A stretch of 64,000 bases of DNA from Microcaldota archaeon (GCA_016212525.1 JACRGD010000010.1:372001-436000), one strand, 5' to 3'; positions 1-64,000 are shown, counted from the first letter of the stretch. Translations and numbers: made by a program. Notes: generated from the letters alone by a model not told the origin.

Positions 1-981
1 AATCTCGGCTGATGAGTTCATGTGACTTCCTGCAACTCCTGCGCTAGTAGTAACTGCTGGCAAATCGACCGGTGGGGTCGGACTAATTGTAGTATTCGAA
101 CTCGGTCTGCTCGTTCGATGTGGATGATGTCTGTGGTTGCCATGAATTCGGGTTGGAGTTTCACTTATCGACTCAAAAACAAATGCTGCGACCGTTGTTG
201 AATCTGCGGCTGTGGGGGTGTCTGATGCCGGTCTTTCTGAACTGTCGTTTGAATCAATAGCGACGTTTGATGTATTTATCGTTTGATGATTATCAATGGT
301 TCTGGCAGCTTCCGGAGTTGGTGAAAGATACATGAGCGTACTTACAAAAAGGGCGGCCACTGCCATAGTTACTGCAGCACATGCAGATAGAACTCGTCTG
401 AATCCGGCCCAGTTTCTTGGACTGTTCTCCTCTGGAGTTAAATCCTCAAATGTATCTACTGGAAGCTGATCAGCTGAAGGAACAGAGCTAAAAAATGCCT
501 CTTCCTCTACAGACCATGGAGTTGGGTCCGATTCGGTTGTGGTTTTGGGTGTCTCTGAAACTAAAACTGGTTTTGTGATTGGTTCTGGTGCGGACTGCGG
601 GGTTGTACAGTCTCGTGAAAGTGCTTCAAGCAGGTCTGCATCCGCTTTACTAAGACCCCTCTTAACTGGAGCATCCACTAAGTTCCCGAGTTGCTCAAGA
701 GTTATTGGTCTAGCTGGTCTAGTTCGAATCGACGCCTCAATTGCGCAAGTGACTGCATCCAATGCAGCTACTTCAGGATGAACTGGCAGTGAAGCTCTTA
801 GCTGTTCAAATGTGTTACCTGAAATTTTGATCTTTGATGTAGGTCGAACTGGTTGGGTCTGTTTTGGATCTGGTACTGGGTTTTCTAACAACCTCTCTGT
901 TGGAAATGGTCTTTTAGAATGCAACTCCTCTGCAGTTTCACGAACTACCCCGCTTTTCCGTTCTCTTGATCGTCTTGACAT
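1..981 (-). CDS. Partial CDS running off the window start; hydrophilic N-terminal region, one TM segment, Ser/Thr/Pro-rich C-terminal part
   Basis: Reverse-strand reading from ATG at 981 is open to position 1 (MSRRSRERKSGVVRETAEELHSKRPF...), with a TM-like stretch RRVLSACAAVTMAVAALFVSTLMYL. Not in the ORF track because no stop lies inside the window. Confidence 0.75.
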   Translation of the reverse strand, partial: MSRRSRERKSGVVRETAEELHSKRPFPTERLLENPVPDPKQTQPVRPTSKIKISGNTFEQLRASLPVHPEVAALDAVTCAIEASIRTRPARPITLEQLGNLVDAPVKRGLSKADADLLEALSRDCTTPQSAPEPITKPVLVSETPKTTTESDPTPWSVEEEAFFSSVPSADQLPVDTFEDLTPEENSPRNWAGFRRVLSACAAVTMAVAALFVSTLMYLSPTPEAARTIDNHQTINTSNVAIDSNDSSERPASDTPTAADSTTVAAFVFESISETPTRIHGNHRHHPHRTSRPSSNTTISPTPPVDLPAVTTSAGVAGSHMNSSAEI

Positions 982-1139
982 AAATATCACTAATTGTGTA
1001 TAAATGATATTATGTGGCACATTATTTATAATACTATCTCACCACTTATGGCAACATAATCTTGGCTAATTAGTGTGTCCTAGAAAAGATAGCTAATTGT
1101 TTATTCTTGAATTGAAGTACTTGGCATAAACGGGTTGAA

Positions 1140-1466
1140 TTAGACCTTTTCAACTCTTATTCGTTGCACTTCGATAATTATATCTCCAAAGCATCTCTGG
1201 AAATACTGGATCGATTGTACATAGGCATTCTGACCAACTGGAGTTAAAGAATAGACAATTACTTTTCCGTCTTTTGAACCCACTATCAGATGCTTTGTTT
1301 TGAGTTCCTTTAGTGCCGGATAGATGGTTCCTGCGGTCGGTTTTTCTCCGCGACGCTTGGCTAGTTCCTGAGCCAATTCTTCGCCGTGCATGGGTTTTCT
1401 TGACAGTAAGAAGAGTATCTGAAAAGATAACATCCCCCGCATATCGCAACCGCCTTCGCAACCCAT
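1140..1466 (-). CDS. PadR-family transcriptional regulator
   Basis: 108 aa; PadR wHTH pattern 'ILFLLSRKPMHGEELAQELAKRRGEKPTAGTIYPALKELKTKHLI'. Confidence 0.85.
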   Translation of the reverse strand: MGCEGGCDMRGMLSFQILFLLSRKPMHGEELAQELAKRRGEKPTAGTIYPALKELKTKHLIVGSKDGKVIVYSLTPVGQNAYVQSIQYFQRCFGDIIIEVQRIRVEKV

Positions 1467-1554
1467 ATATCTCGACCAATTTTCTTCGTACTGTATTGGA
1501 CATCCGATGTTTTAAAATCCTTGGCCTCTTCTCTTGAATAAACAAAAACTTTAC

Positions 1555-1632
1555 AGTTGTAAACTCTTGAAAGTTTACGTTTGTAAACTAAATTCTGATT
1601 ATAAGACGTAAAAAGTGTAAACTTTATAAATC
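1555..1632. promoter_or_regulatory. Divergent promoter region with repeated TGTAAACT / AGTTTACA elements and a TATA box
   Basis: Reads TTGTAAACTCTTGAAAGTTTACGTTTGTAAACTAAATTC...AGTGTAAACTTTATAAATC between divergent genes. Confidence 0.55.
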
Positions 1633-1652
1633 TTATTAGCTACAAATAGGTC

Positions 1653-2294
1653 ATGCGTATATCCAGCGAACCGATCATTAAAACGATCCTGGGTTCAAAA
1701 GTAAAAAGAAAAATCCTTGCATTTTTGTTTTCAAAACAAGGTGCAGTTAGTGAAAGGGAACTCTCAAGAGTCATCGGTGTAAGCCACACTGCAGTAAACA
1801 AAGCCATGAAGCAGCTTCTCGAACTTAACCTTGTTAGCGGAAAGACAATTGGGTCCGCATTGATCTGGGAGCTAAATGAAAAATCGCTTGCTTATCCATA
1901 TGCTAAAATGCTCACTGCAGCTTCTGTAACAAGTTCACGGGATCACCTAAAAGATATATTGAAACAATCTTTTGAGGACTCTCGGGCTTATCTGGGTCTT
2001 ATGGATTCAACATCTAATGTTCCAAATATAAGAAGCACATATCTCTTCGGTTCTGTGGCTGATGGAACTTCAAAACCCGAAAGCGACATAGATGTTTTAG
2101 TTGTCCTGGAGTTTAGGCCAGAGAAGGCGCTGATGGATAAACTAGCTGCCATATTTGACCAAACCATCGGGGTTTATGTTCTTGAGAAAACCGGCAATTC
2201 AGTTTCATTCCATATCTACGATCAAAAGGCAGTTGAGCAAAACGAACCAAGCTGGCTAAAGGATGCAATTCAAAAAGGAATCAAGGTGTGCTAA
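1653..2294 (+). CDS. wHTH domain fused to a minimal nucleotidyltransferase (MNT) domain
   Basis: N-terminal HTH (SERELSRVIGVSHTAVNKAMKQL); C-terminal GS-x9-SDIDVLV nucleotidyltransferase motif (LFGSVADGTSKPESDIDVLVVLEF). Confidence 0.8.
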   Translation: MRISSEPIIKTILGSKVKRKILAFLFSKQGAVSERELSRVIGVSHTAVNKAMKQLLELNLVSGKTIGSALIWELNEKSLAYPYAKMLTAASVTSSRDHLKDILKQSFEDSRAYLGLMDSTSNVPNIRSTYLFGSVADGTSKPESDIDVLVVLEFRPEKALMDKLAAIFDQTIGVYVLEKTGNSVSFHIYDQKAVEQNEPSWLKDAIQKGIKVC

Positions 2295-2710
2295 TGAGCA
2301 GAACAAAGAACGTATCTCGAGAAAAATACGTTAATTTTATCGATAAATCAGAACAGTTCTATGACTCGATGAAAGATGCCGTAGATAGGGGAAATAATGA
2401 TGCTGCTGTTGCAGCTGCAGTACACTGTGCTATCTGCTATGTTGATGCACTAACTGTTTTGAGACTCGGTAAGAAATCTTCCGCCCAGAATCATATTGAA
2501 GCAGCGATTCTTCTTAAAGAAACAAAGACTTCTGATGAATCGGAAAAGTCTAGGGTCTGTGTGAAGCTTATGGAACTTTTGGAACTAAAGACTCCTGCAG
2601 AATACGATGATCGCAAACTCAGCAAAGCAGAATCAGAATCAGCCGTAAATAGTCTTGAAAAAATACGAAAATTCATCAAAACCGAAATTGAAAAGTCGCA
2701 GATAGTTTGA
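2294..2710 (+). CDS. Small alpha-helical HEPN-like partner protein
   Basis: TAATG overlap with the upstream MNT gene; helical protein of about 138 aa placed as in MNT-HEPN pairs; no clear Rx4-6H motif. Confidence 0.55.
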   Translation: MSRTKNVSREKYVNFIDKSEQFYDSMKDAVDRGNNDAAVAAAVHCAICYVDALTVLRLGKKSSAQNHIEAAILLKETKTSDESEKSRVCVKLMELLELKTPAEYDDRKLSKAESESAVNSLEKIRKFIKTEIEKSQIV

Positions 2711-2780
2711 TCTTAGATTGCGTTCTATTCCCTCTCTTTTTAGTGGTTCTATCTCTAGGATGTATTGGGTGTCCAATAGG

Positions 2781-2842
2781 TTTAAAAGGCTTAGCAATGT
2801 ATAGTACATCCAATATAGGACACCCGATACAAAGTCGGGTGT
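2781..2842 (+). promoter_or_regulatory. Promoter/leader of the small Cys/coiled-coil gene: TATA-like TTTAAAAGG plus perfect hairpin ACACCCGA-TACAAAG-TCGGGTGT
   Basis: 8-bp perfect inverted repeat at 2820-2842 downstream of the TATA-like box, within three GGACRCYCRATAY-like copies. Confidence 0.5.
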
Positions 2843-2887
2843 ACTAACGGCATCCAATACAGGACGCTCGATATGAAAGGTGAAAAC

Positions 2888-3043
2888 ATGAACGGAAATT
2901 GTTGTGGAACAAGTAGCTGCGGAACTGAAAGAAGATTTCTGACCAAGAAAGAAAAGGCAGAAATGTTAAAGGAATACCGGACCGAGCTCGAAAATGAGCT
3001 TAAGGGAATAAACGAGAAAATTGCGGAGTTGGAGGGTAAATAA
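2888..3043 (+). CDS. 51-aa protein with N-terminal CC/C motif and coiled-coil (DUF5320-like)
   Basis: MNGNCCGTSSCGTERRFLTKKEKAEMLKEYRTELENELKGINEKIAELEGK*; below the length cut-off of the ORF track. Confidence 0.65.
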   Translation: MNGNCCGTSSCGTERRFLTKKEKAEMLKEYRTELENELKGINEKIAELEGK

Positions 3044-3096
3044 CTCCTCCTCTTTTTTTACTATTTTATCGCGAACAAGAAAATCGCGGTTAGCTA

Positions 3097-4056
3097 GTGG
3101 TGATGATTATGAAAATTAATGAATTTGAAGATCAGTTGACTGGTGCAGTAGAAAAACTAAGCGACAGCGTTGTGAGTATTACAAGCACTCGCTTTGCAAG
3201 AGATCCTTTTGCAGGATTTGTTCCTCTTGATGGAGCAGGTTCGGGGGTCATAATCGACAAAAAAGGTTACATAATTACGAACAACCACGTTATCGAGAAC
3301 GCGGCAATGATAAAGGTGAATTTGAAAGATGGACGGGTATTATCGGGAAAGGTTATCGGACACGATGCAGCTACAGATATGGCTGTTATTAAGGTAGATG
3401 CGAACGATCTGCCATTTGCAAAGCTGGGGGATTCGGGCGAACTCAAGGTCGGACAAATGGTCATGGCTATCGGAAACGCATTAGGTCTTTCAGGAGGACA
3501 CTCGATGTCTATGGGTGTTGTGAGCGCATTGGGTCGGCCACTTCCAGGAACCGACTTTATCTTCGAGGGTTTAGTCCAAACTGACGCAGCGATCAATCCG
3601 GGAAACAGCGGCGGTGCACTGGCAGACATAAATGGAAATGTTATCGGCATCAATACAATGATTATCAAGAATGCTCAGGGTGTGGGGTTCGCAATTCCAA
3701 TAAACACGGCAAAATGGGTGGTCGAGCAACTTCTCTCAAAAGGCCGAGTCGTTAGGCCCTGGCTTGGAATCTATGGGATAGACGTCAATGGCGCAGCCAT
3801 CAAGCGATTTGATTTGCCTACAGATAGTGGGGTACTGATCGTGCAGACTGTCGATCAAAGTCCTGCATATCTAAGTGGTCTGCGACCCGGTGACATAATA
3901 AAGAGTGCCTCGGGGGTTGGAGTTAAGAAAATGAAGGATCTGATAATGGGAATTTCAAAAGTCGAAGTTGGAAAAGAAGTTGTTCTTACCATTTTGCGCA
4001 ATGGCAAGGAGCAGAAAATTCCCATGAAATTAAGCGAAATTCCACGGGCAGGATAA
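3097..4056 (+). CDS. HtrA/DegP-type trypsin-like serine protease with PDZ domain
   Basis: GSGVIIDKKGYIITNNHVIENA, D-x-A-V-I-K and NPGNSGGAL catalytic motifs; C-terminal PDZ (GLRPGDIIKSASGVGVKKMKDL). Confidence 0.93.
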   Translation: MVMIMKINEFEDQLTGAVEKLSDSVVSITSTRFARDPFAGFVPLDGAGSGVIIDKKGYIITNNHVIENAAMIKVNLKDGRVLSGKVIGHDAATDMAVIKVDANDLPFAKLGDSGELKVGQMVMAIGNALGLSGGHSMSMGVVSALGRPLPGTDFIFEGLVQTDAAINPGNSGGALADINGNVIGINTMIIKNAQGVGFAIPINTAKWVVEQLLSKGRVVRPWLGIYGIDVNGAAIKRFDLPTDSGVLIVQTVDQSPAYLSGLRPGDIIKSASGVGVKKMKDLIMGISKVEVGKEVVLTILRNGKEQKIPMKLSEIPRAG

Positions 4057-4343
4057 CGGGTTCGATCATTATCAGCTTCTTTTTCATATTCATTATTTTT
4101 TCCTTCGTTCTGAAGTTTTGCATTCCACCAGAAAAAAGGATGGAACGGCCCATTCGTCTTATTCTTAGAAACAGATTTGTCATGCTGAACCAAGAAAGAA
4201 ATTCCGATCTGAGAAAACATTTTTCTACCGAAGCTCAGCGTCCATGCAACCGGAGAAACAGGGAAAGTTTTTTGGAGGAGTGTGGGTATCAAGAGTTACT
4301 GAATAAAGAGGGAGGCAAAATAAAGGATAACGATAAGAAAAAA

Positions 4344-5306
4344 CTACGAGAGCTCACTGATTTGGAGATAAAAGATTGTTACGAGGTAAACTAAATAAAT
4401 CAACACAAATAATAATCCACCCACTCTTTTCAACTCTCTATTTATTGAAGCAACATAGAAGAGGATCATATTTGAAACAATTGCAAATAGAAGCGCGGCA
4501 ATGAAAATGGGTATCTTCAGAGATATTGGACTAATTACGGCTGCAGTTCCTAGAACCAATGTCAAATTTGTCATATTGCTACCAATAGCATCTCCGATTG
4601 CCAGTCCATATTGTTTCTTGCGTATGGCTTGTAAATCCATAGATAGTTCAGGCAACGAGGTGCCAATTGCTATGATAGTAGCTCCGATAAAACTTTCTGC
4701 AATATTTAATGATTTTGCAAGAGTTACTGCAGAATCAACTACAAATGCAGAACTTATAAGAACAACAATAATTGAGCCAAGAAAAAAGATAAATGAATGA
4801 AGTGCTTCTTTTTTTGGAATCTCGTTTATTTCTGCAGTGTTAGTGCCATTTTTCCTTATCACATAAATAGAATATCCTGCAAACAACACTAGAAGAGCTA
4901 CACCTTCAAAAAACCCCAGTGCCTGAGCTCTTACTGTGCTATTGAATACGATGTATGCAGATATAACAGTAGTCAAAAGGAGAATTAGCCCAATTTCTTT
5001 CATACCTTCTTTTCCAATTTTTAATCCATATAAGAATCCCCCAAAACCAAGAACTATCAGAATGTTTGCAATATTTGATCCAAATACATTGCCCGCTGCA
5101 ATAGCACCTTCGTGAAGGTTGGCAGATAATATTGAAACAGATAGTTCAGGAAGCGAAGTTGAAACTGAAATTAAAAGAAAACCAAGCGCGATTTGGCTGA
5201 TACCAAAGAATCTTGATAGCTTTGCCGCATGGTCAACAGCTACGCTAGATGATTTTGATAGGATTATTAATGAAACTAAAAGAGTAATCCCTTCTAAAAA
5301 TGCCAT
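4344..5306 (-). CDS. CaCA-family Na+/Ca2+ exchanger
   Basis: Duplicated alpha repeats: ...STSLPELSVSI...GSNIANILIVLG... and ...GTSLPELSMDL...GDAIGSNMTNLTLVLG... Confidence 0.92.
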   Translation of the reverse strand: MAFLEGITLLVSLIILSKSSSVAVDHAAKLSRFFGISQIALGFLLISVSTSLPELSVSILSANLHEGAIAAGNVFGSNIANILIVLGFGGFLYGLKIGKEGMKEIGLILLLTTVISAYIVFNSTVRAQALGFFEGVALLVLFAGYSIYVIRKNGTNTAEINEIPKKEALHSFIFFLGSIIVVLISSAFVVDSAVTLAKSLNIAESFIGATIIAIGTSLPELSMDLQAIRKKQYGLAIGDAIGSNMTNLTLVLGTAAVISPISLKIPIFIAALLFAIVSNMILFYVASINRELKRVGGLLFVLIYLVYLVTIFYLQISELS

Positions 5307-6635
5307 TTATGCAGCTCCTTCCACAGGCATTTTATTGATCAATGCTTGAATGATAGGCGGTGTTACTAAAGTTGTCAGCAATGCCATTGATGCAATAACT
5401 GAGTATTCGGGAGTAGTGATCACTCCGGCTGAGAGACCAATGGCTGCAACAATTAGGGCAACCTCCCCCCGAGGTGCCATCCCAAAACCAACAATTGCAG
5501 CTTCCAGGGGTTTTAACTTTGCCATTAATGCAGCCCCGCCACAGCCAATAACTTTTGTCAGTAACGCCAATATTGAAAGAGTTATAATTGGTATCAAAAA
5601 TAACCGCAATGCGTTGACATCCATCAACATTCCAAGAGAAATGAAGAATATAGGCATAAATAACAGTTCTAAACCATAAGTCTTTTCTTCTATTTCGTGG
5701 TGATGCCTGCTTGAATTTAGAATTATTCCTGCCATGAACGCACCAACGATAGCTGAAAGTTTAATATATTCAGCAAGGTAGGCATAGAATAGAACAAATG
5801 CTAAAACGAGTAAAAATCTTCTTGGACTTAGTTCTTTCCGATCTAGATAATTAAGGAAATACTTTCCTGCCATGACACTTCCAAAAAGAAAGGCAATGGC
5901 AGTTATTAGGGTCGTTAGTAGTGGCATTATTATTGACGCTTCAGCACCAGAACCAGTAATATTTATTACAATAGATAATACCAGAAGACCAAGAATATCA
6001 TCTAGAACAGCTGCACCAATTATGATTTCTGCAAATCTTTTGTTAAGAAGGTTAAATTCTTTTAGAATTGCAACTGTTACCCCAACTGAAGTAGCAGTTA
6101 AAGCAGCTGCAACAAACATTGAATATGCAAAGTTTCCCCCACTAAAACCCGCATATAGATACCCAACTGCAAAGGGCAGAATAACTCCTGCAAGAGCGAC
6201 CATGAGATTATCAAATGCAAATATTTTCTCTATTTTGTTGTGCATTCCAACTTTGAACAACAAGATAACTGCACCTAGTTGAGCAAAGACCTGGATTATA
6301 GCTTCTAAACGCAGGATATCCGGAGGAGAAGATGGGATGTTGAATGGTAAATTTAACGAGTGTAGAAAATCCCAGGATAACTGGAGGAAACTAGGGCTCA
6401 TAAGAAGACCCAAAATCATCAAAATCATGACACTTGGTTGTTTTGTATAGATTACAGCCAGCTCACCAACCACTGCAAGTAAGAGGAGAAATACGATTTC
6501 AAAGTAGATGTGTTTTTCTGGTTCAACTTCCCCAAATATGCTAATTCGAATTGTAGAAAGTGCCAATAATAAAAATATACCTAAAACTAATAAACCTACG
6601 AAGGGAGAAATTTTTTCAACTGCTTCTTTGACCAT
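5307..6635 (-). CDS. CPA2-type monovalent cation/H+ antiporter (KefB/NapA-like)
   Basis: 12+ TM protein; AALTATSVGVTVAIL...AVLDDILGLLVL motif pair typical of the family. Confidence 0.92.
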   Translation of the reverse strand: MVKEAVEKISPFVGLLVLGIFLLLALSTIRISIFGEVEPEKHIYFEIVFLLLLAVVGELAVIYTKQPSVMILMILGLLMSPSFLQLSWDFLHSLNLPFNIPSSPPDILRLEAIIQVFAQLGAVILLFKVGMHNKIEKIFAFDNLMVALAGVILPFAVGYLYAGFSGGNFAYSMFVAAALTATSVGVTVAILKEFNLLNKRFAEIIIGAAVLDDILGLLVLSIVINITGSGAEASIIMPLLTTLITAIAFLFGSVMAGKYFLNYLDRKELSPRRFLLVLAFVLFYAYLAEYIKLSAIVGAFMAGIILNSSRHHHEIEEKTYGLELLFMPIFFISLGMLMDVNALRLFLIPIITLSILALLTKVIGCGGAALMAKLKPLEAAIVGFGMAPRGEVALIVAAIGLSAGVITTPEYSVIASMALLTTLVTPPIIQALINKMPVEGAA

Positions 6636-6720
6636 TTTATGACCTAAGGATAAAGATCATACAAGGTATTTAAAGCCAGTTAAACCAAAATCTCAGTGCT
6701 GAAATTCGAGATGGGATCTT

Positions 6721-6948
6721 TATGCTCCTGCCGGGATTTGAACCCGGGTCCTCAGAGTTCTCTGTCCAAAACTTTTTCTTTTTGGGATAGAACACTTTTT
6801 CTTTCCAAAAGAAAAAGGGTCTTGAGAGTCTGATATCCTTGACCGGTATGTCCAACTTATTCGACTGTAATCGACCCAAGGGCTTTTTGGTTGAGTTTTT
6901 TTGCCCTAAGTTAGTCATCAGTCAAAAAAGTCACTAGACTACAGGAGC
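6721..6948 (-). tRNA. tRNA-Glu(CTC), interrupted by two predicted introns (D-loop about 6848-6933; anticodon 37/38 at 6756-6822)
   Basis: GCTCCTG/CAGGAGC acceptor, TCAGA-CTCTCAC-TCTGA anticodon arm, CCGGG-TTCAAAT-CCCGG T arm; predicted mature length 75 nt; TATA-like box on the minus strand at about 6974-6985. Confidence 0.85.
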
Positions 6949-7041
6949 TTAGTAAGAGAAGTTAGTCTCAAAGGCTTTATAAAATTAGATAGTTCGAACG
7001 AGTATAAGAAACAGATGAAAAAGAAGAGAAAAAAGATAAAA

Positions 7042-7326
7042 TTATTGTGGATCGATTATTACGTCCTCGTTTGCCAGAACCAGATCATTAGTCTGAACAA
7101 CAGTAGTATCATTTTCGGATACGAAACGAGATCTATAGTCATTTACAACCACATCATCGTTCGCCAACAAAGGCTCAGAGGGCGGTGCTTGAGGTGTAAT
7201 GTCCGAATCGCCCAAATTGGCAACTGGGTTAGACTTCGCTTCGGTTTTAACACAACCAAAGAGTAAAAGTAGCGCCAGAGTACCAAGCAGAAGGATGTTT
7301 TTATTAATCGTCATTTTGTCTTTCAC
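7042..7326 (-). CDS. Small secreted lipoprotein
   Basis: Signal peptide with lipobox LLLLFGC; 94 aa. Confidence 0.6.
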   Translation of the reverse strand: MKDKMTINKNILLLGTLALLLLFGCVKTEAKSNPVANLGDSDITPQAPPSEPLLANDDVVVNDYRSRFVSENDTTVVQTNDLVLANEDVIIDPQ

Positions 7327-8368
7327 CTCTAATCTGGTTCATCATCCCACCTCTTGAAGAACCATTCATCCGCCCATTTGTCCGGTTCTTGAGCTGATCT
7401 CTCATTTCCTGAGCCCGCTCGCGCATAGTGTTTTGCATTTTTTCCCGGGTGTCATGGACAATCTGTTGGATTTCATCTGATGCGGATTTTATATTATTCC
7501 AGACATTCGCCTTTGATTCGTCAGTATATTTACCGTCATCGACAGCGATAAGTGCTGCGCTTGCACGACTAAGATAACCACGAGCAATCTGAATCTTCTC
7601 GCTACTTACGTTTGATGCGTTACTTGATTCGATCTTACTTAATATCAAGTCGAGTTTTTCGATCTCGAACTTCGCGGCAAGGTGGAAATCAGTGCCATTT
7701 CCGCAACCATCGAACATACAATAAGACTTACCTGCAGCCCGAATAAGTTTTGCAGTATCGGCGCTACCAAGGTCGTTTCTTAATGGACCAATAACAACTG
7801 AACGCGCTTTAGAAACCAAATCACGAAGCGAATCCACATTAACGCCTTTTTGTCCCAGGTCGTTTATTTTCCGATCAAGATCATCAAGATATTTACCATA
7901 GGCATCTGCTTTAGTGTTCACAAAAGACCTTACAGCAGCGACATGACAGGAATCATAAGTGCTCCGAAGCTGATCATACTGGGCCCTAAGTGAGACACGA
8001 GTAGAATTGTCCAGGTTAGAACCCCGCCTGACTAAATTCAGTTGTGCTTTAGCTGCACGCGCGTCGGGTTCATAAGTGGATCTTAAATAGGACCTAAAAT
8101 TCTCAGTATCATTGGAATTTGCATAGGACTGAAGCTGGGCAGTATCTTGAGCCAATTTGTCAATTGTAGAAGACAAATTAATGCTCGAATTAGGAACAGC
8201 TGCAATAAAATCGGAAATGACACCGACGTTAAAGTCAGTCTTGCATTTAACATCAGCCATTACCGAATCCAAATGACCATTTCTCAATACGCCTACACCC
8301 TGGGGAACTGCAAAAGCCAATGGCAGGCCCAAGAGCAACAGGAATAATATTCCGTATTTCTTTTCCAT
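7304..8368 (-). CDS. Secreted, largely helical protein of unknown function
   Basis: N-terminal signal peptide MEKKYGILFLLLLGLPLAFA; long Asp/Arg/Ser-rich helical body; 354 aa. Confidence 0.7.
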   Translation of the reverse strand: MEKKYGILFLLLLGLPLAFAVPQGVGVLRNGHLDSVMADVKCKTDFNVGVISDFIAAVPNSSINLSSTIDKLAQDTAQLQSYANSNDTENFRSYLRSTYEPDARAAKAQLNLVRRGSNLDNSTRVSLRAQYDQLRSTYDSCHVAAVRSFVNTKADAYGKYLDDLDRKINDLGQKGVNVDSLRDLVSKARSVVIGPLRNDLGSADTAKLIRAAGKSYCMFDGCGNGTDFHLAAKFEIEKLDLILSKIESSNASNVSSEKIQIARGYLSRASAALIAVDDGKYTDESKANVWNNIKSASDEIQQIVHDTREKMQNTMRERAQEMRDQLKNRTNGRMNGSSRGGMMNQIRGERQNDD

Positions 8369-8410
8369 AATTAAATCACCTTTATTTCATGCATTGAAGT
8401 TATGCTGAAT

Positions 8411-8494
8411 TGGAACGCTATATATAGATTTTCTGGAACGAGCGTGGAACAAGTGGAACAAAGCACGTCGAAACGGACAAAAGAAGTGTGGAAC
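8411..8494 (-). promoter_or_regulatory. Promoter region with five GTTCCA(C/G) repeats around a TATATATAG box, upstream of the 7304-8368 gene
   Basis: Plus-strand GGAAC at 8412, 8435, 8446, 8455, 8490; TATATATAG between the first two. Confidence 0.55.
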
Positions 8495-8536
8495 AATAGT
8501 AAAACACAAGAGCCGTAGAGCAAATATCCAAAACAA

Positions 8537-8956
8537 TTAAAGAGTACCTAATGAGGTGAGATCTTTTTGTCTCAGTAGATTTTCCAAGGATAGGAATTTA
8601 GGACTTGGAAGATCGTTTAGTGCGAACCATTTCCATTCTTCACATTTATGAGGTTCGAGGATTCTGGATTCTCCCTCGAATTGCTTGGCTAGAAGAAAGA
8701 GAGTCACATAGTGTTCTTTTTCATTTTCAAAGAAATCACTAGTTAGGGCAAAATGCTCCAAATCATGAACTATGATCCCGGTTTCTTCAAGAACTTCACG
8801 CCGAGCACAGTCTTCTGGAGATTCACCGAATTCCAAACGGCCTCCAGGAAATGCCCAACTTCCGCTCCCGTGCGAATTCTTCCTCTTGCCTAGCAGAATC
8901 TTGCCGTTTCGAATTAGCATAACTCCAACGCCAACCTGGGGATACGGAGAGTTCAT
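8537..8956 (-). CDS. Nudix hydrolase
   Basis: Nudix box GGRLEFGESPEDCARREVLEETGI. Confidence 0.95.
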   Translation of the reverse strand: MNSPYPQVGVGVMLIRNGKILLGKRKNSHGSGSWAFPGGRLEFGESPEDCARREVLEETGIIVHDLEHFALTSDFFENEKEHYVTLFLLAKQFEGESRILEPHKCEEWKWFALNDLPSPKFLSLENLLRQKDLTSLGTL

Positions 8957-9940
8957 TTAGGCACCACGCCCAGTATCGATTAGATTAGTCAAACTCACAA
9001 GATTTCGAATCCCCTTCTGACTTTTCTGTATAATTCCTTTGCTCTCAAGAGATGCGATTCTACGCGAAAGAGTTGCTTTTGGAATATGAGTGTTTAAATT
9101 CAAATCTGCCTGAGTCGTTGTCCCTCCTTTAGAAACCAAATAACGAACGATATCCTGATCAGTCTGATCCAGAGTTTTGAAGACGGGGTTTGTATCCAAA
9201 GAAGGTGAATTTGGAGAGAGATGCTTTGGAGATTCGATAGGAGTCGGAACAGTTAGAGATTCTTGGGGCGGTGAAGATTGGCTTGTAGGAACAGTGGGCT
9301 TTGAAATCACAGGTTTTTCTTTTGAGAGATAAAAGAACCCAGCAACGAGTATAATCAAAATGATACTCCCACCGATAAGAAAGAAGGAATTGGAATCAGA
9401 AACAGGAGTCTGATCGATATCATAGCTCGCAGTCATTAGAGCTCTCTGGTTAGGTAAAAGATTCGAAAATTCCCATTCTATCGAAAGCTGATCGCCCGAA
9501 CTGGTAACCTGCCCATTGGTAGAACGTAAAGTCGCACCTTTGGGAAGCAGAACTTTGGCAACAAGAAGAGAGAGATTAGTATCTGAACCTAGCTCGAAAC
9601 GATATAACCATAGAGTGCCGTTCTTTGAGGTAAGACTGTCAGATTCCAGATAATAATCAAGGGAATTATATGGAACAATAGTGGTTATTGTAGCCAACCC
9701 GTTTTGAGAGCCGTTCTCAAATGACAGTGCAATACCAGAGCCGTCTTTTACAGAAACGATTTTTCCAAGTGCATTCGAGCGGATTGTCAAAGGCTTGCCT
9801 GAAAGCGAAGAGGATGACCCGGATACCTCCATACTTAGGTAAGAATGGCCCGAGCCATCTAGAATATTGGCAACGTAGAGATTCGTAGAGAAGACAACTG
9901 CAGCAAACAATAAACAGATGAGAAGGAATTTCCTCATCAA
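8957..9940 (-). CDS. Membrane-anchored MarR-like winged-helix regulator with extracytoplasmic N-terminal domain
   Basis: Signal/TM N-terminus, central TM (FFLIGGSIILIILVAGFFYL), C-terminal HTH (DIVRYLVSKGGTTTQADLNLNTHIPKATLSRRIASLESKGII). Confidence 0.75.
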   Translation of the reverse strand: MMRKFLLICLLFAAVVFSTNLYVANILDGSGHSYLSMEVSGSSSSLSGKPLTIRSNALGKIVSVKDGSGIALSFENGSQNGLATITTIVPYNSLDYYLESDSLTSKNGTLWLYRFELGSDTNLSLLVAKVLLPKGATLRSTNGQVTSSGDQLSIEWEFSNLLPNQRALMTASYDIDQTPVSDSNSFFLIGGSIILIILVAGFFYLSKEKPVISKPTVPTSQSSPPQESLTVPTPIESPKHLSPNSPSLDTNPVFKTLDQTDQDIVRYLVSKGGTTTQADLNLNTHIPKATLSRRIASLESKGIIQKSQKGIRNLVSLTNLIDTGRGA

Positions 9941-9980
9941 TAGAGAAGCGAGAGAAACTATTTATAGCATCCGACGAAGG

Positions 9981-11906
9981 CTATTTGAGGTTCTTCTTAG
10001 ACCTCTTCTTGCGTTTATCTATTATTTTACCCAATCGATCCATTAAGGCCTTCTTTTGTTTTTCGCGCTGCTGTTTTTGTGAAGCCTTGCGTTTTTCGAC
10101 CTCTTTCGCGAGCAATGCTTCGTCTTTCTTTATGACTCGTTTTCTGATTTTGCGGGTTGTCCGAAGGTTTCTCAAAAGTGCCTGTTCTTCTTCAGTAACT
10201 ACAAGCGGAACCTGAGAAACTGGGCGGAGATGGACCTTTGAAACCGCAGCGCCGTTTGTTTTCATCCAGGGCATAACCACATTAGGAGTTGTCGGATTAA
10301 GAACAGGCTTTGGAAGAAGGACTTGTCGAGGGGTCGATCTGGCAGAACGAGAGTTTGTGAGGGATGGGGAAGGGGGCGAGATGCGAGAAGCGGACTTTAC
10401 AGGAGAACGCTTGGGTTTTTGAGCCGGAGTAGAGGCAGCAGGAATCAGAACAGGAGAACGAGAAGACGAAATACGGAAGGGTGCTTTGGTCTTTTTAGAA
10501 GACACCTGTGAATCTGAAGTAGGAATTTTTCGGGTCGATGGTTTTACTTTAATCGATCGAAGAACAGATGCTGACTGGGGCGGGGGAGGCCCAGAAGAGG
10601 AATCATCATCAATGCTAACGATTGAGGGAGAAGATCGCGCTGGAGCGGAAGTTACCGACATGAAAAGGAGCTTGCGACCCCCAACAACAGTTTGTTCTGA
10701 TGGCTCAGATCCAAATGCAAAACCAACAGTTCTGGAGGTTGTTTCGAATTCGCCGACCCGGTCGGTCTTTTCTATTGCCACCTTTGCCACAGGAGTACTT
10801 GCAAGGGCAGAGGGAGCTTTAGCCACAACAGTAGTTTCGGAAGTTCCAATAATATTAGTCCGATCAGTGGAACTAACAATCGGAGTTAAAGATTGCGAAA
10901 CTAAACTTTCTGAACCCAGATTATCGATTTTCGGGGAAAATGCAGAGAGTGCAGAGCCGGGAGCAGTCACGAAATCGGATGGATTTGAAGGTCTCTGATC
11001 TGATGAGGAAGAATCCATAACGACTCCGTCCAAAGCGGAATCTGGCTCTTTTTGTTGTTGTGTCCTAATGCCCACTATGCCCAAAAGTAGATCAAAGCCT
11101 CCGGTTATGGTTTTGGAGAGATCTGAAAAAAATCGCGAGAACATATCTCGGGCTTCCCGCTCGTTTTTCATAGAATTGTTAGTTGCAACTTCATTTGGCG
11201 AATCGCGCGGAGTTGTAAGCTCATTTTGTTTATTCGTACTCATATCCGAGTTTGTCATAGGCTCACTTCCTTTTGATTGGGAAACAGATGAAACATCCGA
11301 TGAACCAGAAACTACTGGAACAGAAGCATTTGAAGATGCAGAAACATCCGCCGTATTTGAATTTTGATTGTTGGAAGCTCGATCTATAAGTAAAGGAGTA
11401 GAAGTAGGAAGATCAGATGGAGAAAATAATGGAGGCAGATCCGGAAGATCATGAGAGTGATACGCATCAACCAGAGTCCGGTTTAATGCAGCTAAATCTT
11501 CGGGACGTACAAGCCCCGATTTCGCAAGTTTTTCTGTAGCAGAGGAACGTTGCTCAGGAGGCAATAGGGGAATTAGTTTTGCCGCGATTTGATGAGCTGC
11601 AGCGTGAGCAAGAGTCGGATCGTTCTGGGCTAAAGACGTCGAGCTATCAATGGCATTATTTACTTCTTTAACATAAATAGGTGAATCGCGAGGAGGAAGA
11701 CTGGAAACCTGATCAGAAACAACCTGCCTCATCTTAACTCGCCCACCACCTGCGCAAGGAGGAGGCGTTGTTGTACTTTGAGCCGCGTTAGCAAATGATT
11801 TAGACGCATCAATTTCCAGTCGTCTAGCCGGATTCGACTGGGTTGTTTTCCTTATTGCTTCTCGATCTCCCATCTTCCCATCCCATGATAGCGAACCGCA
11901 TCCCAA
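9981..11906 (-). CDS. 641-aa Ser/Pro/Thr-rich low-complexity protein with strongly basic C-terminus
   Basis: Long single ORF; C-terminal Lys/Arg-rich tail (RKQREKQKKALMDRLGKIIDKRKKRSKKNLK-like); true start may be MGDREAIRK. Confidence 0.65.
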   Translation of the reverse strand: MGCGSLSWDGKMGDREAIRKTTQSNPARRLEIDASKSFANAAQSTTTPPPCAGGGRVKMRQVVSDQVSSLPPRDSPIYVKEVNNAIDSSTSLAQNDPTLAHAAAHQIAAKLIPLLPPEQRSSATEKLAKSGLVRPEDLAALNRTLVDAYHSHDLPDLPPLFSPSDLPTSTPLLIDRASNNQNSNTADVSASSNASVPVVSGSSDVSSVSQSKGSEPMTNSDMSTNKQNELTTPRDSPNEVATNNSMKNEREARDMFSRFFSDLSKTITGGFDLLLGIVGIRTQQQKEPDSALDGVVMDSSSSDQRPSNPSDFVTAPGSALSAFSPKIDNLGSESLVSQSLTPIVSSTDRTNIIGTSETTVVAKAPSALASTPVAKVAIEKTDRVGEFETTSRTVGFAFGSEPSEQTVVGGRKLLFMSVTSAPARSSPSIVSIDDDSSSGPPPPQSASVLRSIKVKPSTRKIPTSDSQVSSKKTKAPFRISSSRSPVLIPAASTPAQKPKRSPVKSASRISPPSPSLTNSRSARSTPRQVLLPKPVLNPTTPNVVMPWMKTNGAAVSKVHLRPVSQVPLVVTEEEQALLRNLRTTRKIRKRVIKKDEALLAKEVEKRKASQKQQREKQKKALMDRLGKIIDKRKKRSKKNLK

Positions 11907-11988
11907 CGCAATTTGCTATATACTTACCTTTTAGTTATTATCGAATAATAATTATATCTCTTACTTATGACGTAATTAGGTGTTAATC

Positions 11989-13449
11989 ATGGAATACAAA
12001 AAACCGAACTTCACAAAAATCAGCGATTATATATGGGAAATAGGAACGGATTTCAAAGAAGGAATGCGCGTTCCAGCTAGAATATATGCAAGCAAACCAG
12101 TCCTAGAGCAAATGGACTTGATGGTCTATGACCAAATAACAAACGTCGCAACTCTCCCAGGAATAGTAAATCATGCACTGTGCATGCCAGACGGACATTC
12201 GGGTTATGGATTTCCAATTGGCGGCGTTGCAGCAATGGACATTAATGACGGCGGAGTAATCAGCCCCGGCGGGATCGGTTTTGATATTAACTGCGGAATG
12301 CGTTTGCTGACTACGAACCTAACGTACAAAGACATAGAACCGAAACTAAAGCAAGTAGTCAATCGATTGTTTGAACGAGTGCCTGCGGGCGTAGGAAGTA
12401 CGGGTTTTGTAAAACTTGATAAAAACACATTTAGAACAGTAGTCGAAGAAGGCGCAGACTGGTGTGTCAACAATGGATATGGATGGTCAGATGATTTAGA
12501 GGTGACAGAGTTCAAAGGCTGTTTCGAAGGCGCAGATTCCAAAAAGATATCTCAAAAAGCTGTCGATCGAGGAAAAGACCAGATCGGAACACTAGGAAGC
12601 GGCAACCATTATCTTGAAATCCAGCATGTCAAAGAAGAAAACATAATCGACAAAAAACTCGCCAAGAAATGGGGCATATTCCCGGATCAGATTGTAATTA
12701 TGTTCCACTGCGGCAGCAGAGGCTTTGGCCACCAGGTCGCAACAGACTACCTAAATCTATTCTTATCAGTCATGGAAAGTAAATACAAGATAAAGATTTT
12801 AGATCGGGAACTCGCATGCGCACCTTTCGATTCACCCGAAGGACAAAATTACTTTAGTGCCATGAAATGCGCAGTGAATATGAGTTTTGCAAATAGGCAA
12901 ACGATCGTACACCGGATCAGAGAAGTTTTCTCGGAAGTTTTCGGAACCGAAGCCGAGAAACTAGGCATGAAACAGGTTTATGATGTAGCACACAACCGAG
13001 CATCATTAGAAAAACACAAAGTAAACGGAGAAACAAAAGAACTCATTGTCCATCGCAAAGGCGCAACTGCCGCATATGGCCCAGGAAGAGAAGAACTCAT
13101 GCCCAGATATCGCACGGATGGTCAGCCCATCATAATAGGAGGCAGCATGGAAACAGGATCTTACCTGCTTCGCGGAGTAGAAAGCGGGGCACAGACATGG
13201 TTCACAACTGCACATGGATCTGGAAGAACCATGAGCAGGACAAAGGCCAAGCAACTCTACAAGGGAGAGGAACTCCAAAAAGACATGGAAAAACGAGGCA
13301 TTTACGTTAAGAGTGTCTCGTACTCGGGTCTGGCTGAAGAAGCAGGCGGAGCATACAAGGATATTGATGCAGTTATAGACGCCGCACACAACTCAGGAAT
13401 CTCGAGCAAGGTTGCGAAACTCATTCCAATCGGGAATGTCAAAGGTTAA
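11989..13449 (+). CDS. rtcB: RtcB-type tRNA-splicing ligase
   Basis: MPDGHSGYGFPIGGVAAMD, GGIGFDINCGMRLL, GTLGSGNHYLEIQ, HCGSRGFGHQ, AHGSGRTMSR motifs; ATG at 11989. Confidence 0.96.
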   Translation: MEYKKPNFTKISDYIWEIGTDFKEGMRVPARIYASKPVLEQMDLMVYDQITNVATLPGIVNHALCMPDGHSGYGFPIGGVAAMDINDGGVISPGGIGFDINCGMRLLTTNLTYKDIEPKLKQVVNRLFERVPAGVGSTGFVKLDKNTFRTVVEEGADWCVNNGYGWSDDLEVTEFKGCFEGADSKKISQKAVDRGKDQIGTLGSGNHYLEIQHVKEENIIDKKLAKKWGIFPDQIVIMFHCGSRGFGHQVATDYLNLFLSVMESKYKIKILDRELACAPFDSPEGQNYFSAMKCAVNMSFANRQTIVHRIREVFSEVFGTEAEKLGMKQVYDVAHNRASLEKHKVNGETKELIVHRKGATAAYGPGREELMPRYRTDGQPIIIGGSMETGSYLLRGVESGAQTWFTTAHGSGRTMSRTKAKQLYKGEELQKDMEKRGIYVKSVSYSGLAEEAGGAYKDIDAVIDAAHNSGISSKVAKLIPIGNVKG

Positions 13450-14581
13450 ACTTTGACTCAAAAATAATTTTTCTTGAGAAAAATAGGAAGACCATGATCG
13501 AAAAGCCGCATACAAGAAATAATGGAACATAACCAAACCAGGCAATCAAAAAACCCCCAAAAAAGTAGGTTGCAAACTCCACGATCTTTAGAGGCACATA
13601 CGTAAGGCCGATATCGGTTGAAACATCATTGCTACGCAAAATCTGATCTGCAAGTATATACTCTGCCAGAATATTTAGGGCACCAGTCCCAATAACTATA
13701 AGTATAAATGAGGGCAGGAATAAATCCCTAAATCCCAATAGAAAATAACCGATGACAATAAGAGCAGTAATAAGATACAAAAAATTTAATTTCAGTTTCA
13801 TCTTTCGGGCAAGGGCAGCAACTAAACCAATTCCAAGAAGATAAAATGCAACGTAAAAACCAGTATCCTGGTAACTAAACTTAAGCCCATCGTTAAGATA
13901 AAGCGGCAAAAGAAAGACGGCAGTTACATTATAGGGTAGCCACAGAAGCATTTGCAAAAAAGCGCCGTACCAGAAGGAATTGGGTCTTGTTTTCATTATT
14001 CTTTTTAGTACATCGGAACTCGAGAAATTAACACGGGATTTGGAAGTTTGTTCCTCGCCACTAAGGTTTAACCCCAACAAAAATAACGAGAGAACAAAAA
14101 CCGCTGCGAAACTATTTGCAAAGCCCACAACTGCAATCATAAATCCTGCAACAATCTTTCCTAGACCCTCAGTTATTTGGCGTAGATTAGAATAGTACAC
14201 AAGAGTCTGGGTTATTTTCTCGCCACTGTTCTCAGTTAGAGCTTCGGTTCGGACGACTGACCAAAAACCAGAATTCCTAAAGCCCTCAAGCAGACTCCCA
14301 AGAGTATAAAGAACAGGAGTAGCGGCAAAATAATACGCAATTATCGAAAATAAATTAGAGATGGAGTAGAAGAGATCGACTTTTTTAGTACCCATCGAAT
14401 CTGCAATGGATGCCAGGATAACACGCAGAAAAATAAACATCAGAGGCCCTATTGAAACGATAAAACCAATCGAACCAAGATCAAAGTTCTGCTCAAGAAG
14501 ATAGAGCGGAAGTAAGACGGCGAGGATGGAGGCAATCAAAGTGTAAATGACATTGATTAATTCCAGACGTCGCATAGTCAA
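13439..14581 (-). CDS. MFS transporter
   Basis: About 12 predicted TM segments, 380 aa. Confidence 0.75.
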   Translation of the reverse strand: MTMRRLELINVIYTLIASILAVLLPLYLLEQNFDLGSIGFIVSIGPLMFIFLRVILASIADSMGTKKVDLFYSISNLFSIIAYYFAATPVLYTLGSLLEGFRNSGFWSVVRTEALTENSGEKITQTLVYYSNLRQITEGLGKIVAGFMIAVVGFANSFAAVFVLSLFLLGLNLSGEEQTSKSRVNFSSSDVLKRIMKTRPNSFWYGAFLQMLLWLPYNVTAVFLLPLYLNDGLKFSYQDTGFYVAFYLLGIGLVAALARKMKLKLNFLYLITALIVIGYFLLGFRDLFLPSFILIVIGTGALNILAEYILADQILRSNDVSTDIGLTYVPLKIVEFATYFFGGFLIAWFGYVPLFLVCGFSIMVFLFFSRKIIFESKFNL

Positions 14582-14622
14582 TCTTTAGGTGAAAATAGAT
14601 CTAAACAGATTTTTAATCCAAG

Positions 14623-15663
14623 CTAATGAGCCTGCATTGAAAGAATTCGGGTTTTTCCAGTATTCACAATGAGATATTTCTTGTCTTTAGGCAGCCCGTC
14701 TTTCATTTGCAGCATAAGTGCAAAACCCGCAATACCAGAATATTCACAGACTATACGCTCGGACTTTGCAATATCCATTGCCATATCCAAAAATCGCTCC
14801 TGTACTATATAGACATTTGAAAGTGAACCACAGAAACCGGCATATTTGTAGTTGTTGAGCCACTGCTCACCAAAATGAACAAAAGGAAGGTGTGGAGAGT
14901 ACAACTTATCTGCTTTGCTCTGGGGGTTGTTAGTTGTGGCACCTATGAAATTACAGTTTCTAAGGGTTGAAACGTTTCCAATAAAACGAGGATCGTGGGG
15001 CCGATTCTCGGCCACTTCTTTCTTATTGATATTTAGAATATTCTCATAGAGATGACCACTTCCAAAAGGAACGAATACGAAATCTGGAGAATTGTTTATG
15101 ATCTCGTAGCTCATCCAGTCATAGAAGCGAGTTGTCGGGTCCAGTGAATCGGAAGAAGTGATATCAATGCCAGAAGGATTGTTGGTCAGGCCCAAGATTT
15201 CCGCTCCACTAAAGGGTTTCTTGGAGAGATCTGCTTCATAGATTTCACATCCCAGATTCTTCAGTGCACCAACTATGGACGGCTCGACCCGTACGTCAAC
15301 AAGGACTTTTAGAGGCGGAAGGCCATACCGATTTAGCATTGATCCGATTGCAAAAGCAGCAGAACCGGAACTGATTATTGAAAACTGGGGCAAAGAACCA
15401 CGGGCTTGGCCTCTTTTTTTGGCAAGAAGAAAGTCGCGATAGGTAACTACTATTTCCCAGGCCATCCGATCTTTGTGAGTTCCAGTTGGGTTCTTGCTCT
15501 CGTCCTTAAGATATACATTTTTAAATCCCGGGACATCGATACGAAAGGTTGGAGTAGCAGGAAATTTTGGGCAATCTGGCGGAAACTCTGGACGGTTTGG
15601 ATCGTTCTCAGAGGCAACCTTGATTAGTTGTAGGATAGTTTCCTCCTTTCCAGTTAGCATCAA
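14623..15663 (-). CDS. PLP-dependent fold-II enzyme (threonine synthase/cysteate synthase-like)
   Basis: YLKDESKNPTGTHKDRMAWEIV (PLP Lys), SSGSAAFAIGSMLNRYG, VPFGSGHLYENI. Confidence 0.8.
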   Translation of the reverse strand: MMLTGKEETILQLIKVASENDPNRPEFPPDCPKFPATPTFRIDVPGFKNVYLKDESKNPTGTHKDRMAWEIVVTYRDFLLAKKRGQARGSLPQFSIISSGSAAFAIGSMLNRYGLPPLKVLVDVRVEPSIVGALKNLGCEIYEADLSKKPFSGAEILGLTNNPSGIDITSSDSLDPTTRFYDWMSYEIINNSPDFVFVPFGSGHLYENILNINKKEVAENRPHDPRFIGNVSTLRNCNFIGATTNNPQSKADKLYSPHLPFVHFGEQWLNNYKYAGFCGSLSNVYIVQERFLDMAMDIAKSERIVCEYSGIAGFALMLQMKDGLPKDKKYLIVNTGKTRILSMQAH

Positions 15664-15703
15664 TCTCCCTGATATCTCCTTATATAATTAGGGCTTAAAT
15701 AGT

Positions 15704-16597
15704 GTGTTTATGAGCCATAATAGCATTCCGATAACTATAATTACAGGTTATCTGGGTTCTGGAAAGACGACTTTTCTTCGCCACCTAGTCAAGAGTGCAG
15801 ATAAGAAAATTGCCATCCTCATGAACGAGTTCGGCGAAATCGCGATAGACAGCAAAGTAGTGAAGGGAAAAAATATTGAAATGGCCGAACTTTCAGGTGG
15901 TTGTGTTTGCTGCTCTCTTGCAGGTGAATTCGAAGCTGCCATAGCAGAGATTCTTGAAAAAGTTCACCCGCAATGGATCATCGTAGAAACGACAGGAGTT
16001 GCAGAACCATCGGCGTTGGCGCAGGATGTACTCGAGAACATTGCAGGAGTAAAACTGGACGCAATAATCACGATCGCAGATGCGGATGCATTAATAAGAT
16101 TCCCAAACATTGGACACACGGGCAGGGAACAGATCGAACTTGCCGACCTAATAATACTCAACAAGACAGACTGCATTAGTTCGGAGCAGTCAGAGGCACT
16201 AAAGGATAAACTAAAGGACATAAACAACCGGGCCTCGATTATCGAATCAGAATTCTGCACGATCGATGCGAAACTGATTTTCGGACTTGAGCACAGTAGG
16301 GCGATAGTATCTCACAAGGCACATAATCCCGCAATGGAATATTTCACTTTCGAAAATAATTCGAAAAAAGCAGATTATGAAAAATTTGTAAAATTCCTAG
16401 AAAGCCTGCCCCGACAAATTTATCGTGCGAAAGGATTTGTAAAAACAAACCAGGGAACGTATCTTATGAATTATGTAGCGCAGAGATACACGTTTGAAGA
16501 ATTTGAATACCAAAGAACAGAGCTTGTTTTCATAGGTCATTTGATCGAAAATCAGGAAAAGAATATTAAGGTGAAGCTTGAGGATCTCTTTAGTTGA
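15704..16597 (+). CDS. COG0523 CobW/YjiA-type GTPase (metal chaperone family)
   Basis: GYLGSGKTTFLRHLV Walker A; ELSGGCVCCSL CxCC motif; ILNKTD. Confidence 0.93.
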   Translation: MFMSHNSIPITIITGYLGSGKTTFLRHLVKSADKKIAILMNEFGEIAIDSKVVKGKNIEMAELSGGCVCCSLAGEFEAAIAEILEKVHPQWIIVETTGVAEPSALAQDVLENIAGVKLDAIITIADADALIRFPNIGHTGREQIELADLIILNKTDCISSEQSEALKDKLKDINNRASIIESEFCTIDAKLIFGLEHSRAIVSHKAHNPAMEYFTFENNSKKADYEKFVKFLESLPRQIYRAKGFVKTNQGTYLMNYVAQRYTFEEFEYQRTELVFIGHLIENQEKNIKVKLEDLFS

Positions 16598-16601
16598 TAA
16601 G

Positions 16602-17261
16602 ATGGAGCTTGAGAACGTAGGAATAGTGCTAAATAATCTAATATTATTAGGGACTTTTATTTATGCTTATTTTGACAAAAAGGAGTGGGCAAGGTGGCTT
16701 GTTGTTTCTGGCTCATCCTATTTCATGATTTATTTCATGTCAGTTGTATTGTACGTCATACTTTTTCTCCTAATTGTAGTTATCGGGCCGCCATCATCAG
16801 CATTGTCAGTTGGAATCGCAATACTTGCAGCAGCATATTTACTGGGGATCCTTGCATTTATCAAAAATATTTTTGAGAAGACCGGCCCCAGAGCAATCAT
16901 CATGTTTGTATTATATCTAATTTCGATAGGATATCAGTTTTATCTGGCATCTAAAGCATCGGATTTTGAATCATATTTTATAGCGCTTGTGATACTAAAC
17001 ATTCTGGGAATATTTGTAATAGGCATAATGGCAGCAATAATAGCAATACTCATCCGTAAAATTTTTCCATCAGAGAATCTCTTTCTTACGGAATTACTTG
17101 AAACAGAAGGATCAATCATATTTACATCAAAATCGAATCGAACTAAAAATTTCGATGCCGCAATTATTACGGCAGCCGGAATTGCATATTGTATTTGGAC
17201 AAGCATTCTACCAGGCCTAGTGTTATCAATGGCATTAGGCATGTCAGATGCAGTCTATTGA
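16602..17261 (+). CDS. Multi-TM membrane protein of unknown function
   Basis: Several hydrophobic helices; ATG at 16602 chosen. Confidence 0.6.
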   Translation: MELENVGIVLNNLILLGTFIYAYFDKKEWARWLVVSGSSYFMIYFMSVVLYVILFLLIVVIGPPSSALSVGIAILAAAYLLGILAFIKNIFEKTGPRAIIMFVLYLISIGYQFYLASKASDFESYFIALVILNILGIFVIGIMAAIIAILIRKIFPSENLFLTELLETEGSIIFTSKSNRTKNFDAAIITAAGIAYCIWTSILPGLVLSMALGMSDAVY

Positions 17262-17304
17262 AGCTTCATCCCCTAACTTAAACCCTTCTTTCCATTTTTT
17301 ATAT

Positions 17305-17739
17305 ATGTCATATCGATTTGTAGAAGATGTCGCCATTGCGGATGTCGCATTTGTTGCAAGCGGCAAAACAGAGGAAGAACTTTTCGAAGCTGCAGCATTG
17401 GCACTAACAAATTCAATGGTTAAAAGCCTCGATTCGGTAGAGACTAAAATTACAAAAAAGATCAAGATTAACTCCAAAAATGAAGAGCAGCTACTTCACG
17501 ATTTTCTGCAAGAACTTATTTTTCTTAAGGACGCCAAACTCCTGCTTTTTAGCAAATACAAGATAAAGATAACACATGGCAAATCAGATGGATTTGAGCT
17601 TAGTGCCTCATTAGCTGGAGAGAAACTTGACATGAAAAAACATGAACTTTTAGTCGATGTTAAGGCAGTTAGTTGGCACAGATTCAAAGTCGAAAAAACA
17701 CCTGACGGCTGGAATGGATTTGTAATTCTAGATGTCTGA
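17305..17739 (+). CDS. Archease (RtcB-activating protein)
   Basis: MSYRFVEDVAIADVAFVASGKTEEELFEAAALALTNSM...LLHDFLQELIFLKD...VSWHRFKVEKTPDGWNGFVILDV; start at 17305. Confidence 0.9.
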   Translation: MSYRFVEDVAIADVAFVASGKTEEELFEAAALALTNSMVKSLDSVETKITKKIKINSKNEEQLLHDFLQELIFLKDAKLLLFSKYKIKITHGKSDGFELSASLAGEKLDMKKHELLVDVKAVSWHRFKVEKTPDGWNGFVILDV

Positions 17740-17778
17740 TTCAGGAGCAGATAAAAACGTTGCTTGATAATTTTGAGT

Positions 17779-19083
17779 ATGAAAAAGAATGTTCTCATTC
17801 TAGGTGCAGCGGGTCGTGATTTTCACAATTTCAACATGTTCTTTAGAGGCAATGATTACTACAACGTAGTAGGATTTACTGCCACGCAGATACCCAATAT
17901 TACAGAAAGGAAATATCCTCCGGAACTAGCAGGTAAATTTTATCCAAAAGGCATACCTATTTTTGAAGAAACGGAACTTGAAAAACTGATCGAAAAATAC
18001 AAAATAGATGAGGTTTATCTTTCGTATTCAGACATATCCCACAAAACAGTCATGAATCTTGCCTGCCGATCAGAGGCCAAAGGAGCCAGTTTTGTTTTGC
18101 TTGGACCAAGAGAAACAATGCTCAAATCAAAAAAGAAAGTAATTGCAGTTACAGCAGTTCGTACCGGAGCTGGAAAAAGCACCCTCTCGCGAGCAATCGC
18201 GGCATATCTTAAGGAAAAAGGCAAAAGATTTGTTATAATCCGACATCCCATGCCATATGGAGACCTGGTTAAACAGAAAGTGCAGAGATTTGCAAAGCTT
18301 GAGGACTTGGATAAATATGAATGTACAATTGAAGAGAGGGAAGAATACGAACCGCATATTCAGGCAGGTGTAATCGTCTATTCTGGAGTAGATTACAAAG
18401 AGATTTTAGCAGAGGCGGAAAAAGAAGCAGACTACATCATCTGGGATGGAGGGAATAATGACATACCATTTATCAAACCAAATTTACACATAGTCGTTGC
18501 AGATTCTCTTAGGCCTGGCCACGAGCTCTGGTACTATCCAGGAGAGACAAACTTCAGGATGGCAGATGTAATATTGATCAACAAAGTGAGTGAATCAGAA
18601 ACAGATGTAAAGCGAATCCTCAACAATGCTCAGAAAGTGAATCCCTCGGCAGCAATTTTTCAGTCAGACATGCTAATAAGTAGCCAAACCAAAGTGTCCG
18701 TCAAGGGCAAAAAAGTAGTGGTGGTTGAAGACGGCCCAACAGTTACTCATGGCGAGATGAAATGGGGCGCTGGTTTTGAATACGCCCGACGAACAGGAGC
18801 AATAATACTTGATCCGCGTGAGTTTGCAGTTGGTTCGATAAAGGAGACATATTCTGAATATGAACACATGGGCAACATTGTCCCGGCTCTGGGATACTAC
18901 GGAAAACAACTCAAAGAACTTGAAGAAACACTTAATCGAAGCAAGGCAGCATACATCGTTTCTGGAACACCGATCGAACTCAAACGATTACTCAAAATAG
19001 ACATACCAATTATCCAAGTTACATATACGCTTCAAATCAAAGATGGAGACATCGGAAAGATGCTTAAAAAAATAATCAAATGA
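17779..19083 (+). CDS. Cyclic 2,3-diphosphoglycerate synthetase-like P-loop enzyme
   Basis: MKKNVLILGAAGRDFHNFNMFFRGNDYYNVVGFTATQIPNI...; TAVRTGAGKSTLSRAIAAYL P-loop. Confidence 0.85.
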   Translation: MKKNVLILGAAGRDFHNFNMFFRGNDYYNVVGFTATQIPNITERKYPPELAGKFYPKGIPIFEETELEKLIEKYKIDEVYLSYSDISHKTVMNLACRSEAKGASFVLLGPRETMLKSKKKVIAVTAVRTGAGKSTLSRAIAAYLKEKGKRFVIIRHPMPYGDLVKQKVQRFAKLEDLDKYECTIEEREEYEPHIQAGVIVYSGVDYKEILAEAEKEADYIIWDGGNNDIPFIKPNLHIVVADSLRPGHELWYYPGETNFRMADVILINKVSESETDVKRILNNAQKVNPSAAIFQSDMLISSQTKVSVKGKKVVVVEDGPTVTHGEMKWGAGFEYARRTGAIILDPREFAVGSIKETYSEYEHMGNIVPALGYYGKQLKELEETLNRSKAAYIVSGTPIELKRLLKIDIPIIQVTYTLQIKDGDIGKMLKKIIK

Positions 19084-19141
19084 GAGAACAACGATCGAGA
19101 TCCGTATTTAATTATAAACACCTACGCACACCAAAACCAAC

Positions 19142-20080
19142 ATGCATTTGAGTCAGAAAACACATAATCCAGAAGGTGATATGCACCCAGAATTAGTTAG
19201 ACTTAGAATACCCAAACTAAGCAGATATTTAGAAGAACAAAGAACCGCAGGTGTATGGGGACCCAAAATAAAAGAATTACAGACATCGGCCCATTTTCAT
19301 TTTCCCCCCAGAATGTTTGCAGAATATGCAAGAAGAGTACTTGAACCCGCACTCGATCGGAAAGTTCAAAGAGTCTATTTTCCAGCAGCGTATGCTGGAA
19401 CAGTAGCCAGAGCGATTATGGATGATGGATTTGGGGTTTTAGCAACGGATCTTAGTCCGCATTGGGTGGAGGTCCTTAAGTCAAAAGGACTTAGAGCCGA
19501 TGTTCGATCCTTCGAGAATTTACCGGATAAAAAGGAGTTCGATCCTGAAGTACTAGTTGTTTTTGAGCCGTTTCCAATCGAAGGCAGAATCTTAGGATAT
19601 GCGGCCATACTGGAAATTTTATCGAGGAGAATTCCATACGTATATATCACAAAAGGCATTGGTATGAACCATAGAAAGGAAACAGATGATGCACCATTTA
19701 GGATTCGATTAAAGGATCGGGAAGGAGTAGCACCATGGTTCACACTTAAAACGGCAATTGAATACGGTGCACGGGGGTCATCCCATATACTCGAAGGGTA
19801 TAATAACGCGAGAACGCTCCAATTTTTCTTCTCTACAATATTTCCTACGGAAGCTGCAATGAACAATGCAAAATTAGATTTAGAGATTATCAGAAACACG
19901 GACTTTTGGACCAATAAAAAAGTAGTCAATCTGATAGACATTGCTTTAGCAGTAGGAGCCAGTGCCCAGGAGGTAGTCGAAGCACTAGAACGAATAAGTA
20001 ATGCAGGTAAGAATGCGAATCAAGAGGCATTTGATCCAGAATACTTCTTTGAAGTCGAAATTCACACGCATCGAAAATAA
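19142..20080 (+). CDS. Methyltransferase-like (Rossmann) protein of unknown function
   Basis: RVYFPAAYAGTVARAIMDDGFGVLATDLSPHWVEVLKSKG resembles a SAM-binding fold. Confidence 0.5.
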   Translation: MHLSQKTHNPEGDMHPELVRLRIPKLSRYLEEQRTAGVWGPKIKELQTSAHFHFPPRMFAEYARRVLEPALDRKVQRVYFPAAYAGTVARAIMDDGFGVLATDLSPHWVEVLKSKGLRADVRSFENLPDKKEFDPEVLVVFEPFPIEGRILGYAAILEILSRRIPYVYITKGIGMNHRKETDDAPFRIRLKDREGVAPWFTLKTAIEYGARGSSHILEGYNNARTLQFFFSTIFPTEAAMNNAKLDLEIIRNTDFWTNKKVVNLIDIALAVGASAQEVVEALERISNAGKNANQEAFDPEYFFEVEIHTHRK

Positions 20081-20566
20081 CTACTTATTTTCTCCCTTAT
20101 ATTGTCCTGAGTAAAGAGAGGTTGTTTCGGCAGCGAGCCGGATGAAGATCATCTGTCCTATTTTGGCATTTTTCTTTAGAACAAGGCCAAATGCATTGTG
20201 AACTACAAGTAACGCTTCGCTTCGGCCTTCATAACCCGGATCCCAGACTGCACATTCCAAAGTGGCCCCGCAGCGCAAGAGAGACGAACGAGGCAGGCAA
20301 AGCGCAGCGGCATCGGAGGGGATCTTAACATATTCATCGAACACGACCTTGTAAGCTCCAGGAAGAAGTTTCACTTCGTCATTTTGAAAATCAATCGGTT
20401 CAGTATCGCTGATCTTTCGCTCTTTGTTATCAAAATCAATCTTTCCAGCGCAAGTAAATCGAAGCACCTGTTTGAGAGTTACATCGATACCGCAGGGCTG
20501 GTATTGCGATTGGTGCAATTTATCCATTAACTGAGATTTCTCTAAATGCTGTTTTGGAAGTATCAT
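20081..20566 (-). CDS. dCTP deaminase/dUTPase-family protein
   Basis: QPCGIDVTL..., PRSSLLRCGATLECAVWDPGYEGRSEALLVVHN. Confidence 0.9.
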   Translation of the reverse strand: MILPKQHLEKSQLMDKLHQSQYQPCGIDVTLKQVLRFTCAGKIDFDNKERKISDTEPIDFQNDEVKLLPGAYKVVFDEYVKIPSDAAALCLPRSSLLRCGATLECAVWDPGYEGRSEALLVVHNAFGLVLKKNAKIGQMIFIRLAAETTSLYSGQYKGENK

Positions 20567-20688
20567 AATGGATTATCGAACTTAAGATTTATATTGCGAA
20601 TTCGTTGACCGGACCAGAAAAAATACAAAAGAAGCCAAAAATAGACACTTTAGTAGATATCTTAACCTCTTCGACGCACTAATTTACC

Positions 20689-20823
20689 ATGCCAAAGAAC
20701 GAAAGTTCCGATATTCGGCTAATAAAAGAAGGATTTTGCCCTGTGTGTGAGCATAAATTAATACATCAGGAAGGCTGTGCAATCTGTCCATCTTGCAATT
20801 GGGGGAAGTGTGAGATGATATGA
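20689..20823 (+). CDS. 44-aa zinc-ribbon miniprotein (NrdJ C-terminal tail-like)
   Basis: MPKNESSDIRLIKEGFCPVCEHKLIHQEGCAICPSCNWGKCEMI*; too short for the ORF track. Confidence 0.7.
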   Translation: MPKNESSDIRLIKEGFCPVCEHKLIHQEGCAICPSCNWGKCEMI

Positions 20824-20960
20824 AATCAGAATATGATTTTGTAATGGAGAATAAATGCCCAAAATGTCAGAGTGAACTTTACCACGCACGGGGATGTGCC
20901 ATATGCCGCAAATGTAACTGGACATTATGTGAAGATGCAATGCCACCGCCAAAAATCTAA
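20820..20960 (+). CDS. 46-aa zinc-ribbon miniprotein, paralogous to and overlapping the preceding one
   Basis: MKSEYDFVMENKCPKCQSELYHARGCAICRKCNWTLCEDAMPPPKI*; ATGA overlap with the upstream gene. Confidence 0.7.
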   Translation: MKSEYDFVMENKCPKCQSELYHARGCAICRKCNWTLCEDAMPPPKI

Positions 20961-20976
20961 AGTAGAATTCAGATAA

Positions 20977-21963
20977 CTAGTCGAAGATAGTTTTCTTTCC
21001 CGGAAAGACATAGTCCTGACTCATAACTGCAGATTCCACATTTCGTAGATTTTCTGGAATCAATTTCTTGAGCCGATTAAGCAATTCATTGTATTTTTGG
21101 TGAGTCTCTATCATTATTTCCAATTCCATCTCCCAAGGTGAAATTTGCCTGATTAGATGAATCACATTTGGTTCAATCGTGCAAAATTCGCGGATTTTCT
21201 TTTCATCAGACTCCGAGAGAGTATCAAAATAGAGGAATGTCTTGTAGAACTCCAGTCCGAGCTTAGAATGATCTATTACTGCAAAATAGCATCGTATAAT
21301 TCCAAGACTTTCTAATCTTTTAATTCTGGTACGTAAGATATCAATCGTAGTACTGATTTTTTTTGCCAGTTGAACCGATTTTAGTCTACCGTTTCCAAGT
21401 AACTCCCTAATTATGTGATAATCAAGTTCATCAAGCAGATTCTCATGAGGCTTTGCAAATAGAGCAATTGGTTTAGACTCGGATAAGATAGATGGAAAAA
21501 GAAACTTTTTGCCAAACACCAGAACCTCAACAAGAACACCAGTCGTCTTTTCGATTATCAAATCGCCAAATTCTGAGAATAGCTCATTTTGGGAGTCGTA
21601 AAAATCCTGATGATTTTTGGCAAAAAAAGTTAAACCCAGATCCCATGCCCCGTCTGCAGCACCGAGCCAGAAGATATCCTGACGGGTTCTGAGTCGTTCT
21701 ATAAAGACTTCTCGCCGCGCCATGTTTCCCTTGATTTTCAGATAGACTTTGTAACCCTGATAACCAAGTTTGGCAAGATCGACCCAGCAGGAATAACCCC
21801 GAATTACGCCGTTTTTTTCGAGATTTTTTATTCGATACCTGGTGGCCTCCCTGGATTTTCCGATCTTTTTGGCTAGTTGGAGTTCGGAGATTCGAGCATT
21901 CCTATCGAGTTCGCGTAGAATTTTAAGATCATAATTGTCAAAAATTGGATTCATATTGACCAT
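20977..21963 (-). CDS. Lrp/AsnC-type regulator with two fused HTH-effector units
   Basis: Two HTH units: DLKILRELDRNARISELQLAKKIGKSREATRYRIKNLEKNGVIRGY and DYHIIRELLGNGRLKSVQLAKKISTTIDILRTRIKRLESLGIIRCY. Confidence 0.9.
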   Translation of the reverse strand: MVNMNPIFDNYDLKILRELDRNARISELQLAKKIGKSREATRYRIKNLEKNGVIRGYSCWVDLAKLGYQGYKVYLKIKGNMARREVFIERLRTRQDIFWLGAADGAWDLGLTFFAKNHQDFYDSQNELFSEFGDLIIEKTTGVLVEVLVFGKKFLFPSILSESKPIALFAKPHENLLDELDYHIIRELLGNGRLKSVQLAKKISTTIDILRTRIKRLESLGIIRCYFAVIDHSKLGLEFYKTFLYFDTLSESDEKKIREFCTIEPNVIHLIRQISPWEMELEIMIETHQKYNELLNRLKKLIPENLRNVESAVMSQDYVFPGKKTIFD

Positions 21964-22069
21964 ATTGAGTAAAAAGAGTTAAAAATAGACTAATTATGCC
22001 TAAAAATCATAAATTAATTTAATATATGAATTGTGGTAGTTATTATTCAAGTGTAGAGGAGATGGAGAT

Positions 22070-22933
22070 ATGGAAAATACAACATCACGATTAATCAAGA
22101 CAGTATTGATGACGAGAGACATAAGAAGAGATTCGAAGGTCGCAGTTTTGGGCAGCAATTATCCAATGTTTGATAAACGCACTGACCCAGAGTGCCCTAA
22201 ATGCGCCGCGGGAATTGAACTAAAAGAACCCCGTGACATAGACAGGTTCACATTTAAGATGAGTCTTGATTTTAGAGCCGCACTTAAAGACAGTGGAATT
22301 GATTCTCGATTAATTTTTCTTCCTAGCGATCTGATCAAGGGAGCCACACCATATGAGATCAGGGAACTTAGAGCGACTTATTTAGCACCCGCATCACTAG
22401 CCAAACTTTTAGTTGATGCAGGAATAACCCCCAAGTTCGTAAGATTACTAGATCCGAAAACCAAACAACAAGCACTACACAACAAACTAGATCCAGATAC
22501 GGTTCTGTTTGCGCTTGAAAGTGAATTTAGACGACGGGCATTAACATTCTATACTAATATCATGACCAAAGGAAAGATAAATGGCACGAGCGTCGTTGAA
22601 ACCGAACGCGACGAGCGGATAATAGTTGAAGCAAAAGGCATTGGACCATATGAGCGGATTCCAATTGCATCTAAAACAATAGAAGGATATGGGCCACCAA
22701 CAGTGTTTTGCCAACTGATACTAACTCGCATATTAAAGAGACTTGAAGAAATGGGTTTCACGCATCTAATTGGAATATTTGATGATCGAGAACGGATTTG
22801 TGCTAGTCAGGGATGTGCTATCGCAGAAGCTACAGGACTCAATCTATCAATAACAATGATCTTTTTAGGCCAGAACCCTGATTCGACATTCAAAGTTAGC
22901 GGATTATACCGTAGCCAAAACGCAGAAGAATAA
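22070..22933 (+). CDS. Conserved-looking protein of unknown function with N-terminal CxxC
   Basis: 287 aa; ECPKCAAGIELKEP; divergent from the double-Lrp gene. Confidence 0.6.
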   Translation: MENTTSRLIKTVLMTRDIRRDSKVAVLGSNYPMFDKRTDPECPKCAAGIELKEPRDIDRFTFKMSLDFRAALKDSGIDSRLIFLPSDLIKGATPYEIRELRATYLAPASLAKLLVDAGITPKFVRLLDPKTKQQALHNKLDPDTVLFALESEFRRRALTFYTNIMTKGKINGTSVVETERDERIIVEAKGIGPYERIPIASKTIEGYGPPTVFCQLILTRILKRLEEMGFTHLIGIFDDRERICASQGCAIAEATGLNLSITMIFLGQNPDSTFKVSGLYRSQNAEE

Positions 22934-22949
22934 GAGATAAAGAAAAGGA

Positions 22950-24323
22950 TTAGTTTACGATGCATGCCCCGTTTAAACAGTGCTGACCAATCGGACATTG
23001 AACTTCCTGAGCAAACGATCGATTGGATTGACAAGAATAAACACTTACAACCCGATCTGAAACACATCGATCAAAATAGGTTCCAGTGATGCTGTTTTCA
23101 TCAGTAACTATGACCTGACTTATATTGTATTGATGGAGATCGTAACAGCCCCGGCTCCTTATTTTTTGGCACGAGTCATCAAGGCATATTTCGCTATCAC
23201 TGCATCGATCGATTTTTTCGCTAATTATATTTGAGTCGCACGTATAAGCCCGTGCTTTTCTATAATCAATGCAGGTTGCATTTTTCTGAATCAGCAGTTC
23301 AGTACCCCGATAAAGTTGTGCATCGCCATTGCCAACACCACCAGTAGTACAAGTTACTTCATTGTAGTTTAGGCATCGGCCATCATAACAACCAATAGAA
23401 CAGTCTGCGGATATGCTTTCTATAGTATCCTGATCCGTGCAGTAGAATTCGGTTAGAGTCTTATTATCACCAAGACAGTAATCAGTATAGTTAGTTTCAC
23501 CCAATTGAACAGATCCCTTCCAACCGTAGTTCTGAGCAGTGTCGGTTTCGAGGCATACGCCAACACAGGCACCAAGATTACAGAAAGTACCCACAGGACA
23601 TTTCAGATCGGCCTCCTGAACAGTTCCGTTTTGGCATGAATAGGACTTTTTGCTTTCTTTTCCAAGACAAATGTCGGAATATGTCCTAAGCGCCCTGCCA
23701 CCACCATACTGAGTCGTAACTCCCGAAAGAGACTGATCGTTTGCATTTGAATCCACACAAGTTTTCTCCTGCAAAACACAAGCACCAGATTCACAACGAT
23801 AACCAGTCCCACAATTTGTAGTTACGGAAGTTGCATTTCCATTTTCACAGAAGTATTCGGTTAAATCATATATTCCCAGGCATTTGTCAGCATAACGAAT
23901 CGAACCAAAATTAATCTCGCCAGCCTGCTCGAAAAATTTGCCGCCGTCGCTGTCGATGCAGCCACTACCGGAAATAGCAGTTGTTCGATTGTCTGGTGAG
24001 GAGGATTGTGATCCATTGACACACTCACCCCCGGAGCAGATTTTACCAACAGGACACGTTATTTGTGTATCGAGTCGGGTATTTTGATCGCAGATGTGTG
24101 CAATCAAAACCGAAGCATCTTGACAGGTGTTGAGTTCGATCGTACCAGAATCATTCACACCGTTGGGCAAGGAGATACAATAGGAAGAATCTCCCAACGT
24201 CCCATTTGGATAAGTAGAATTGACTAGAGATCCGTTTTTTGTCGTATTGGTTTTTGAAGAACCCCCAACACAACCGAACAGAAGTACAAGAAACAGCCCA
24301 AGGAAAAGAAATATTTTGCGCAT
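22950..24323 (-). CDS. Cys-rich repeat lipoprotein
   Basis: Lipobox LVLLFGC; about 7 repeats of a C-D-x-D-...-Y-x-D-x-C-L-G-...-Y-x-C-...-C-P-x-G-x-x-C-x-x-G-A-C module. Confidence 0.8.
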   Translation of the reverse strand: MRKIFLFLGLFLVLLFGCVGGSSKTNTTKNGSLVNSTYPNGTLGDSSYCISLPNGVNDSGTIELNTCQDASVLIAHICDQNTRLDTQITCPVGKICSGGECVNGSQSSSPDNRTTAISGSGCIDSDGGKFFEQAGEINFGSIRYADKCLGIYDLTEYFCENGNATSVTTNCGTGYRCESGACVLQEKTCVDSNANDQSLSGVTTQYGGGRALRTYSDICLGKESKKSYSCQNGTVQEADLKCPVGTFCNLGACVGVCLETDTAQNYGWKGSVQLGETNYTDYCLGDNKTLTEFYCTDQDTIESISADCSIGCYDGRCLNYNEVTCTTGGVGNGDAQLYRGTELLIQKNATCIDYRKARAYTCDSNIISEKIDRCSDSEICLDDSCQKIRSRGCYDLHQYNISQVIVTDENSITGTYFDRCVSDRVVSVYSCQSNRSFAQEVQCPIGQHCLNGACIVN

Positions 24324-24377
24324 TATTAGTATTTACTACACAAATGATTTAATTTACTTGGTGTCCCAAAAAGGAAT

Positions 24378-24938
24378 ATGACGATTGCCGACTTAGCATC
24401 AATAAAATATCTTTTTTCACTATCATTAAAACATAACGGAATACCGGAATCGATATATAAGGAATTGACTGATACGGAACGCAATATGCTAACGATAGAC
24501 AGAAAGAACGCAGATGAACCAAGATATATACTTTCAGATGCCCAACGCTCAAAACTTAAGGTAGTACTTACAGGAGGCGTTTTTGATGTCATACATATCG
24601 GCCACGTCCTCATGCTCAGAGAAGCAAAGACAAAAGGAGATTTCCTAGTCGTGGCGATTGCTTCGGATTCGCACATACATAAAAAAGGCCGTGAACCCAT
24701 ACATACGCAGGAGTATCGGCGCATTTTAGTCGAATCGCTAAAACCAGTAGACATTGCGATTTCAGGATTTGAAAATCCGCAGTCGATGATAGAATTGGTC
24801 AGACCTCAGATAATCGTTTACGGATATGATCAAAAAGAATTCCTTAAGCCCGCAGGAGTTGAGACGATAAAACTTACCAAACAATATGAAGATTCGAAAT
24901 TCAAAACAGGCAGGATATTGGAGAAACTTGGGATTTAG
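24378..24938 (+). CDS. Cytidylyltransferase-like nucleotidyltransferase (FAD synthetase/glycerol-3-P cytidylyltransferase family) with N-terminal extension
   Basis: VVLTGGVFDVIHIGHVLMLREAK (HxGH) ... core of the archaeal RibL/TagD-like family. Confidence 0.85.
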   Translation: MTIADLASIKYLFSLSLKHNGIPESIYKELTDTERNMLTIDRKNADEPRYILSDAQRSKLKVVLTGGVFDVIHIGHVLMLREAKTKGDFLVVAIASDSHIHKKGREPIHTQEYRRILVESLKPVDIAISGFENPQSMIELVRPQIIVYGYDQKEFLKPAGVETIKLTKQYEDSKFKTGRILEKLGI

Positions 24939-24994
24939 AGAGAAATGTGAGAATTAAAACAAACAATTAAAAAGCTAAAATTAATTCTTTTAGC

Positions 24995-25369
24995 ATGTTA
25001 TTTCAATACGCTTCAAGATTAGCAGGTGCGCCTCAAAGAGAATCAGAACCAGAACAATCCAATACCTCAGCGCAATCGGAAAAATCGGCAACTCTTGAAG
25101 AATTCCTTAAAAGTTCGGAAACAAAACAATTCATACGCGAATGGTCTGCAAAAACAAAGGACGGCAAACAAATATTCAAAAGACGCGGCATATCAGAACT
25201 GCTTAGTGAGTTGTTTCCCAGTCAGCCCAGCAACAAGAAAGTTTTAAACGCAGCATCCAAAATCCTAAAATTACTAGGTGGAATGGACGGTCTTGATGGT
25301 TTTTTGGCTGGACTTAAAGCCAAGTCAGAAGGGATCATGAGCGGAATAAAAAATCTCCTTGGTTCGTGA
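24995..25369 (+). CDS. Small hypothetical protein
   Basis: 124-aa ORF on the same strand with upstream TATA-like region; no recognised domain. Confidence 0.5.
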   Translation: MLFQYASRLAGAPQRESEPEQSNTSAQSEKSATLEEFLKSSETKQFIREWSAKTKDGKQIFKRRGISELLSELFPSQPSNKKVLNAASKILKLLGGMDGLDGFLAGLKAKSEGIMSGIKNLLGS

Positions 25370-25408
25370 TCTTGGAATGTTTATAAAGATTGTGAACTTA
25401 GTTTAGTT

Positions 25409-28400
25409 ATGAGAAAAATTTTGTTTGTAGTAGCATTGGGAATAATATTTTTATCGAACATCAGCTTCGCTCTCACAAATATTGCAAATTGCACTGAAGC
25501 CGCAAGCATGATTGTTACACCAGACACATATCGGCTCAATGCGTCGATAAATAGTACATTCTATGACACCGCAACAACCATCCCGTTAAGTGAAAGTTGC
25601 ATAGTCATAAATAGTTCAGACGTCTTATTAGACTGTGATTCTAACTACCTCAATAGTTCTGGGTCTGCAGCCGCAGTTCCAATTGGGATATTAGTAAATG
25701 GAACGAATTTTCAAAATGTTACAATCACAAATTGTCGGATTGACGGTTATCAATATGGTATTGCAGTAAGATCGGTTACTTTTGAGGGAAACATAACAAA
25801 CAGTATCATTTTCAATACCCAAAACGGCATTTTTGTTAACGATAGTTCGATTTTTGAGGTCAGAAATAACACGATATCTAGCACCATAAGACCAATAACA
25901 TTTTCAAATTTAAGTAGTTCATTTGTTCAGTATAATTCAATTAATGGCACTTATGCGGCCAAGTTTGGGATAAATCTCACCCAGTCCAACATAATCCAAA
26001 CCCATGAAAACAACATTTCTTCAGTAACAAATAACAGCGGGGGCAGCCCAGGAGTTGCAATTTATCTTTCCCGAACTAACAATAGTTACGTCCAAAACAG
26101 CAGGGCATTCGATAACATATACGGTATATATTCTCAAGACTCACACTCAAACATTTATCTAACAAATGAGGTCTTTAATAGCACAATTGGAGGAGTTGTA
26201 TTAAACATTTCAAATTACAGTGTTTTCCAGTATGTAAATTCTTATCTTAGCGGCGATGATGGATTCCTTCTTTCGAATTCGCACTATAATAATTTTACCT
26301 GGGACAATGCATATAACAACAGTGTTGGTTTTAATTTGGGCCAAAGTTCAACTAACAACCTCATCCATAATAGCAGTGCTTACAACCACAACTCAACAGG
26401 ATCACAGACGGGATATTATTTTCAGAATTCCCCCTCAAACTCAATTATGGATTCGAACGCATCTCTAAATGGCAATTATGGATTCTATATTTTCGATTCA
26501 GATTATAGCGTAATTAGAAATAATATTGCAGATTCCTCAGCAGCATATGGTTTCAGCGTTGACACGTCAAACTACGTTAATCTAACCCTTAATAATGCCC
26601 ACAACAACAGTTTGGATGGTTTTTCATTCAGTATGACAAACGGAACCACAATTAGTCAAAATCAAGGAGGAGATAATGCCGAATATGGATTCTACTTCTT
26701 CTCACAAAACAATTATTCGACATTTGAGGGAAACACCGCATTTTCAAATCCAGTAGCAGTTCAAATCCTAAATGCATCGTATTCCAATTTCAGCTCAAAT
26801 ACGCTCGAGAATAATTCGGAAGTTGGTTTCAACATCTCGTATTCTTCCAACTTTAACAATTATCAATACAACAAATTGTCTCATCTTTCAAACACCGGTT
26901 TTTCAAAACCAGGAGGCGCAGGCCAGGGTAGCAATTTCACATACAACAATATCACAAACACAACCACCGGACTAAGCATCTCACTCTTAAATGCAAATAT
27001 ATCGAATAATCGGGTTGGAGATAACAGCAACGGGATTATCAGTTCAGGCAGTTCAAATAGTATTGATTCGAATTATGTTTTCAATAATTCAGTAGTAGGA
27101 ATTAGAATCATCTCAGGAGCCACAGACACAGCCAGACACAACACCCTGATAAATAATACTCTGGCAATTCAGGCCTATGATTTAACAGGCTCGAATACAG
27201 TCTACAATAATACAGCAACATCAGGCACGGTCGGTTTCCAAATCGGAGGTTCTGGAGCAACGACAAACATCAACGTATCTAGTAACACAGTAAACAGTAA
27301 TTACGTCGGATTCAATTTAACCTCAATAACTACATCAACAATTGAAAGGAATACAGCCAGTAACAGTAACACTTACGCATTCGTGCTCAACTCGGCAAAC
27401 CAAACCAATGTTTCATCAAATACAGCAAATATCAGCTCAATTGCAATGTATCTCCTCAACACCACCAACACATCGATCTCCAATGATCATTACTTTAACA
27501 CATCAACAGCAGGACTTCGCTTCAACAGCAGCAGTATAGATGGAGCAACGATCAACTTAACTGGAGTATCATTTGACAGTCCAACAGGAGGGTATACAAG
27601 TTATCAGAATATTTCACTCTACGATACTGCAGCCAATGAAACATCTTACGACATACTCTGGACGCCCTCACCTGCAGGAGCACCCTCAAGAGCAACTTCG
27701 TTTGAATCCAAATATATTAACATAACCAATTATTCGGCAGCAACAATCGACTCATTTAATGTTCTATGGACAGGATCCGAAGCCTTTAGTTATGATGAAA
27801 CTTCACTAAAATTGTACAGATATAGTGCCGGAGCATGGGCAGAAGTAAGCGGATCAACATTGGCCACAGAATCTAACCAAATCAGCTCAACACCATCAAC
27901 ATTTGGAACATTCGCAATATTCGCAGTAACAGCACCAGCCTCAAGCTCAGATGGAACAACCAGAAGAACCCCAAGATGCAGCTTTGATTCAGAGTGTGGA
28001 GATTCGGAAACATGCATAGCAGGAATGTGCACTCCACTAACATGTACTGCACCTGAAATAGCACGAAGTCACGTATGTGTAGCGCCACCAACGCCAGCAT
28101 GCACAGTAGATACAGAGTGTGGAGATTCGGAAACATGCATAGCAGGAATGTGCACTCCACTAACATGTGTAGCTCCAGCAACTGCAAGATCTCACGCGTG
28201 TGTAGCACCAATAGCACCAGAGTGTAGATTAGACACAGATTGTGCAATAACAGAAACTTGTAGAACTGGAATGTGCACGCCTATCAGTTGTCCGTTGGGC
28301 AGAATAACAGACCACAGATGCATAGTCATACCAATAAATGGAACTACCCCATTAACACCAGAATGCAGATCGGACTCGGATTGTTCACCAAGCAGCGCAT

Positions 28401-28975
28401 GTAGCAGAGGTGCAGATGGAACCAGTATCTGTACACCAGTAGGGCAAGCCAGTGCATGTGGAGAAATAAGAGACCATAGATTCGTAGCATTTGCATGCGG
28501 AAGTGAACCTGGATGTAGTCCTTGTGGAACCGGATTTACCTGTCAAAGTCACAGATGTGTTGCGCCGGATCTGTTGGTTCCAAATAGAACAACAACAGGA
28601 TCTGAAGAGCAATTAAGAACGATACTGGGAAGTGCGCCATTGCCAAACGGAGCAATAAGAATAACTGACCCATCTGGACGTACAACGACAATAAACACAG
28701 ACTCGGCAGGACTCGCAAGATACAGATTTACGAGAACCGGAGCATATAGAGTTGAACTTATACAGGACGGAAAGGTCGTCAGAACAACAAACATCAACGC
28801 AGTTTCTGGAAGAGGCAGTGGAAGTCTTGAAGAAGTCCTTGCAGCAATCGCAGATGCAGTAGTCAATTACTGGTGGCTAGTATTACTGATCATAGTAGGT
28901 GCAGGGTATCTGCTATATAGAAGACACCTGGAACATCAGGAAGGGAATGGTCGTACACGCAAAGACCGGGAATAA
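25409..28975 (+). CDS. 1188-aa surface protein: parallel beta-helix (NosD/PbH1-like) repeats, Cys-rich repeats, C-terminal TM anchor
   Basis: Signal peptide; dozens of N-x-x-x-x-N-x-x-x-G-F/I-x-L repeats and NxS/T sequons; CGDSETCIAGMCTPLTC repeats; TM YWWLVLLIIVGAGYLLYRR. Confidence 0.88.
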   Translation: MRKILFVVALGIIFLSNISFALTNIANCTEAASMIVTPDTYRLNASINSTFYDTATTIPLSESCIVINSSDVLLDCDSNYLNSSGSAAAVPIGILVNGTNFQNVTITNCRIDGYQYGIAVRSVTFEGNITNSIIFNTQNGIFVNDSSIFEVRNNTISSTIRPITFSNLSSSFVQYNSINGTYAAKFGINLTQSNIIQTHENNISSVTNNSGGSPGVAIYLSRTNNSYVQNSRAFDNIYGIYSQDSHSNIYLTNEVFNSTIGGVVLNISNYSVFQYVNSYLSGDDGFLLSNSHYNNFTWDNAYNNSVGFNLGQSSTNNLIHNSSAYNHNSTGSQTGYYFQNSPSNSIMDSNASLNGNYGFYIFDSDYSVIRNNIADSSAAYGFSVDTSNYVNLTLNNAHNNSLDGFSFSMTNGTTISQNQGGDNAEYGFYFFSQNNYSTFEGNTAFSNPVAVQILNASYSNFSSNTLENNSEVGFNISYSSNFNNYQYNKLSHLSNTGFSKPGGAGQGSNFTYNNITNTTTGLSISLLNANISNNRVGDNSNGIISSGSSNSIDSNYVFNNSVVGIRIISGATDTARHNTLINNTLAIQAYDLTGSNTVYNNTATSGTVGFQIGGSGATTNINVSSNTVNSNYVGFNLTSITTSTIERNTASNSNTYAFVLNSANQTNVSSNTANISSIAMYLLNTTNTSISNDHYFNTSTAGLRFNSSSIDGATINLTGVSFDSPTGGYTSYQNISLYDTAANETSYDILWTPSPAGAPSRATSFESKYINITNYSAATIDSFNVLWTGSEAFSYDETSLKLYRYSAGAWAEVSGSTLATESNQISSTPSTFGTFAIFAVTAPASSSDGTTRRTPRCSFDSECGDSETCIAGMCTPLTCTAPEIARSHVCVAPPTPACTVDTECGDSETCIAGMCTPLTCVAPATARSHACVAPIAPECRLDTDCAITETCRTGMCTPISCPLGRITDHRCIVIPINGTTPLTPECRSDSDCSPSSACSRGADGTSICTPVGQASACGEIRDHRFVAFACGSEPGCSPCGTGFTCQSHRCVAPDLLVPNRTTTGSEEQLRTILGSAPLPNGAIRITDPSGRTTTINTDSAGLARYRFTRTGAYRVELIQDGKVVRTTNINAVSGRGSGSLEEVLAAIADAVVNYWWLVLLIIVGAGYLLYRRHLEHQEGNGRTRKDRE
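27990..28168 (+). repeat. Two identical 56-bp copies at 123-bp period (27990-28045 and 28113-28168) within the Cys-rich domain
   Basis: cagagtgtggagattcggaaacatgcatagcaggaatgtgcactccactaacatgt in both copies. Confidence 0.85.
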
Positions 28976-29364
28976 CTAAAGTTCTGTTTTTGATTTTTTA
29001 TTTTCTTTTCCATTCGTACGAAATACAGGCTAAAAAGATCGAATAAAAAGCATAGTGGAACTTTTATCGATTTATAGCCTTCCAAGAAAATCTTCCAGAC
29101 ATATGCACTCTGAGTTTTCTTACTAGTTCAAAGCATTCATCTTATTAGGAAACACCAAGCGAGGAAAGCAGATTGGGAATTTCCGCGACAACGCTTTCTT
29201 TCGACGCAACTCATGCGAAGCTCCGCTTGCGAAAAGCTGCCCGAATTCCATTGGTCCTAATCGAGCTTTCTAGTTCACATCTCTTTATTTGAGACAAACT
29301 GGCAAAACAATAAAAACCTCATCAGATATTAGCTAACCAGTTTATTCTTTGGTGAGGTTTATCT

Positions 29365-31002
29365 ATGGCCAATGCAACTAATGAAGACATCTTCAAACAA
29401 TTCAAGGAACACTCAGTAGCAGAATTTTTCAAGAAAAACCGGCAGATGCTGGGATTTTCTGGAAAGGTTCGATCTATGACGATCATAATACACGAATTCG
29501 TAACAAACAGCCTAGATGCAGCCGAAGAGGCAGGAATATTACCAGAAATATTTGTACAGATAGAGGTCCTTGATAAAGAAGGAGACCACTATAGAATAAC
29601 GGTCAAGGATAACGGCCCAGGTATTCCAAAAACGCATCTTGGTAAAGCATTGGGCCAAATGTTAGCTGGAACCAAATTCCACAGATACGTCCAGCAAAGA
29701 GGCCAGCAGGGTATCGGTGCGGCTGCATGTACAATGTTTTCTTATCTAACTACAGGACAGAAAACAAGGGCAGTTTCATGCCACAAGGGCAAAAAACTTA
29801 CAGCCGACATTTCGCTTGACTTTAAGACAAACCGGCCAATAGTGGAGGAAGTTTCGGAAGAGGACACTACCGAAAGCGGACTTATGGTCGTTGCAGAATA
29901 CAAAGACGTTCGATATGAAAGAAGCGATTATGGAGTCTATGAATATCTGCGCCGGACTGCACTGGCTAACCCGCACACATCAATAACGCTCGTGGAACCT
30001 AACACGGAAAAAAGCGTATTTCCACGATCTGTAGAGATGAATCCAAAGCGGCCAACCGAGATCAAACCGCATCCACTGGGGATTTCAACTCACGACCTCC
30101 TGGAATTCGCCAAACATAATAGCGAATACAAAAAACTCTCATTATTTTTGATCAATACATTCTCGAGATTTAGTTCGGGCAAAGTAGACGAACTTCGGGC
30201 AATTTTACCAGGGTTCAATTTCGATAAGAATCCCTCTGATTTAGAATGGCATGAAGCCGAGCAACTGGTCAAGGCATTTGCAGGGGTTAAATGGATTGCT
30301 CCGGCAACAGATTCGCTCGTGCCCATTGGAAAGGATCAGGTTGAACTCTCATTCAAAAACATCTTCAACCCGGAATTGGTTATCATAACCGAACGACCCC
30401 CGAAGGTTTACCGGGGGGGAATTCCGTTTATGGTTGAAGCCGGAATTGCATACGGTGGCGGACTCATAAACGCCCAGAAGAAAGGAGATGTGATGCGCTT
30501 TGCCAATAGAGTTCCTTTACTTTTTGATTCGAGCGGCTGCGCCATAACCAACATGATCAAATCGATAGACTGGAAACGCTACGACGTACGGGCATTTGAA
30601 GAGGAACCAATAGCAGTCCTTGTCAATGTTGTCTCGGTTCATGTTCCATATACAAGCGCCGGCAAGCAGGCCATTTCATCTGAAGAGGATCTGGAAATCG
30701 AAATAAAGAATGCGGTTATGGAAGCGGCAAGATCGATTCAAAGATACCTCTCAGGTAAAAGGAAGGCAAGCGATCTGGCAAACAAAAAGAAACTTGTCAG
30801 CAGATACGTAAGTCAGCTTTCCGGAGACCTCTCGAGTCTAAGTGGAGAAAAACGAGAAAAAATAGAAAAAACATTAAGATACATAATCGAGACAAAATAC
30901 AGCAGCGAAATGGGCGTCGATGACGAAGAGGCCAAAGATATCAAGGCCGCAGAGAAAGCCAAGAAGGAAGAAGCAGAAAGCGAGGGTGATTCTGATGAGT
31001 AG
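29365..31002 (+). CDS. top6B: DNA topoisomerase VI subunit B
   Basis: GHKL motifs: [47 protein letters not shown]. Confidence 0.97.
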
Positions 31003-32092
31003 TGCTGATGCATCAAAGAAACTAGAAGAAATCGGAAAGGGAATGGTCCAGCAAATCAATAAGGGAGATGGACCGACATTCGAAACAACATTGCGAACCA
31101 AAAGCAACACAATTTTCGACGAGAGCGCAGGCTGTCTCACTACAGGGAGCAAAAAAGAAACAAGAAAATTCCTTTCCATGGCTCAGGCAAGAACATTCAT
31201 GCAGACCGTTGCAATTGCATCCAAATGCAAGCAATTCCTTAAGGAAAATTTGCATACTTCGATCAGAGGTCTTTTCTATCAGCTCAAATTCACGCTTGGA
31301 GAAGATGTTGATGAGGATTTGTTTACCGAGCAGAGCGAATCGAACGGGCTAATTGAAGATATCGAAGTAGGCCTTAGGATAAAACGCGAAGATTTGAACC
31401 TCACCACAGACCGAAAAGGTTTTGTAGCGGGCGAAATGACCATTCTGGACAAATTCGGAGGAGATGAAACGATAATAGACCTTGCCAAGCAGGGCCGATC
31501 GGGCTGGAGCATTCCAAGCGATGTGGACAACGGCATGGAAATCAAAACCATCAAGGCAAAATACGTCTTAGTTGTCGAAAAAGATGCGCTCTGGCAACGT
31601 CTAAACGAAGATAAATTCTGGAAAAAAGAAAATTGCCTCTTAATTACACCGAAGGGTCAATCCACCCGGGGAACGAGACGATTACTAAGAAAACTAGCAG
31701 ACCGGGGACTTCCCATCTATTGTTTAATGGACTGCGATGCATGGGGATGGTACATCTACTGGACAATCAAAACAGGCAGTATGAATCTTGCTTATTTGGG
31801 TCATGACTTTGCAGTTCCAGAGGCCAAATTCCTCGGAGTTACAATGAGCGATATAAAGGAGTTTAGTTTCCTTGACAAATTGACAATCAAAGCCAAAGAT
31901 GTCGATGTAAAGCGAGCTGAGGAAATGCTTGGTTATCCGTGGATAAACAGATATCCTGACTGGGTTAGGGAACTTAAAGAGGTCCTCAAATCAAGAAAGA
32001 AAATCGAGCAGGATGCACTTCAGGGACAGAGACTCACGTTTGTTGGCGAATACATAAATCAGAAGATCAAGAACAAAGAATGGCTCAGCTAG
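30995..32092 (+). CDS. top6A: DNA topoisomerase VI subunit A
   Basis: 5Y-CAP (TSIRGLFYQLKFTLG), Toprim (LVVEKDALWQRL; LPIYCLMDCDAWGWYIYWTIK); overlaps top6B stop (ATGAGTAG). Confidence 0.97.
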   Translation: MSSADASKKLEEIGKGMVQQINKGDGPTFETTLRTKSNTIFDESAGCLTTGSKKETRKFLSMAQARTFMQTVAIASKCKQFLKENLHTSIRGLFYQLKFTLGEDVDEDLFTEQSESNGLIEDIEVGLRIKREDLNLTTDRKGFVAGEMTILDKFGGDETIIDLAKQGRSGWSIPSDVDNGMEIKTIKAKYVLVVEKDALWQRLNEDKFWKKENCLLITPKGQSTRGTRRLLRKLADRGLPIYCLMDCDAWGWYIYWTIKTGSMNLAYLGHDFAVPEAKFLGVTMSDIKEFSFLDKLTIKAKDVDVKRAEEMLGYPWINRYPDWVRELKEVLKSRKKIEQDALQGQRLTFVGEYINQKIKNKEWLS

Positions 32093-32113
32093 TCCAAGCC
32101 ACGAAGGGTTTCG

Positions 32114-33043
32114 ATGTCAACTCAAATTCTTGATCTTTCTTTTTCTTCATTAACAACAGCGAAGCAGCAGTCAATCCAGTATGGGGCATCTCCAGTGTAT
32201 TTTGCAAATGGAAGCGAAGAGGTATGCATCACACTCGGTGAATTTGCGGAGTTTTCAGAAGAAATAAGAAAGAACGCCAAAGCGATACGCAAAACAGAGA
32301 ACAGGAAACTCAGAAGCGAAGGAGTTCAGGGCCGATGGATCGATGGAATAAAGGTCGCCACGACAGTTGTGGCAGTCACACATGAAAACGATAAAACACG
32401 ACTCGAACTTAGATGTAAAAAAGTCAGATGGAGCGAACTATTGGCACTTGAAAATCTGGAACTTACAGAACGGATTGGACTACAATTATTCAAAATTCAC
32501 ACAGATGCGCACATTCTTGCATACGAGGGAGACCAGAAAGTTTTGGTATATTGCAAACGCGGTAGTCGACCAGGCAATCCCAGGATGGGAAGTAAAATAC
32601 ATATTGAACCAACAGATAGGGCACCTCAACTCACATATTCAGTAGCAGGAACACTTGATGCGTCGGTTTGTCAAAAAGGCACTTTGGATGGAAGTTGGAA
32701 ACGGAACGCCTATAAAGAAATGAAAGAAGAGCTGGGAATAACCAGGCGACCTAAATTATCATTTTTAGGGCTTGCTGCAGACTTAAGCGTCTTTAAGGGC
32801 AATATTGGAATCCTGGGACTAATGGACACGGAGTTTCAGGTTTCAGAGATCCGGAATTGGCATGCACATGCGTCCGAGCGCTGCGAAGTCCAAGACATAT
32901 TTACAGTTCCTTTCGAACTAAGATCGTTTTCTGAATTTTTTATCAAGAATAGAGATTTGATGCTTCCGGCTTTTAGAACTGGATGCCTGTTTTTAGGCGA
33001 ACGGTACTTTGGAAAGGAATTTTGGAAAATAATAGGTGAATAA
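32114..33043 (+). CDS. Diverged Nudix-like protein
   Basis: C-terminal NAYKEMKEELGI resembles the Nudix box REx2EExGI; 309 aa. Confidence 0.5.
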   Translation: MSTQILDLSFSSLTTAKQQSIQYGASPVYFANGSEEVCITLGEFAEFSEEIRKNAKAIRKTENRKLRSEGVQGRWIDGIKVATTVVAVTHENDKTRLELRCKKVRWSELLALENLELTERIGLQLFKIHTDAHILAYEGDQKVLVYCKRGSRPGNPRMGSKIHIEPTDRAPQLTYSVAGTLDASVCQKGTLDGSWKRNAYKEMKEELGITRRPKLSFLGLAADLSVFKGNIGILGLMDTEFQVSEIRNWHAHASERCEVQDIFTVPFELRSFSEFFIKNRDLMLPAFRTGCLFLGERYFGKEFWKIIGE

Positions 33044-33116
33044 TCAAATCAATGTCGTAAATGATGGCAAGATATAATTAAATAGACATCCAAACACCAA
33101 ATAATCAGGGATATTT

Positions 33117-34502
33117 ATGCATTCATCTAAATCTGCAAGATATGTATTAGCCGGAACATTAGCATTCTCATCAGTTGCGTGTAAGAAAGTCGATGATCTT
33201 ATGAGAGAGGATGCCTCAAGGCCTGCGGCAAGAGTAGTAACAAGAGCACCAGAAAGACAAAACATAGGAGCACCATTATTGGAGGCGCCAGCAGACCGAA
33301 CTCCCAGAGCTCAGAGAACTGTGCCATCGCCAACATCAGAAGATGCTTCAGTTAGAAGTACAACGCCCCCTGCAGTAACAATAACAACTGCAACATCAGC
33401 AGCGCCGTTTTCCTGTCGTGAATATGTTCCATTTGCACGAGTGCTGGGAGCCAACACCGCAAGTGGAGATTTTAGTGGCCCAGTCATCGCAACACTATGC
33501 ACGACCCCAGGAGACATTAGAAACATAGGTGCACTTAGATGCAGACAAACTAACCTCGATGAATTGGCAAATTCTTCGGACGCTGGAACAAACAGCCTGC
33601 CCCGAGTCGATTGTAATCATCCAGTTACCCAGAACCAGGCAGATAATAACTACGGTCGAAGATTTATCGAAGCACTATACACGGCCATTTCTGGATCTGC
33701 AGTGCCAGTTGGCAATCTTAGCGCAGAGCAGGTCAATGGAACTCCGCTCGCTCGGGCATTTACTGCATTTTTGGGAGTCTTGAGATCTAGCGGCGAAATC
33801 GTCGCACCAACAACCCCAGGCGATAAACTTGGACTTATGGAAAGATTCGTCAACTTCATGATCGGAGCACCATACACCTGCGAAACGATCGCAAGGGCAG
33901 TTGCAGAAGGATTTAATAGAAGAATGTGCTGCGAAAGCGGAACTGCAACTACACCATGCAACACAAGAAGAGATCTTTCAATCTGGATACCAAGAAGCGT
34001 CGGAATCACACCAAGTGGAATCACAAACTTAGAACCGTTTGGAGGCGCAGATGCTTTCTCAGCACATGCATCTGATTTCACATTACTAACTAGAGATGGC
34101 CGAAGATATTTCATGCCAGACCATTCAAATGACGGCGGCGCTACGATGGAAAGCTACTATGTTCAACGCGGTTTCTTCTGTGAAACATATTTCGATTCAT
34201 CATGCACACAACGCAATAACATTAATGGTCATGTTGTGATTAGAGCTTGCATCGGAGCACATGAGAGTTACTGTGATCCGGCAGAACTTGCAGCAGTTGC
34301 ATGTAACGGTCCTAATGGCCCCAGATATCAAAGAAAAGATATGTTTATTGTTCTAGATGCAATGGCAGTGATTTCGTGGAGACTAAGACACGTAAACGAA
34401 ACACACCAACCATACACAGCATATCTGAACAGAGATAATGGAGTAGCCACAGAAGAGCTACCGGCATGGTATCGTCCAATAGCTCAGGTCGGATCAGAAT
34501 AA
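33117..34502 (+). CDS. Secreted lipoprotein of unknown function, Cys-containing
   Basis: Signal peptide and lipobox FSSVAC; 461 aa. Confidence 0.7.
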   Translation: MHSSKSARYVLAGTLAFSSVACKKVDDLMREDASRPAARVVTRAPERQNIGAPLLEAPADRTPRAQRTVPSPTSEDASVRSTTPPAVTITTATSAAPFSCREYVPFARVLGANTASGDFSGPVIATLCTTPGDIRNIGALRCRQTNLDELANSSDAGTNSLPRVDCNHPVTQNQADNNYGRRFIEALYTAISGSAVPVGNLSAEQVNGTPLARAFTAFLGVLRSSGEIVAPTTPGDKLGLMERFVNFMIGAPYTCETIARAVAEGFNRRMCCESGTATTPCNTRRDLSIWIPRSVGITPSGITNLEPFGGADAFSAHASDFTLLTRDGRRYFMPDHSNDGGATMESYYVQRGFFCETYFDSSCTQRNNINGHVVIRACIGAHESYCDPAELAAVACNGPNGPRYQRKDMFIVLDAMAVISWRLRHVNETHQPYTAYLNRDNGVATEELPAWYRPIAQVGSE

Positions 34503-34532
34503 ATTTTCTTATTTTTTAAATTAAGAATTTAA

Positions 34533-34685
34533 TTAATCTGCTTCTGCAAGTGCTCTTTGAAGATCTGCAATCTCGTCATGAAGTGCCTTGTTTTTCTTTA
34601 GTGGATCCAGTTTTGCTTTCTTACTTAATACTTCAAGCTTAGCCTTGATATTAGCCTTTTTCTGAGACAGTTGTTTTTTAGTCAT
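34533..34685 (-). CDS. 50-aa charged coiled-coil miniprotein
   Basis: MTKKQLSQKKANIKAKLEVLSKKAKLDPLKKNKALHDEIADLQRALAEAD*; TATA-like TTTAAAT upstream on the minus strand; below the ORF-track cut-off. Confidence 0.55.
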   Translation of the reverse strand: MTKKQLSQKKANIKAKLEVLSKKAKLDPLKKNKALHDEIADLQRALAEAD

Positions 34686-35065
34686 TCCCATAACTGGTAG
34701 TTTCGGGGCTAAGATTTAAAGGTTTTTTGTGGTGAGTTGCGATTTGATTTTGAGATTTAGTTACTTTGAGTCAACTCATGTGAAGAAAGATTTATATACT
34801 AGCTCTGAGCGTTCAAAATTCCTCCATCTTTTTGAAGGAGGACATTTCGGTTGTCCTGAAAAGGATGTGATCCAAACAGCCTCTGGCGAGCAAATGGCCA
34901 TTAGTGTGGTGCCTGGACTATAACTCACCTCACGAAACCCGTGCTTGTTAAGCTCATTGCGACACGAAACAGATAACCTTTAAAACGAGTAGATGGGTTA
35001 AGAACAAAATCCGCAATCGTTTAAGGAACTTTTTCACCGAGTCCAGTTCAGATGGGGTATAAAAA

Positions 35066-35263
35066 ATGATAAAAAGAAAGAAAGCATCAGTAAAGGGGAA
35101 ATCCAAGGCAAAGGTTAGATCTAACCTTAAGTCCAAATCTAGTTCTAAATCCAAAGTAAAAAAAGTAGTTCGAAGAAAAGTCCTTCCTAAGGGCAGAACT
35201 GCAAGTGGAAAATCCAAAAACTCAAAAGTCAAAAAACTGATTAAACTGGCCAAAAGGCGCTGA
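35066..35263 (+). CDS. 65-aa extremely Lys-rich protein (histone H1-tail-like; putative nucleic-acid binding)
   Basis: MIKRKKASVKGKSKAKVRSNLKSKSSSKSKVKKVVRRKVLPKGRTASGKSKNSKVKKLIKLAKRR. Confidence 0.65.
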   Translation: MIKRKKASVKGKSKAKVRSNLKSKSSSKSKVKKVVRRKVLPKGRTASGKSKNSKVKKLIKLAKRR

Positions 35264-35294
35264 TTTATTTAATTTTCCAATTAAAGAGTCCCAC

Positions 35295-35741
35295 ATGGGT
35301 TCAGTTCTCATTAGATTGATAAAATCAAAATCTGAGTTTGAACAGGTTCTCAAGATCCGCCACGATACTTTCGTAATAGGCCAGAAAGTTCCGATTGAAT
35401 TAGAAGTAGATGGCCTGGACAAAGAGGCAGAACATTTCATTCTGTTTTTTGAAGGCACCCCAGCAGGTTGTGCTAGGATCCGTTATCTAGAGGATACTGC
35501 GAAACTGGAAAGAATAGCAATCTTAGAACAGTATAGGGGCAAAGGACTTGGAAAAGAATTGATGCGATTTTTGATCAGACATTGCCGACAAAAACCAATT
35601 AGAGAAATAGTAATGCACGCACAATATTATCTGTTAGAGTTTTATCGTTCCTTTGGATTTGTGCCAGTGGGAGAAAGGTTCGATGACGTGGGAATCGAGC
35701 ATATCGAAATGCGCCTAAAGACCAGAATGTCTGGAAAATAA
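35295..35741 (+). CDS. GNAT-family N-acetyltransferase
   Basis: LERIAILEQYRGKGLGKELMRFLI; FYRSFGFVPVGE. Confidence 0.93.
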   Translation: MGSVLIRLIKSKSEFEQVLKIRHDTFVIGQKVPIELEVDGLDKEAEHFILFFEGTPAGCARIRYLEDTAKLERIAILEQYRGKGLGKELMRFLIRHCRQKPIREIVMHAQYYLLEFYRSFGFVPVGERFDDVGIEHIEMRLKTRMSGK

Positions 35742-35771
35742 GAATAAAAGAATAATAAAAAAGAGAGAAAA

Positions 35772-36719
35772 TTATCGGGTTCCCGAACTTATACTACTGG
35801 AGTTGGAAATTGGCGGAAGCGTAGTATCCACATTATCGACATCTTTGAAGATTGGAAGACCATTGCTTCCAGTAGGGACATAGATAACGCTTCTTTGTTT
35901 CTCAAGACTATTTATCCAGAACCAGGTCAAAAATCGCTGATCAAGACTTTGTGAAATGATCTTCTGACTCTGTGCAACACCCTGCGCTTCTATTATCTTT
36001 CGCTCGGCTTCCTTGCTTTCTTTCTGAAGAACAAACTCCATTCGCTTTGTATCCTGCTCTGCAGTTATTTTCATCTCGATCGAGTTTTTGACCTGAGCGG
36101 GTAGTTGGATATCACGAATCAGCACGCTCTCGATCACGATCCCCCGGGGTTCGAGTTTTTCCTTAATCTTTTCAGTAAGAATTCTCTGTAAATCGATTCG
36201 CTTGTCAGTAGTATAAAGATCTTCAGATCTATAGGTCGAAATTACATCTCTTGTAGTGGCCCGGGATACGGGTTTTATCAAAACTTCATTGTAATCTTCG
36301 CCAACCATCTGATGTAAGGTCGCAACTTCGTCAGTTTGCAAGTGATATATAATACTCATATCAACAGCAACTTCAAGACCCTCGCCAGTCAATACTGAAA
36401 CAGGCAATTCTTCGCCTCCAGGCTGCATATTGAAGGTCTGAGTTCTAATAGAATATATCGAAACGGATTTCCAGGGCATAACGATATGGAATCCCTCTGA
36501 AAGTGGATCGTGTTGAACACCACTTCCCAGAGGATCATACACGACACCCCGATGTCCTGCAGGAATAGTTAGGGCAACTGAAAACAGCAAAATCAGAAGA
36601 GAGGCGATAATCATTATGCCCCCAATAAAAGTAAGCGGCAAAAAGGGAACGTTTTTTGCAGAAAATACTGCCAAGATACCAAGTAACAAAACCACCAGCG
36701 CAAATATGAAAAGCAACAT
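35772..36719 (-). CDS. SPFH/Band 7 (prohibitin-like) membrane protein
   Basis: TM N-terminus; GHRGVVYDPLG...; IDLQRILTEKIKEKLEPRGIVIESVLIRDIQLP; coiled-coil. Confidence 0.9.
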   Translation of the reverse strand: MLLFIFALVVLLLGILAVFSAKNVPFLPLTFIGGIMIIASLLILLFSVALTIPAGHRGVVYDPLGSGVQHDPLSEGFHIVMPWKSVSIYSIRTQTFNMQPGGEELPVSVLTGEGLEVAVDMSIIYHLQTDEVATLHQMVGEDYNEVLIKPVSRATTRDVISTYRSEDLYTTDKRIDLQRILTEKIKEKLEPRGIVIESVLIRDIQLPAQVKNSIEMKITAEQDTKRMEFVLQKESKEAERKIIEAQGVAQSQKIISQSLDQRFLTWFWINSLEKQRSVIYVPTGSNGLPIFKDVDNVDTTLPPISNSSSISSGTR

Positions 36720-36862
36720 ATCAATCGAATTGGTTTAACAGAGATCATTTATAAAAGATGAAGAGAAACGAACTAATCCTGAATTGGGCTTTCAACTCGA
36801 CATTAGCTAATAAAGCGTTTGAATTAACCAAATGGTCGAAGGTGTTTCAAATCGGGATTTGA

Positions 36863-37072
36863 TTTTGGTCGCACTTAGACCGGGAACTAGCGCGATCTTA
36901 TGGCTTAAAGCTTCAAGTAATATCGAAACGTCTAAAGATCTTAGAAAAAGCCAAACTCATAACCAAAAGACGAGCCAGAAAGCAACAATTTGTAAGAATC
37001 GCGCCAGCGACGTTAAAGAACCCCGGAACATCTCAAACACGATCAGAAAAATATTTGCAAAGGGTGAAATGA
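36863..37072 (+). pseudogene. Disrupted ArsR-type HTH fragment, immediately upstream of and overlapping the AHSA1-like gene
   Basis: Frame reads *FWSHLDRELARSYGLKLQVISKRLKILEKAKLITKRRARKQQFVRIAPATLKNPGTSQTRSEKYLQRVK*; an in-frame TGA at 36860 and no nearby canonical start separate it from any N-terminus. Confidence 0.6.
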
Positions 37073-37560
37073 TGGATAAGAAAAATGAATTGGTTATTGA
37101 AAGAGTATTTAATGCACCTATTAATCGAGTATGGAAGGCCTGGACCGATCCAAAGCAGATAATGAAATGGTGGGGTCCAAAGAATTTTACTGCACCTAGC
37201 TGTAAAATTGATCTGCGGGTTGGTGGAAAATATCTCTATTGCATGCGTGGCTCACCTAGTCCTGGGGCGCCAGCACAAGACTTTTGGGTTACAGGTACTT
37301 ATCATGAAATAATTCCAATCAAAAAATTAGTCTGCACAGATTCTTTTTCTGACGAGCATGGAAATATCGTTTCTGCAGAAAAATATGGCATGAAAGACTT
37401 TCCCTTAGAACTTGAAGTAACAGTTACGTTTGAAGAAATAAATGGAAAAACTAAGATGACATTGCGACAGGTTGGAATTCCTACGGCTACTGTGAAGGAA
37501 ATGACTTCTGGTGGATGGAACGAATCGTTTGATAAACTGGAAGCGAGTTTGAAATCATAA
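37069..37560 (+). CDS. SRPBCC/AHSA1-like START-domain protein
   Basis: MMDKKNELVIERVFNAPINRVWKAWTDPKQIMKWWGPKNFTAPSCKIDLRVGGKYLYCMRG; ORF-track start at 36832 appears too far upstream. Confidence 0.92.
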   Translation: MMDKKNELVIERVFNAPINRVWKAWTDPKQIMKWWGPKNFTAPSCKIDLRVGGKYLYCMRGSPSPGAPAQDFWVTGTYHEIIPIKKLVCTDSFSDEHGNIVSAEKYGMKDFPLELEVTVTFEEINGKTKMTLRQVGIPTATVKEMTSGGWNESFDKLEASLKS

Positions 37561-37601
37561 CAATGTCATGGGCTCAAAAGTTTTGATTTTCCTTTTTTAT
37601 C

Positions 37602-38018
37602 TTATCGAATTCCAGTATCAATATCAATGTTAAATGTCGTTGTTTTGTTAGTGTTTATCACAACATAAGCCGGCAAGTTACGATTTCCAATAGACCCGGG
37701 TCGTAAATCTAGGTCAACGACATACCTACCAGTAGGGAGTTCCAGAAAATAGTTACCATTTGAATCTGGTTGAATCGGTGTGATTTGTAAACTTTTATCA
37801 GATGTCCAAACCCAAATTGGCCAGGATTTATAAGTTTCTAAGGTAGGTTTACAGTTTGGATCAGGCGGATTTCTTTCAACTGGGCAGATTGGGCCTATCA
37901 GGATAGTTCCATTTAAAATTCCTTTTTCAGATGCTTGCTCTTTTTGTCCGATGCAACCATTAATCAAGATTGTAAGTAGAAGGAGGATGCTGATTAGTAA
38001 AACCTTGTTCGGTTGCAT
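37602..38018 (-). CDS. Small lipoprotein with carboxypeptidase-regulatory-like beta domain
   Basis: Lipobox LLTILINGC; GNYFLELPTGRYVVDLDLRPG. Confidence 0.65.
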   Translation of the reverse strand: MQPNKVLLISILLLLTILINGCIGQKEQASEKGILNGTILIGPICPVERNPPDPNCKPTLETYKSWPIWVWTSDKSLQITPIQPDSNGNYFLELPTGRYVVDLDLRPGSIGNRNLPAYVVINTNKTTTFNIDIDTGIR

Positions 38019-38125
38019 AATTATTTGCTACAGTTGTTGATTAATAACCAGTCCATCTAGTCTGTAATTATCTAAGTCGAAATAATTATATAAAATTATG
38101 AACTATACCATCATGAGGTGGAACT

Positions 38126-38551
38126 ATGACAAGCATAAATCCATATTTAGGTTTTAAGGATAATTGCGAAGAGGCATTTAATTTTTACAAATCGGTTTTT
38201 GGCTGCGAATTTAGCATGCTTGTGCGATTTAAGGACATGCCAAGCGGACCGGGGATGACAAAGGCAGAAGAGCAAAAGATCATGCATGTTTCGCTCCCCA
38301 TTGGTAAAGGCTCGATTTTAATGGGCAGTGATTGGCCCTCTCACATGGGAAATCCCGTCATAGGAAATAACTTTTCTATTTCGATAAACACAGAAAGCGA
38401 GAAGGAAGTCGATCGACTGTTTAAGGGTCTTTCTGCAGGAGGTAAAATAACCATGCCAGTGGGCAAAGTTTCATGGGGTTCTTACTTTGGCATGTTTAGC
38501 GATAAATTTGGCATTAACTGGATGGTCAGCTACGATTATCCAAAGAAATGA
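38126..38551 (+). CDS. VOC-superfamily PhnB-like protein
   Basis: INPYLGFKDNCEEAFNFYKSVFGCEFSMLVRFKDMP...DKFGINWMVSYD. Confidence 0.93.
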   Translation: MTSINPYLGFKDNCEEAFNFYKSVFGCEFSMLVRFKDMPSGPGMTKAEEQKIMHVSLPIGKGSILMGSDWPSHMGNPVIGNNFSISINTESEKEVDRLFKGLSAGGKITMPVGKVSWGSYFGMFSDKFGINWMVSYDYPKK

Positions 38552-38560
38552 GGTGAAACT

Positions 38561-38965
38561 ATGAAAATGAATCCTGTAGTACATTTTGAATTACCAGCTG
38601 AGGATAGAAAAAGAATAATCGATTTTTATTCAAAGGTATTTGGGTGGAAAATGAATCAGCTAGGTTCTGAAATGGGAAATTACACTGTTGTGATGACCTC
38701 TGAATCTGATGATAACGGTCCCAAAAAATCAGGAAGGATAAATGGTGGGTTTTACCAGAAAACTAAGGAAATGGGTCAAGTGCACCCTTCAGTAGTTATT
38801 TCTGTTGATAATATTAATGAGCACATTAAATCTGTTGAAAAGGCAGGTGGAAAAGTACTTGGTAAACCAATGGACATTCCAGGTGTAGGCTCCTATGTAG
38901 CTTTTGTTGATACTGAAGGCAACATGCTCGGTATGCTTCAGCCTAGCATGAATCAGAAAAAATAA
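38561..38965 (+). CDS. VOC-superfamily (glyoxalase/dioxygenase-like) protein
   Basis: VVHFELPAEDRKRIIDFYSKVFGWKM...VDTEGNMLGMLQP. Confidence 0.92.
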   Translation: MKMNPVVHFELPAEDRKRIIDFYSKVFGWKMNQLGSEMGNYTVVMTSESDDNGPKKSGRINGGFYQKTKEMGQVHPSVVISVDNINEHIKSVEKAGGKVLGKPMDIPGVGSYVAFVDTEGNMLGMLQPSMNQKK

Positions 38966-39035
38966 TTTTTTTATTTTTACTTAATGAAAACCAAGGAACA
39001 GCTTGATTATTAACTTTTTTTAGCCCAATATAAAC

Positions 39036-39932
39036 GTGATAAATATGCAAAAAATAATACCTCAGTTATGGTTTGATAAGGAAGCTAAAGAAGCATCAAA
39101 TTTCTATGTTTCTGTATTTCCAAACTCAAAGATCTTGAGTATCCATCAAATTCATAATACTCCCTCCGGAGACTGTGATATTATATCATTCTCTCTTATG
39201 GGCCAGGAATTCAGGTCTATTAGTGCAGGCCCATATTTCAAATTTAATCCGTCGATCTCATTTATTGTCAATTGTAAAACAGAGGAAGAAGTTGACGATC
39301 TTTGGAAAAAACTTTCTAATGGAGGAAAAGTTCTCATGCCATTAGATAAATATCCATTTAGCGAAAGATATGGTTGGACCGAAGATAAATACGGTCTTTC
39401 GTGGCAATTAATTCTAGTAAAATCCGAAAGTGATGACAGATCAAAAATAATTCCATCTTTACTATTTGTTGGGGATGTTTATGGAAAGGCAGAAGAAGCA
39501 GTCAGATTTTACACTTCAATTTTCAAGAAATCAAAAATGGGCAATATTATGAAATATGGCCCTAATCAGCAACCGGATCAAGAAGGAAAAGTAATATTTT
39601 GCGACTTTAAATTAGAGGATCTTTGGTTAGCTGCCATGGATTCTGCTCACGAGCACAAATTCAAATTCAATGAAGCAATTTCCTTTATTGTAAATTGTGA
39701 TAATCAAAAAGAAATTGACTATTACTGGCCTAAACTTTCTGCAGTTCCTGAATCTGAGCAATGCGGATGGCTAAAAGATAAATACGGGATCTCATGGCAA
39801 ATAACTCCAAAAGACATAGATGAAATGATACAAAAAGGCAGCAAAGAACAAATAGCTCAAGTGACTAAAGCATTTCTAAAAATGAAGAAATTTAATTTGG
39901 CTGAATTGAAAAAAGCCTATAATGGAAGATGA
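39036..39932 (+). CDS. Tandem-fused PhnB-like VOC protein (two 3-demethylubiquinone-methyltransferase-like domains)
   Basis: Two units: QKIIPQLWFDKEAKEASNFYVSVF...DKYGLSWQL and KIIPSLLFVGDVYGKAEEAVRFYTSIF...DKYGISWQI. Confidence 0.92.
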   Translation: MINMQKIIPQLWFDKEAKEASNFYVSVFPNSKILSIHQIHNTPSGDCDIISFSLMGQEFRSISAGPYFKFNPSISFIVNCKTEEEVDDLWKKLSNGGKVLMPLDKYPFSERYGWTEDKYGLSWQLILVKSESDDRSKIIPSLLFVGDVYGKAEEAVRFYTSIFKKSKMGNIMKYGPNQQPDQEGKVIFCDFKLEDLWLAAMDSAHEHKFKFNEAISFIVNCDNQKEIDYYWPKLSAVPESEQCGWLKDKYGISWQITPKDIDEMIQKGSKEQIAQVTKAFLKMKKFNLAELKKAYNGR

Positions 39933-40293
39933 AATGAGCGGCTCAACGATATTTTTTACACATTATGGATCGGGTAACACCAAACGCATCGTTCAAGAGT
40001 TCTTTTCACCTACTTTCAATAGCACTAAGGACCTCTCTGAGGGGGTAGCTTAAGTATCGAGAACTAGTAACACTCGATTTGGCATACTATCGAATTGATC
40101 TTGATTTTGCCTATCTCCCCTTGGACCTAGAGCATCACGAGATTTGTTTATTTTTCGGGTTTTATTTCATTTCCTTCCGGACAGTTTTGCATCTATTTCT
40201 TCGTGCTGTTTCAATAATTATATTTTTTAGTTCATATGCATGAAGCCCACTGTTTGCTCTTAGCATAGCCATTAAATGATGTTCCAGAACTAA

Positions 40294-41538
40294 TTGCATT
40301 TGCAGGCCCAGAGTTCAACTACTCGAGGCATAACGATATTCAATATTGCGATTCCAACCCGGATTGACATTTTTCTTGGTGCATGTATTTTTATTATTAA
40401 GTTGTCTAGTAAATGCGTGAAATGGGTTTTGATTTTAATTATTCTGAGTGTAGGTTGTGTTTCTCAATTAGAACAACAGAAAAATCCAATATCAACGGAA
40501 CTAATTCCTCAAATCCCAATTAAGCTGCCTTTTCAATTAGAATTACCATCTCAGGAATGTAGTAACCCAGTTTTTACTCATCATTTGCTTGATCCAACAC
40601 ACATAAAACAAGTCGGACAAATAGGGACAGTCCATGGCAGTGGACAAACAACTGAAGGACGATCGTATATTTATCTTAAAGATCAGATTAAGAAAACTGC
40701 AATTTACGCCCCTACAAATATGACATTTACTCGAGGTGCTTATTACAAAGTTCCGCCAATAGTTAAAGGGCTTGGAGAACCAATTCCAGATTATGCTCTT
40801 TATTTTGATGCAGGTTGCGGTGTAGAAATTCATCTAGGACACTTAAAAGAGGTCATTCCAGAAATTGCTCGTCAGTTTTCTGAGCCTAAATTCGACAGTC
40901 GAACAGAGCAGCTAACCCCAGTTAAATTTAAGGCCGGCGATCTTATTGGATATTTTGTTACTGGAGCAGGAGTTGCAAGTTTTGACTTTATGATTCACGA
41001 TTCATCAGTAGTAAATAAATTTGCAAATCAGGCTAGGCATGAATATGGGAGCAGTAATCTAATACACGCAGTCTGTCCTTATGATTTTTATCCTCCTCAA
41101 ATGAAAAAAATCTATTATGATTTGATTGGCGGAATCGGAAGTAAGGACTGTGGACCGGTTAGCAGGGATTTTAGTGGAACTATTTCTGGATTGTGGTTTT
41201 TGGATAAGGAAGTTAGAGCTTCAATTTATGACTACCGGCAAGAGGGGGTTTATGGAAATGTATTGCCTATTGTTGGAGATGTTGATAGAATCATCATTGG
41301 AAAAATAGCCGATCGAACCACTACACCAATCTACCCTAATAATCCCACATATAAAGATCCGAAAGAGATACACAGTGAACACTGCTATCAAATTTATCAA
41401 ACATATGATTTATCAACCAAAAACGGATACGTTTTCTTTAAGCTGGTTGATGATAGGACTTTATCTGTTTTTTATGGTGCAAGTGGGGAGTGTCCCCTAT
41501 CTTTCCCGCGAACCGGCGGACAAATTTATTATCGTTGA
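40294..41538 (+). CDS. Lipoprotein of unknown function (true start probably downstream)
   Basis: Hydrophobic segment with lipobox LIILSVGC; 414-aa ORF. Confidence 0.65.
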   Translation: MHLQAQSSTTRGITIFNIAIPTRIDIFLGACIFIIKLSSKCVKWVLILIILSVGCVSQLEQQKNPISTELIPQIPIKLPFQLELPSQECSNPVFTHHLLDPTHIKQVGQIGTVHGSGQTTEGRSYIYLKDQIKKTAIYAPTNMTFTRGAYYKVPPIVKGLGEPIPDYALYFDAGCGVEIHLGHLKEVIPEIARQFSEPKFDSRTEQLTPVKFKAGDLIGYFVTGAGVASFDFMIHDSSVVNKFANQARHEYGSSNLIHAVCPYDFYPPQMKKIYYDLIGGIGSKDCGPVSRDFSGTISGLWFLDKEVRASIYDYRQEGVYGNVLPIVGDVDRIIIGKIADRTTTPIYPNNPTYKDPKEIHSEHCYQIYQTYDLSTKNGYVFFKLVDDRTLSVFYGASGECPLSFPRTGGQIYYR

Positions 41539-41657
41539 CTTTGCAAAAAATTAAAACCAGAAACTCTCAGGGATTGATAGAAAGTATATCAAATCTCCGA
41601 AAATTTCTTTCTTTTTTGATGATTCGCTCTAAATTCAAATTTAGGGTTTGTGTAAAT

Positions 41658-42251
41658 TCAAACTCTTAGAGAACCACGAAATCCTCTAGCAGCATAGTAG
41701 GATTCTGCACCATTGTGATACACGAAAACCTTCTCATAGCGGCGATCAGTAAAGAGAGCGCCACCAAGTTTTCTAATTTCAGCAGGTGTTTTTATCCAAC
41801 TTGAGGTTTTTGTATCGAATTCTCCAAGTTTTTGCAACTCTCGATATTGCTCTTCATTTAAAAGTTCAATACCAATCTCAGTTGCCATATCAATTGAGTT
41901 ATTTTTTGGTTTATGCTCTTTTCTTGATTCTAGCGCTTCACGATCATAACAAACACTTCTACGCCCTTTAGGACTTTCTATTGAACAATCATAAAAAATA
42001 TATTCTCCAGTTTTTTTATCCTGATTAACCACATCTGGTTCGCCGCCAGTTTTTTCCATTTCATTAAGTGACCAAAGTTTTTGCGTATTGGCTTCTAGTT
42101 TTGCTTGTACCTCAGTCCATTGGATACCTTCGTGGCGATTAGTATTTTTCTCAAAACGAGTTTTCAATTTTTGAAGTAATTCTTTACATTGTTCTTCTGA
42201 CAAATCTTTTTTATTATTAGTATTGTTTTTCATAGTAAACTTAATCCTCAT
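41658..42251 (-). CDS. DUF4256-family protein
   Basis: SEEQCKELLQKLKTRFEKNTNRHEGIQWTEVQAKLEA...GGEPDVV...YDREALESRK...YHNGAESYYAARGFRGSLRV. Confidence 0.85.
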   Translation of the reverse strand: MRIKFTMKNNTNNKKDLSEEQCKELLQKLKTRFEKNTNRHEGIQWTEVQAKLEANTQKLWSLNEMEKTGGEPDVVNQDKKTGEYIFYDCSIESPKGRRSVCYDREALESRKEHKPKNNSIDMATEIGIELLNEEQYRELQKLGEFDTKTSSWIKTPAEIRKLGGALFTDRRYEKVFVYHNGAESYYAARGFRGSLRV

Positions 42252-42295
42252 TTAAATTTTATAATTTTATCTAAAAATGGTGAGGCTTAAAGTTC

Positions 42296-42727
42296 TCACT
42301 TGTACGATTCGACATAGTTTTTAAAGTTGTTCAAAATAGATTGCCATCCATCACGTTGAAGGTCAATGGAATTGGTTTCTTCAGCTTCAAATACTTCCAC
42401 TAATTTGGTGTTATGGGTATTTTTTGTGAAAGTAATCCTTACTTTTCTCCCATCTCCCATAGTATAAGCAATTAATTCATTCTTTTTTACTTCGTCATAT
42501 ATACCAGCAAAATCAAACCCCACACTACCATCCTTTGCTTCCATTCGAGAGCTGAATTTTCCACCGGTTCGTAAATCATTTTCTGCTTTTGGTGTGTGCC
42601 AATCTGGGCTTGCACTATTCCATTTGGTGATGTGCTCTGGTGTACTCCAAAGTTTCCAAACTTTTTCTACTGGTGCATTGATTACTACTTCGACAGTAAT
42701 TGTTTTCTTACTGACCATACAGATCAT
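42296..42727 (-). CDS. SRPBCC/AHSA1-like protein (second copy)
   Basis: KKTITVEVVINAPVEKVWKLWSTPEHITKWNSASPDWHTPKAENDLRTGGKFSSRMEAKDGSVGFDFAGIYDEV. Confidence 0.93.
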   Translation of the reverse strand: MICMVSKKTITVEVVINAPVEKVWKLWSTPEHITKWNSASPDWHTPKAENDLRTGGKFSSRMEAKDGSVGFDFAGIYDEVKKNELIAYTMGDGRKVRITFTKNTHNTKLVEVFEAEETNSIDLQRDGWQSILNNFKNYVESYK

Positions 42728-42812
42728 ATTAGGATTATGTTTCTAAATTAATAACAGTTTCCCCAGTTTCCAAGCAAGCCAAAATAACTGACAATTGGAA
42801 TTAATTGTACTT

Positions 42813-43940
42813 TCATTGGCAATTTGCACGTATTAACTCAGATTCATAGGTCTGTCCTTGCGCCATCGTGGGGGAAAACCCAAAGTCACTAAAATCAGTC
42901 CAGAAGCGATCACCTATTTCAGGAACAAACGCTTGCTCTAAGTCGATTAGAATCTGGCCTGAAAAAGAACTCCAGCGTGCAAATGGAGTTCCTGAGCTGG
43001 TATAATACGTTTGCCTTTCTTCTCGCTCTTCTTTATTATAAATTCGAGTGATAATTCTTCTGACCATTTCCTGTCCATATTTCTCTTCAATCCGTTGCCA
43101 AAAACAATCTCCTGAATTATAAATTCTACCCATACTATTGTAACATAAGTAGGTATACGGAATAACTTGTCCACCTTGTTCATATCCTCCTTGTCCACAA
43201 ACCATAGGCTGTCGGTCTCCATGATCTTGTGCATAATTAGCTAGGCCTTCATCAAGAAATGAGTAGAGCCTTAAAGTCCATACGAAACGATGTGTAAGTT
43301 CATGATTTCCATTAAAGATTTGACTCCAGTTTGCTCTTTGGAGGTACTGCGTGTTTGGAGATTCAAGATTGATCATTTGCAAATATTCATCATAAGTGCC
43401 TGCATTCCAATATAATGCATAATCTTCTTCCTCCGATCCGCAACATTCGCCAGTATTACGGAAGTTCAAGACAAATTCTTCTTTGATTATATTTGGCTCT
43501 GCAAAAGGAGCTCGTCCAAGAAGATTTTCTGTATGGTTGTAAGCTCTTAGTAATCCGTAAAGTTCAATGCGTCCAAATTCCTCTGATGAATTGGAGTTAT
43601 CTGGCAGGACTACCTGTAGTCGACCGCTATGAAGGATTAGTTTGCCCTCAGAACTTATCTCTTTTCGATAATTTGGGATGTTAAGTTGTCTTGCTCGTGT
43701 TTTCCAGTCCAAGTTCGTGCAACTTTCAGGTGGGCAGGTAGCTATCGAACTAGTTGGAGGAGGAGTCAGGACCTGAGTCGTTATATTATTTTGATTTTCT
43801 GTTGGATTAGTAGTAGACCCTGAATCAGTTGGCGAAATAATTTGATTAGAGGCTGTTGATGGAGCAACATTAGATCCGATACAACCACAAATTAATAAAA
43901 AAACGCCAAGAAAAGCGATTATAGGATATTTCTTATTCAT
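42813..43940 (-). CDS. Lipoprotein with gluzincin-like HExxH motif, putative metallopeptidase
   Basis: Lipobox LLICGC; NGNHELTHRFVWTLRLYSFLDEGLANYAQDHG (HExxH ... downstream E). Confidence 0.65.
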   Translation of the reverse strand: MNKKYPIIAFLGVFLLICGCIGSNVAPSTASNQIISPTDSGSTTNPTENQNNITTQVLTPPPTSSIATCPPESCTNLDWKTRARQLNIPNYRKEISSEGKLILHSGRLQVVLPDNSNSSEEFGRIELYGLLRAYNHTENLLGRAPFAEPNIIKEEFVLNFRNTGECCGSEEEDYALYWNAGTYDEYLQMINLESPNTQYLQRANWSQIFNGNHELTHRFVWTLRLYSFLDEGLANYAQDHGDRQPMVCGQGGYEQGGQVIPYTYLCYNSMGRIYNSGDCFWQRIEEKYGQEMVRRIITRIYNKEEREERQTYYTSSGTPFARWSSFSGQILIDLEQAFVPEIGDRFWTDFSDFGFSPTMAQGQTYESELIRANCQ

Positions 43941-44059
43941 AAATTACATTTAAAGTAATCTATATAAAATCCCCAATTTTCCTCTCCTTTGATCAATAAC
44001 TTGGACAAAGACCAACCAAGCCGAAAACAATATAAGAATACCAAATCAAACGTTTCTTC

Positions 44060-44497
44060 ATGAACATGTTCAAACCAGTAAAGGCAAAGTCAGTTGAGGA
44101 ATACTTAATTGCTCTTCCAGAAGATAGGCGCACACCAATCGAATTCCTACATAAGTTCATTCAAGAAACATCTCCCACGCTCAAACCAAATTTTCTCTAC
44201 AATATGCTAGGCTATGGCACTTTCAAATGCAAAAACTACAAAAAGGAAATTATCGACTGGCCGCTCGTTGCGCTTGCAAGCCAGAAGAACTACATCAGCC
44301 TTTACGTGTGCTCTATCGAAAACGGTAAATATATAGCTGAAAAATACAAGGATGAACTTGGAAAAGTCAGCGTCGGTAAAAGCTGTATCAGGTTCAAGAA
44401 GATTGATGATCTGAATCTCAAAACCCTAAAGAAAGTTATCAAAATAGCTGAAAAATCCCCGGGTCTTGTTGGATCTAATAACCAGAAAAAGAAGTAG
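44060..44497 (+). CDS. DUF1801-family protein
   Basis: SVEEYLIALPEDRRTPIEFLHKFI...PNFLYNMLGYGTF...ISLYVCSIENGKYIAEKYK..GKSCIRFKKIDDLNL. Confidence 0.88.
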   Translation: MNMFKPVKAKSVEEYLIALPEDRRTPIEFLHKFIQETSPTLKPNFLYNMLGYGTFKCKNYKKEIIDWPLVALASQKNYISLYVCSIENGKYIAEKYKDELGKVSVGKSCIRFKKIDDLNLKTLKKVIKIAEKSPGLVGSNNQKKK

Positions 44498-44553
44498 AGA
44501 AAGTAATTTAATCAATTCTAAAAACTTAAAAAGCATATTGAAGCAAGCTACTT

Positions 44554-44925
44554 ATGACCTATGTAGATGGATTTGTTCTTGTAATAAAAAAGAAAAATTT
44601 GAAGGCCTATAAAAAAATGGCAACTCTAGGAGCTAAGACTTGGAAGAAATATGGTGCACTTCAATATTTTGAGTGCATCGGTGATGATCTAAATCCGGAT
44701 ATGGGGCCAGTCAAATTACTTACATTTTCAAAAATGACTAAGCTTAAGAAAGATGAGACGGTTTGGTTTTCATTTATTATTTTCAAATCTAAGTCTCATC
44801 GGGATCAGGTAAATGCTAAAGTTATGAAGGACCCCTCAATGAATAATCCAGACTTCAAAGATTCTATGCCCTTTGATCTAAACCGAATGGCCGTTGGTGG
44901 ATTCAAGGTAGTTGTAGAAAAATAA
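44554..44925 (+). CDS. DUF1428-family protein
   Basis: MTYVDGFVLVIKKKNLKAYKKMATLGAKTWKKYGALQYFECIGDDL...ETVWFSFIIFKSKSHRDQVNAKVMKDP. Confidence 0.92.
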   Translation: MTYVDGFVLVIKKKNLKAYKKMATLGAKTWKKYGALQYFECIGDDLNPDMGPVKLLTFSKMTKLKKDETVWFSFIIFKSKSHRDQVNAKVMKDPSMNNPDFKDSMPFDLNRMAVGGFKVVVEK

Positions 44926-44967
44926 TTTCTTTTTATTATTTTAAAATTAGATTTAAAGATAATTTAG

Positions 44968-45090
44968 CGCCCCGAGGAAGACTCGAACTTCCGGCCTGTT
45001 GATTACTTTAAACTTATATAGAAAGTTTTGATCAAACTTTTCCTAAAAGTTTGTAACAGTCAACCGCTCTACCAACTGAGCTATCGAGGC
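44968..45090 (-). tRNA. tRNA-Asn(GTT) with a 50-nt intron at 37/38 (45004-45053)
   Basis: GCCTCGA/TCGGGGC acceptor, GTTGA-CTGTTAA-TCAAC anticodon arm after intron removal, GGAAG-TTCGAGT-CTTCC T arm, G73; predicted mature length 73 nt. Confidence 0.92.
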
Positions 45091-45178
45091 ATAACACTCT
45101 TCGAAACGTCCGAAGTATTTTATTGGATTTAAAATCAGCAAATAATAAATTATGCACCTTTGGTTTAAAAATCTATTT

Positions 45179-45730
45179 CTAAGGCGCAGAAACGCCAGGT
45201 CGAAGCCGATTTTCGAAGATCTCTCTTCTTATCTTGGCAAGATATGCAAATGCCGCACTGTGGGGGGCACCGGTTAAGAGCATATTGATAGCTTCCTGCG
45301 CATAACCCATAGTATCGATCTTGGAGATAATTCCAATGGTATTCCCGTAGATGCAAATGATCGACTGTGTGGCAGATTCGATCTCGATTTTCATCTTTCC
45401 TTTTTCTCCAATCACGCGACCCTTAAGCCTGGAGATGGCATTTTCAGATCCTACTTCTTCTTTTAGGTTGATTATGTGAAGATTGTAGTCCTGATTAAGA
45501 AGACGTAGTGCATCGTTTGGCAAGAACCCCCGACCTATAGCCTTAACTACATCACGGGCAAAGAAAACCTCAGTTGCATCACCATTGATCTGGACATCGC
45601 CCTCATTATCGATCTCCAGAGTAACCTTACATTTTTCCTCAATCATCAATTTTACAGAATTGTGATCTCCGCGAAGGACTTTTACCCGCTCTGAAGGAAT
45701 ACGAACTAGTTCAGAAATATCATCATTCAT
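45179..45730 (-). CDS. KH-domain RNA-binding protein (Pno1/Dim2-like)
   Basis: Two KH-like units; ARDVVKAIGRGFLPNDALRLLNQDY; SRLKGRVIGEKGKMKIEIESATQ. Confidence 0.92.
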   Translation of the reverse strand: MNDDISELVRIPSERVKVLRGDHNSVKLMIEEKCKVTLEIDNEGDVQINGDATEVFFARDVVKAIGRGFLPNDALRLLNQDYNLHIINLKEEVGSENAISRLKGRVIGEKGKMKIEIESATQSIICIYGNTIGIISKIDTMGYAQEAINMLLTGAPHSAAFAYLAKIRREIFENRLRPGVSAP

Positions 45731-46530
45731 TTTGAAAGCCTCACTAACAGTTTTTTTATCTCTTCATCTGTTTCCAGATTAATTCTTCTTGATGCAGCAG
45801 TTCTTATTTCCTCGTCTTTTTCAAAGCCCTTAAGCGCAGTTACAGCTGCAAATCGAGCTTCGCTATCCCAATGAGCTAGTAGAACCAGAAGGGAACGTTT
45901 AACTTCCTGATCTGTTTTAAGCAGACTCAGTGAACGAACTGCATTAACCTGATCCTGTCCGATTCCACCTCGGGCGAGGATTATAAGTTCTTTTTTAGCA
46001 CTGGTTATTAGATCAACATTCTTTATATTAGCCAAATAGTGCAAGGCAACAACATCACTATTGCGATTTCGAAGCATCTGGGTAAAGAGATCACTAAAGA
46101 TCTGACGGTATGGTTCGGATGAAACAAGAGTTTTGATTGAAAAAATCAAATGGTGTTGAATTTTTTCATTTGCCTCTCGCAGACGCTCAATGTATTCAAA
46201 CCAGGCGTCTCGCCAGTTGGCATCGATAATCATCATATTAGCATAATGAATTACGAATTTTGTCGAAAGACCAAAAGCCTGAGGGTGTGGCGAGAGCCCT
46301 ATCGAAAGAGCGATTTGCATGAGTGCAAAACGATCAGCATAATAAAGTCCTAAATCTACCCCTGGCTTTTTGGTTGCCGCATAAGAGGCCATTATTTTCC
46401 AGAAAAGGTCTCTTACATTTGCGTCTGGAGATAACTCAAACTTCCAGAGCGGGAGCTTTATCTTCTTTGGAGCCGCAGGAAGCGGATTTCCAGAAGAATC
46501 GTCGTCTCCACCGAATTTTTGTTCTGCCAT
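45727..46530 (-). CDS. HEAT-repeat-like helical protein of unknown function
   Basis: Helical repeats in C-terminal half (DVVALHYLANIKNVDL...QVNAVRSLSLLKTD...EARFAAVTALKGFEKDEEIRTAA); ATGA overlap with the KH gene. Confidence 0.55.
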   Translation of the reverse strand: MAEQKFGGDDDSSGNPLPAAPKKIKLPLWKFELSPDANVRDLFWKIMASYAATKKPGVDLGLYYADRFALMQIALSIGLSPHPQAFGLSTKFVIHYANMMIIDANWRDAWFEYIERLREANEKIQHHLIFSIKTLVSSEPYRQIFSDLFTQMLRNRNSDVVALHYLANIKNVDLITSAKKELIILARGGIGQDQVNAVRSLSLLKTDQEVKRSLLVLLAHWDSEARFAAVTALKGFEKDEEIRTAASRRINLETDEEIKKLLVRLSK

Positions 46531-46579
46531 ATTTGGTCTAATACTGTTTTAGAAAGTAACCTTTTATAGGTGTTCCCTT

Positions 46580-48478
46580 TTGGACCATCCGACCCAGTAT
46601 ATTAAGATAACCAGAGAAAAGAGAATTGTGCCACTTTATTTTCGCCATGATTCAGTTAGACCATCCCAGCGGGAGCTGATGGACGATATTTACTCTGCAA
46701 TCTCCACCCACAATAATATTTTGATAAACGCACCCACTGGACTTGGCAAAACAGATGCTGCACTAACGGCTGCAATTTCACATTCAATAGAAAACGATTC
46801 TACCATATTCTTCCTAACTCCCAAGATCTCGCAACACAAAATTGCCCTGGATGTCGTAAATGGCATTGCTGCCAAACACAATCTCAAAATCAGAGGAGTC
46901 GATCTTGTAGGAAGATCGCATTGTTGTATCGACACAAATCTTATCGAACTCGATGGCGAAAGCTTCCACCAATCATGCACCAAGAAAAGACGGGATGAGC
47001 ACTGCAATTATTACGGAAATGCCAGAGGATATTCAAAAATAGAGGAGGCCAGGGCTGAATCAAGATTCAAGGTAGTAGTGGAGCAGTATGGCAGTGGAAA
47101 AAGCCACCATGAACTCATTTCGATGGGAGCCAAAAGTCAGTGCTGCCCTTATGAGTGGTTGCTAAAACTCTCAGAAATATCAAATGTTGTGATTGCTGAT
47201 TATTATCATCTCATGATCCCATCGATCCGGGACGTTTTTCTGATGAAGATAAAAAAGCGGCTCGAGAACTCGATCATAATAATAGATGAGGCGCACAACC
47301 TGGCAGCACGGGTTCGCGACTCGCTTTCAAGTTCTATTGGTTCAGGAACTTTTCGGCGTATGGAAAAGGAGATGCATTATTTACAGATGGAATCCGGACC
47401 GATAGAAGAGGAGTTTGCCAAATGGGCTAGTAGACTTCTTGGAAAAGAAGAGAGGATGCTCCTTTTGGAAAAAGATCTGGATGTGTTTTTCGATCAGTTC
47501 GGATTTACTGTCGATGAAATAACCGAAAAGCTCGAAGAGGTTGGAACGACGTTCATTGAGAAAACCAACAAAAAGAGTGCTTCACTTAAGATCGCAAATT
47601 TTCTTATGGGCTGGAAAAATAAGAAGGACGAAAGCATTCGTGTACTTAAGCGCAAGGGCGAATTTTATTACATTTCAAAGCGGCTTCTTGACCCATCACC
47701 AGCAACTCAAATACTCAATAGCTCCCAATCAGCAGTTCTTATGAGCGGAACTCTTCTGCCACTTGAAATGCACAAGGACATACTAGGACTTGATCCAGCT
47801 CGCACGATGCTTAAAACGTACCCATCACCGTTTAACCCAGACCACGTCTCGAACATAATATGCGATAAGATAACGACCAGATATTCCAAAAGAGATGAGG
47901 ACGAGTATCGAAAGATGGCTCAAAAAATAGATGGAATTGTCAAGGTAACTCCCGGAGGGGTTGCCGTCTTCTTCTGTTCATATAAAGTCATGGAAAGCGT
48001 CCTTAGGTACGTACAGAGTTCAGACTTGGTAATCCAGCAAGCCGAGCAAAAACCACATGAAATACGAAAAATGCTCCGGGACTTTAAGCAAAATAGCGGA
48101 GTCCTCTGTGCAGTGCAGGGCGGCTCGCTCGCCGAAGGAGTGGACTTTTCCGAAGGCGAAATAAAGAGCTGTATAATAGTTGGAGTAGCCCTTGAGGAAC
48201 TAGACCTCGAAACCCGCTCATTAATCGAATATTATGATGAAAAATTCGGCAAGGGCTGGGATTATGGATATCTGTATCCGGCATTAATGCGGGCATTACA
48301 GGCCGCAGGCCGGGGACGAAGAAAAGAGTCGGATCGACTTGCAATAGTTTATCTCGATGAGCGCTTCAAATGGAACAAGTATAACTGGATACTAAATAAG
48401 AAAGAACGGATCATAATAAGCGAGAACCCGGAGGAGGAAGTGAAACGATTCTGGGCTAACGAACGAACCAGGTCATAG
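46580..48478 (+). CDS. XPD/Rad3-like Fe-S DNA helicase
   Basis: APTGLGKTDAALTAAI Walker A, IIIDEAHNLA DEAH box, Cys cluster HCCID...SCTKK...HCNYY...CCPYEW, ALQAAGRGRRKESDR motif VI. Confidence 0.95.
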   Translation: MDHPTQYIKITREKRIVPLYFRHDSVRPSQRELMDDIYSAISTHNNILINAPTGLGKTDAALTAAISHSIENDSTIFFLTPKISQHKIALDVVNGIAAKHNLKIRGVDLVGRSHCCIDTNLIELDGESFHQSCTKKRRDEHCNYYGNARGYSKIEEARAESRFKVVVEQYGSGKSHHELISMGAKSQCCPYEWLLKLSEISNVVIADYYHLMIPSIRDVFLMKIKKRLENSIIIIDEAHNLAARVRDSLSSSIGSGTFRRMEKEMHYLQMESGPIEEEFAKWASRLLGKEERMLLLEKDLDVFFDQFGFTVDEITEKLEEVGTTFIEKTNKKSASLKIANFLMGWKNKKDESIRVLKRKGEFYYISKRLLDPSPATQILNSSQSAVLMSGTLLPLEMHKDILGLDPARTMLKTYPSPFNPDHVSNIICDKITTRYSKRDEDEYRKMAQKIDGIVKVTPGGVAVFFCSYKVMESVLRYVQSSDLVIQQAEQKPHEIRKMLRDFKQNSGVLCAVQGGSLAEGVDFSEGEIKSCIIVGVALEELDLETRSLIEYYDEKFGKGWDYGYLYPALMRALQAAGRGRRKESDRLAIVYLDERFKWNKYNWILNKKERIIISENPEEEVKRFWANERTRS

Positions 48479-48509
48479 CCATTTTTAGGATGTTCTCTGA
48501 ATAATTCAA

Positions 48510-49979
48510 TTGATGCTTTCGATCACGGGTTTTGGAGGAGTTAACGAGATAGGCGGAAACAAGTTCGTCCTAGAGGACGGAAAATCCCGCATCATGTTAG
48601 ATTTTGGCCTTAGTTTCTCCACTGCCTCAAAATACCTCGATGAATTTCTTCAGCCCCGAAAACTTAATGGACTTCTGGATTATCAGGAACTTGAATTACT
48701 TCCTAAGATCAAAGGCATTTACCGGACAGATTATCAGAAACACACAAACTCGAGCGAACCAGAAGAACAACTTGAATTCGACGCACTTTTTCTCTCACAT
48801 GCACATGCAGATCATGCTTCATACATCCATTTTCTTCGATCGGATCTTCCGATCTATGGTTCGGAAGCGACACTTGCAGTCCTAAAAAGCATAGAAGAAA
48901 CCGGGGCTAAGGGAAATCTTGATCTGTACACTTTTACCAATTCATTCCAGATGGGAAAGACAAAGGATGGTAGGCCAAAACGGCTCGATTCGCGCGATCC
49001 TGGAATAGTAGTTCCAAGGCAAATCAGACCAGCATCATTCCAAAAACCAACTCAAATAGGCGATTTCCAGGTGCACTCGATACCAGTTAACCATTCACTT
49101 CCAGGCTGCGCTGCGTTTGTCATTAAATCACCAGATGGAGATCTGGCATATACCGGAGATTTACGATTTCATGGATACGGAGGCCACTTAACAGAAGAAT
49201 TTGTAAAAAGAGCCAGAGGCGTCAAAATTCTTCTTATGGAAGGAACCCGAATTGATAAAAAAGAAACCAAGACAGAAGAGCAGGTAAAAACGGAAATTTC
49301 ACAGATAATAAGAGACACTAAAGGACTCGTATTGGCGAACTGGCCATCGCGAGATACCGATCGACTCTGGTCCATATATAATGCCGCAAAAGAAAACGAT
49401 CGGCTACTTGCAATATCGACCAAGCAGGCGCATCTTCTTGAGCAACTGCTCCGAAGCGGAGCAGATGTTCCCAAGCTCGATGATCCAAATATTCGGATAT
49501 TTCTTACAAGACGAGGATGGGGACTGCTTGGAAGCGAGTGCGAACGATCGGAAATAGATCGGGACTATGCTTATGTCAAATGGGAAGCAAGATTCCTAGA
49601 TCATAAGAACACAGTAACGTTCAAAGATATTAGAGGAGACTGTTCCAAATATGTCCTTAGGGCAGACCTATTTGATATGACCGAACTAATAGACGTGAAG
49701 CCGCCAGAAGGATCATCATACATTCGCTCAGTGGTCGAACCGTTCGATGATGAAATGAATGTAAGCGAACAAAAGTTAGATAACTGGCTAGACCATTTTG
49801 GACTAAAAAAATTCCAGACTCACTGCTCAGGCCATGCGCCCGGACCAGACCTAGAAAAGATCGTTCGGGAGATCGAACCCGAAATCGTAATTCCCATACA
49901 CACGAACCACCCTCAAAAATTCAAGGACCTTGGATTCAACTGCAAATTCCTTGAAAGTACAAAAACAATGACTTTCTGA
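48510..49979 (+). CDS. MBL-fold ribonuclease J-like nuclease
   Basis: GFGGVNEIGGNKFVLE; FLSHAHADHASYI (HxHxDH); AYTGDLRFHG; C-terminal HCSGHAPGPDLEKI. Confidence 0.88.
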   Translation: MMLSITGFGGVNEIGGNKFVLEDGKSRIMLDFGLSFSTASKYLDEFLQPRKLNGLLDYQELELLPKIKGIYRTDYQKHTNSSEPEEQLEFDALFLSHAHADHASYIHFLRSDLPIYGSEATLAVLKSIEETGAKGNLDLYTFTNSFQMGKTKDGRPKRLDSRDPGIVVPRQIRPASFQKPTQIGDFQVHSIPVNHSLPGCAAFVIKSPDGDLAYTGDLRFHGYGGHLTEEFVKRARGVKILLMEGTRIDKKETKTEEQVKTEISQIIRDTKGLVLANWPSRDTDRLWSIYNAAKENDRLLAISTKQAHLLEQLLRSGADVPKLDDPNIRIFLTRRGWGLLGSECERSEIDRDYAYVKWEARFLDHKNTVTFKDIRGDCSKYVLRADLFDMTELIDVKPPEGSSYIRSVVEPFDDEMNVSEQKLDNWLDHFGLKKFQTHCSGHAPGPDLEKIVREIEPEIVIPIHTNHPQKFKDLGFNCKFLESTKTMTF

Positions 49980-50013
49980 AGTATTTATAAGGGGTTGTAT
50001 TTGAAGTAGTTTC

Positions 50014-51543
50014 ATGGTCTCTCAGCCAGAGCTTTTTTACATTGATGCCAGAGTTTATGATGTAGGTTTGGCCATAAGAGATTATCCGGAAATAGGAATA
50101 GCAGAAAACTATATGGCTCGAGTAATAAAAAATCCAGAAACAAATTCATGGAATGTTCAAACAACAGCAGGACAGATAAACACATCTGATTTAGTAGTAC
50201 TCCATAGATCAAACAAGGAATTTGAAGCAAAATTGCATCGCGCTGCAATCGTACTTGGCCACATAATAAAAAATAATGGGATTCGATTAGAACAAAATAG
50301 ACCACCCTACCCATATTCACTTGCACTTGGGCTAGTGGGAAATAGAGAAGATAGAATTCCAAGAGGCCTTATGTCCCAAGAGATGATAGGAAGAGCACGT
50401 GCATACGTAAATGGAGAAGTGGCATCACTTAACGAGATCGTTATGCCCTCAGCAACCCGGGAATCGGCAAAAGAAAGGCCATCAGAAGCGGCAGTGAAAA
50501 CAGTTGCTACAGAGGCAAATAATAGAACAGGAACCATCACCATGGAAGCACTCGGTTTTGAGGACATAAGAAAACACGCAAATCAGGTAATTCTAGAACT
50601 CCAAAAACATATTGTTGGCCAGGATAAAGCAATCAGACAAATGATACTTAGAATAATATCATATCTAAGAGGAGGAGTTGACCTGCCCATATTGGTATCG
50701 GGCCCCAGTGGATGCGGCAAGACCTTTCTAGTAAAACAAGCTGCAGCGGCATTTGACCTGCCAATAGTACGATTTGCAATGCCAGATGCGACACCTGCAG
50801 GATACAAAGGAACCAATCTTCAAGACATAATAGGAGCTGGAATTACGGCACTTGGAAAAAGAAACAAAGGGGAGGGTATAGGAACACTCAGATATATCTT
50901 GCACATAGACGAATTTGACAAGATAGTCCGGCCGGGAGATATTTTCGATCATGCGATTCAGAGTGAATTACTGCGACTTTTAGAGCCAAACGCAGTAGTA
51001 AATTATTCCAAAGATACCAGAGAAAGCGCAGAAGCGATTCCGATAAACGGGTTGCGGATCCTATCAGGAGCATTTTCAGCAATCGATTACGACCACGCAG
51101 TGGGATTAACTGCAGCGGAAATGCTAGCAATAGGATTCATTCCCGAACTCGTAGGAAGATTAGACGCTCACGTTCACATAGCACCACTTGGCACAGATGA
51201 ACTCTTGGGAATGATTAAGAAACGAACTTCTGGAGTAGGCAGTGCAATTGGCAATTTGGAAAAAGTTTATGGAATAGAGCTGGAATTAGATAACGATACC
51301 AGCGAAGACCTCGTAAAAAGTGCAGTTTCCAAAAAGGCAGGTGCACGGGCCATTAGTTCAGGAGTAGGTGCAATCTGCGACAGTGTGGCAGAAAAGACAA
51401 TGTTCTCTTCAATAGACAGCATAGACGGGCTTAGAGTCGATAGAGTAGGCGGGAAACTAAAGGTAACAGTTGAAAGGGCATACCTTGATCAGGTTCCGAC
51501 AATTAGAGAAAAAATAAAACCAAGACAGAGAGTGGGATTCTAA
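50014..51543 (+). CDS. ClpX/HslU-type AAA+ ATPase
   Basis: GPSGCGKTFLVKQAA; ATPAGYKGTNLQDIIGA (pore-loop position); LHIDEFDKI; GFIPELVGRLDAHVHI; KKAGARAISSGVGAICD (sensor-2-like). Confidence 0.85.
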   Translation: MVSQPELFYIDARVYDVGLAIRDYPEIGIAENYMARVIKNPETNSWNVQTTAGQINTSDLVVLHRSNKEFEAKLHRAAIVLGHIIKNNGIRLEQNRPPYPYSLALGLVGNREDRIPRGLMSQEMIGRARAYVNGEVASLNEIVMPSATRESAKERPSEAAVKTVATEANNRTGTITMEALGFEDIRKHANQVILELQKHIVGQDKAIRQMILRIISYLRGGVDLPILVSGPSGCGKTFLVKQAAAAFDLPIVRFAMPDATPAGYKGTNLQDIIGAGITALGKRNKGEGIGTLRYILHIDEFDKIVRPGDIFDHAIQSELLRLLEPNAVVNYSKDTRESAEAIPINGLRILSGAFSAIDYDHAVGLTAAEMLAIGFIPELVGRLDAHVHIAPLGTDELLGMIKKRTSGVGSAIGNLEKVYGIELELDNDTSEDLVKSAVSKKAGARAISSGVGAICDSVAEKTMFSSIDSIDGLRVDRVGGKLKVTVERAYLDQVPTIREKIKPRQRVGF

Positions 51544-51599
51544 AAATAGACTCAAGAAACAAAAGAAATAGAGAAATAGAAGAAAATAGATCGCATAGA

Positions 51600-51836
51600 T
51601 TACTTTATTGAGAGTAGTTCCTTGAGCTTTTTGACGTCAAAACCTACAACAATAGTACCATCGACATCAGTAACCGGAATTCCACCCTGACCGCTCTTTG
51701 TAACAACTTCCTGGGCGAATTTTTCATTATCGACATCCCGGACTTCATATTTGATTTTGTGAGAGTCCAAAAATTCCTTGACCTTGGTGCACCAGGGACA
51801 CCAGACTGCGCTATATACGATGACGTTGTTTGCCAT
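51600..51836 (-). CDS. Glutaredoxin-like protein
   Basis: VIVYSAVWCPWCTKVKEFLD; GGIPVTDVDGTIVVGFD. Confidence 0.95.
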   Translation of the reverse strand: MANNVIVYSAVWCPWCTKVKEFLDSHKIKYEVRDVDNEKFAQEVVTKSGQGGIPVTDVDGTIVVGFDVKKLKELLSIK

Positions 51837-51877
51837 GTTTTCATCTCAAATCTACTAATCAATCAGGGTTTTTATAA

Positions 51878-54715
51878 TCACACTTTCTTAATTGAAACCC
51901 GAACCAGCCGGCCATCAATAGAATGTTCAGTCATCTGATCAGAAGACCCATATTCTATCTTTTTGGCATTAACTGCATCGGCGAGTTTGCCCGCGTATTT
52001 CTTTATGATGGCCTCGAGTTCTTTTTCAGTACTCAAATGGACAACTATCGAATCGCTCTCGACCAGTTTCTCATCCTTTCGCAGAATCTGAATTCGCCGC
52101 TTGACTTCGTTCATCATTCCCTCTTCATAGAGCTCCTGGTCGATTTTCTTTCCAATGTGAACAGTACCGTTGGTAAATGGCGCACTTGCAAATTCACCCT
52201 CTGGGGCAGACTCGATCACTTTGACTTCCTTTGCATTTATCATTGAGAGCAAAATAGAGCCATACTCCTTGACTGAATCTGATACTTCGCGTGATTTAGT
52301 CTCTACATAAAGAGTTCGGATGGGCATTCTGACCTTTATGTTCGCGCTCTGACGGGCCAGCATTGCAACAGAAACAAGTTCTTTTGCATTTTCTACCTGC
52401 TTTTCACCGATTTGATGAATCTTTGATGCATCTTCATCAGTCAATTTGAGCAGGAAAACTGATTTTTCACCCTCAAACTTCATAAAGAATCGCCGATAGA
52501 GATATTCGGCAGAAAATGGACTTACACAACCAAGCATAATCAGAGTCTCGCGCATGGACTGATAAATTGCATATAGGGCACCCTCTGCATTATCTCCATT
52601 TTGTATGCGGTCCTTTGCCACCTTCATGTAAAATCTGCTTAGATCCTCAACAAGGAAATACCGAAGCGCCTTGATGCCAACATTGATTTCTGTACTTTCG
52701 AACGCTTCCCTAAACGTCTTTTTGGTAGAGTTGAGCCGACTTAACAGCCAGAGATCTAGTTGGTCCATTTTTGGCTCCTTAGCAATCCACTCTTTTGGAT
52801 AGAATCGCTCGAGGAAAACGACCATGTTTAGCGCGATGTTCAAATCACCGCTGCATTTTTTCATCTCATCCCAGCTGAACTTTAGTTCATCCCAGATTGT
52901 GTTTCCAATACCCCAAAGCCGGAAGCTGTCCGCACCGTATTTTTCGAGTATCTGCTCAAGGGGAATAAAGTTGCCAACTGATTTACTCATTTTTTCTCCT
53001 TTTTCATCGACGAAAAAGCCGTGCATGAGCAATCGCTTATATGGACATTTACCGTATCGAATTACACCCGAACCCAACAGTGAATAGAACCAGCCACGAA
53101 TCTGATCCTGACCTTCAATAATCTGATTAGACTGCTCACCAAAGGTCTTGATCTCCTGCTCACTCATCGAGGCCCAGATTGCATTACCAGAATCGAACCA
53201 GACATCCAAAACATCAGGTATCCGGTGCATTTGCTTGCCGCACTTGCAGCTTACGGTAATCTGATCGATGTATGGCCGATGGAGTTCTTTTACTTCCGGA
53301 ATTTCCTTTCTCGAACCAACGACTTTGACTTCACCGCAGGTGCATTTCCAGATTGGAAGCGGAATACCCCAGTATCGCTGTCTTGAAATACACCAATCAG
53401 GAGCGCCAGTTACGAATTCCTTAAACCGATCTTTTGCAAAATCAGGCTTCCATTGCGTGGCATCAATCTGTGCCATCATCTCATCTTTGATTTTGGAAAT
53501 TGAAATAAACCACTGTTTTGTAGTGAGGAAAATAAGAGGAGTCTTGCATCTCCAGCAGTGAGGATATCTGTGGCGAACTCTTGCTTCGCGAATTAAGCTG
53601 CCATTATTCTGGAGTATTTCGATAACCAGTGGATTTGCCTCGCGGACATTTTTGCCTGCAAGTTCACCTGCTTCCTCAGTGTAGTTGCCCTGCTCGTTAA
53701 CAGGACAGAATGGTTCGATCTGATTTCGCTTTCCAACTAAAAAGTCTTCTGGACCGTGTCCCGGAGCCATGTGGACTAGACCAGTTCCGTCTTCAATAGT
53801 AACATAATCGTCACTTAGGACGACTTTTCTTGAGTATTGTTTTTTGATCTTGACCTTATCGGGGAATGGATGCTCATATTGAACATCTTTGAGCTTCATA
53901 CCCTTGAACTCTTCGAGGATAGTTGCACTTTTTTCGGCCAAGTTCATGACTGCTTCCAACCGTTCTTTTGCAACGACCCAGACATCCTCATCAACCTTGA
54001 CTCGGACATACTCGAGAGTCGGGTGAACCATAACCCCCATATTCGCAACTAGAGTCCAGGGCGTAGTGGTCCAGATAACCAAATATTCATTTTCCTTGTC
54101 CTTGATCTGGAACTTGACATAGACGCTCGGATCGGTTTCCTCCCCGTATTCGAGTTCGTAATTAGCGATAGTAGTCTCGCATCGATAACAGTAAGGCAGA
54201 ACATAAACTCCCTCGTAAAGGAGGCCTTTTTCATGCGCCTGCGAAATAGTTTTCCATGACGAGTCGATATATGGATCATAATATGTGATGTAGGGCGCAT
54301 CAAAATCGGCCCAGACTCCCAAAGACTCGAACTGACCACTCATTATTCCGATATATTTAGTAGCGAAAGTCTTGCACTTTTGAATGAATTTTTCAATGCC
54401 GTATTTTTCTATGTCTCCCTTGTTGTTGAATTTGAGTTCCTGCTCGACTTTGACTTCGATCGGAAGACCATGCGTATCGAAACCAGGCTGGAATCGGACA
54501 TTTTTACCTCGAGATCGGTGATAGCGGACCAGAGTATCTTTGATTGTTTTGTTCCATCCGGTACCTGGGTGAATTTGTCCGGTTGCATATGGCGGACCGT
54601 CGCAGAAATAGTAGGTTTCCTTTGAATTCTTGTATTTTGCCTTTACTTCCTCATATATTTTTTCGTCCTTCCAGAACTGGGCGATTTCCTTTTCGATATC
54701 TTTGTGATTATACAT
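51878..54715 (-). CDS. ileS: Isoleucyl-tRNA synthetase
   Basis: FCDGPPYATGQIHPGTGWNKTIKDTLVRY; FDTHGLPIEVKVEQEL; GEKMSKSVGNF; start at 54715 (MYNHKDIEKEIAQFW). Confidence 0.96.
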   Translation of the reverse strand: MYNHKDIEKEIAQFWKDEKIYEEVKAKYKNSKETYYFCDGPPYATGQIHPGTGWNKTIKDTLVRYHRSRGKNVRFQPGFDTHGLPIEVKVEQELKFNNKGDIEKYGIEKFIQKCKTFATKYIGIMSGQFESLGVWADFDAPYITYYDPYIDSSWKTISQAHEKGLLYEGVYVLPYCYRCETTIANYELEYGEETDPSVYVKFQIKDKENEYLVIWTTTPWTLVANMGVMVHPTLEYVRVKVDEDVWVVAKERLEAVMNLAEKSATILEEFKGMKLKDVQYEHPFPDKVKIKKQYSRKVVLSDDYVTIEDGTGLVHMAPGHGPEDFLVGKRNQIEPFCPVNEQGNYTEEAGELAGKNVREANPLVIEILQNNGSLIREARVRHRYPHCWRCKTPLIFLTTKQWFISISKIKDEMMAQIDATQWKPDFAKDRFKEFVTGAPDWCISRQRYWGIPLPIWKCTCGEVKVVGSRKEIPEVKELHRPYIDQITVSCKCGKQMHRIPDVLDVWFDSGNAIWASMSEQEIKTFGEQSNQIIEGQDQIRGWFYSLLGSGVIRYGKCPYKRLLMHGFFVDEKGEKMSKSVGNFIPLEQILEKYGADSFRLWGIGNTIWDELKFSWDEMKKCSGDLNIALNMVVFLERFYPKEWIAKEPKMDQLDLWLLSRLNSTKKTFREAFESTEINVGIKALRYFLVEDLSRFYMKVAKDRIQNGDNAEGALYAIYQSMRETLIMLGCVSPFSAEYLYRRFFMKFEGEKSVFLLKLTDEDASKIHQIGEKQVENAKELVSVAMLARQSANIKVRMPIRTLYVETKSREVSDSVKEYGSILLSMINAKEVKVIESAPEGEFASAPFTNGTVHIGKKIDQELYEEGMMNEVKRRIQILRKDEKLVESDSIVVHLSTEKELEAIIKKYAGKLADAVNAKKIEYGSSDQMTEHSIDGRLVRVSIKKV

Positions 54716-54848
54716 AATATGACCTCTAATGTCGAATAAAACGGAAAATAATTGTCCCAAAGAGATTTTAAATCACCGTCCCAGAACTCCAAACGAACCA
54801 GCTGTCTAATAATAGGTGATTTATTCCTTACGCCCCAGGAATTTAATT

Positions 54849-55865
54849 ATGAGAACTGCTACGTTACGTTCATTGGCCATTTGTAGTGCTTTGGCGATTT
54901 CAAGTCCAAAACCCGCATCAGTGCATCTTCCACTTGGCGAAGGAATTGTGTATGCACAACCAAGAGGACCGCGAACCCCGGCGCTCCCTCAAGACGTTCT
55001 GGCATCGACGATTGCAGTAAATCGAGAGGCAGATACCATATTTGCAGCTGCCTCAGACAACGCAGGCAGATTAAGAGCAATGCACAGCCGAAATAGAATT
55101 GGAGGAACCCAACGCATGACTGGCAATGCAAACATCACAACAAATACCCCAGATCAATCACTTGCACTACGCCAGATCGACTGCACCAACGGCACAATTT
55201 TGTTCCTTGCATTAGTTCGAGCGATGAACGAACGACATGATGCAGGAATCGATGCGCATGCACTCATAATCCGACGAGCAGGAGCAAGTGTAGACCACGG
55301 AATTGTAGTTGCCAGGGACGGCTCGCAAACAGTAAACATCGATCCAACTTCATCAGTGTTCGGACAGATCGGAGACGGACAAAATACTTATACGCGTGTA
55401 CTCGAATATCCGGATTTGACTAGTTCAGCAGCACTTTTCTATAGGCAAATTGGAATACGGCTAACTCCAAGCAGACGAACCGATGCAATAGCTGCGTTTG
55501 AACGTGCGGACGAACTGTTTAACCGGGATGCCGCAGTATTAGAAGGTCTTGGTGATCTTTACTTCGATCGGGGCAGAGGAGATCTTGCCCGTTCATTTAC
55601 ATATCACGCACGAGGCCATGCAATCGATCCGACACGATATAGTGCGGAAAAATGGAATACGATTAATGCTAATGAGGAGTATCGACTAGGCACAGAGTCA
55701 TTTGGACGACGCGAATTTGCAGCATGCAGAGAACACTTCGCAGCTGCAGGAAGACACTTGAGAGCGGCTGGAGACACAACTTCAGACATGGTAGCTTCGG
55801 CCAATACTAATCAGGCAGCATGCGAGCGAAATGATCGGATAACTTCGAGGGATGCAGGACGATAA
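54849..55865 (+). CDS. Secreted TPR-like protein
   Basis: Signal-like N-terminus; AFERADELFNRDAAVLEGLGDLYFDRGRGDLARSFTYHARGHAIDP TPR-like units. Confidence 0.6.
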   Translation: MRTATLRSLAICSALAISSPKPASVHLPLGEGIVYAQPRGPRTPALPQDVLASTIAVNREADTIFAAASDNAGRLRAMHSRNRIGGTQRMTGNANITTNTPDQSLALRQIDCTNGTILFLALVRAMNERHDAGIDAHALIIRRAGASVDHGIVVARDGSQTVNIDPTSSVFGQIGDGQNTYTRVLEYPDLTSSAALFYRQIGIRLTPSRRTDAIAAFERADELFNRDAAVLEGLGDLYFDRGRGDLARSFTYHARGHAIDPTRYSAEKWNTINANEEYRLGTESFGRREFAACREHFAAAGRHLRAAGDTTSDMVASANTNQAACERNDRITSRDAGR

Positions 55866-56118
55866 TCAAATGCAACGATAGGTAACAACGTCTTGCGCTT
55901 AGTTTCGCCTCGGGTTAGCATCAAGAGATTAAGTTGTTCTAAGGAAAAATTCCCAAATCAGGACATTTAAATATGCTGAAAATATAGTTTCAGTAAAATA
56001 GAAAAAGAAGAACTATCGGATTAAAGTCCTCAGACTTTCGCTTCACGAGGCTTTTATGACGTGCAACTCTTGCGACAACAGACTAAAAAGCACGCATCGC
56101 GAAACAGGACAAAAACTT

Positions 56119-56805
56119 CTAAAACACTTTTTCTCCGACATAAACCTTGATTCCCTGAGGAGTAACCTTAAATGGAGTCAAATCACGAGAATGATCAGTT
56201 CCCCGCATCTTAAAGATTTCCAATGCCCGGATGCGCCGATCTTCGCGATCAAGATTATAGAGGTTGAAAATTCCATCCATGACAAAGTGTTCAATGTCAA
56301 ATCGAATGTCTTCTTTCTTTGGACTTGTTGCCTCAACAGTAGTTATAGTAGTAACATCCAAGTTTCGCAAGAGAGAGAGGAATTCGAAAAGAGTCTGACG
56401 ATATTCCATGTCATTTTCAAAAGACAACCGAATCATAGTTGCAGAATCGATAACTGCCCTTCGAACATTGTTGCTGGTGATGCGATCTTCCAAAAGATTC
56501 GCAACTTCATCAAGCTCCAGTTTCTCTGGCTTGACGATCTCCATCTTATTTGAAGAGATCATCTGATCCACATCGCTAATAAGCGGAAATGTGTTTTTCA
56601 TATTGTCCAAAATATCGTCTTTGGTTTCTTCCAATGTTATGTAAAGACCATTCTCACCCATTTTGGCACCTCGATAGAGATACTCAAAACAAAAGGAAGT
56701 TTTACCCGAACCCGGACCTCCGTAGAGTGCAATATGTCGTCCCTGAGGTATTCCACCATTGAGCATTTCGTCTAATCCTGAAATTCCTGTTTTCACTCGA
56801 TCCAT
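56119..56805 (-). CDS. KaiC/RecA-like ATPase
   Basis: GISGLDEMLNGGIPQGRHIALYGGPGSGKTSFCFEYLYRGAK; LYITLEET. Confidence 0.93.
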   Translation of the reverse strand: MDRVKTGISGLDEMLNGGIPQGRHIALYGGPGSGKTSFCFEYLYRGAKMGENGLYITLEETKDDILDNMKNTFPLISDVDQMISSNKMEIVKPEKLELDEVANLLEDRITSNNVRRAVIDSATMIRLSFENDMEYRQTLFEFLSLLRNLDVTTITTVEATSPKKEDIRFDIEHFVMDGIFNLYNLDREDRRIRALEIFKMRGTDHSRDLTPFKVTPQGIKVYVGEKVF

Positions 56806-56876
56806 TTTCTCACGTGCTGATTCTAAGCAGATAAAATTTATATAGTTTGATTCCTATCCTCAAATGGAGTTTTTTT

Positions 56877-57833
56877 ATGTTTAATCACATTTTACCCTGG
56901 AGCGAGAAGTACAGGCCACAGAAACTTTCTGATGTAGTAGGGCAGGAAGATATTGTCAAGAGCCTAAAGGCATTTGTCGAGGCAAAAAACATGCCCAATT
57001 TGCTCTTTGCCGGACCTCCGGGAGTCGGTAAAACCACATGCGCAGTAGCACTTGCAAAAGAACTTTTTGGCGAAGGATTTAGCGCAAATTTTCTTGAATT
57101 AAACGCAAGTGATGATCGAGGCATCGATGTTGTGCGTGGAAAAATAAAGGACTTTGCCAGATCCGTTTCAATTGGAGATGTTCCATTTAAGCTGATTTTT
57201 CTTGACGAAGGAGATGCACTAACAACAGACGCACAGCAGGCATTAAGACGGACAATGGAATCCAGCTCCTCAGTAACCCGATTTATAATTTCAGCCAACT
57301 ATTCCTCGAGAATAATCGATCCGATACAGAGCAGATGTGCAGTCTTTCGATTCATGCCACTAAAAGAAGAATCAGTAGTGTCTTCACTTGAAAAAGTCTG
57401 TGTTGCCGAAAAGCTACCGCACGATTTGGAAGCATTAAAGACAGTATATTATGTAAGCGAAGGAGACATGCGAAAAGCACTAAACGTACTTCAGAGCTCT
57501 GCGATGCAGGCCAAGAAAATAACTTCGGAAGTAGTGCACAAGATAAGCAGCAGAGCAACTCCAGTCGAAGTAAAGCAACTGGTCGAACTTGCAGTTGCGG
57601 GCAATTTCATGGGCGCACGGGAAAAACTCGATTCACTACTCATAAACTACGGCCTTAGTTCAGAGGACATCCTGCTTCAAATATATCGGGAGATCCCAAC
57701 CATCGCGATAGATGAAAAATCCAAAATCAAGATCGTCGCCGCGGTAGGAGAATGTAACTTCAGACTTGTTCAGGGAGCCAATGAAAGAATACAGATCGAA
57801 GCGCTAATCGCGCAGATGGCGCTTCTCAAATGA
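56877..57833 (+). CDS. rfcS: Replication factor C small subunit
   Basis: PWSEKYRPQKLSDVVGQE; FAGPPGVGKTTCAVALAKEL; LNASDDRGIDVVRGKIKDFA; FLDEGDALTTDAQQALRRTME. Confidence 0.97.
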   Translation: MFNHILPWSEKYRPQKLSDVVGQEDIVKSLKAFVEAKNMPNLLFAGPPGVGKTTCAVALAKELFGEGFSANFLELNASDDRGIDVVRGKIKDFARSVSIGDVPFKLIFLDEGDALTTDAQQALRRTMESSSSVTRFIISANYSSRIIDPIQSRCAVFRFMPLKEESVVSSLEKVCVAEKLPHDLEALKTVYYVSEGDMRKALNVLQSSAMQAKKITSEVVHKISSRATPVEVKQLVELAVAGNFMGAREKLDSLLINYGLSSEDILLQIYREIPTIAIDEKSKIKIVAAVGECNFRLVQGANERIQIEALIAQMALLK

Positions 57834-57879
57834 GGCGAATTTTCTGAGACAAAATTGGTCAAGAAGATCATCACTACTA

Positions 57880-58605
57880 TTGGTACCATTATTAGTGGCA
57901 ATAGTAGCGATCATTGTATTAGTGCCAGCAGGATTTGCATCAAAAATAGTTGCACCGGAATTTCTAGGTCAGCACGATTTTGGACAAATTAACCTAAGTC
58001 AATTTACATATTCAATAAGTATCAACTGCGATCGATCATATATCGACTTTTATGTTTATGATGGTGATCTTAAGCCAGTACAGGGAGCCAAAACATTTCT
58101 CTCATACGTAGATTATAGTTCGCCACTGCTGTCTAACGACATAACAGATGAAAAAGGACATATTGACATCCCCCTGCGCGGCAACACGACTTTCATGAGG
58201 GGCCTCTTTACGATGCTGATAGAAAAAAAGGGATTTAAGAGCAAGGAATTCCAGTTTCGCATAACTCCATGCTATAGCGACATCAAGACGCCCGCAACAC
58301 CGCCTCCGGCCCAAACAGGAATACCGAATAAAAACCCAACAACCCCGATAACCCAGATACCCGAACAGAAACCAGCCATCAACCCTCCAAAAAGCAATCA
58401 AACTAACCTAAATTCCACAGTAAATACATCAAATTCTTCGTCAATAGAACAGATTTGGATAACCTGGCTCAATTCATCGGACAAAAACACAACACAAAAA
58501 TGGAACGAAATTAGTAATTATGTCGATCGGGCACTCTGTTTAGCACCTGCAGCCCTATTTTCCACTATTTTACTCTTTTTCTTACAAAAAGCATATCTTT
58601 TTTAA
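57880..58605 (+). CDS. Secreted/anchored protein with Ig-like beta domain, Pro/Thr linker and C-terminal TM; paralogue of the 60619-61284 product
   Basis: N-terminal signal (probable TTG start), KIVAPEF...SINCDRSYIDFYVYDGDLKPVQGAKTFL...TDEKGHIDIPLRGNTTFMRGLFTMLIEKKGFKSKEFQFRITPC. Confidence 0.7.
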   Translation: MVPLLVAIVAIIVLVPAGFASKIVAPEFLGQHDFGQINLSQFTYSISINCDRSYIDFYVYDGDLKPVQGAKTFLSYVDYSSPLLSNDITDEKGHIDIPLRGNTTFMRGLFTMLIEKKGFKSKEFQFRITPCYSDIKTPATPPPAQTGIPNKNPTTPITQIPEQKPAINPPKSNQTNLNSTVNTSNSSSIEQIWITWLNSSDKNTTQKWNEISNYVDRALCLAPAALFSTILLFFLQKAYLF

Positions 58606-58628
58606 ATCGTCCAAACCAATACTTTCCT

Positions 58629-60611
58629 ATGAGAAAGTACCTATTGATACTTATATTAGCAGCAAGCTTGATGGTTTTTGGTTGTGTTTTGCCTAATGGC
58701 GGCGACAACACCACAGGCTGTACTAAAGAACTTGTTCCAGTTTGTGGAAAGGATGGCAAAACATACGATAACGCATGTCTTGCAAGAGCCGCAAATGTTG
58801 CGATAGCATCCAATGGAGCATGTCCTATATCGACTAACACTTCAGTATGCGCAGACACGGACTTTGGCCGGGACACCCAGGTCAAGGGAGTTGCAACTGA
58901 GGGCAATCTAAATAAAGTCGATCAGTGCATGGGATCCAACACAATATTGGAGTATTATTGTGCATACGGCCACATCGCAAACCAATCAATATCCTGTCCA
59001 AACGGATATAGATGCAACGATGGCGCATGCTACTTACCAAACAACCAGACACCAACAGGAAACACTTCAGACCAAAACGGAGTCCCAACTTCAAATCTTT
59101 GTCAGGACACGGACAACGGAATGAGCTATTTTATTCAGGGTAGAACAACTCAATCGGGAACAGTTCGAATGGACGAATGTTCACGATTCGATTCAGTTCG
59201 TGAATTTTACTGTCAGAACAACGCAATCCAGAATGTTATTTATCAATGTCCAAGCGGCTATGCATGCAGCAATGGAGCATGCGTAGTAACTTCAAATAGA
59301 TGTACAGATACAGATGGTGGACGTGAACCAAATGTTCGAGGTCAGGTGAACGTAGTTGGAATGACATACACTTCAACAAGCAATGATGTATGTACCGACA
59401 GCAGACACGTACGCGAATACACCTGTAATTCAGAGGGAAACCCAGAATCTGAAGTAATAACCTGTTCTTCAAGCAGAGTTTGTGAAAACGGAGTATGTAC
59501 AATAACTGATTGTACAGACACAGACGAATCGAACTCGATTTATATTCGCGGAACGGTCGAACGGGGATCTGAAAGAAATCCGGATTTCTGTAATACCGAA
59601 GGAGGAACATCAGGAGTAGAATATTATTGTAGAGACAACAACATCAGAACCCAGGACTTTAGCTGCCCATCAGGATATGTATGTCGTGATGGCAGATGTC
59701 AGGCAACTGGCTCAAGTCCATCATGCAACGATCCAGATGGAACAGATACATCTACAGCCAGAACAGTAACAAAAGGATCGGAATCTGCAACTGATTCGTG
59801 CATATCGAGCGACCCGAACAAGGTTCGAGAGAGAATCTGTAACTCAGCAGGTAATATCGATTATACCGATATTTCATGCGCTTCGGGTTATCATTGCGGC
59901 GATGGTGCATGTGTCCGAGATACCGCACCAGTACCAGTAACATATAGCTGTGTCGATGGAGATGCTTCCAGCGGAGGCGTTTCAGCACAGGCAGGAGTTA
60001 CCTCTTCGGTTACTATAAGCGGATCTGACGGATATAGATCGACAACGGACGATGGCTGTGATGGTGATGGAGTCAAAGAAGCATACTGCAGTTCAGCGAC
60101 AGCATCATTCGCATCTTCGACCACAGTTCCATGTGGAGACGGATACTCGTGCCGATCGGCAAGATGCACAAGTGTCTGTGAACGACCTGTTGATCCAACT
60201 GCATCAGACCCATTAGTCCGAGGAACCAGATATTACGGTGGTGAAACATATGCAGATATCTGCGATGGCACAACTGGAGTCAAGAAATATGTCTGCTCAG
60301 GTGATTCGACAGGAGGCTCAACCATAGTAGCCTGCCCGTCAGGATATTCTTGTGATGCCTCAGATCCGGGCAGATGCACACCTTCAGCACCAGCGGCATG
60401 CTTTGATTCTGACGGAGGAGGAGCCACATTTACAGCAGGATATGTCATCGAAGGAGGCATAACCTATGATGATGTTTGTGGCGGAGATGGAATTAGCCTG
60501 ACTGAGCAGGTCTGTGGAGGCACAATACCTACAGATTGTAGAGCAATATATGGATTATCTTGCCTCACAGATAGTTCAGATCCAAGCCACCCACGAGGAT
60601 ACTGCGGATAA
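58629..60611 (+). CDS. Cys-rich repeat lipoprotein with N-terminal Kazal-like domain
   Basis: Lipobox ASLMVFGC; Kazal-like CTKELVPVCGKDGKTYDNACLARAANVAIASNGACP; then about 9-10 Cys-rich modules CxDTDxG...YxC...CPSGYxCxxGxC. Confidence 0.85.
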   Translation: MRKYLLILILAASLMVFGCVLPNGGDNTTGCTKELVPVCGKDGKTYDNACLARAANVAIASNGACPISTNTSVCADTDFGRDTQVKGVATEGNLNKVDQCMGSNTILEYYCAYGHIANQSISCPNGYRCNDGACYLPNNQTPTGNTSDQNGVPTSNLCQDTDNGMSYFIQGRTTQSGTVRMDECSRFDSVREFYCQNNAIQNVIYQCPSGYACSNGACVVTSNRCTDTDGGREPNVRGQVNVVGMTYTSTSNDVCTDSRHVREYTCNSEGNPESEVITCSSSRVCENGVCTITDCTDTDESNSIYIRGTVERGSERNPDFCNTEGGTSGVEYYCRDNNIRTQDFSCPSGYVCRDGRCQATGSSPSCNDPDGTDTSTARTVTKGSESATDSCISSDPNKVRERICNSAGNIDYTDISCASGYHCGDGACVRDTAPVPVTYSCVDGDASSGGVSAQAGVTSSVTISGSDGYRSTTDDGCDGDGVKEAYCSSATASFASSTTVPCGDGYSCRSARCTSVCERPVDPTASDPLVRGTRYYGGETYADICDGTTGVKKYVCSGDSTGGSTIVACPSGYSCDASDPGRCTPSAPAACFDSDGGGATFTAGYVIEGGITYDDVCGGDGISLTEQVCGGTIPTDCRAIYGLSCLTDSSDPSHPRGYCG

Positions 60612-60618
60612 ATGCAGG

Positions 60619-61284
60619 TTGATCTTCGTGCGATTTTTCTTTTTAATTTTTATTTCTCTTTTTGTCTTAGTTGCATTCACTCAGACTTCTTTTGCAAGGA
60701 TAGTAACCCCGGAATATAATCAGGTAAAGGAAACAGGCAGCGAATCACTGCCCTCGCTTGATCCGGCAATGCGAATTGAATGTGATGACAAAAACATAAT
60801 GACAGTTGTATCTGATTTTAGATCTAATTTGCCAGTAGCAAATGCGCAGGCATATCTATTCAATACCAATTATGGCTACAATTTTCTCTATCGAAACTCC
60901 ACCGATGAATCAGGAAGAGTAAGCATACACGCACTGGGAAATCTCAACTTTCTCACGGCTCTATTTATCATGCGAATCGATGCTCCAGGCTATCGGACAA
61001 AGGAGATCGAATTTACGTTTAGCAGGTGTTTCGATTCATCTGAATCAGAACCAAATCCTGCACCAACAACTCCGACGCCTGAACCAACACCCACACCACA
61101 AGTAGAACCCACACCAGTCCCGCAACCCACTCCAATAATTAATCCTCCAACGCCGAGCGCTACTAACTCATCAACAAGACCAGCTACACAACCCGCATCA
61201 CCATGCCCATTGCCTCTTGGTTTAATTATTTTGCCTTTAATTTACTCAATATGCGAATCGAAGAAGACTTTATCGGCAAGGTAG
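60619..61284 (+). CDS. Secreted/anchored paralogue of the 57880-58605 protein (start uncertain)
   Basis: In-frame TTG at 60619 gives a signal peptide (IFVRFFFLIFISLFVLVAFTQTSFA); RIVTPEYN...MRIECDDKNIMTVVSDFRSNLPVANAQAYLFN...STDESGRVSIHALGNLNFLTALFIMRIDAPGYRTKEIEFTFSRC; Pro/Thr linker; C-terminal TM. Confidence 0.7.
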   Translation: MIFVRFFFLIFISLFVLVAFTQTSFARIVTPEYNQVKETGSESLPSLDPAMRIECDDKNIMTVVSDFRSNLPVANAQAYLFNTNYGYNFLYRNSTDESGRVSIHALGNLNFLTALFIMRIDAPGYRTKEIEFTFSRCFDSSESEPNPAPTTPTPEPTPTPQVEPTPVPQPTPIINPPTPSATNSSTRPATQPASPCPLPLGLIILPLIYSICESKKTLSAR

Positions 61285-62642
61285 AAGTAAAAGAAGATGC
61301 TTATTTTGGCTCATTCACAACCAGAGCCCAGAAAACATTTCAAATTAGTCCGTACAAAGTTCATAAAGAAATCACATATGCAGTGGCAACGATCAAAAAA
61401 TGTGCTGCAATTACAAACTCCGAATTGGGAGTGCTCGAACCGCGCATTGCAAAGGCGATAGTCTCTGCTGCAAACGAAGTAATTTCAGGGAAACATGATG
61501 ACCAATTCGTTCTTGATGCCTACCAGGCAGGAGCCGGAACACCACTACACATGAATGTGAACGAGGTCATTGCAAACCGAGCAGAAGAGATTTTAGGTGG
61601 AAAGAAAGGCCAATACAAAATAGTGCACCCAAACAACCACATTAATCTGGCACAAAGCTCGAACGACGTAGTTCCGACTTCGATACGAATCGCATCAAAC
61701 CTTAGCTGTCACAAGTTGCTCAAGGAAGCCAAAGAAATTCAGAAAACATTATCGGAAAAAGGCAAAAAATACAGAGCTACGATCAAGATCGGCCGGACTC
61801 ACTTGCAGGATGCAGTGCCAATGACATACGGCCAAACATTTGATGCATGGGCAAGAGCAGTGGAAAAAGACATCATTGCGATTGAAGAAGCACTACTTCA
61901 CATTAGTGAACTTGGAATTGGTGGCACTGCAACGGGAACAAGCATCACTGCGCATCCAAAGTTTGCGCAAAAGATCGTCGCGCAGATTTCAAAAGAAACC
62001 AAAGTTGCATTTATTGCTGCTGAAAATAAAGTTGAAACAACCCAGAATATGAATGATTTTTTGCCCCTTTCAAGTGCACTAAGACAGTATGCAACTACAT
62101 TAAACCGGATGGCTGATGACCTGCGACTTCTTGTAAGTGGACCAAAAGGAGGCATTGCAGAAGTTATTTTACCGGAAATCGAACCGGGTTCATCCATCAT
62201 GCCAGGTAAGATAAACCCATCCGTCCCCGAAGCAGTAAACATGGTTTGTTGGAGAGTCATGGCAAACGACCTAACCGTTTCGCTGGCAGTTTCATCGGGA
62301 CAACTCGAACTCAATTTCGGAACTCCAATTATCGGATTTTCGCTTCTTGAGAGCATTAGTTTACTTACCAACACCACCAGAGTATTCGAGGGTGAGTGCA
62401 TAGCAGGTTTAGAAGTTGATGAGAAGAGGGCAAAAACCAATTTCGACAATTCGCTCTGCTACGCAACGGCATTCAATCCATATTTGGGATATTCACTAGT
62501 TTCGAAGCTGGTGCGATCCGCACTCAAAGAAGGAGTTAGCCTGAAGGAACTGATAGTAAAGGACGGTCATCTTAGCAAATCAGAAGTAGAGAACATAATT
62601 GAAAGTTCAATTGGCCCATCAGCAAACGATCGTAAAAAGTAA
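61251..62642 (+). CDS. Fumarase class II/aspartate ammonia-lyase superfamily enzyme
   Basis: GSSIMPGKINPSVPEAVNMV signature; NVNEVIANRAEEIL; HPNNHINLAQSSNDVVPTSIRIA; start at 61251 (MRIEEDFIGKVEV). Confidence 0.95.
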   Translation: MRIEEDFIGKVEVKEDAYFGSFTTRAQKTFQISPYKVHKEITYAVATIKKCAAITNSELGVLEPRIAKAIVSAANEVISGKHDDQFVLDAYQAGAGTPLHMNVNEVIANRAEEILGGKKGQYKIVHPNNHINLAQSSNDVVPTSIRIASNLSCHKLLKEAKEIQKTLSEKGKKYRATIKIGRTHLQDAVPMTYGQTFDAWARAVEKDIIAIEEALLHISELGIGGTATGTSITAHPKFAQKIVAQISKETKVAFIAAENKVETTQNMNDFLPLSSALRQYATTLNRMADDLRLLVSGPKGGIAEVILPEIEPGSSIMPGKINPSVPEAVNMVCWRVMANDLTVSLAVSSGQLELNFGTPIIGFSLLESISLLTNTTRVFEGECIAGLEVDEKRAKTNFDNSLCYATAFNPYLGYSLVSKLVRSALKEGVSLKELIVKDGHLSKSEVENIIESSIGPSANDRKK

Positions 62643-62666
62643 AAGATTAAAGGCAGGTTAAAGAGA

Positions 62667-63308
62667 TCAAACACTGCGCAAAAAACCCAAAGGCCGAATA
62701 CGAGTTGGCTCAATTGTATCCATACCTAACGCCACTTCATGATCCAGATTAGGCAGCAGACCTACAAATCGGGTCATCTGGAGCGAGTTAACGGTAAGAT
62801 TTAGTGCCAATGCATTTTGATCGCTATAAGCTGAAAGCAAGACGCTGCTTTTCCAGTAATACTCGGCCAGCTTAGCAAGAACATCCCGCAACCTGCCTTC
62901 ATAGATTTGGGCATCTCCCAAAAATTCCAAGGCCTCTTGAGGGCTAAGCGCGTCGACTTTTTCACGATAGGCGGGTCTGACTCGATTTAGGACTCTCTCG
63001 ACCATGCCCCATGAGAGATCCACATAGGCAGTATGCAGAACAGGTACCTTTTTTGGATCAACTATCACTTCGAGAATAACTGAATCCCCAAAGATCGGAG
63101 GTTTTCTATCAGGCCATGCAAAAATCCCGGCTCTGCGCCAGGGCACTGCAAGATTTGTAGCAACTTTATCAAAGGCAACATCCACCATGGCCAATTCCCG
63201 TGGCCTGTTTGTTGCCAGAGGCATAAGTCCTTCATTCAAAATCCCACCGACTTTATCACGCCGAGTAGCATGATAAACCCTCGCCGTATGTTCGATTGTT
63301 TTTTTCAT
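62667..63308 (-). CDS. ADP-ribosyltransferase-fold-like protein, function unknown
   Basis: MKKTIEHTARVYHATRRDKVGGILNEGLMPLATNRPRE: VYHAT-x(n)-ILxEGLxP pattern as in ART-like folds; start corrected to 63308. Confidence 0.5.
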   Translation of the reverse strand: MKKTIEHTARVYHATRRDKVGGILNEGLMPLATNRPRELAMVDVAFDKVATNLAVPWRRAGIFAWPDRKPPIFGDSVILEVIVDPKKVPVLHTAYVDLSWGMVERVLNRVRPAYREKVDALSPQEALEFLGDAQIYEGRLRDVLAKLAEYYWKSSVLLSAYSDQNALALNLTVNSLQMTRFVGLLPNLDHEVALGMDTIEPTRIRPLGFLRSV

Positions 63309-63407
63309 AATTCCACCCCTCGAAATGCACCAAACATTAGGCATATAAAAATTTAATTCCGAAAAAGCCGAATAAATAAACTGAAAAATACGCATATTTA
63401 AAAGAAA

Positions 63408-63425
63408 ATGGAATGAATATTCCAT
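63408..63425 (+). promoter_or_regulatory. Inverted repeat ATGGAAT-GAAT-ATTCCAT between TATA box and Lrp start codon; candidate operator
   Basis: 7-bp arms with 4-nt spacer directly upstream of ATG 63427; TATA-like CATATTTAAAAG upstream. Confidence 0.55.
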
Positions 63426-63426
63426 T

Positions 63427-63882
63427 ATGGGAACAAAAATGGAAAATAATCCTGACAATAAAGATCTGATCTTAATTGAAGAACTCAAAAAAGACGCCAG
63501 ATTGTCTGAGCAAAAACTCGCAAGAAAAACCGGAATACCCATGACAACAGTACACAATCGCCTACGAAAACTACGCGAACATGGTGTAATAAAAGGGCAT
63601 ACAATAAGACTCGACCATGCAAAACTTGGTAGATCCATGGTAGCATACGTGCTGGTAAAGGCAATGCCAGGAGTCGATCAAAAAAAGTTATTAGATACGA
63701 TCTCAAAGATCCCGCACATATGCGAAACTGCCATGATAACAGGTGATTTTGACATATTATTTAAAGCACGGGTAGCTTCCATGAAAGAACTCAATGAAAT
63801 AGTTGTTAAGGGTCTTAGGATGGAGAAAAACATCGGAGACACAAGAACCATGATAAGTTATGAAACCATAGAGACTCAATGA
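63427..63882 (+). CDS. Lrp/AsnC-family regulator
   Basis: KDLILIEELKKDARLSEQKLARKTGIPMTTVHNRLRKLREHGVIKGH; RAM-like C-terminal domain. Confidence 0.94.
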   Translation: MGTKMENNPDNKDLILIEELKKDARLSEQKLARKTGIPMTTVHNRLRKLREHGVIKGHTIRLDHAKLGRSMVAYVLVKAMPGVDQKKLLDTISKIPHICETAMITGDFDILFKARVASMKELNEIVVKGLRMEKNIGDTRTMISYETIETQ

Positions 63883-63885
63883 GAA

Positions 63886-64000
63886 TTAGTGCTCCGCCCT
63901 ATTTTTTAGCGAATTCTTATAGACAACATAAGTCCCGGAGATTTTGTCATGGAGCGCCTGTTTTTTAGGATCGAAAACGATCAGCAGATTTCCAAGGCTA
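63886..64000 (-). CDS. C-terminal part of an RDD-family membrane protein (truncated by window end)
   Basis: Reverse-strand reading ...SLGNLLIVFDPKKQALHDKISGTYVVYKNSLKNRAEH*; 'ALHDKISGT' is the RDD-family C-terminal signature. Confidence 0.65.
   Translation of the reverse strand, partial: SLGNLLIVFDPKKQALHDKISGTYVVYKNSLKNRAEH

What the first reader, a model, noticed from the sequence alone, without database searches (positions are those of the whole stretch)
57880..61284. Kazal-like/Cys-repeat lipoprotein flanked by two paralogous anchored proteins
Three consecutive genes encode a beta-domain + Pro/Thr linker + TM protein, a 660-aa lipoprotein with a Kazal-like inhibitor domain followed by about 9-10 Cys-rich modules, then a paralogue of the first gene. 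The third gene overlaps or abuts the second and apparently uses a TTG start. A protease-inhibitor-like domain on an archaeal surface lipoprotein within such a sandwich looks like an undescribed surface complex, possibly for interaction with or protection from a host or prey.
Basis: partly seen in the sequence, partly recalled or inferred. Interest (0 to 1): 0.65.

Follow-up and report, generated by a model that had tools for sequence, protein, structure and literature searches.

The report
Archaeal surface-protein trio with Kazal domain
In tiny uncultured archaea (Micrarchaeota), a conserved gene row next to DNA-replication and metabolism genes encodes two sister surface proteins and a cysteine-rich surface rod that often carries a protease-inhibitor domain; their shared cysteine tail looks like an unrecognised tag for anchoring proteins to the cell surface.

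Summary
The three genes are real. A (57880-58605) and C (60628-61284) are paralogues: signal peptide, one beta-sandwich domain, Pro/Thr linker, short C-terminal hydrophobic tail. B (58629-60611) is a 660-aa lipoprotein with one genuine Kazal domain (Pfam E 9.6e-9; modelled fold within 0.3 A of leech tryptase inhibitor) and 8, not 9-10, six-cysteine modules. The row RFC small subunit > A > (B) > C > aspartase/fumarase-like lyase recurs in Micrarchaeota of the same genus: A and C in 15 of 17 genomes, B beside them in 9; two other genera keep only RFC > A. So A/C is the conserved core, B an optional partner, and Kazal optional within B (6 of 9 loci; P1 residue variable). Kazal presence does not follow the genomes' own subtilases. 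A host or prey role remains untested.
Unexpected: A and C end in a near-invariant Cys(-Pro), 10-17 hydrophobic residues and a basic end. The same tail sits on unrelated secreted proteins (NosD-like, transglutaminase-like, FecR-like), as a C-terminal sorting tag would. No NCBIfam model recognises it. The genomes tested lack archaeosortase, but nearly all have a CPBP-family protease, the class of myxosortase. Tag function and enzyme are inferred, not shown.

The parts
56847..57833 (+). Replication factor C small subunit, first gene of the conserved row
   Evidence: Pfam Rep_fac_C 2.6e-21 and AAA; 65-72% identical genes precede A in relatives
57880..58605 (+). Gene A: signal peptide, beta-sandwich domain, Pro/Thr/Asn linker, Cys tail; start uncertain (TTG 57880 or CTG 57844, or a frameshift after ATG 57830)
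   Evidence: AF2 pLDDT 85-98 over the domain; found in 15 of 17 genus genomes
57958..58263 (+). Beta-sandwich domain of A, with two invariant Cys (62 and 143 counted from CTG 57844; the second lies just after this stretch) that probably pair
   Evidence: (invariant columns); Foldseek Ig-like/transthyretin-like neighbours
58537..58602 (+). C-terminal tail of A: Cys, short hydrophobic stretch, K (candidate Cys-CTERM sorting tag)
   Evidence: Nearly invariant Cys column in 32 A/C proteins; genome survey
58629..60611 (+). Gene B: 660-aa lipoprotein, Kazal domain plus 8 six-Cys modules
58629..58685 (+). Lipoprotein signal peptide of B, lipobox ending at Cys19 (LMVFG-C)
   Evidence: Sequence inspection
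58719..58823 (+). Kazal domain of B, residues 31-65: 4 Cys (positions 2, 3, 4, 6 of the classical six); P1 Lys33
   Evidence: Pfam, PDB sequence match, Foldseek 1an1_I rmsd 0.3, 58% identity
58848..60608 (+). Eight six-Cys modules of B, starting at residues 74, 158, 225, 295, 366, 441, 517 and 591
   Evidence: module profile hits; AF2 pLDDT about 90 or more over most of the first two modules
60628..61284 (+). Gene C: paralogue of A; GTG 60628 start preferred (TTG 60619 possible); its end overlaps the next gene by 34 nt
61204..61281 (+). C-terminal tail of C: Cys-Pro, hydrophobic stretch, basic end
   Evidence: Cys invariant in all 15 C-family proteins
61251..62642 (+). Aspartase/fumarase-superfamily lyase, last gene of the conserved row
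   Evidence: NCBIfam PRK12273 subfamily 3.9e-168; 58-62% identical genes follow C in relatives

Best explanation
This is a conserved cell-envelope gene row of one Micrarchaeota genus, held in a tight same-strand run between two housekeeping genes (RFC small subunit and an aspartase/fumarase-like lyase). Shown by sequence and models: A and C are exported-type paralogues, each with one disulfide-capable beta-sandwich domain on a Pro/Thr stalk and a short Cys-led hydrophobic tail; B is a lipobox protein made of eight disulfide-rich beta-hairpin modules with a membrane-proximal Kazal domain; the order is conserved. Inferred: A and C are held in the membrane through processing of their Cys tail rather than by an ordinary spanning helix, and B stands beside them as a rod. 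The intact Kazal loop (P1 Lys) of this copy could block trypsin-like proteases from neighbouring cells near the membrane. The surface-module part is the firm claim; inhibition by this particular Kazal is about as likely as not.
For: Synteny: A and C in 15 of 17 genus genomes, with RFC upstream and the lyase downstream; order A-B-C in five relatives, A-C-B in one, A-B-B/B-C across a contig break in G008, and in G009 B-B-C-lyase kept together after separation from A. Three genomes of two other genera have RFC-A only (L098, L099, L100), so C probably arose by duplication of A. Paralogy: hhalign E 4.5e-38. Folds: A domain pLDDT 85-98, Ig-like/transthyretin-like neighbours; B modules mostly pLDDT 90 or more. 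Kazal; in 12 aligned family members Cys1 and Cys5 are both present or both absent, as expected for a disulfide (inspection). In the window and three relatives' locus copies P2 Thr, P1' Glu and the 7-residue loop are kept while P1 varies (K, E, L, T). Cys tail.
Against: No experiment or complex prediction links A, B and C. B is missing beside A/C in 6 of 15 genomes. Two B proteins at the locus lack Kazal (L084, L085), others have a degenerate one (L081, one B of L096), and two Kazal-bearing paralogues elsewhere have a shortened loop (L105, L107). Kazal presence is not associated with own subtilases: 7 of 79 genomes have both, Fisher p 0.45; within the genus the association is negative, p 0.035, not corrected for relatedness. 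Two A proteins (L085, L091) lack the tail Cys and have longer basic tails.
Confidence: 0.6

Rival explanations
1. The Kazal domain is only a small disulfide-rich structural module (a membrane-proximal spacer or cap of the rod), as in follistatin-type proteins; B is an adhesion or spacer rod and inhibits nothing.
For: Kazal is lost in some B genes and the reactive loop is shortened or divergent in others; it lies next to the lipid anchor, not at the tip; no link to own subtilases.
Against: In the window copy the loop length, P2 Thr, P1 Lys and P1' Glu are canonical, with 58% identity to an active inhibitor.
Confidence: 0.4
2. A and C are ordinary single-pass membrane proteins (S-layer or envelope stalks, comparable to the beta-sandwich domains of Sulfolobus SlaB), and the Cys before the tail has no special role.
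For: The combined A/C profile weakly matches SlaB of the Sulfolobus S-layer (8QOX chain B, E 0.0025; C alone 0.019). A C-terminal hydrophobic stretch with basic end is the plain feature of a membrane anchor.
Against: The SlaB match covers only about 50 residues of a generic beta-sandwich motif and is absent with A alone. The Cys is nearly invariant over otherwise variable tails, the hydrophobic stretch is often only 10-15 residues, and the same tail occurs on unrelated proteins.
Confidence: 0.35
3. The adjacency of A, B and C is accidental gene order without common function; only A has an ancestral place next to RFC.
For: B is optional and its module family is scattered over the genome (33 module hits in this genome).
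Against: B is repeatedly found at this place, and stays beside C in G009 after A and C were separated. Two C proteins have gained Cys-rich repeats of their own (L083, L092).
Confidence: 0.15
4. Kazal of B restrains the organism's own secreted subtilases.
For: This genome has three subtilase-domain proteins.
Against: No co-occurrence in 79 genomes and a negative trend within the genus.
Confidence: 0.07

Closest known systems
Kazal-type serine protease inhibitors (Pfam PF00050/PF07648), especially leech-derived tryptase inhibitor and turkey ovomucoid third domain
   Same: Sequence profile, predicted fold, loop spacing Cys2-x7-Cys3, P2 Thr / P1' Glu as in ovomucoid, P1 Lys as in the leech inhibitor
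   Different: Only four of six Cys (the Cys1-Cys5 pair is missing); placed just after a lipoprotein anchor and before eight unrelated Cys modules; inhibition untested
CGP-CTERM of Thermococcales and MYXO-CTERM of Myxococcota (tripartite tags with an invariant Cys)
   Same: Cys-led motif, hydrophobic stretch, basic end, carried by unrelated secreted proteins
   Different: Motif here is C-P, C-C or C-x, not CGP; different phylum; no NCBIfam CTERM model reaches its cut-off (best MYXO-CTERM E 0.08, 13.3 bits against 20)
SlaB, membrane anchor of the Sulfolobus S-layer
   Same: Exported, C-terminally anchored, beta-sandwich domain; weak profile match
   Different: SlaB has three beta-sandwich domains and a long C-terminal helix forming a trimeric coiled coil (PMC10903991); A and C have one domain, a low-confidence Pro/Thr linker and a short tail
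Other six-Cys-module lipoproteins of Micrarchaeota
   Same: Module profile hits in 46 of 146 genomes of the phylum; a second one lies in this window at 22950-24323
   Different: No Pfam model exists; B of this locus is one member, distinguished by its place between A and C

Membership tests
Kazal-type inhibitor domain | Profile match above curated cut-off | tested here: met
   PF00050 35.6 bits against cut-off 21; PF07648 26.9 against 22.8
Kazal-type inhibitor domain | Six Cys in a 1-5, 2-4, 3-6 pattern (classical form) | tested here: not met
   Four Cys only; Cys1 and Cys5 missing together, as in about half of the aligned relatives. It is a reduced, non-classical Kazal, still above the family's profile cut-off
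Kazal-type inhibitor domain | Canonical exposed reactive loop between Cys2 and Cys3 | tested here: met
   C-TKELVPV-C, 7 residues; model superposes on LDTI at 0.3 A over 36 columns
Kazal-type inhibitor domain | Inhibits a serine protease | not testable with these tools
   Needs an enzyme assay
Archaeal lipoprotein | Signal peptide with lipobox ending in Cys | tested here: met
   MRKYLLILILAASLMVFG-C19 by inspection; lipidation itself untested
C-terminal Cys sorting tag (CGP-/MYXO-CTERM kind) | Invariant Cys, hydrophobic stretch, basic end | tested here: met
   Cys invariant in 15 of 15 C proteins and at 90% or more in 32 A/C proteins
C-terminal Cys sorting tag (CGP-/MYXO-CTERM kind) | Same tail on unrelated exported proteins of one genome | tested here: met
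   9 of 16 candidates in 1.36 Mb of this genome, p 8e-7; 7 of 14 without A and C, p 4e-5; G010 5 of 12 without C, p 0.002; families include NosD, transglutaminase, FecR. The selection rule is home-made
C-terminal Cys sorting tag (CGP-/MYXO-CTERM kind) | Match to an existing CTERM model | tested here: not met
   No CTERM model over its cut-off in 18 proteins
C-terminal Cys sorting tag (CGP-/MYXO-CTERM kind) | Dedicated processing enzyme in the genome | tested here: inconclusive
   No exosortase/archaeosortase PF09721 in 21 genomes; CPBP PF02517 in 20 of 21, but CPBP also in 11 of 14 controls; rhomboids in 14 of 21
S-layer anchor of SlaB type | Sequence homology to SlaB | tested here: inconclusive
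   E 0.0025 over about 50 residues of a common motif; none with A alone

The most novel reading that the evidence does not exclude
Micrarchaeota possess an undescribed C-terminal protein-sorting system: exported proteins end in a Cys(-Pro/-Cys) tag with short hydrophobic stretch and basic end; the Cys is lipidated and the tail is cut by a CPBP-family membrane protease in place of an archaeosortase. A and C are conserved substrates, displayed beside the N-terminally lipidated rod B that carries a working Kazal inhibitor.
Probability: 0.25. Interest if true: 0.68.

Novelty: new variant of a known kind. Interest (0 to 1): 0.47.

Why it matters
How DPANN archaea fasten proteins to their surface is poorly known, and these surface proteins decide how they meet other cells. 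A tail shared by unrelated proteins, with candidate enzymes named and archaeosortase not found, gives a direct test in a group for which no sorting system turned up in the papers searched. The locus also supplies an archaeal Kazal domain with an intact reactive loop and related copies with damaged loops, a natural set for asking whether prokaryotic Kazal domains inhibit proteases or only build structure.

Tried and rejected
Naming the organism by scanning GTDB contigs with B alone gave nothing; the A-family alignment worked and returned Micrarchaeota MAGs. The first Pfam call failed on a wrong frame for C and was repeated. A first B alignment failed on coordinates. The module alignment was too variable for a viral-contig scan, so spread beyond the phylum is untested. 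Foldseek gave no significant PDB match for the Cys modules; weak chitin-binding-type hits (Avr4, prob 0.6-0.7, E about 1) and 2 of 24 modules hitting TILa (best E 0.001) were not accepted as homology. MEF2 hits of the A profile were dismissed as chance. Own-subtilase regulation was tested and not supported. A SlaB relationship was kept only as a lead.

Full report
WHAT IS THERE. The window lies in a 1.47-Mb genome bin (G000:C8:372001-436000) whose named relatives are mostly Candidatus Micrarchaeota MAGs. The finding's three genes are real and run on the + strand. Gene A begins just after the replication factor C small subunit (56847-57833). B follows A by 23 nt. C follows B by 7 or 16 nt, depending on the start (TTG 60619 or GTG 60628), and C's end lies 34 nt inside an aspartase/fumarase-superfamily lyase (61251-62642). 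A KaiC-like ATPase gene points the other way upstream (56119-56805).

GENE B. The protein has a lipobox Cys at residue 19, a Kazal domain (Pfam PF00050 E 9.6e-9; leech-derived tryptase inhibitor in the PDB E 2.9e-8) and eight modules of exactly six Cys each. An AlphaFold2 model of the Kazal domain plus two modules has mean pLDDT 83.8, mostly 90 or more in the modules. Foldseek places the Kazal part on 1an1_I with rmsd 0.3 over 36 columns and 58% identity; the modules have no convincing PDB relative, no accepted Pfam model and no PDB profile match better than E 0.85. The module profile finds 33 copies in this genome and hits in 46 of 146 genomes of the phylum.

THE KAZAL DOMAIN IN DETAIL. The window copy has four Cys (positions 2, 3, 4 and 6 of the classical six). 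Over the 12 aligned relatives the missing pair, Cys1 and Cys5, is always present or absent together, as expected for a disulfide (by inspection). The loop C-T-K-E-L-V-P-V-C has canonical length, with Lys at P1. In three relatives' copies at the same locus the surroundings are kept and P1 differs (Glu in L083, Leu in L082, Thr in L086). In L084 and L085 the Kazal is absent, in L081 and one of the two B proteins of L096 it is degenerate, and in paralogues elsewhere (L105, L107) the loop is shortened. Kazal hits above cut-off occur in 27 of 79 relatives and in none of 14 control genomes. They do not track the genomes' own subtilases: 7 genomes have both, 20 Kazal only, 19 subtilase only, 33 neither; Fisher p 0.45. 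Within the genus the association is negative (2, 9, 5, 1; p 0.035), without correction for relatedness. So the domain is real and may inhibit in this copy, but its role is not fixed across the family, and control of the organism's own subtilases is not supported.

GENES A AND C. The two families align over the whole domain (hhalign probability 100, E 4.5e-38). Each has one beta-sandwich domain with two invariant Cys, modelled at pLDDT 85-98, with Ig-like, macroglobulin-like and transthyretin-like neighbours at low identity. A profile of A plus C has a weak match to SlaB, the S-layer anchor of Sulfolobus (8QOX chain B, E 0.0025; identity of the entry from PMC10903991). It covers a generic stretch of about 50 residues and is absent for A alone, so it is a lead only.

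CONSERVATION. A and C are found in 15 of 17 genomes of the genus. The gene map shows KaiC | RFC > A > B > C in L081, L082, L083, L085 and L086, followed by the lyase in all but L086 (L082 has one more small gene before it); A > C > B > lyase in L084; A > C without B in L089, L090, L092, L093 and L094; A > C with a different lipoprotein upstream of A and a divergent subtilase gene in L091; RFC > A > B > B / B > C > lyase across a contig break in L087/L088; and in G009 RFC > A at one place (L095) and B > B > C > lyase about 14 kb away (L096). Three genomes of two other genera (L098, L099, L100) have RFC > A only. This supports A as ancestral, C as a duplicate, and B as an optional neighbour that stays with C. 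In L083 and L092, C itself has gained short Cys-rich repeats.

AN UNEXPECTED SHARED TAIL. A and C end in Cys, often Cys-Pro, followed by 10-17 hydrophobic residues and a short basic end. The Cys is invariant in 15 C proteins and at least 90% conserved in 32 A and C proteins. To see whether this is a general tag, 1.36 Mb of this genome and 578 kb of G010 were scanned by a fixed rule (signal peptide, no other membrane segment, short C-terminal hydrophobic stretch, basic end of at most 14 residues). With the duplicate of C removed, 9 of 16 candidates here have a Cys at the head of the stretch (about 8% expected; p 8e-7), 7 of 14 without A and C (p 4e-5), and 5 of 12 in G010 without C (p 0.002). 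The carriers are unrelated: NosD-like beta-helix proteins (C8:177163, C3:116435), transglutaminase-like proteins (C5:197710; G010:C9:343795), a FecR-like protein (C5:41851) and proteins without a match. No CTERM model of NCBIfam reaches its cut-off. The rule was chosen after seeing the first lists, so the p values for this genome are optimistic; G010 outside the A/C region is the fairer test.

WHO MIGHT PROCESS IT. Exosortase/archaeosortase (PF09721) was not found in 21 genomes. CPBP proteases (PF02517) are in 20 of 21 and rhomboids in 14 of 21, but both are also common in control genomes, so this only lists candidates. The precedent is myxosortase, a CPBP protease that processes the Cys-containing MYXO-CTERM tag (PMC11980579), and the Thermococcales CGP-CTERM tag, speculated to be lipid-modified (PMC4870337).

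HOW IT PROBABLY WORKS. Shown: exported-type proteins, domains, order, shared tail. Inferred: A and C are fixed to the membrane through the processed Cys tail; B is fixed by its N-terminal lipid with the Kazal next to the membrane and the modules outward; the three are displayed together. Whether this Kazal blocks proteases from other cells or only builds the base of the rod is open; I put these at roughly even odds.

KNOWN OR NEW. Kazal domains, archaeal lipoproteins and Cys-containing C-terminal tags are known kinds. The A/C family, the six-Cys module (no Pfam model) and the Micrarchaeota form of the tag were not found described in the libraries and papers searched; that search covers only openly licensed papers. 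I file it as a new variant of a known kind.

Noticed in passing
G000:C8:177163-178083, 271844-272407, 351574-352383; C5:41851-42783, 197710-198993; C3:40718-41218, 116435-117406; G010:C9:248597, 343795, 418680, 467687, 519144: Unrelated exported proteins share a C-terminal Cys (CC, CP or Cx), short hydrophobic stretch and basic end: a candidate sorting tag of Micrarchaeota.
   Followed up: partly
window 22950-24323 (-): A second lipoprotein built of the same six-Cys modules, without Kazal domain.
   Followed up: partly
G000:C8:626889-628724 (in L102): A paralogue of B (685-aa open frame) with a Kazal domain (P1 Ser) and several modules elsewhere in the genome; another Cys-module frame lies nearby at 623796-624620.
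   Followed up: partly
window 54816-55865 (+): Exported protein with a weak TPR match and Cys/His/Asp spacing suggestive of a transglutaminase-like fold; distant homologues occupy the same neighbourhood in L082, L084, L090 and L093.
   Followed up: no
window 57830-57880: The ATG that overlaps the RFC stop (as in relatives) reads MRRIF then stop; gene A continues in another frame. Either a non-ATG start or a one-base indel near a TTTT run.
   Followed up: partly
L091 (G007:C105), 7239-9671 (+) and 6311-7159 (-): In one relative a subtilase gene and a different lipoprotein sit between RFC and A.
   Followed up: no
L083:3121-3957 and L092:9575-10369: Two C proteins carry extra short Cys-rich repeats between the beta domain and the tail.
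   Followed up: no
window 25409-28975 (+): 1188-aa exported beta-helix-like protein with short Cys-rich repeats and an ordinary C-terminal membrane helix without Cys.
   Followed up: no
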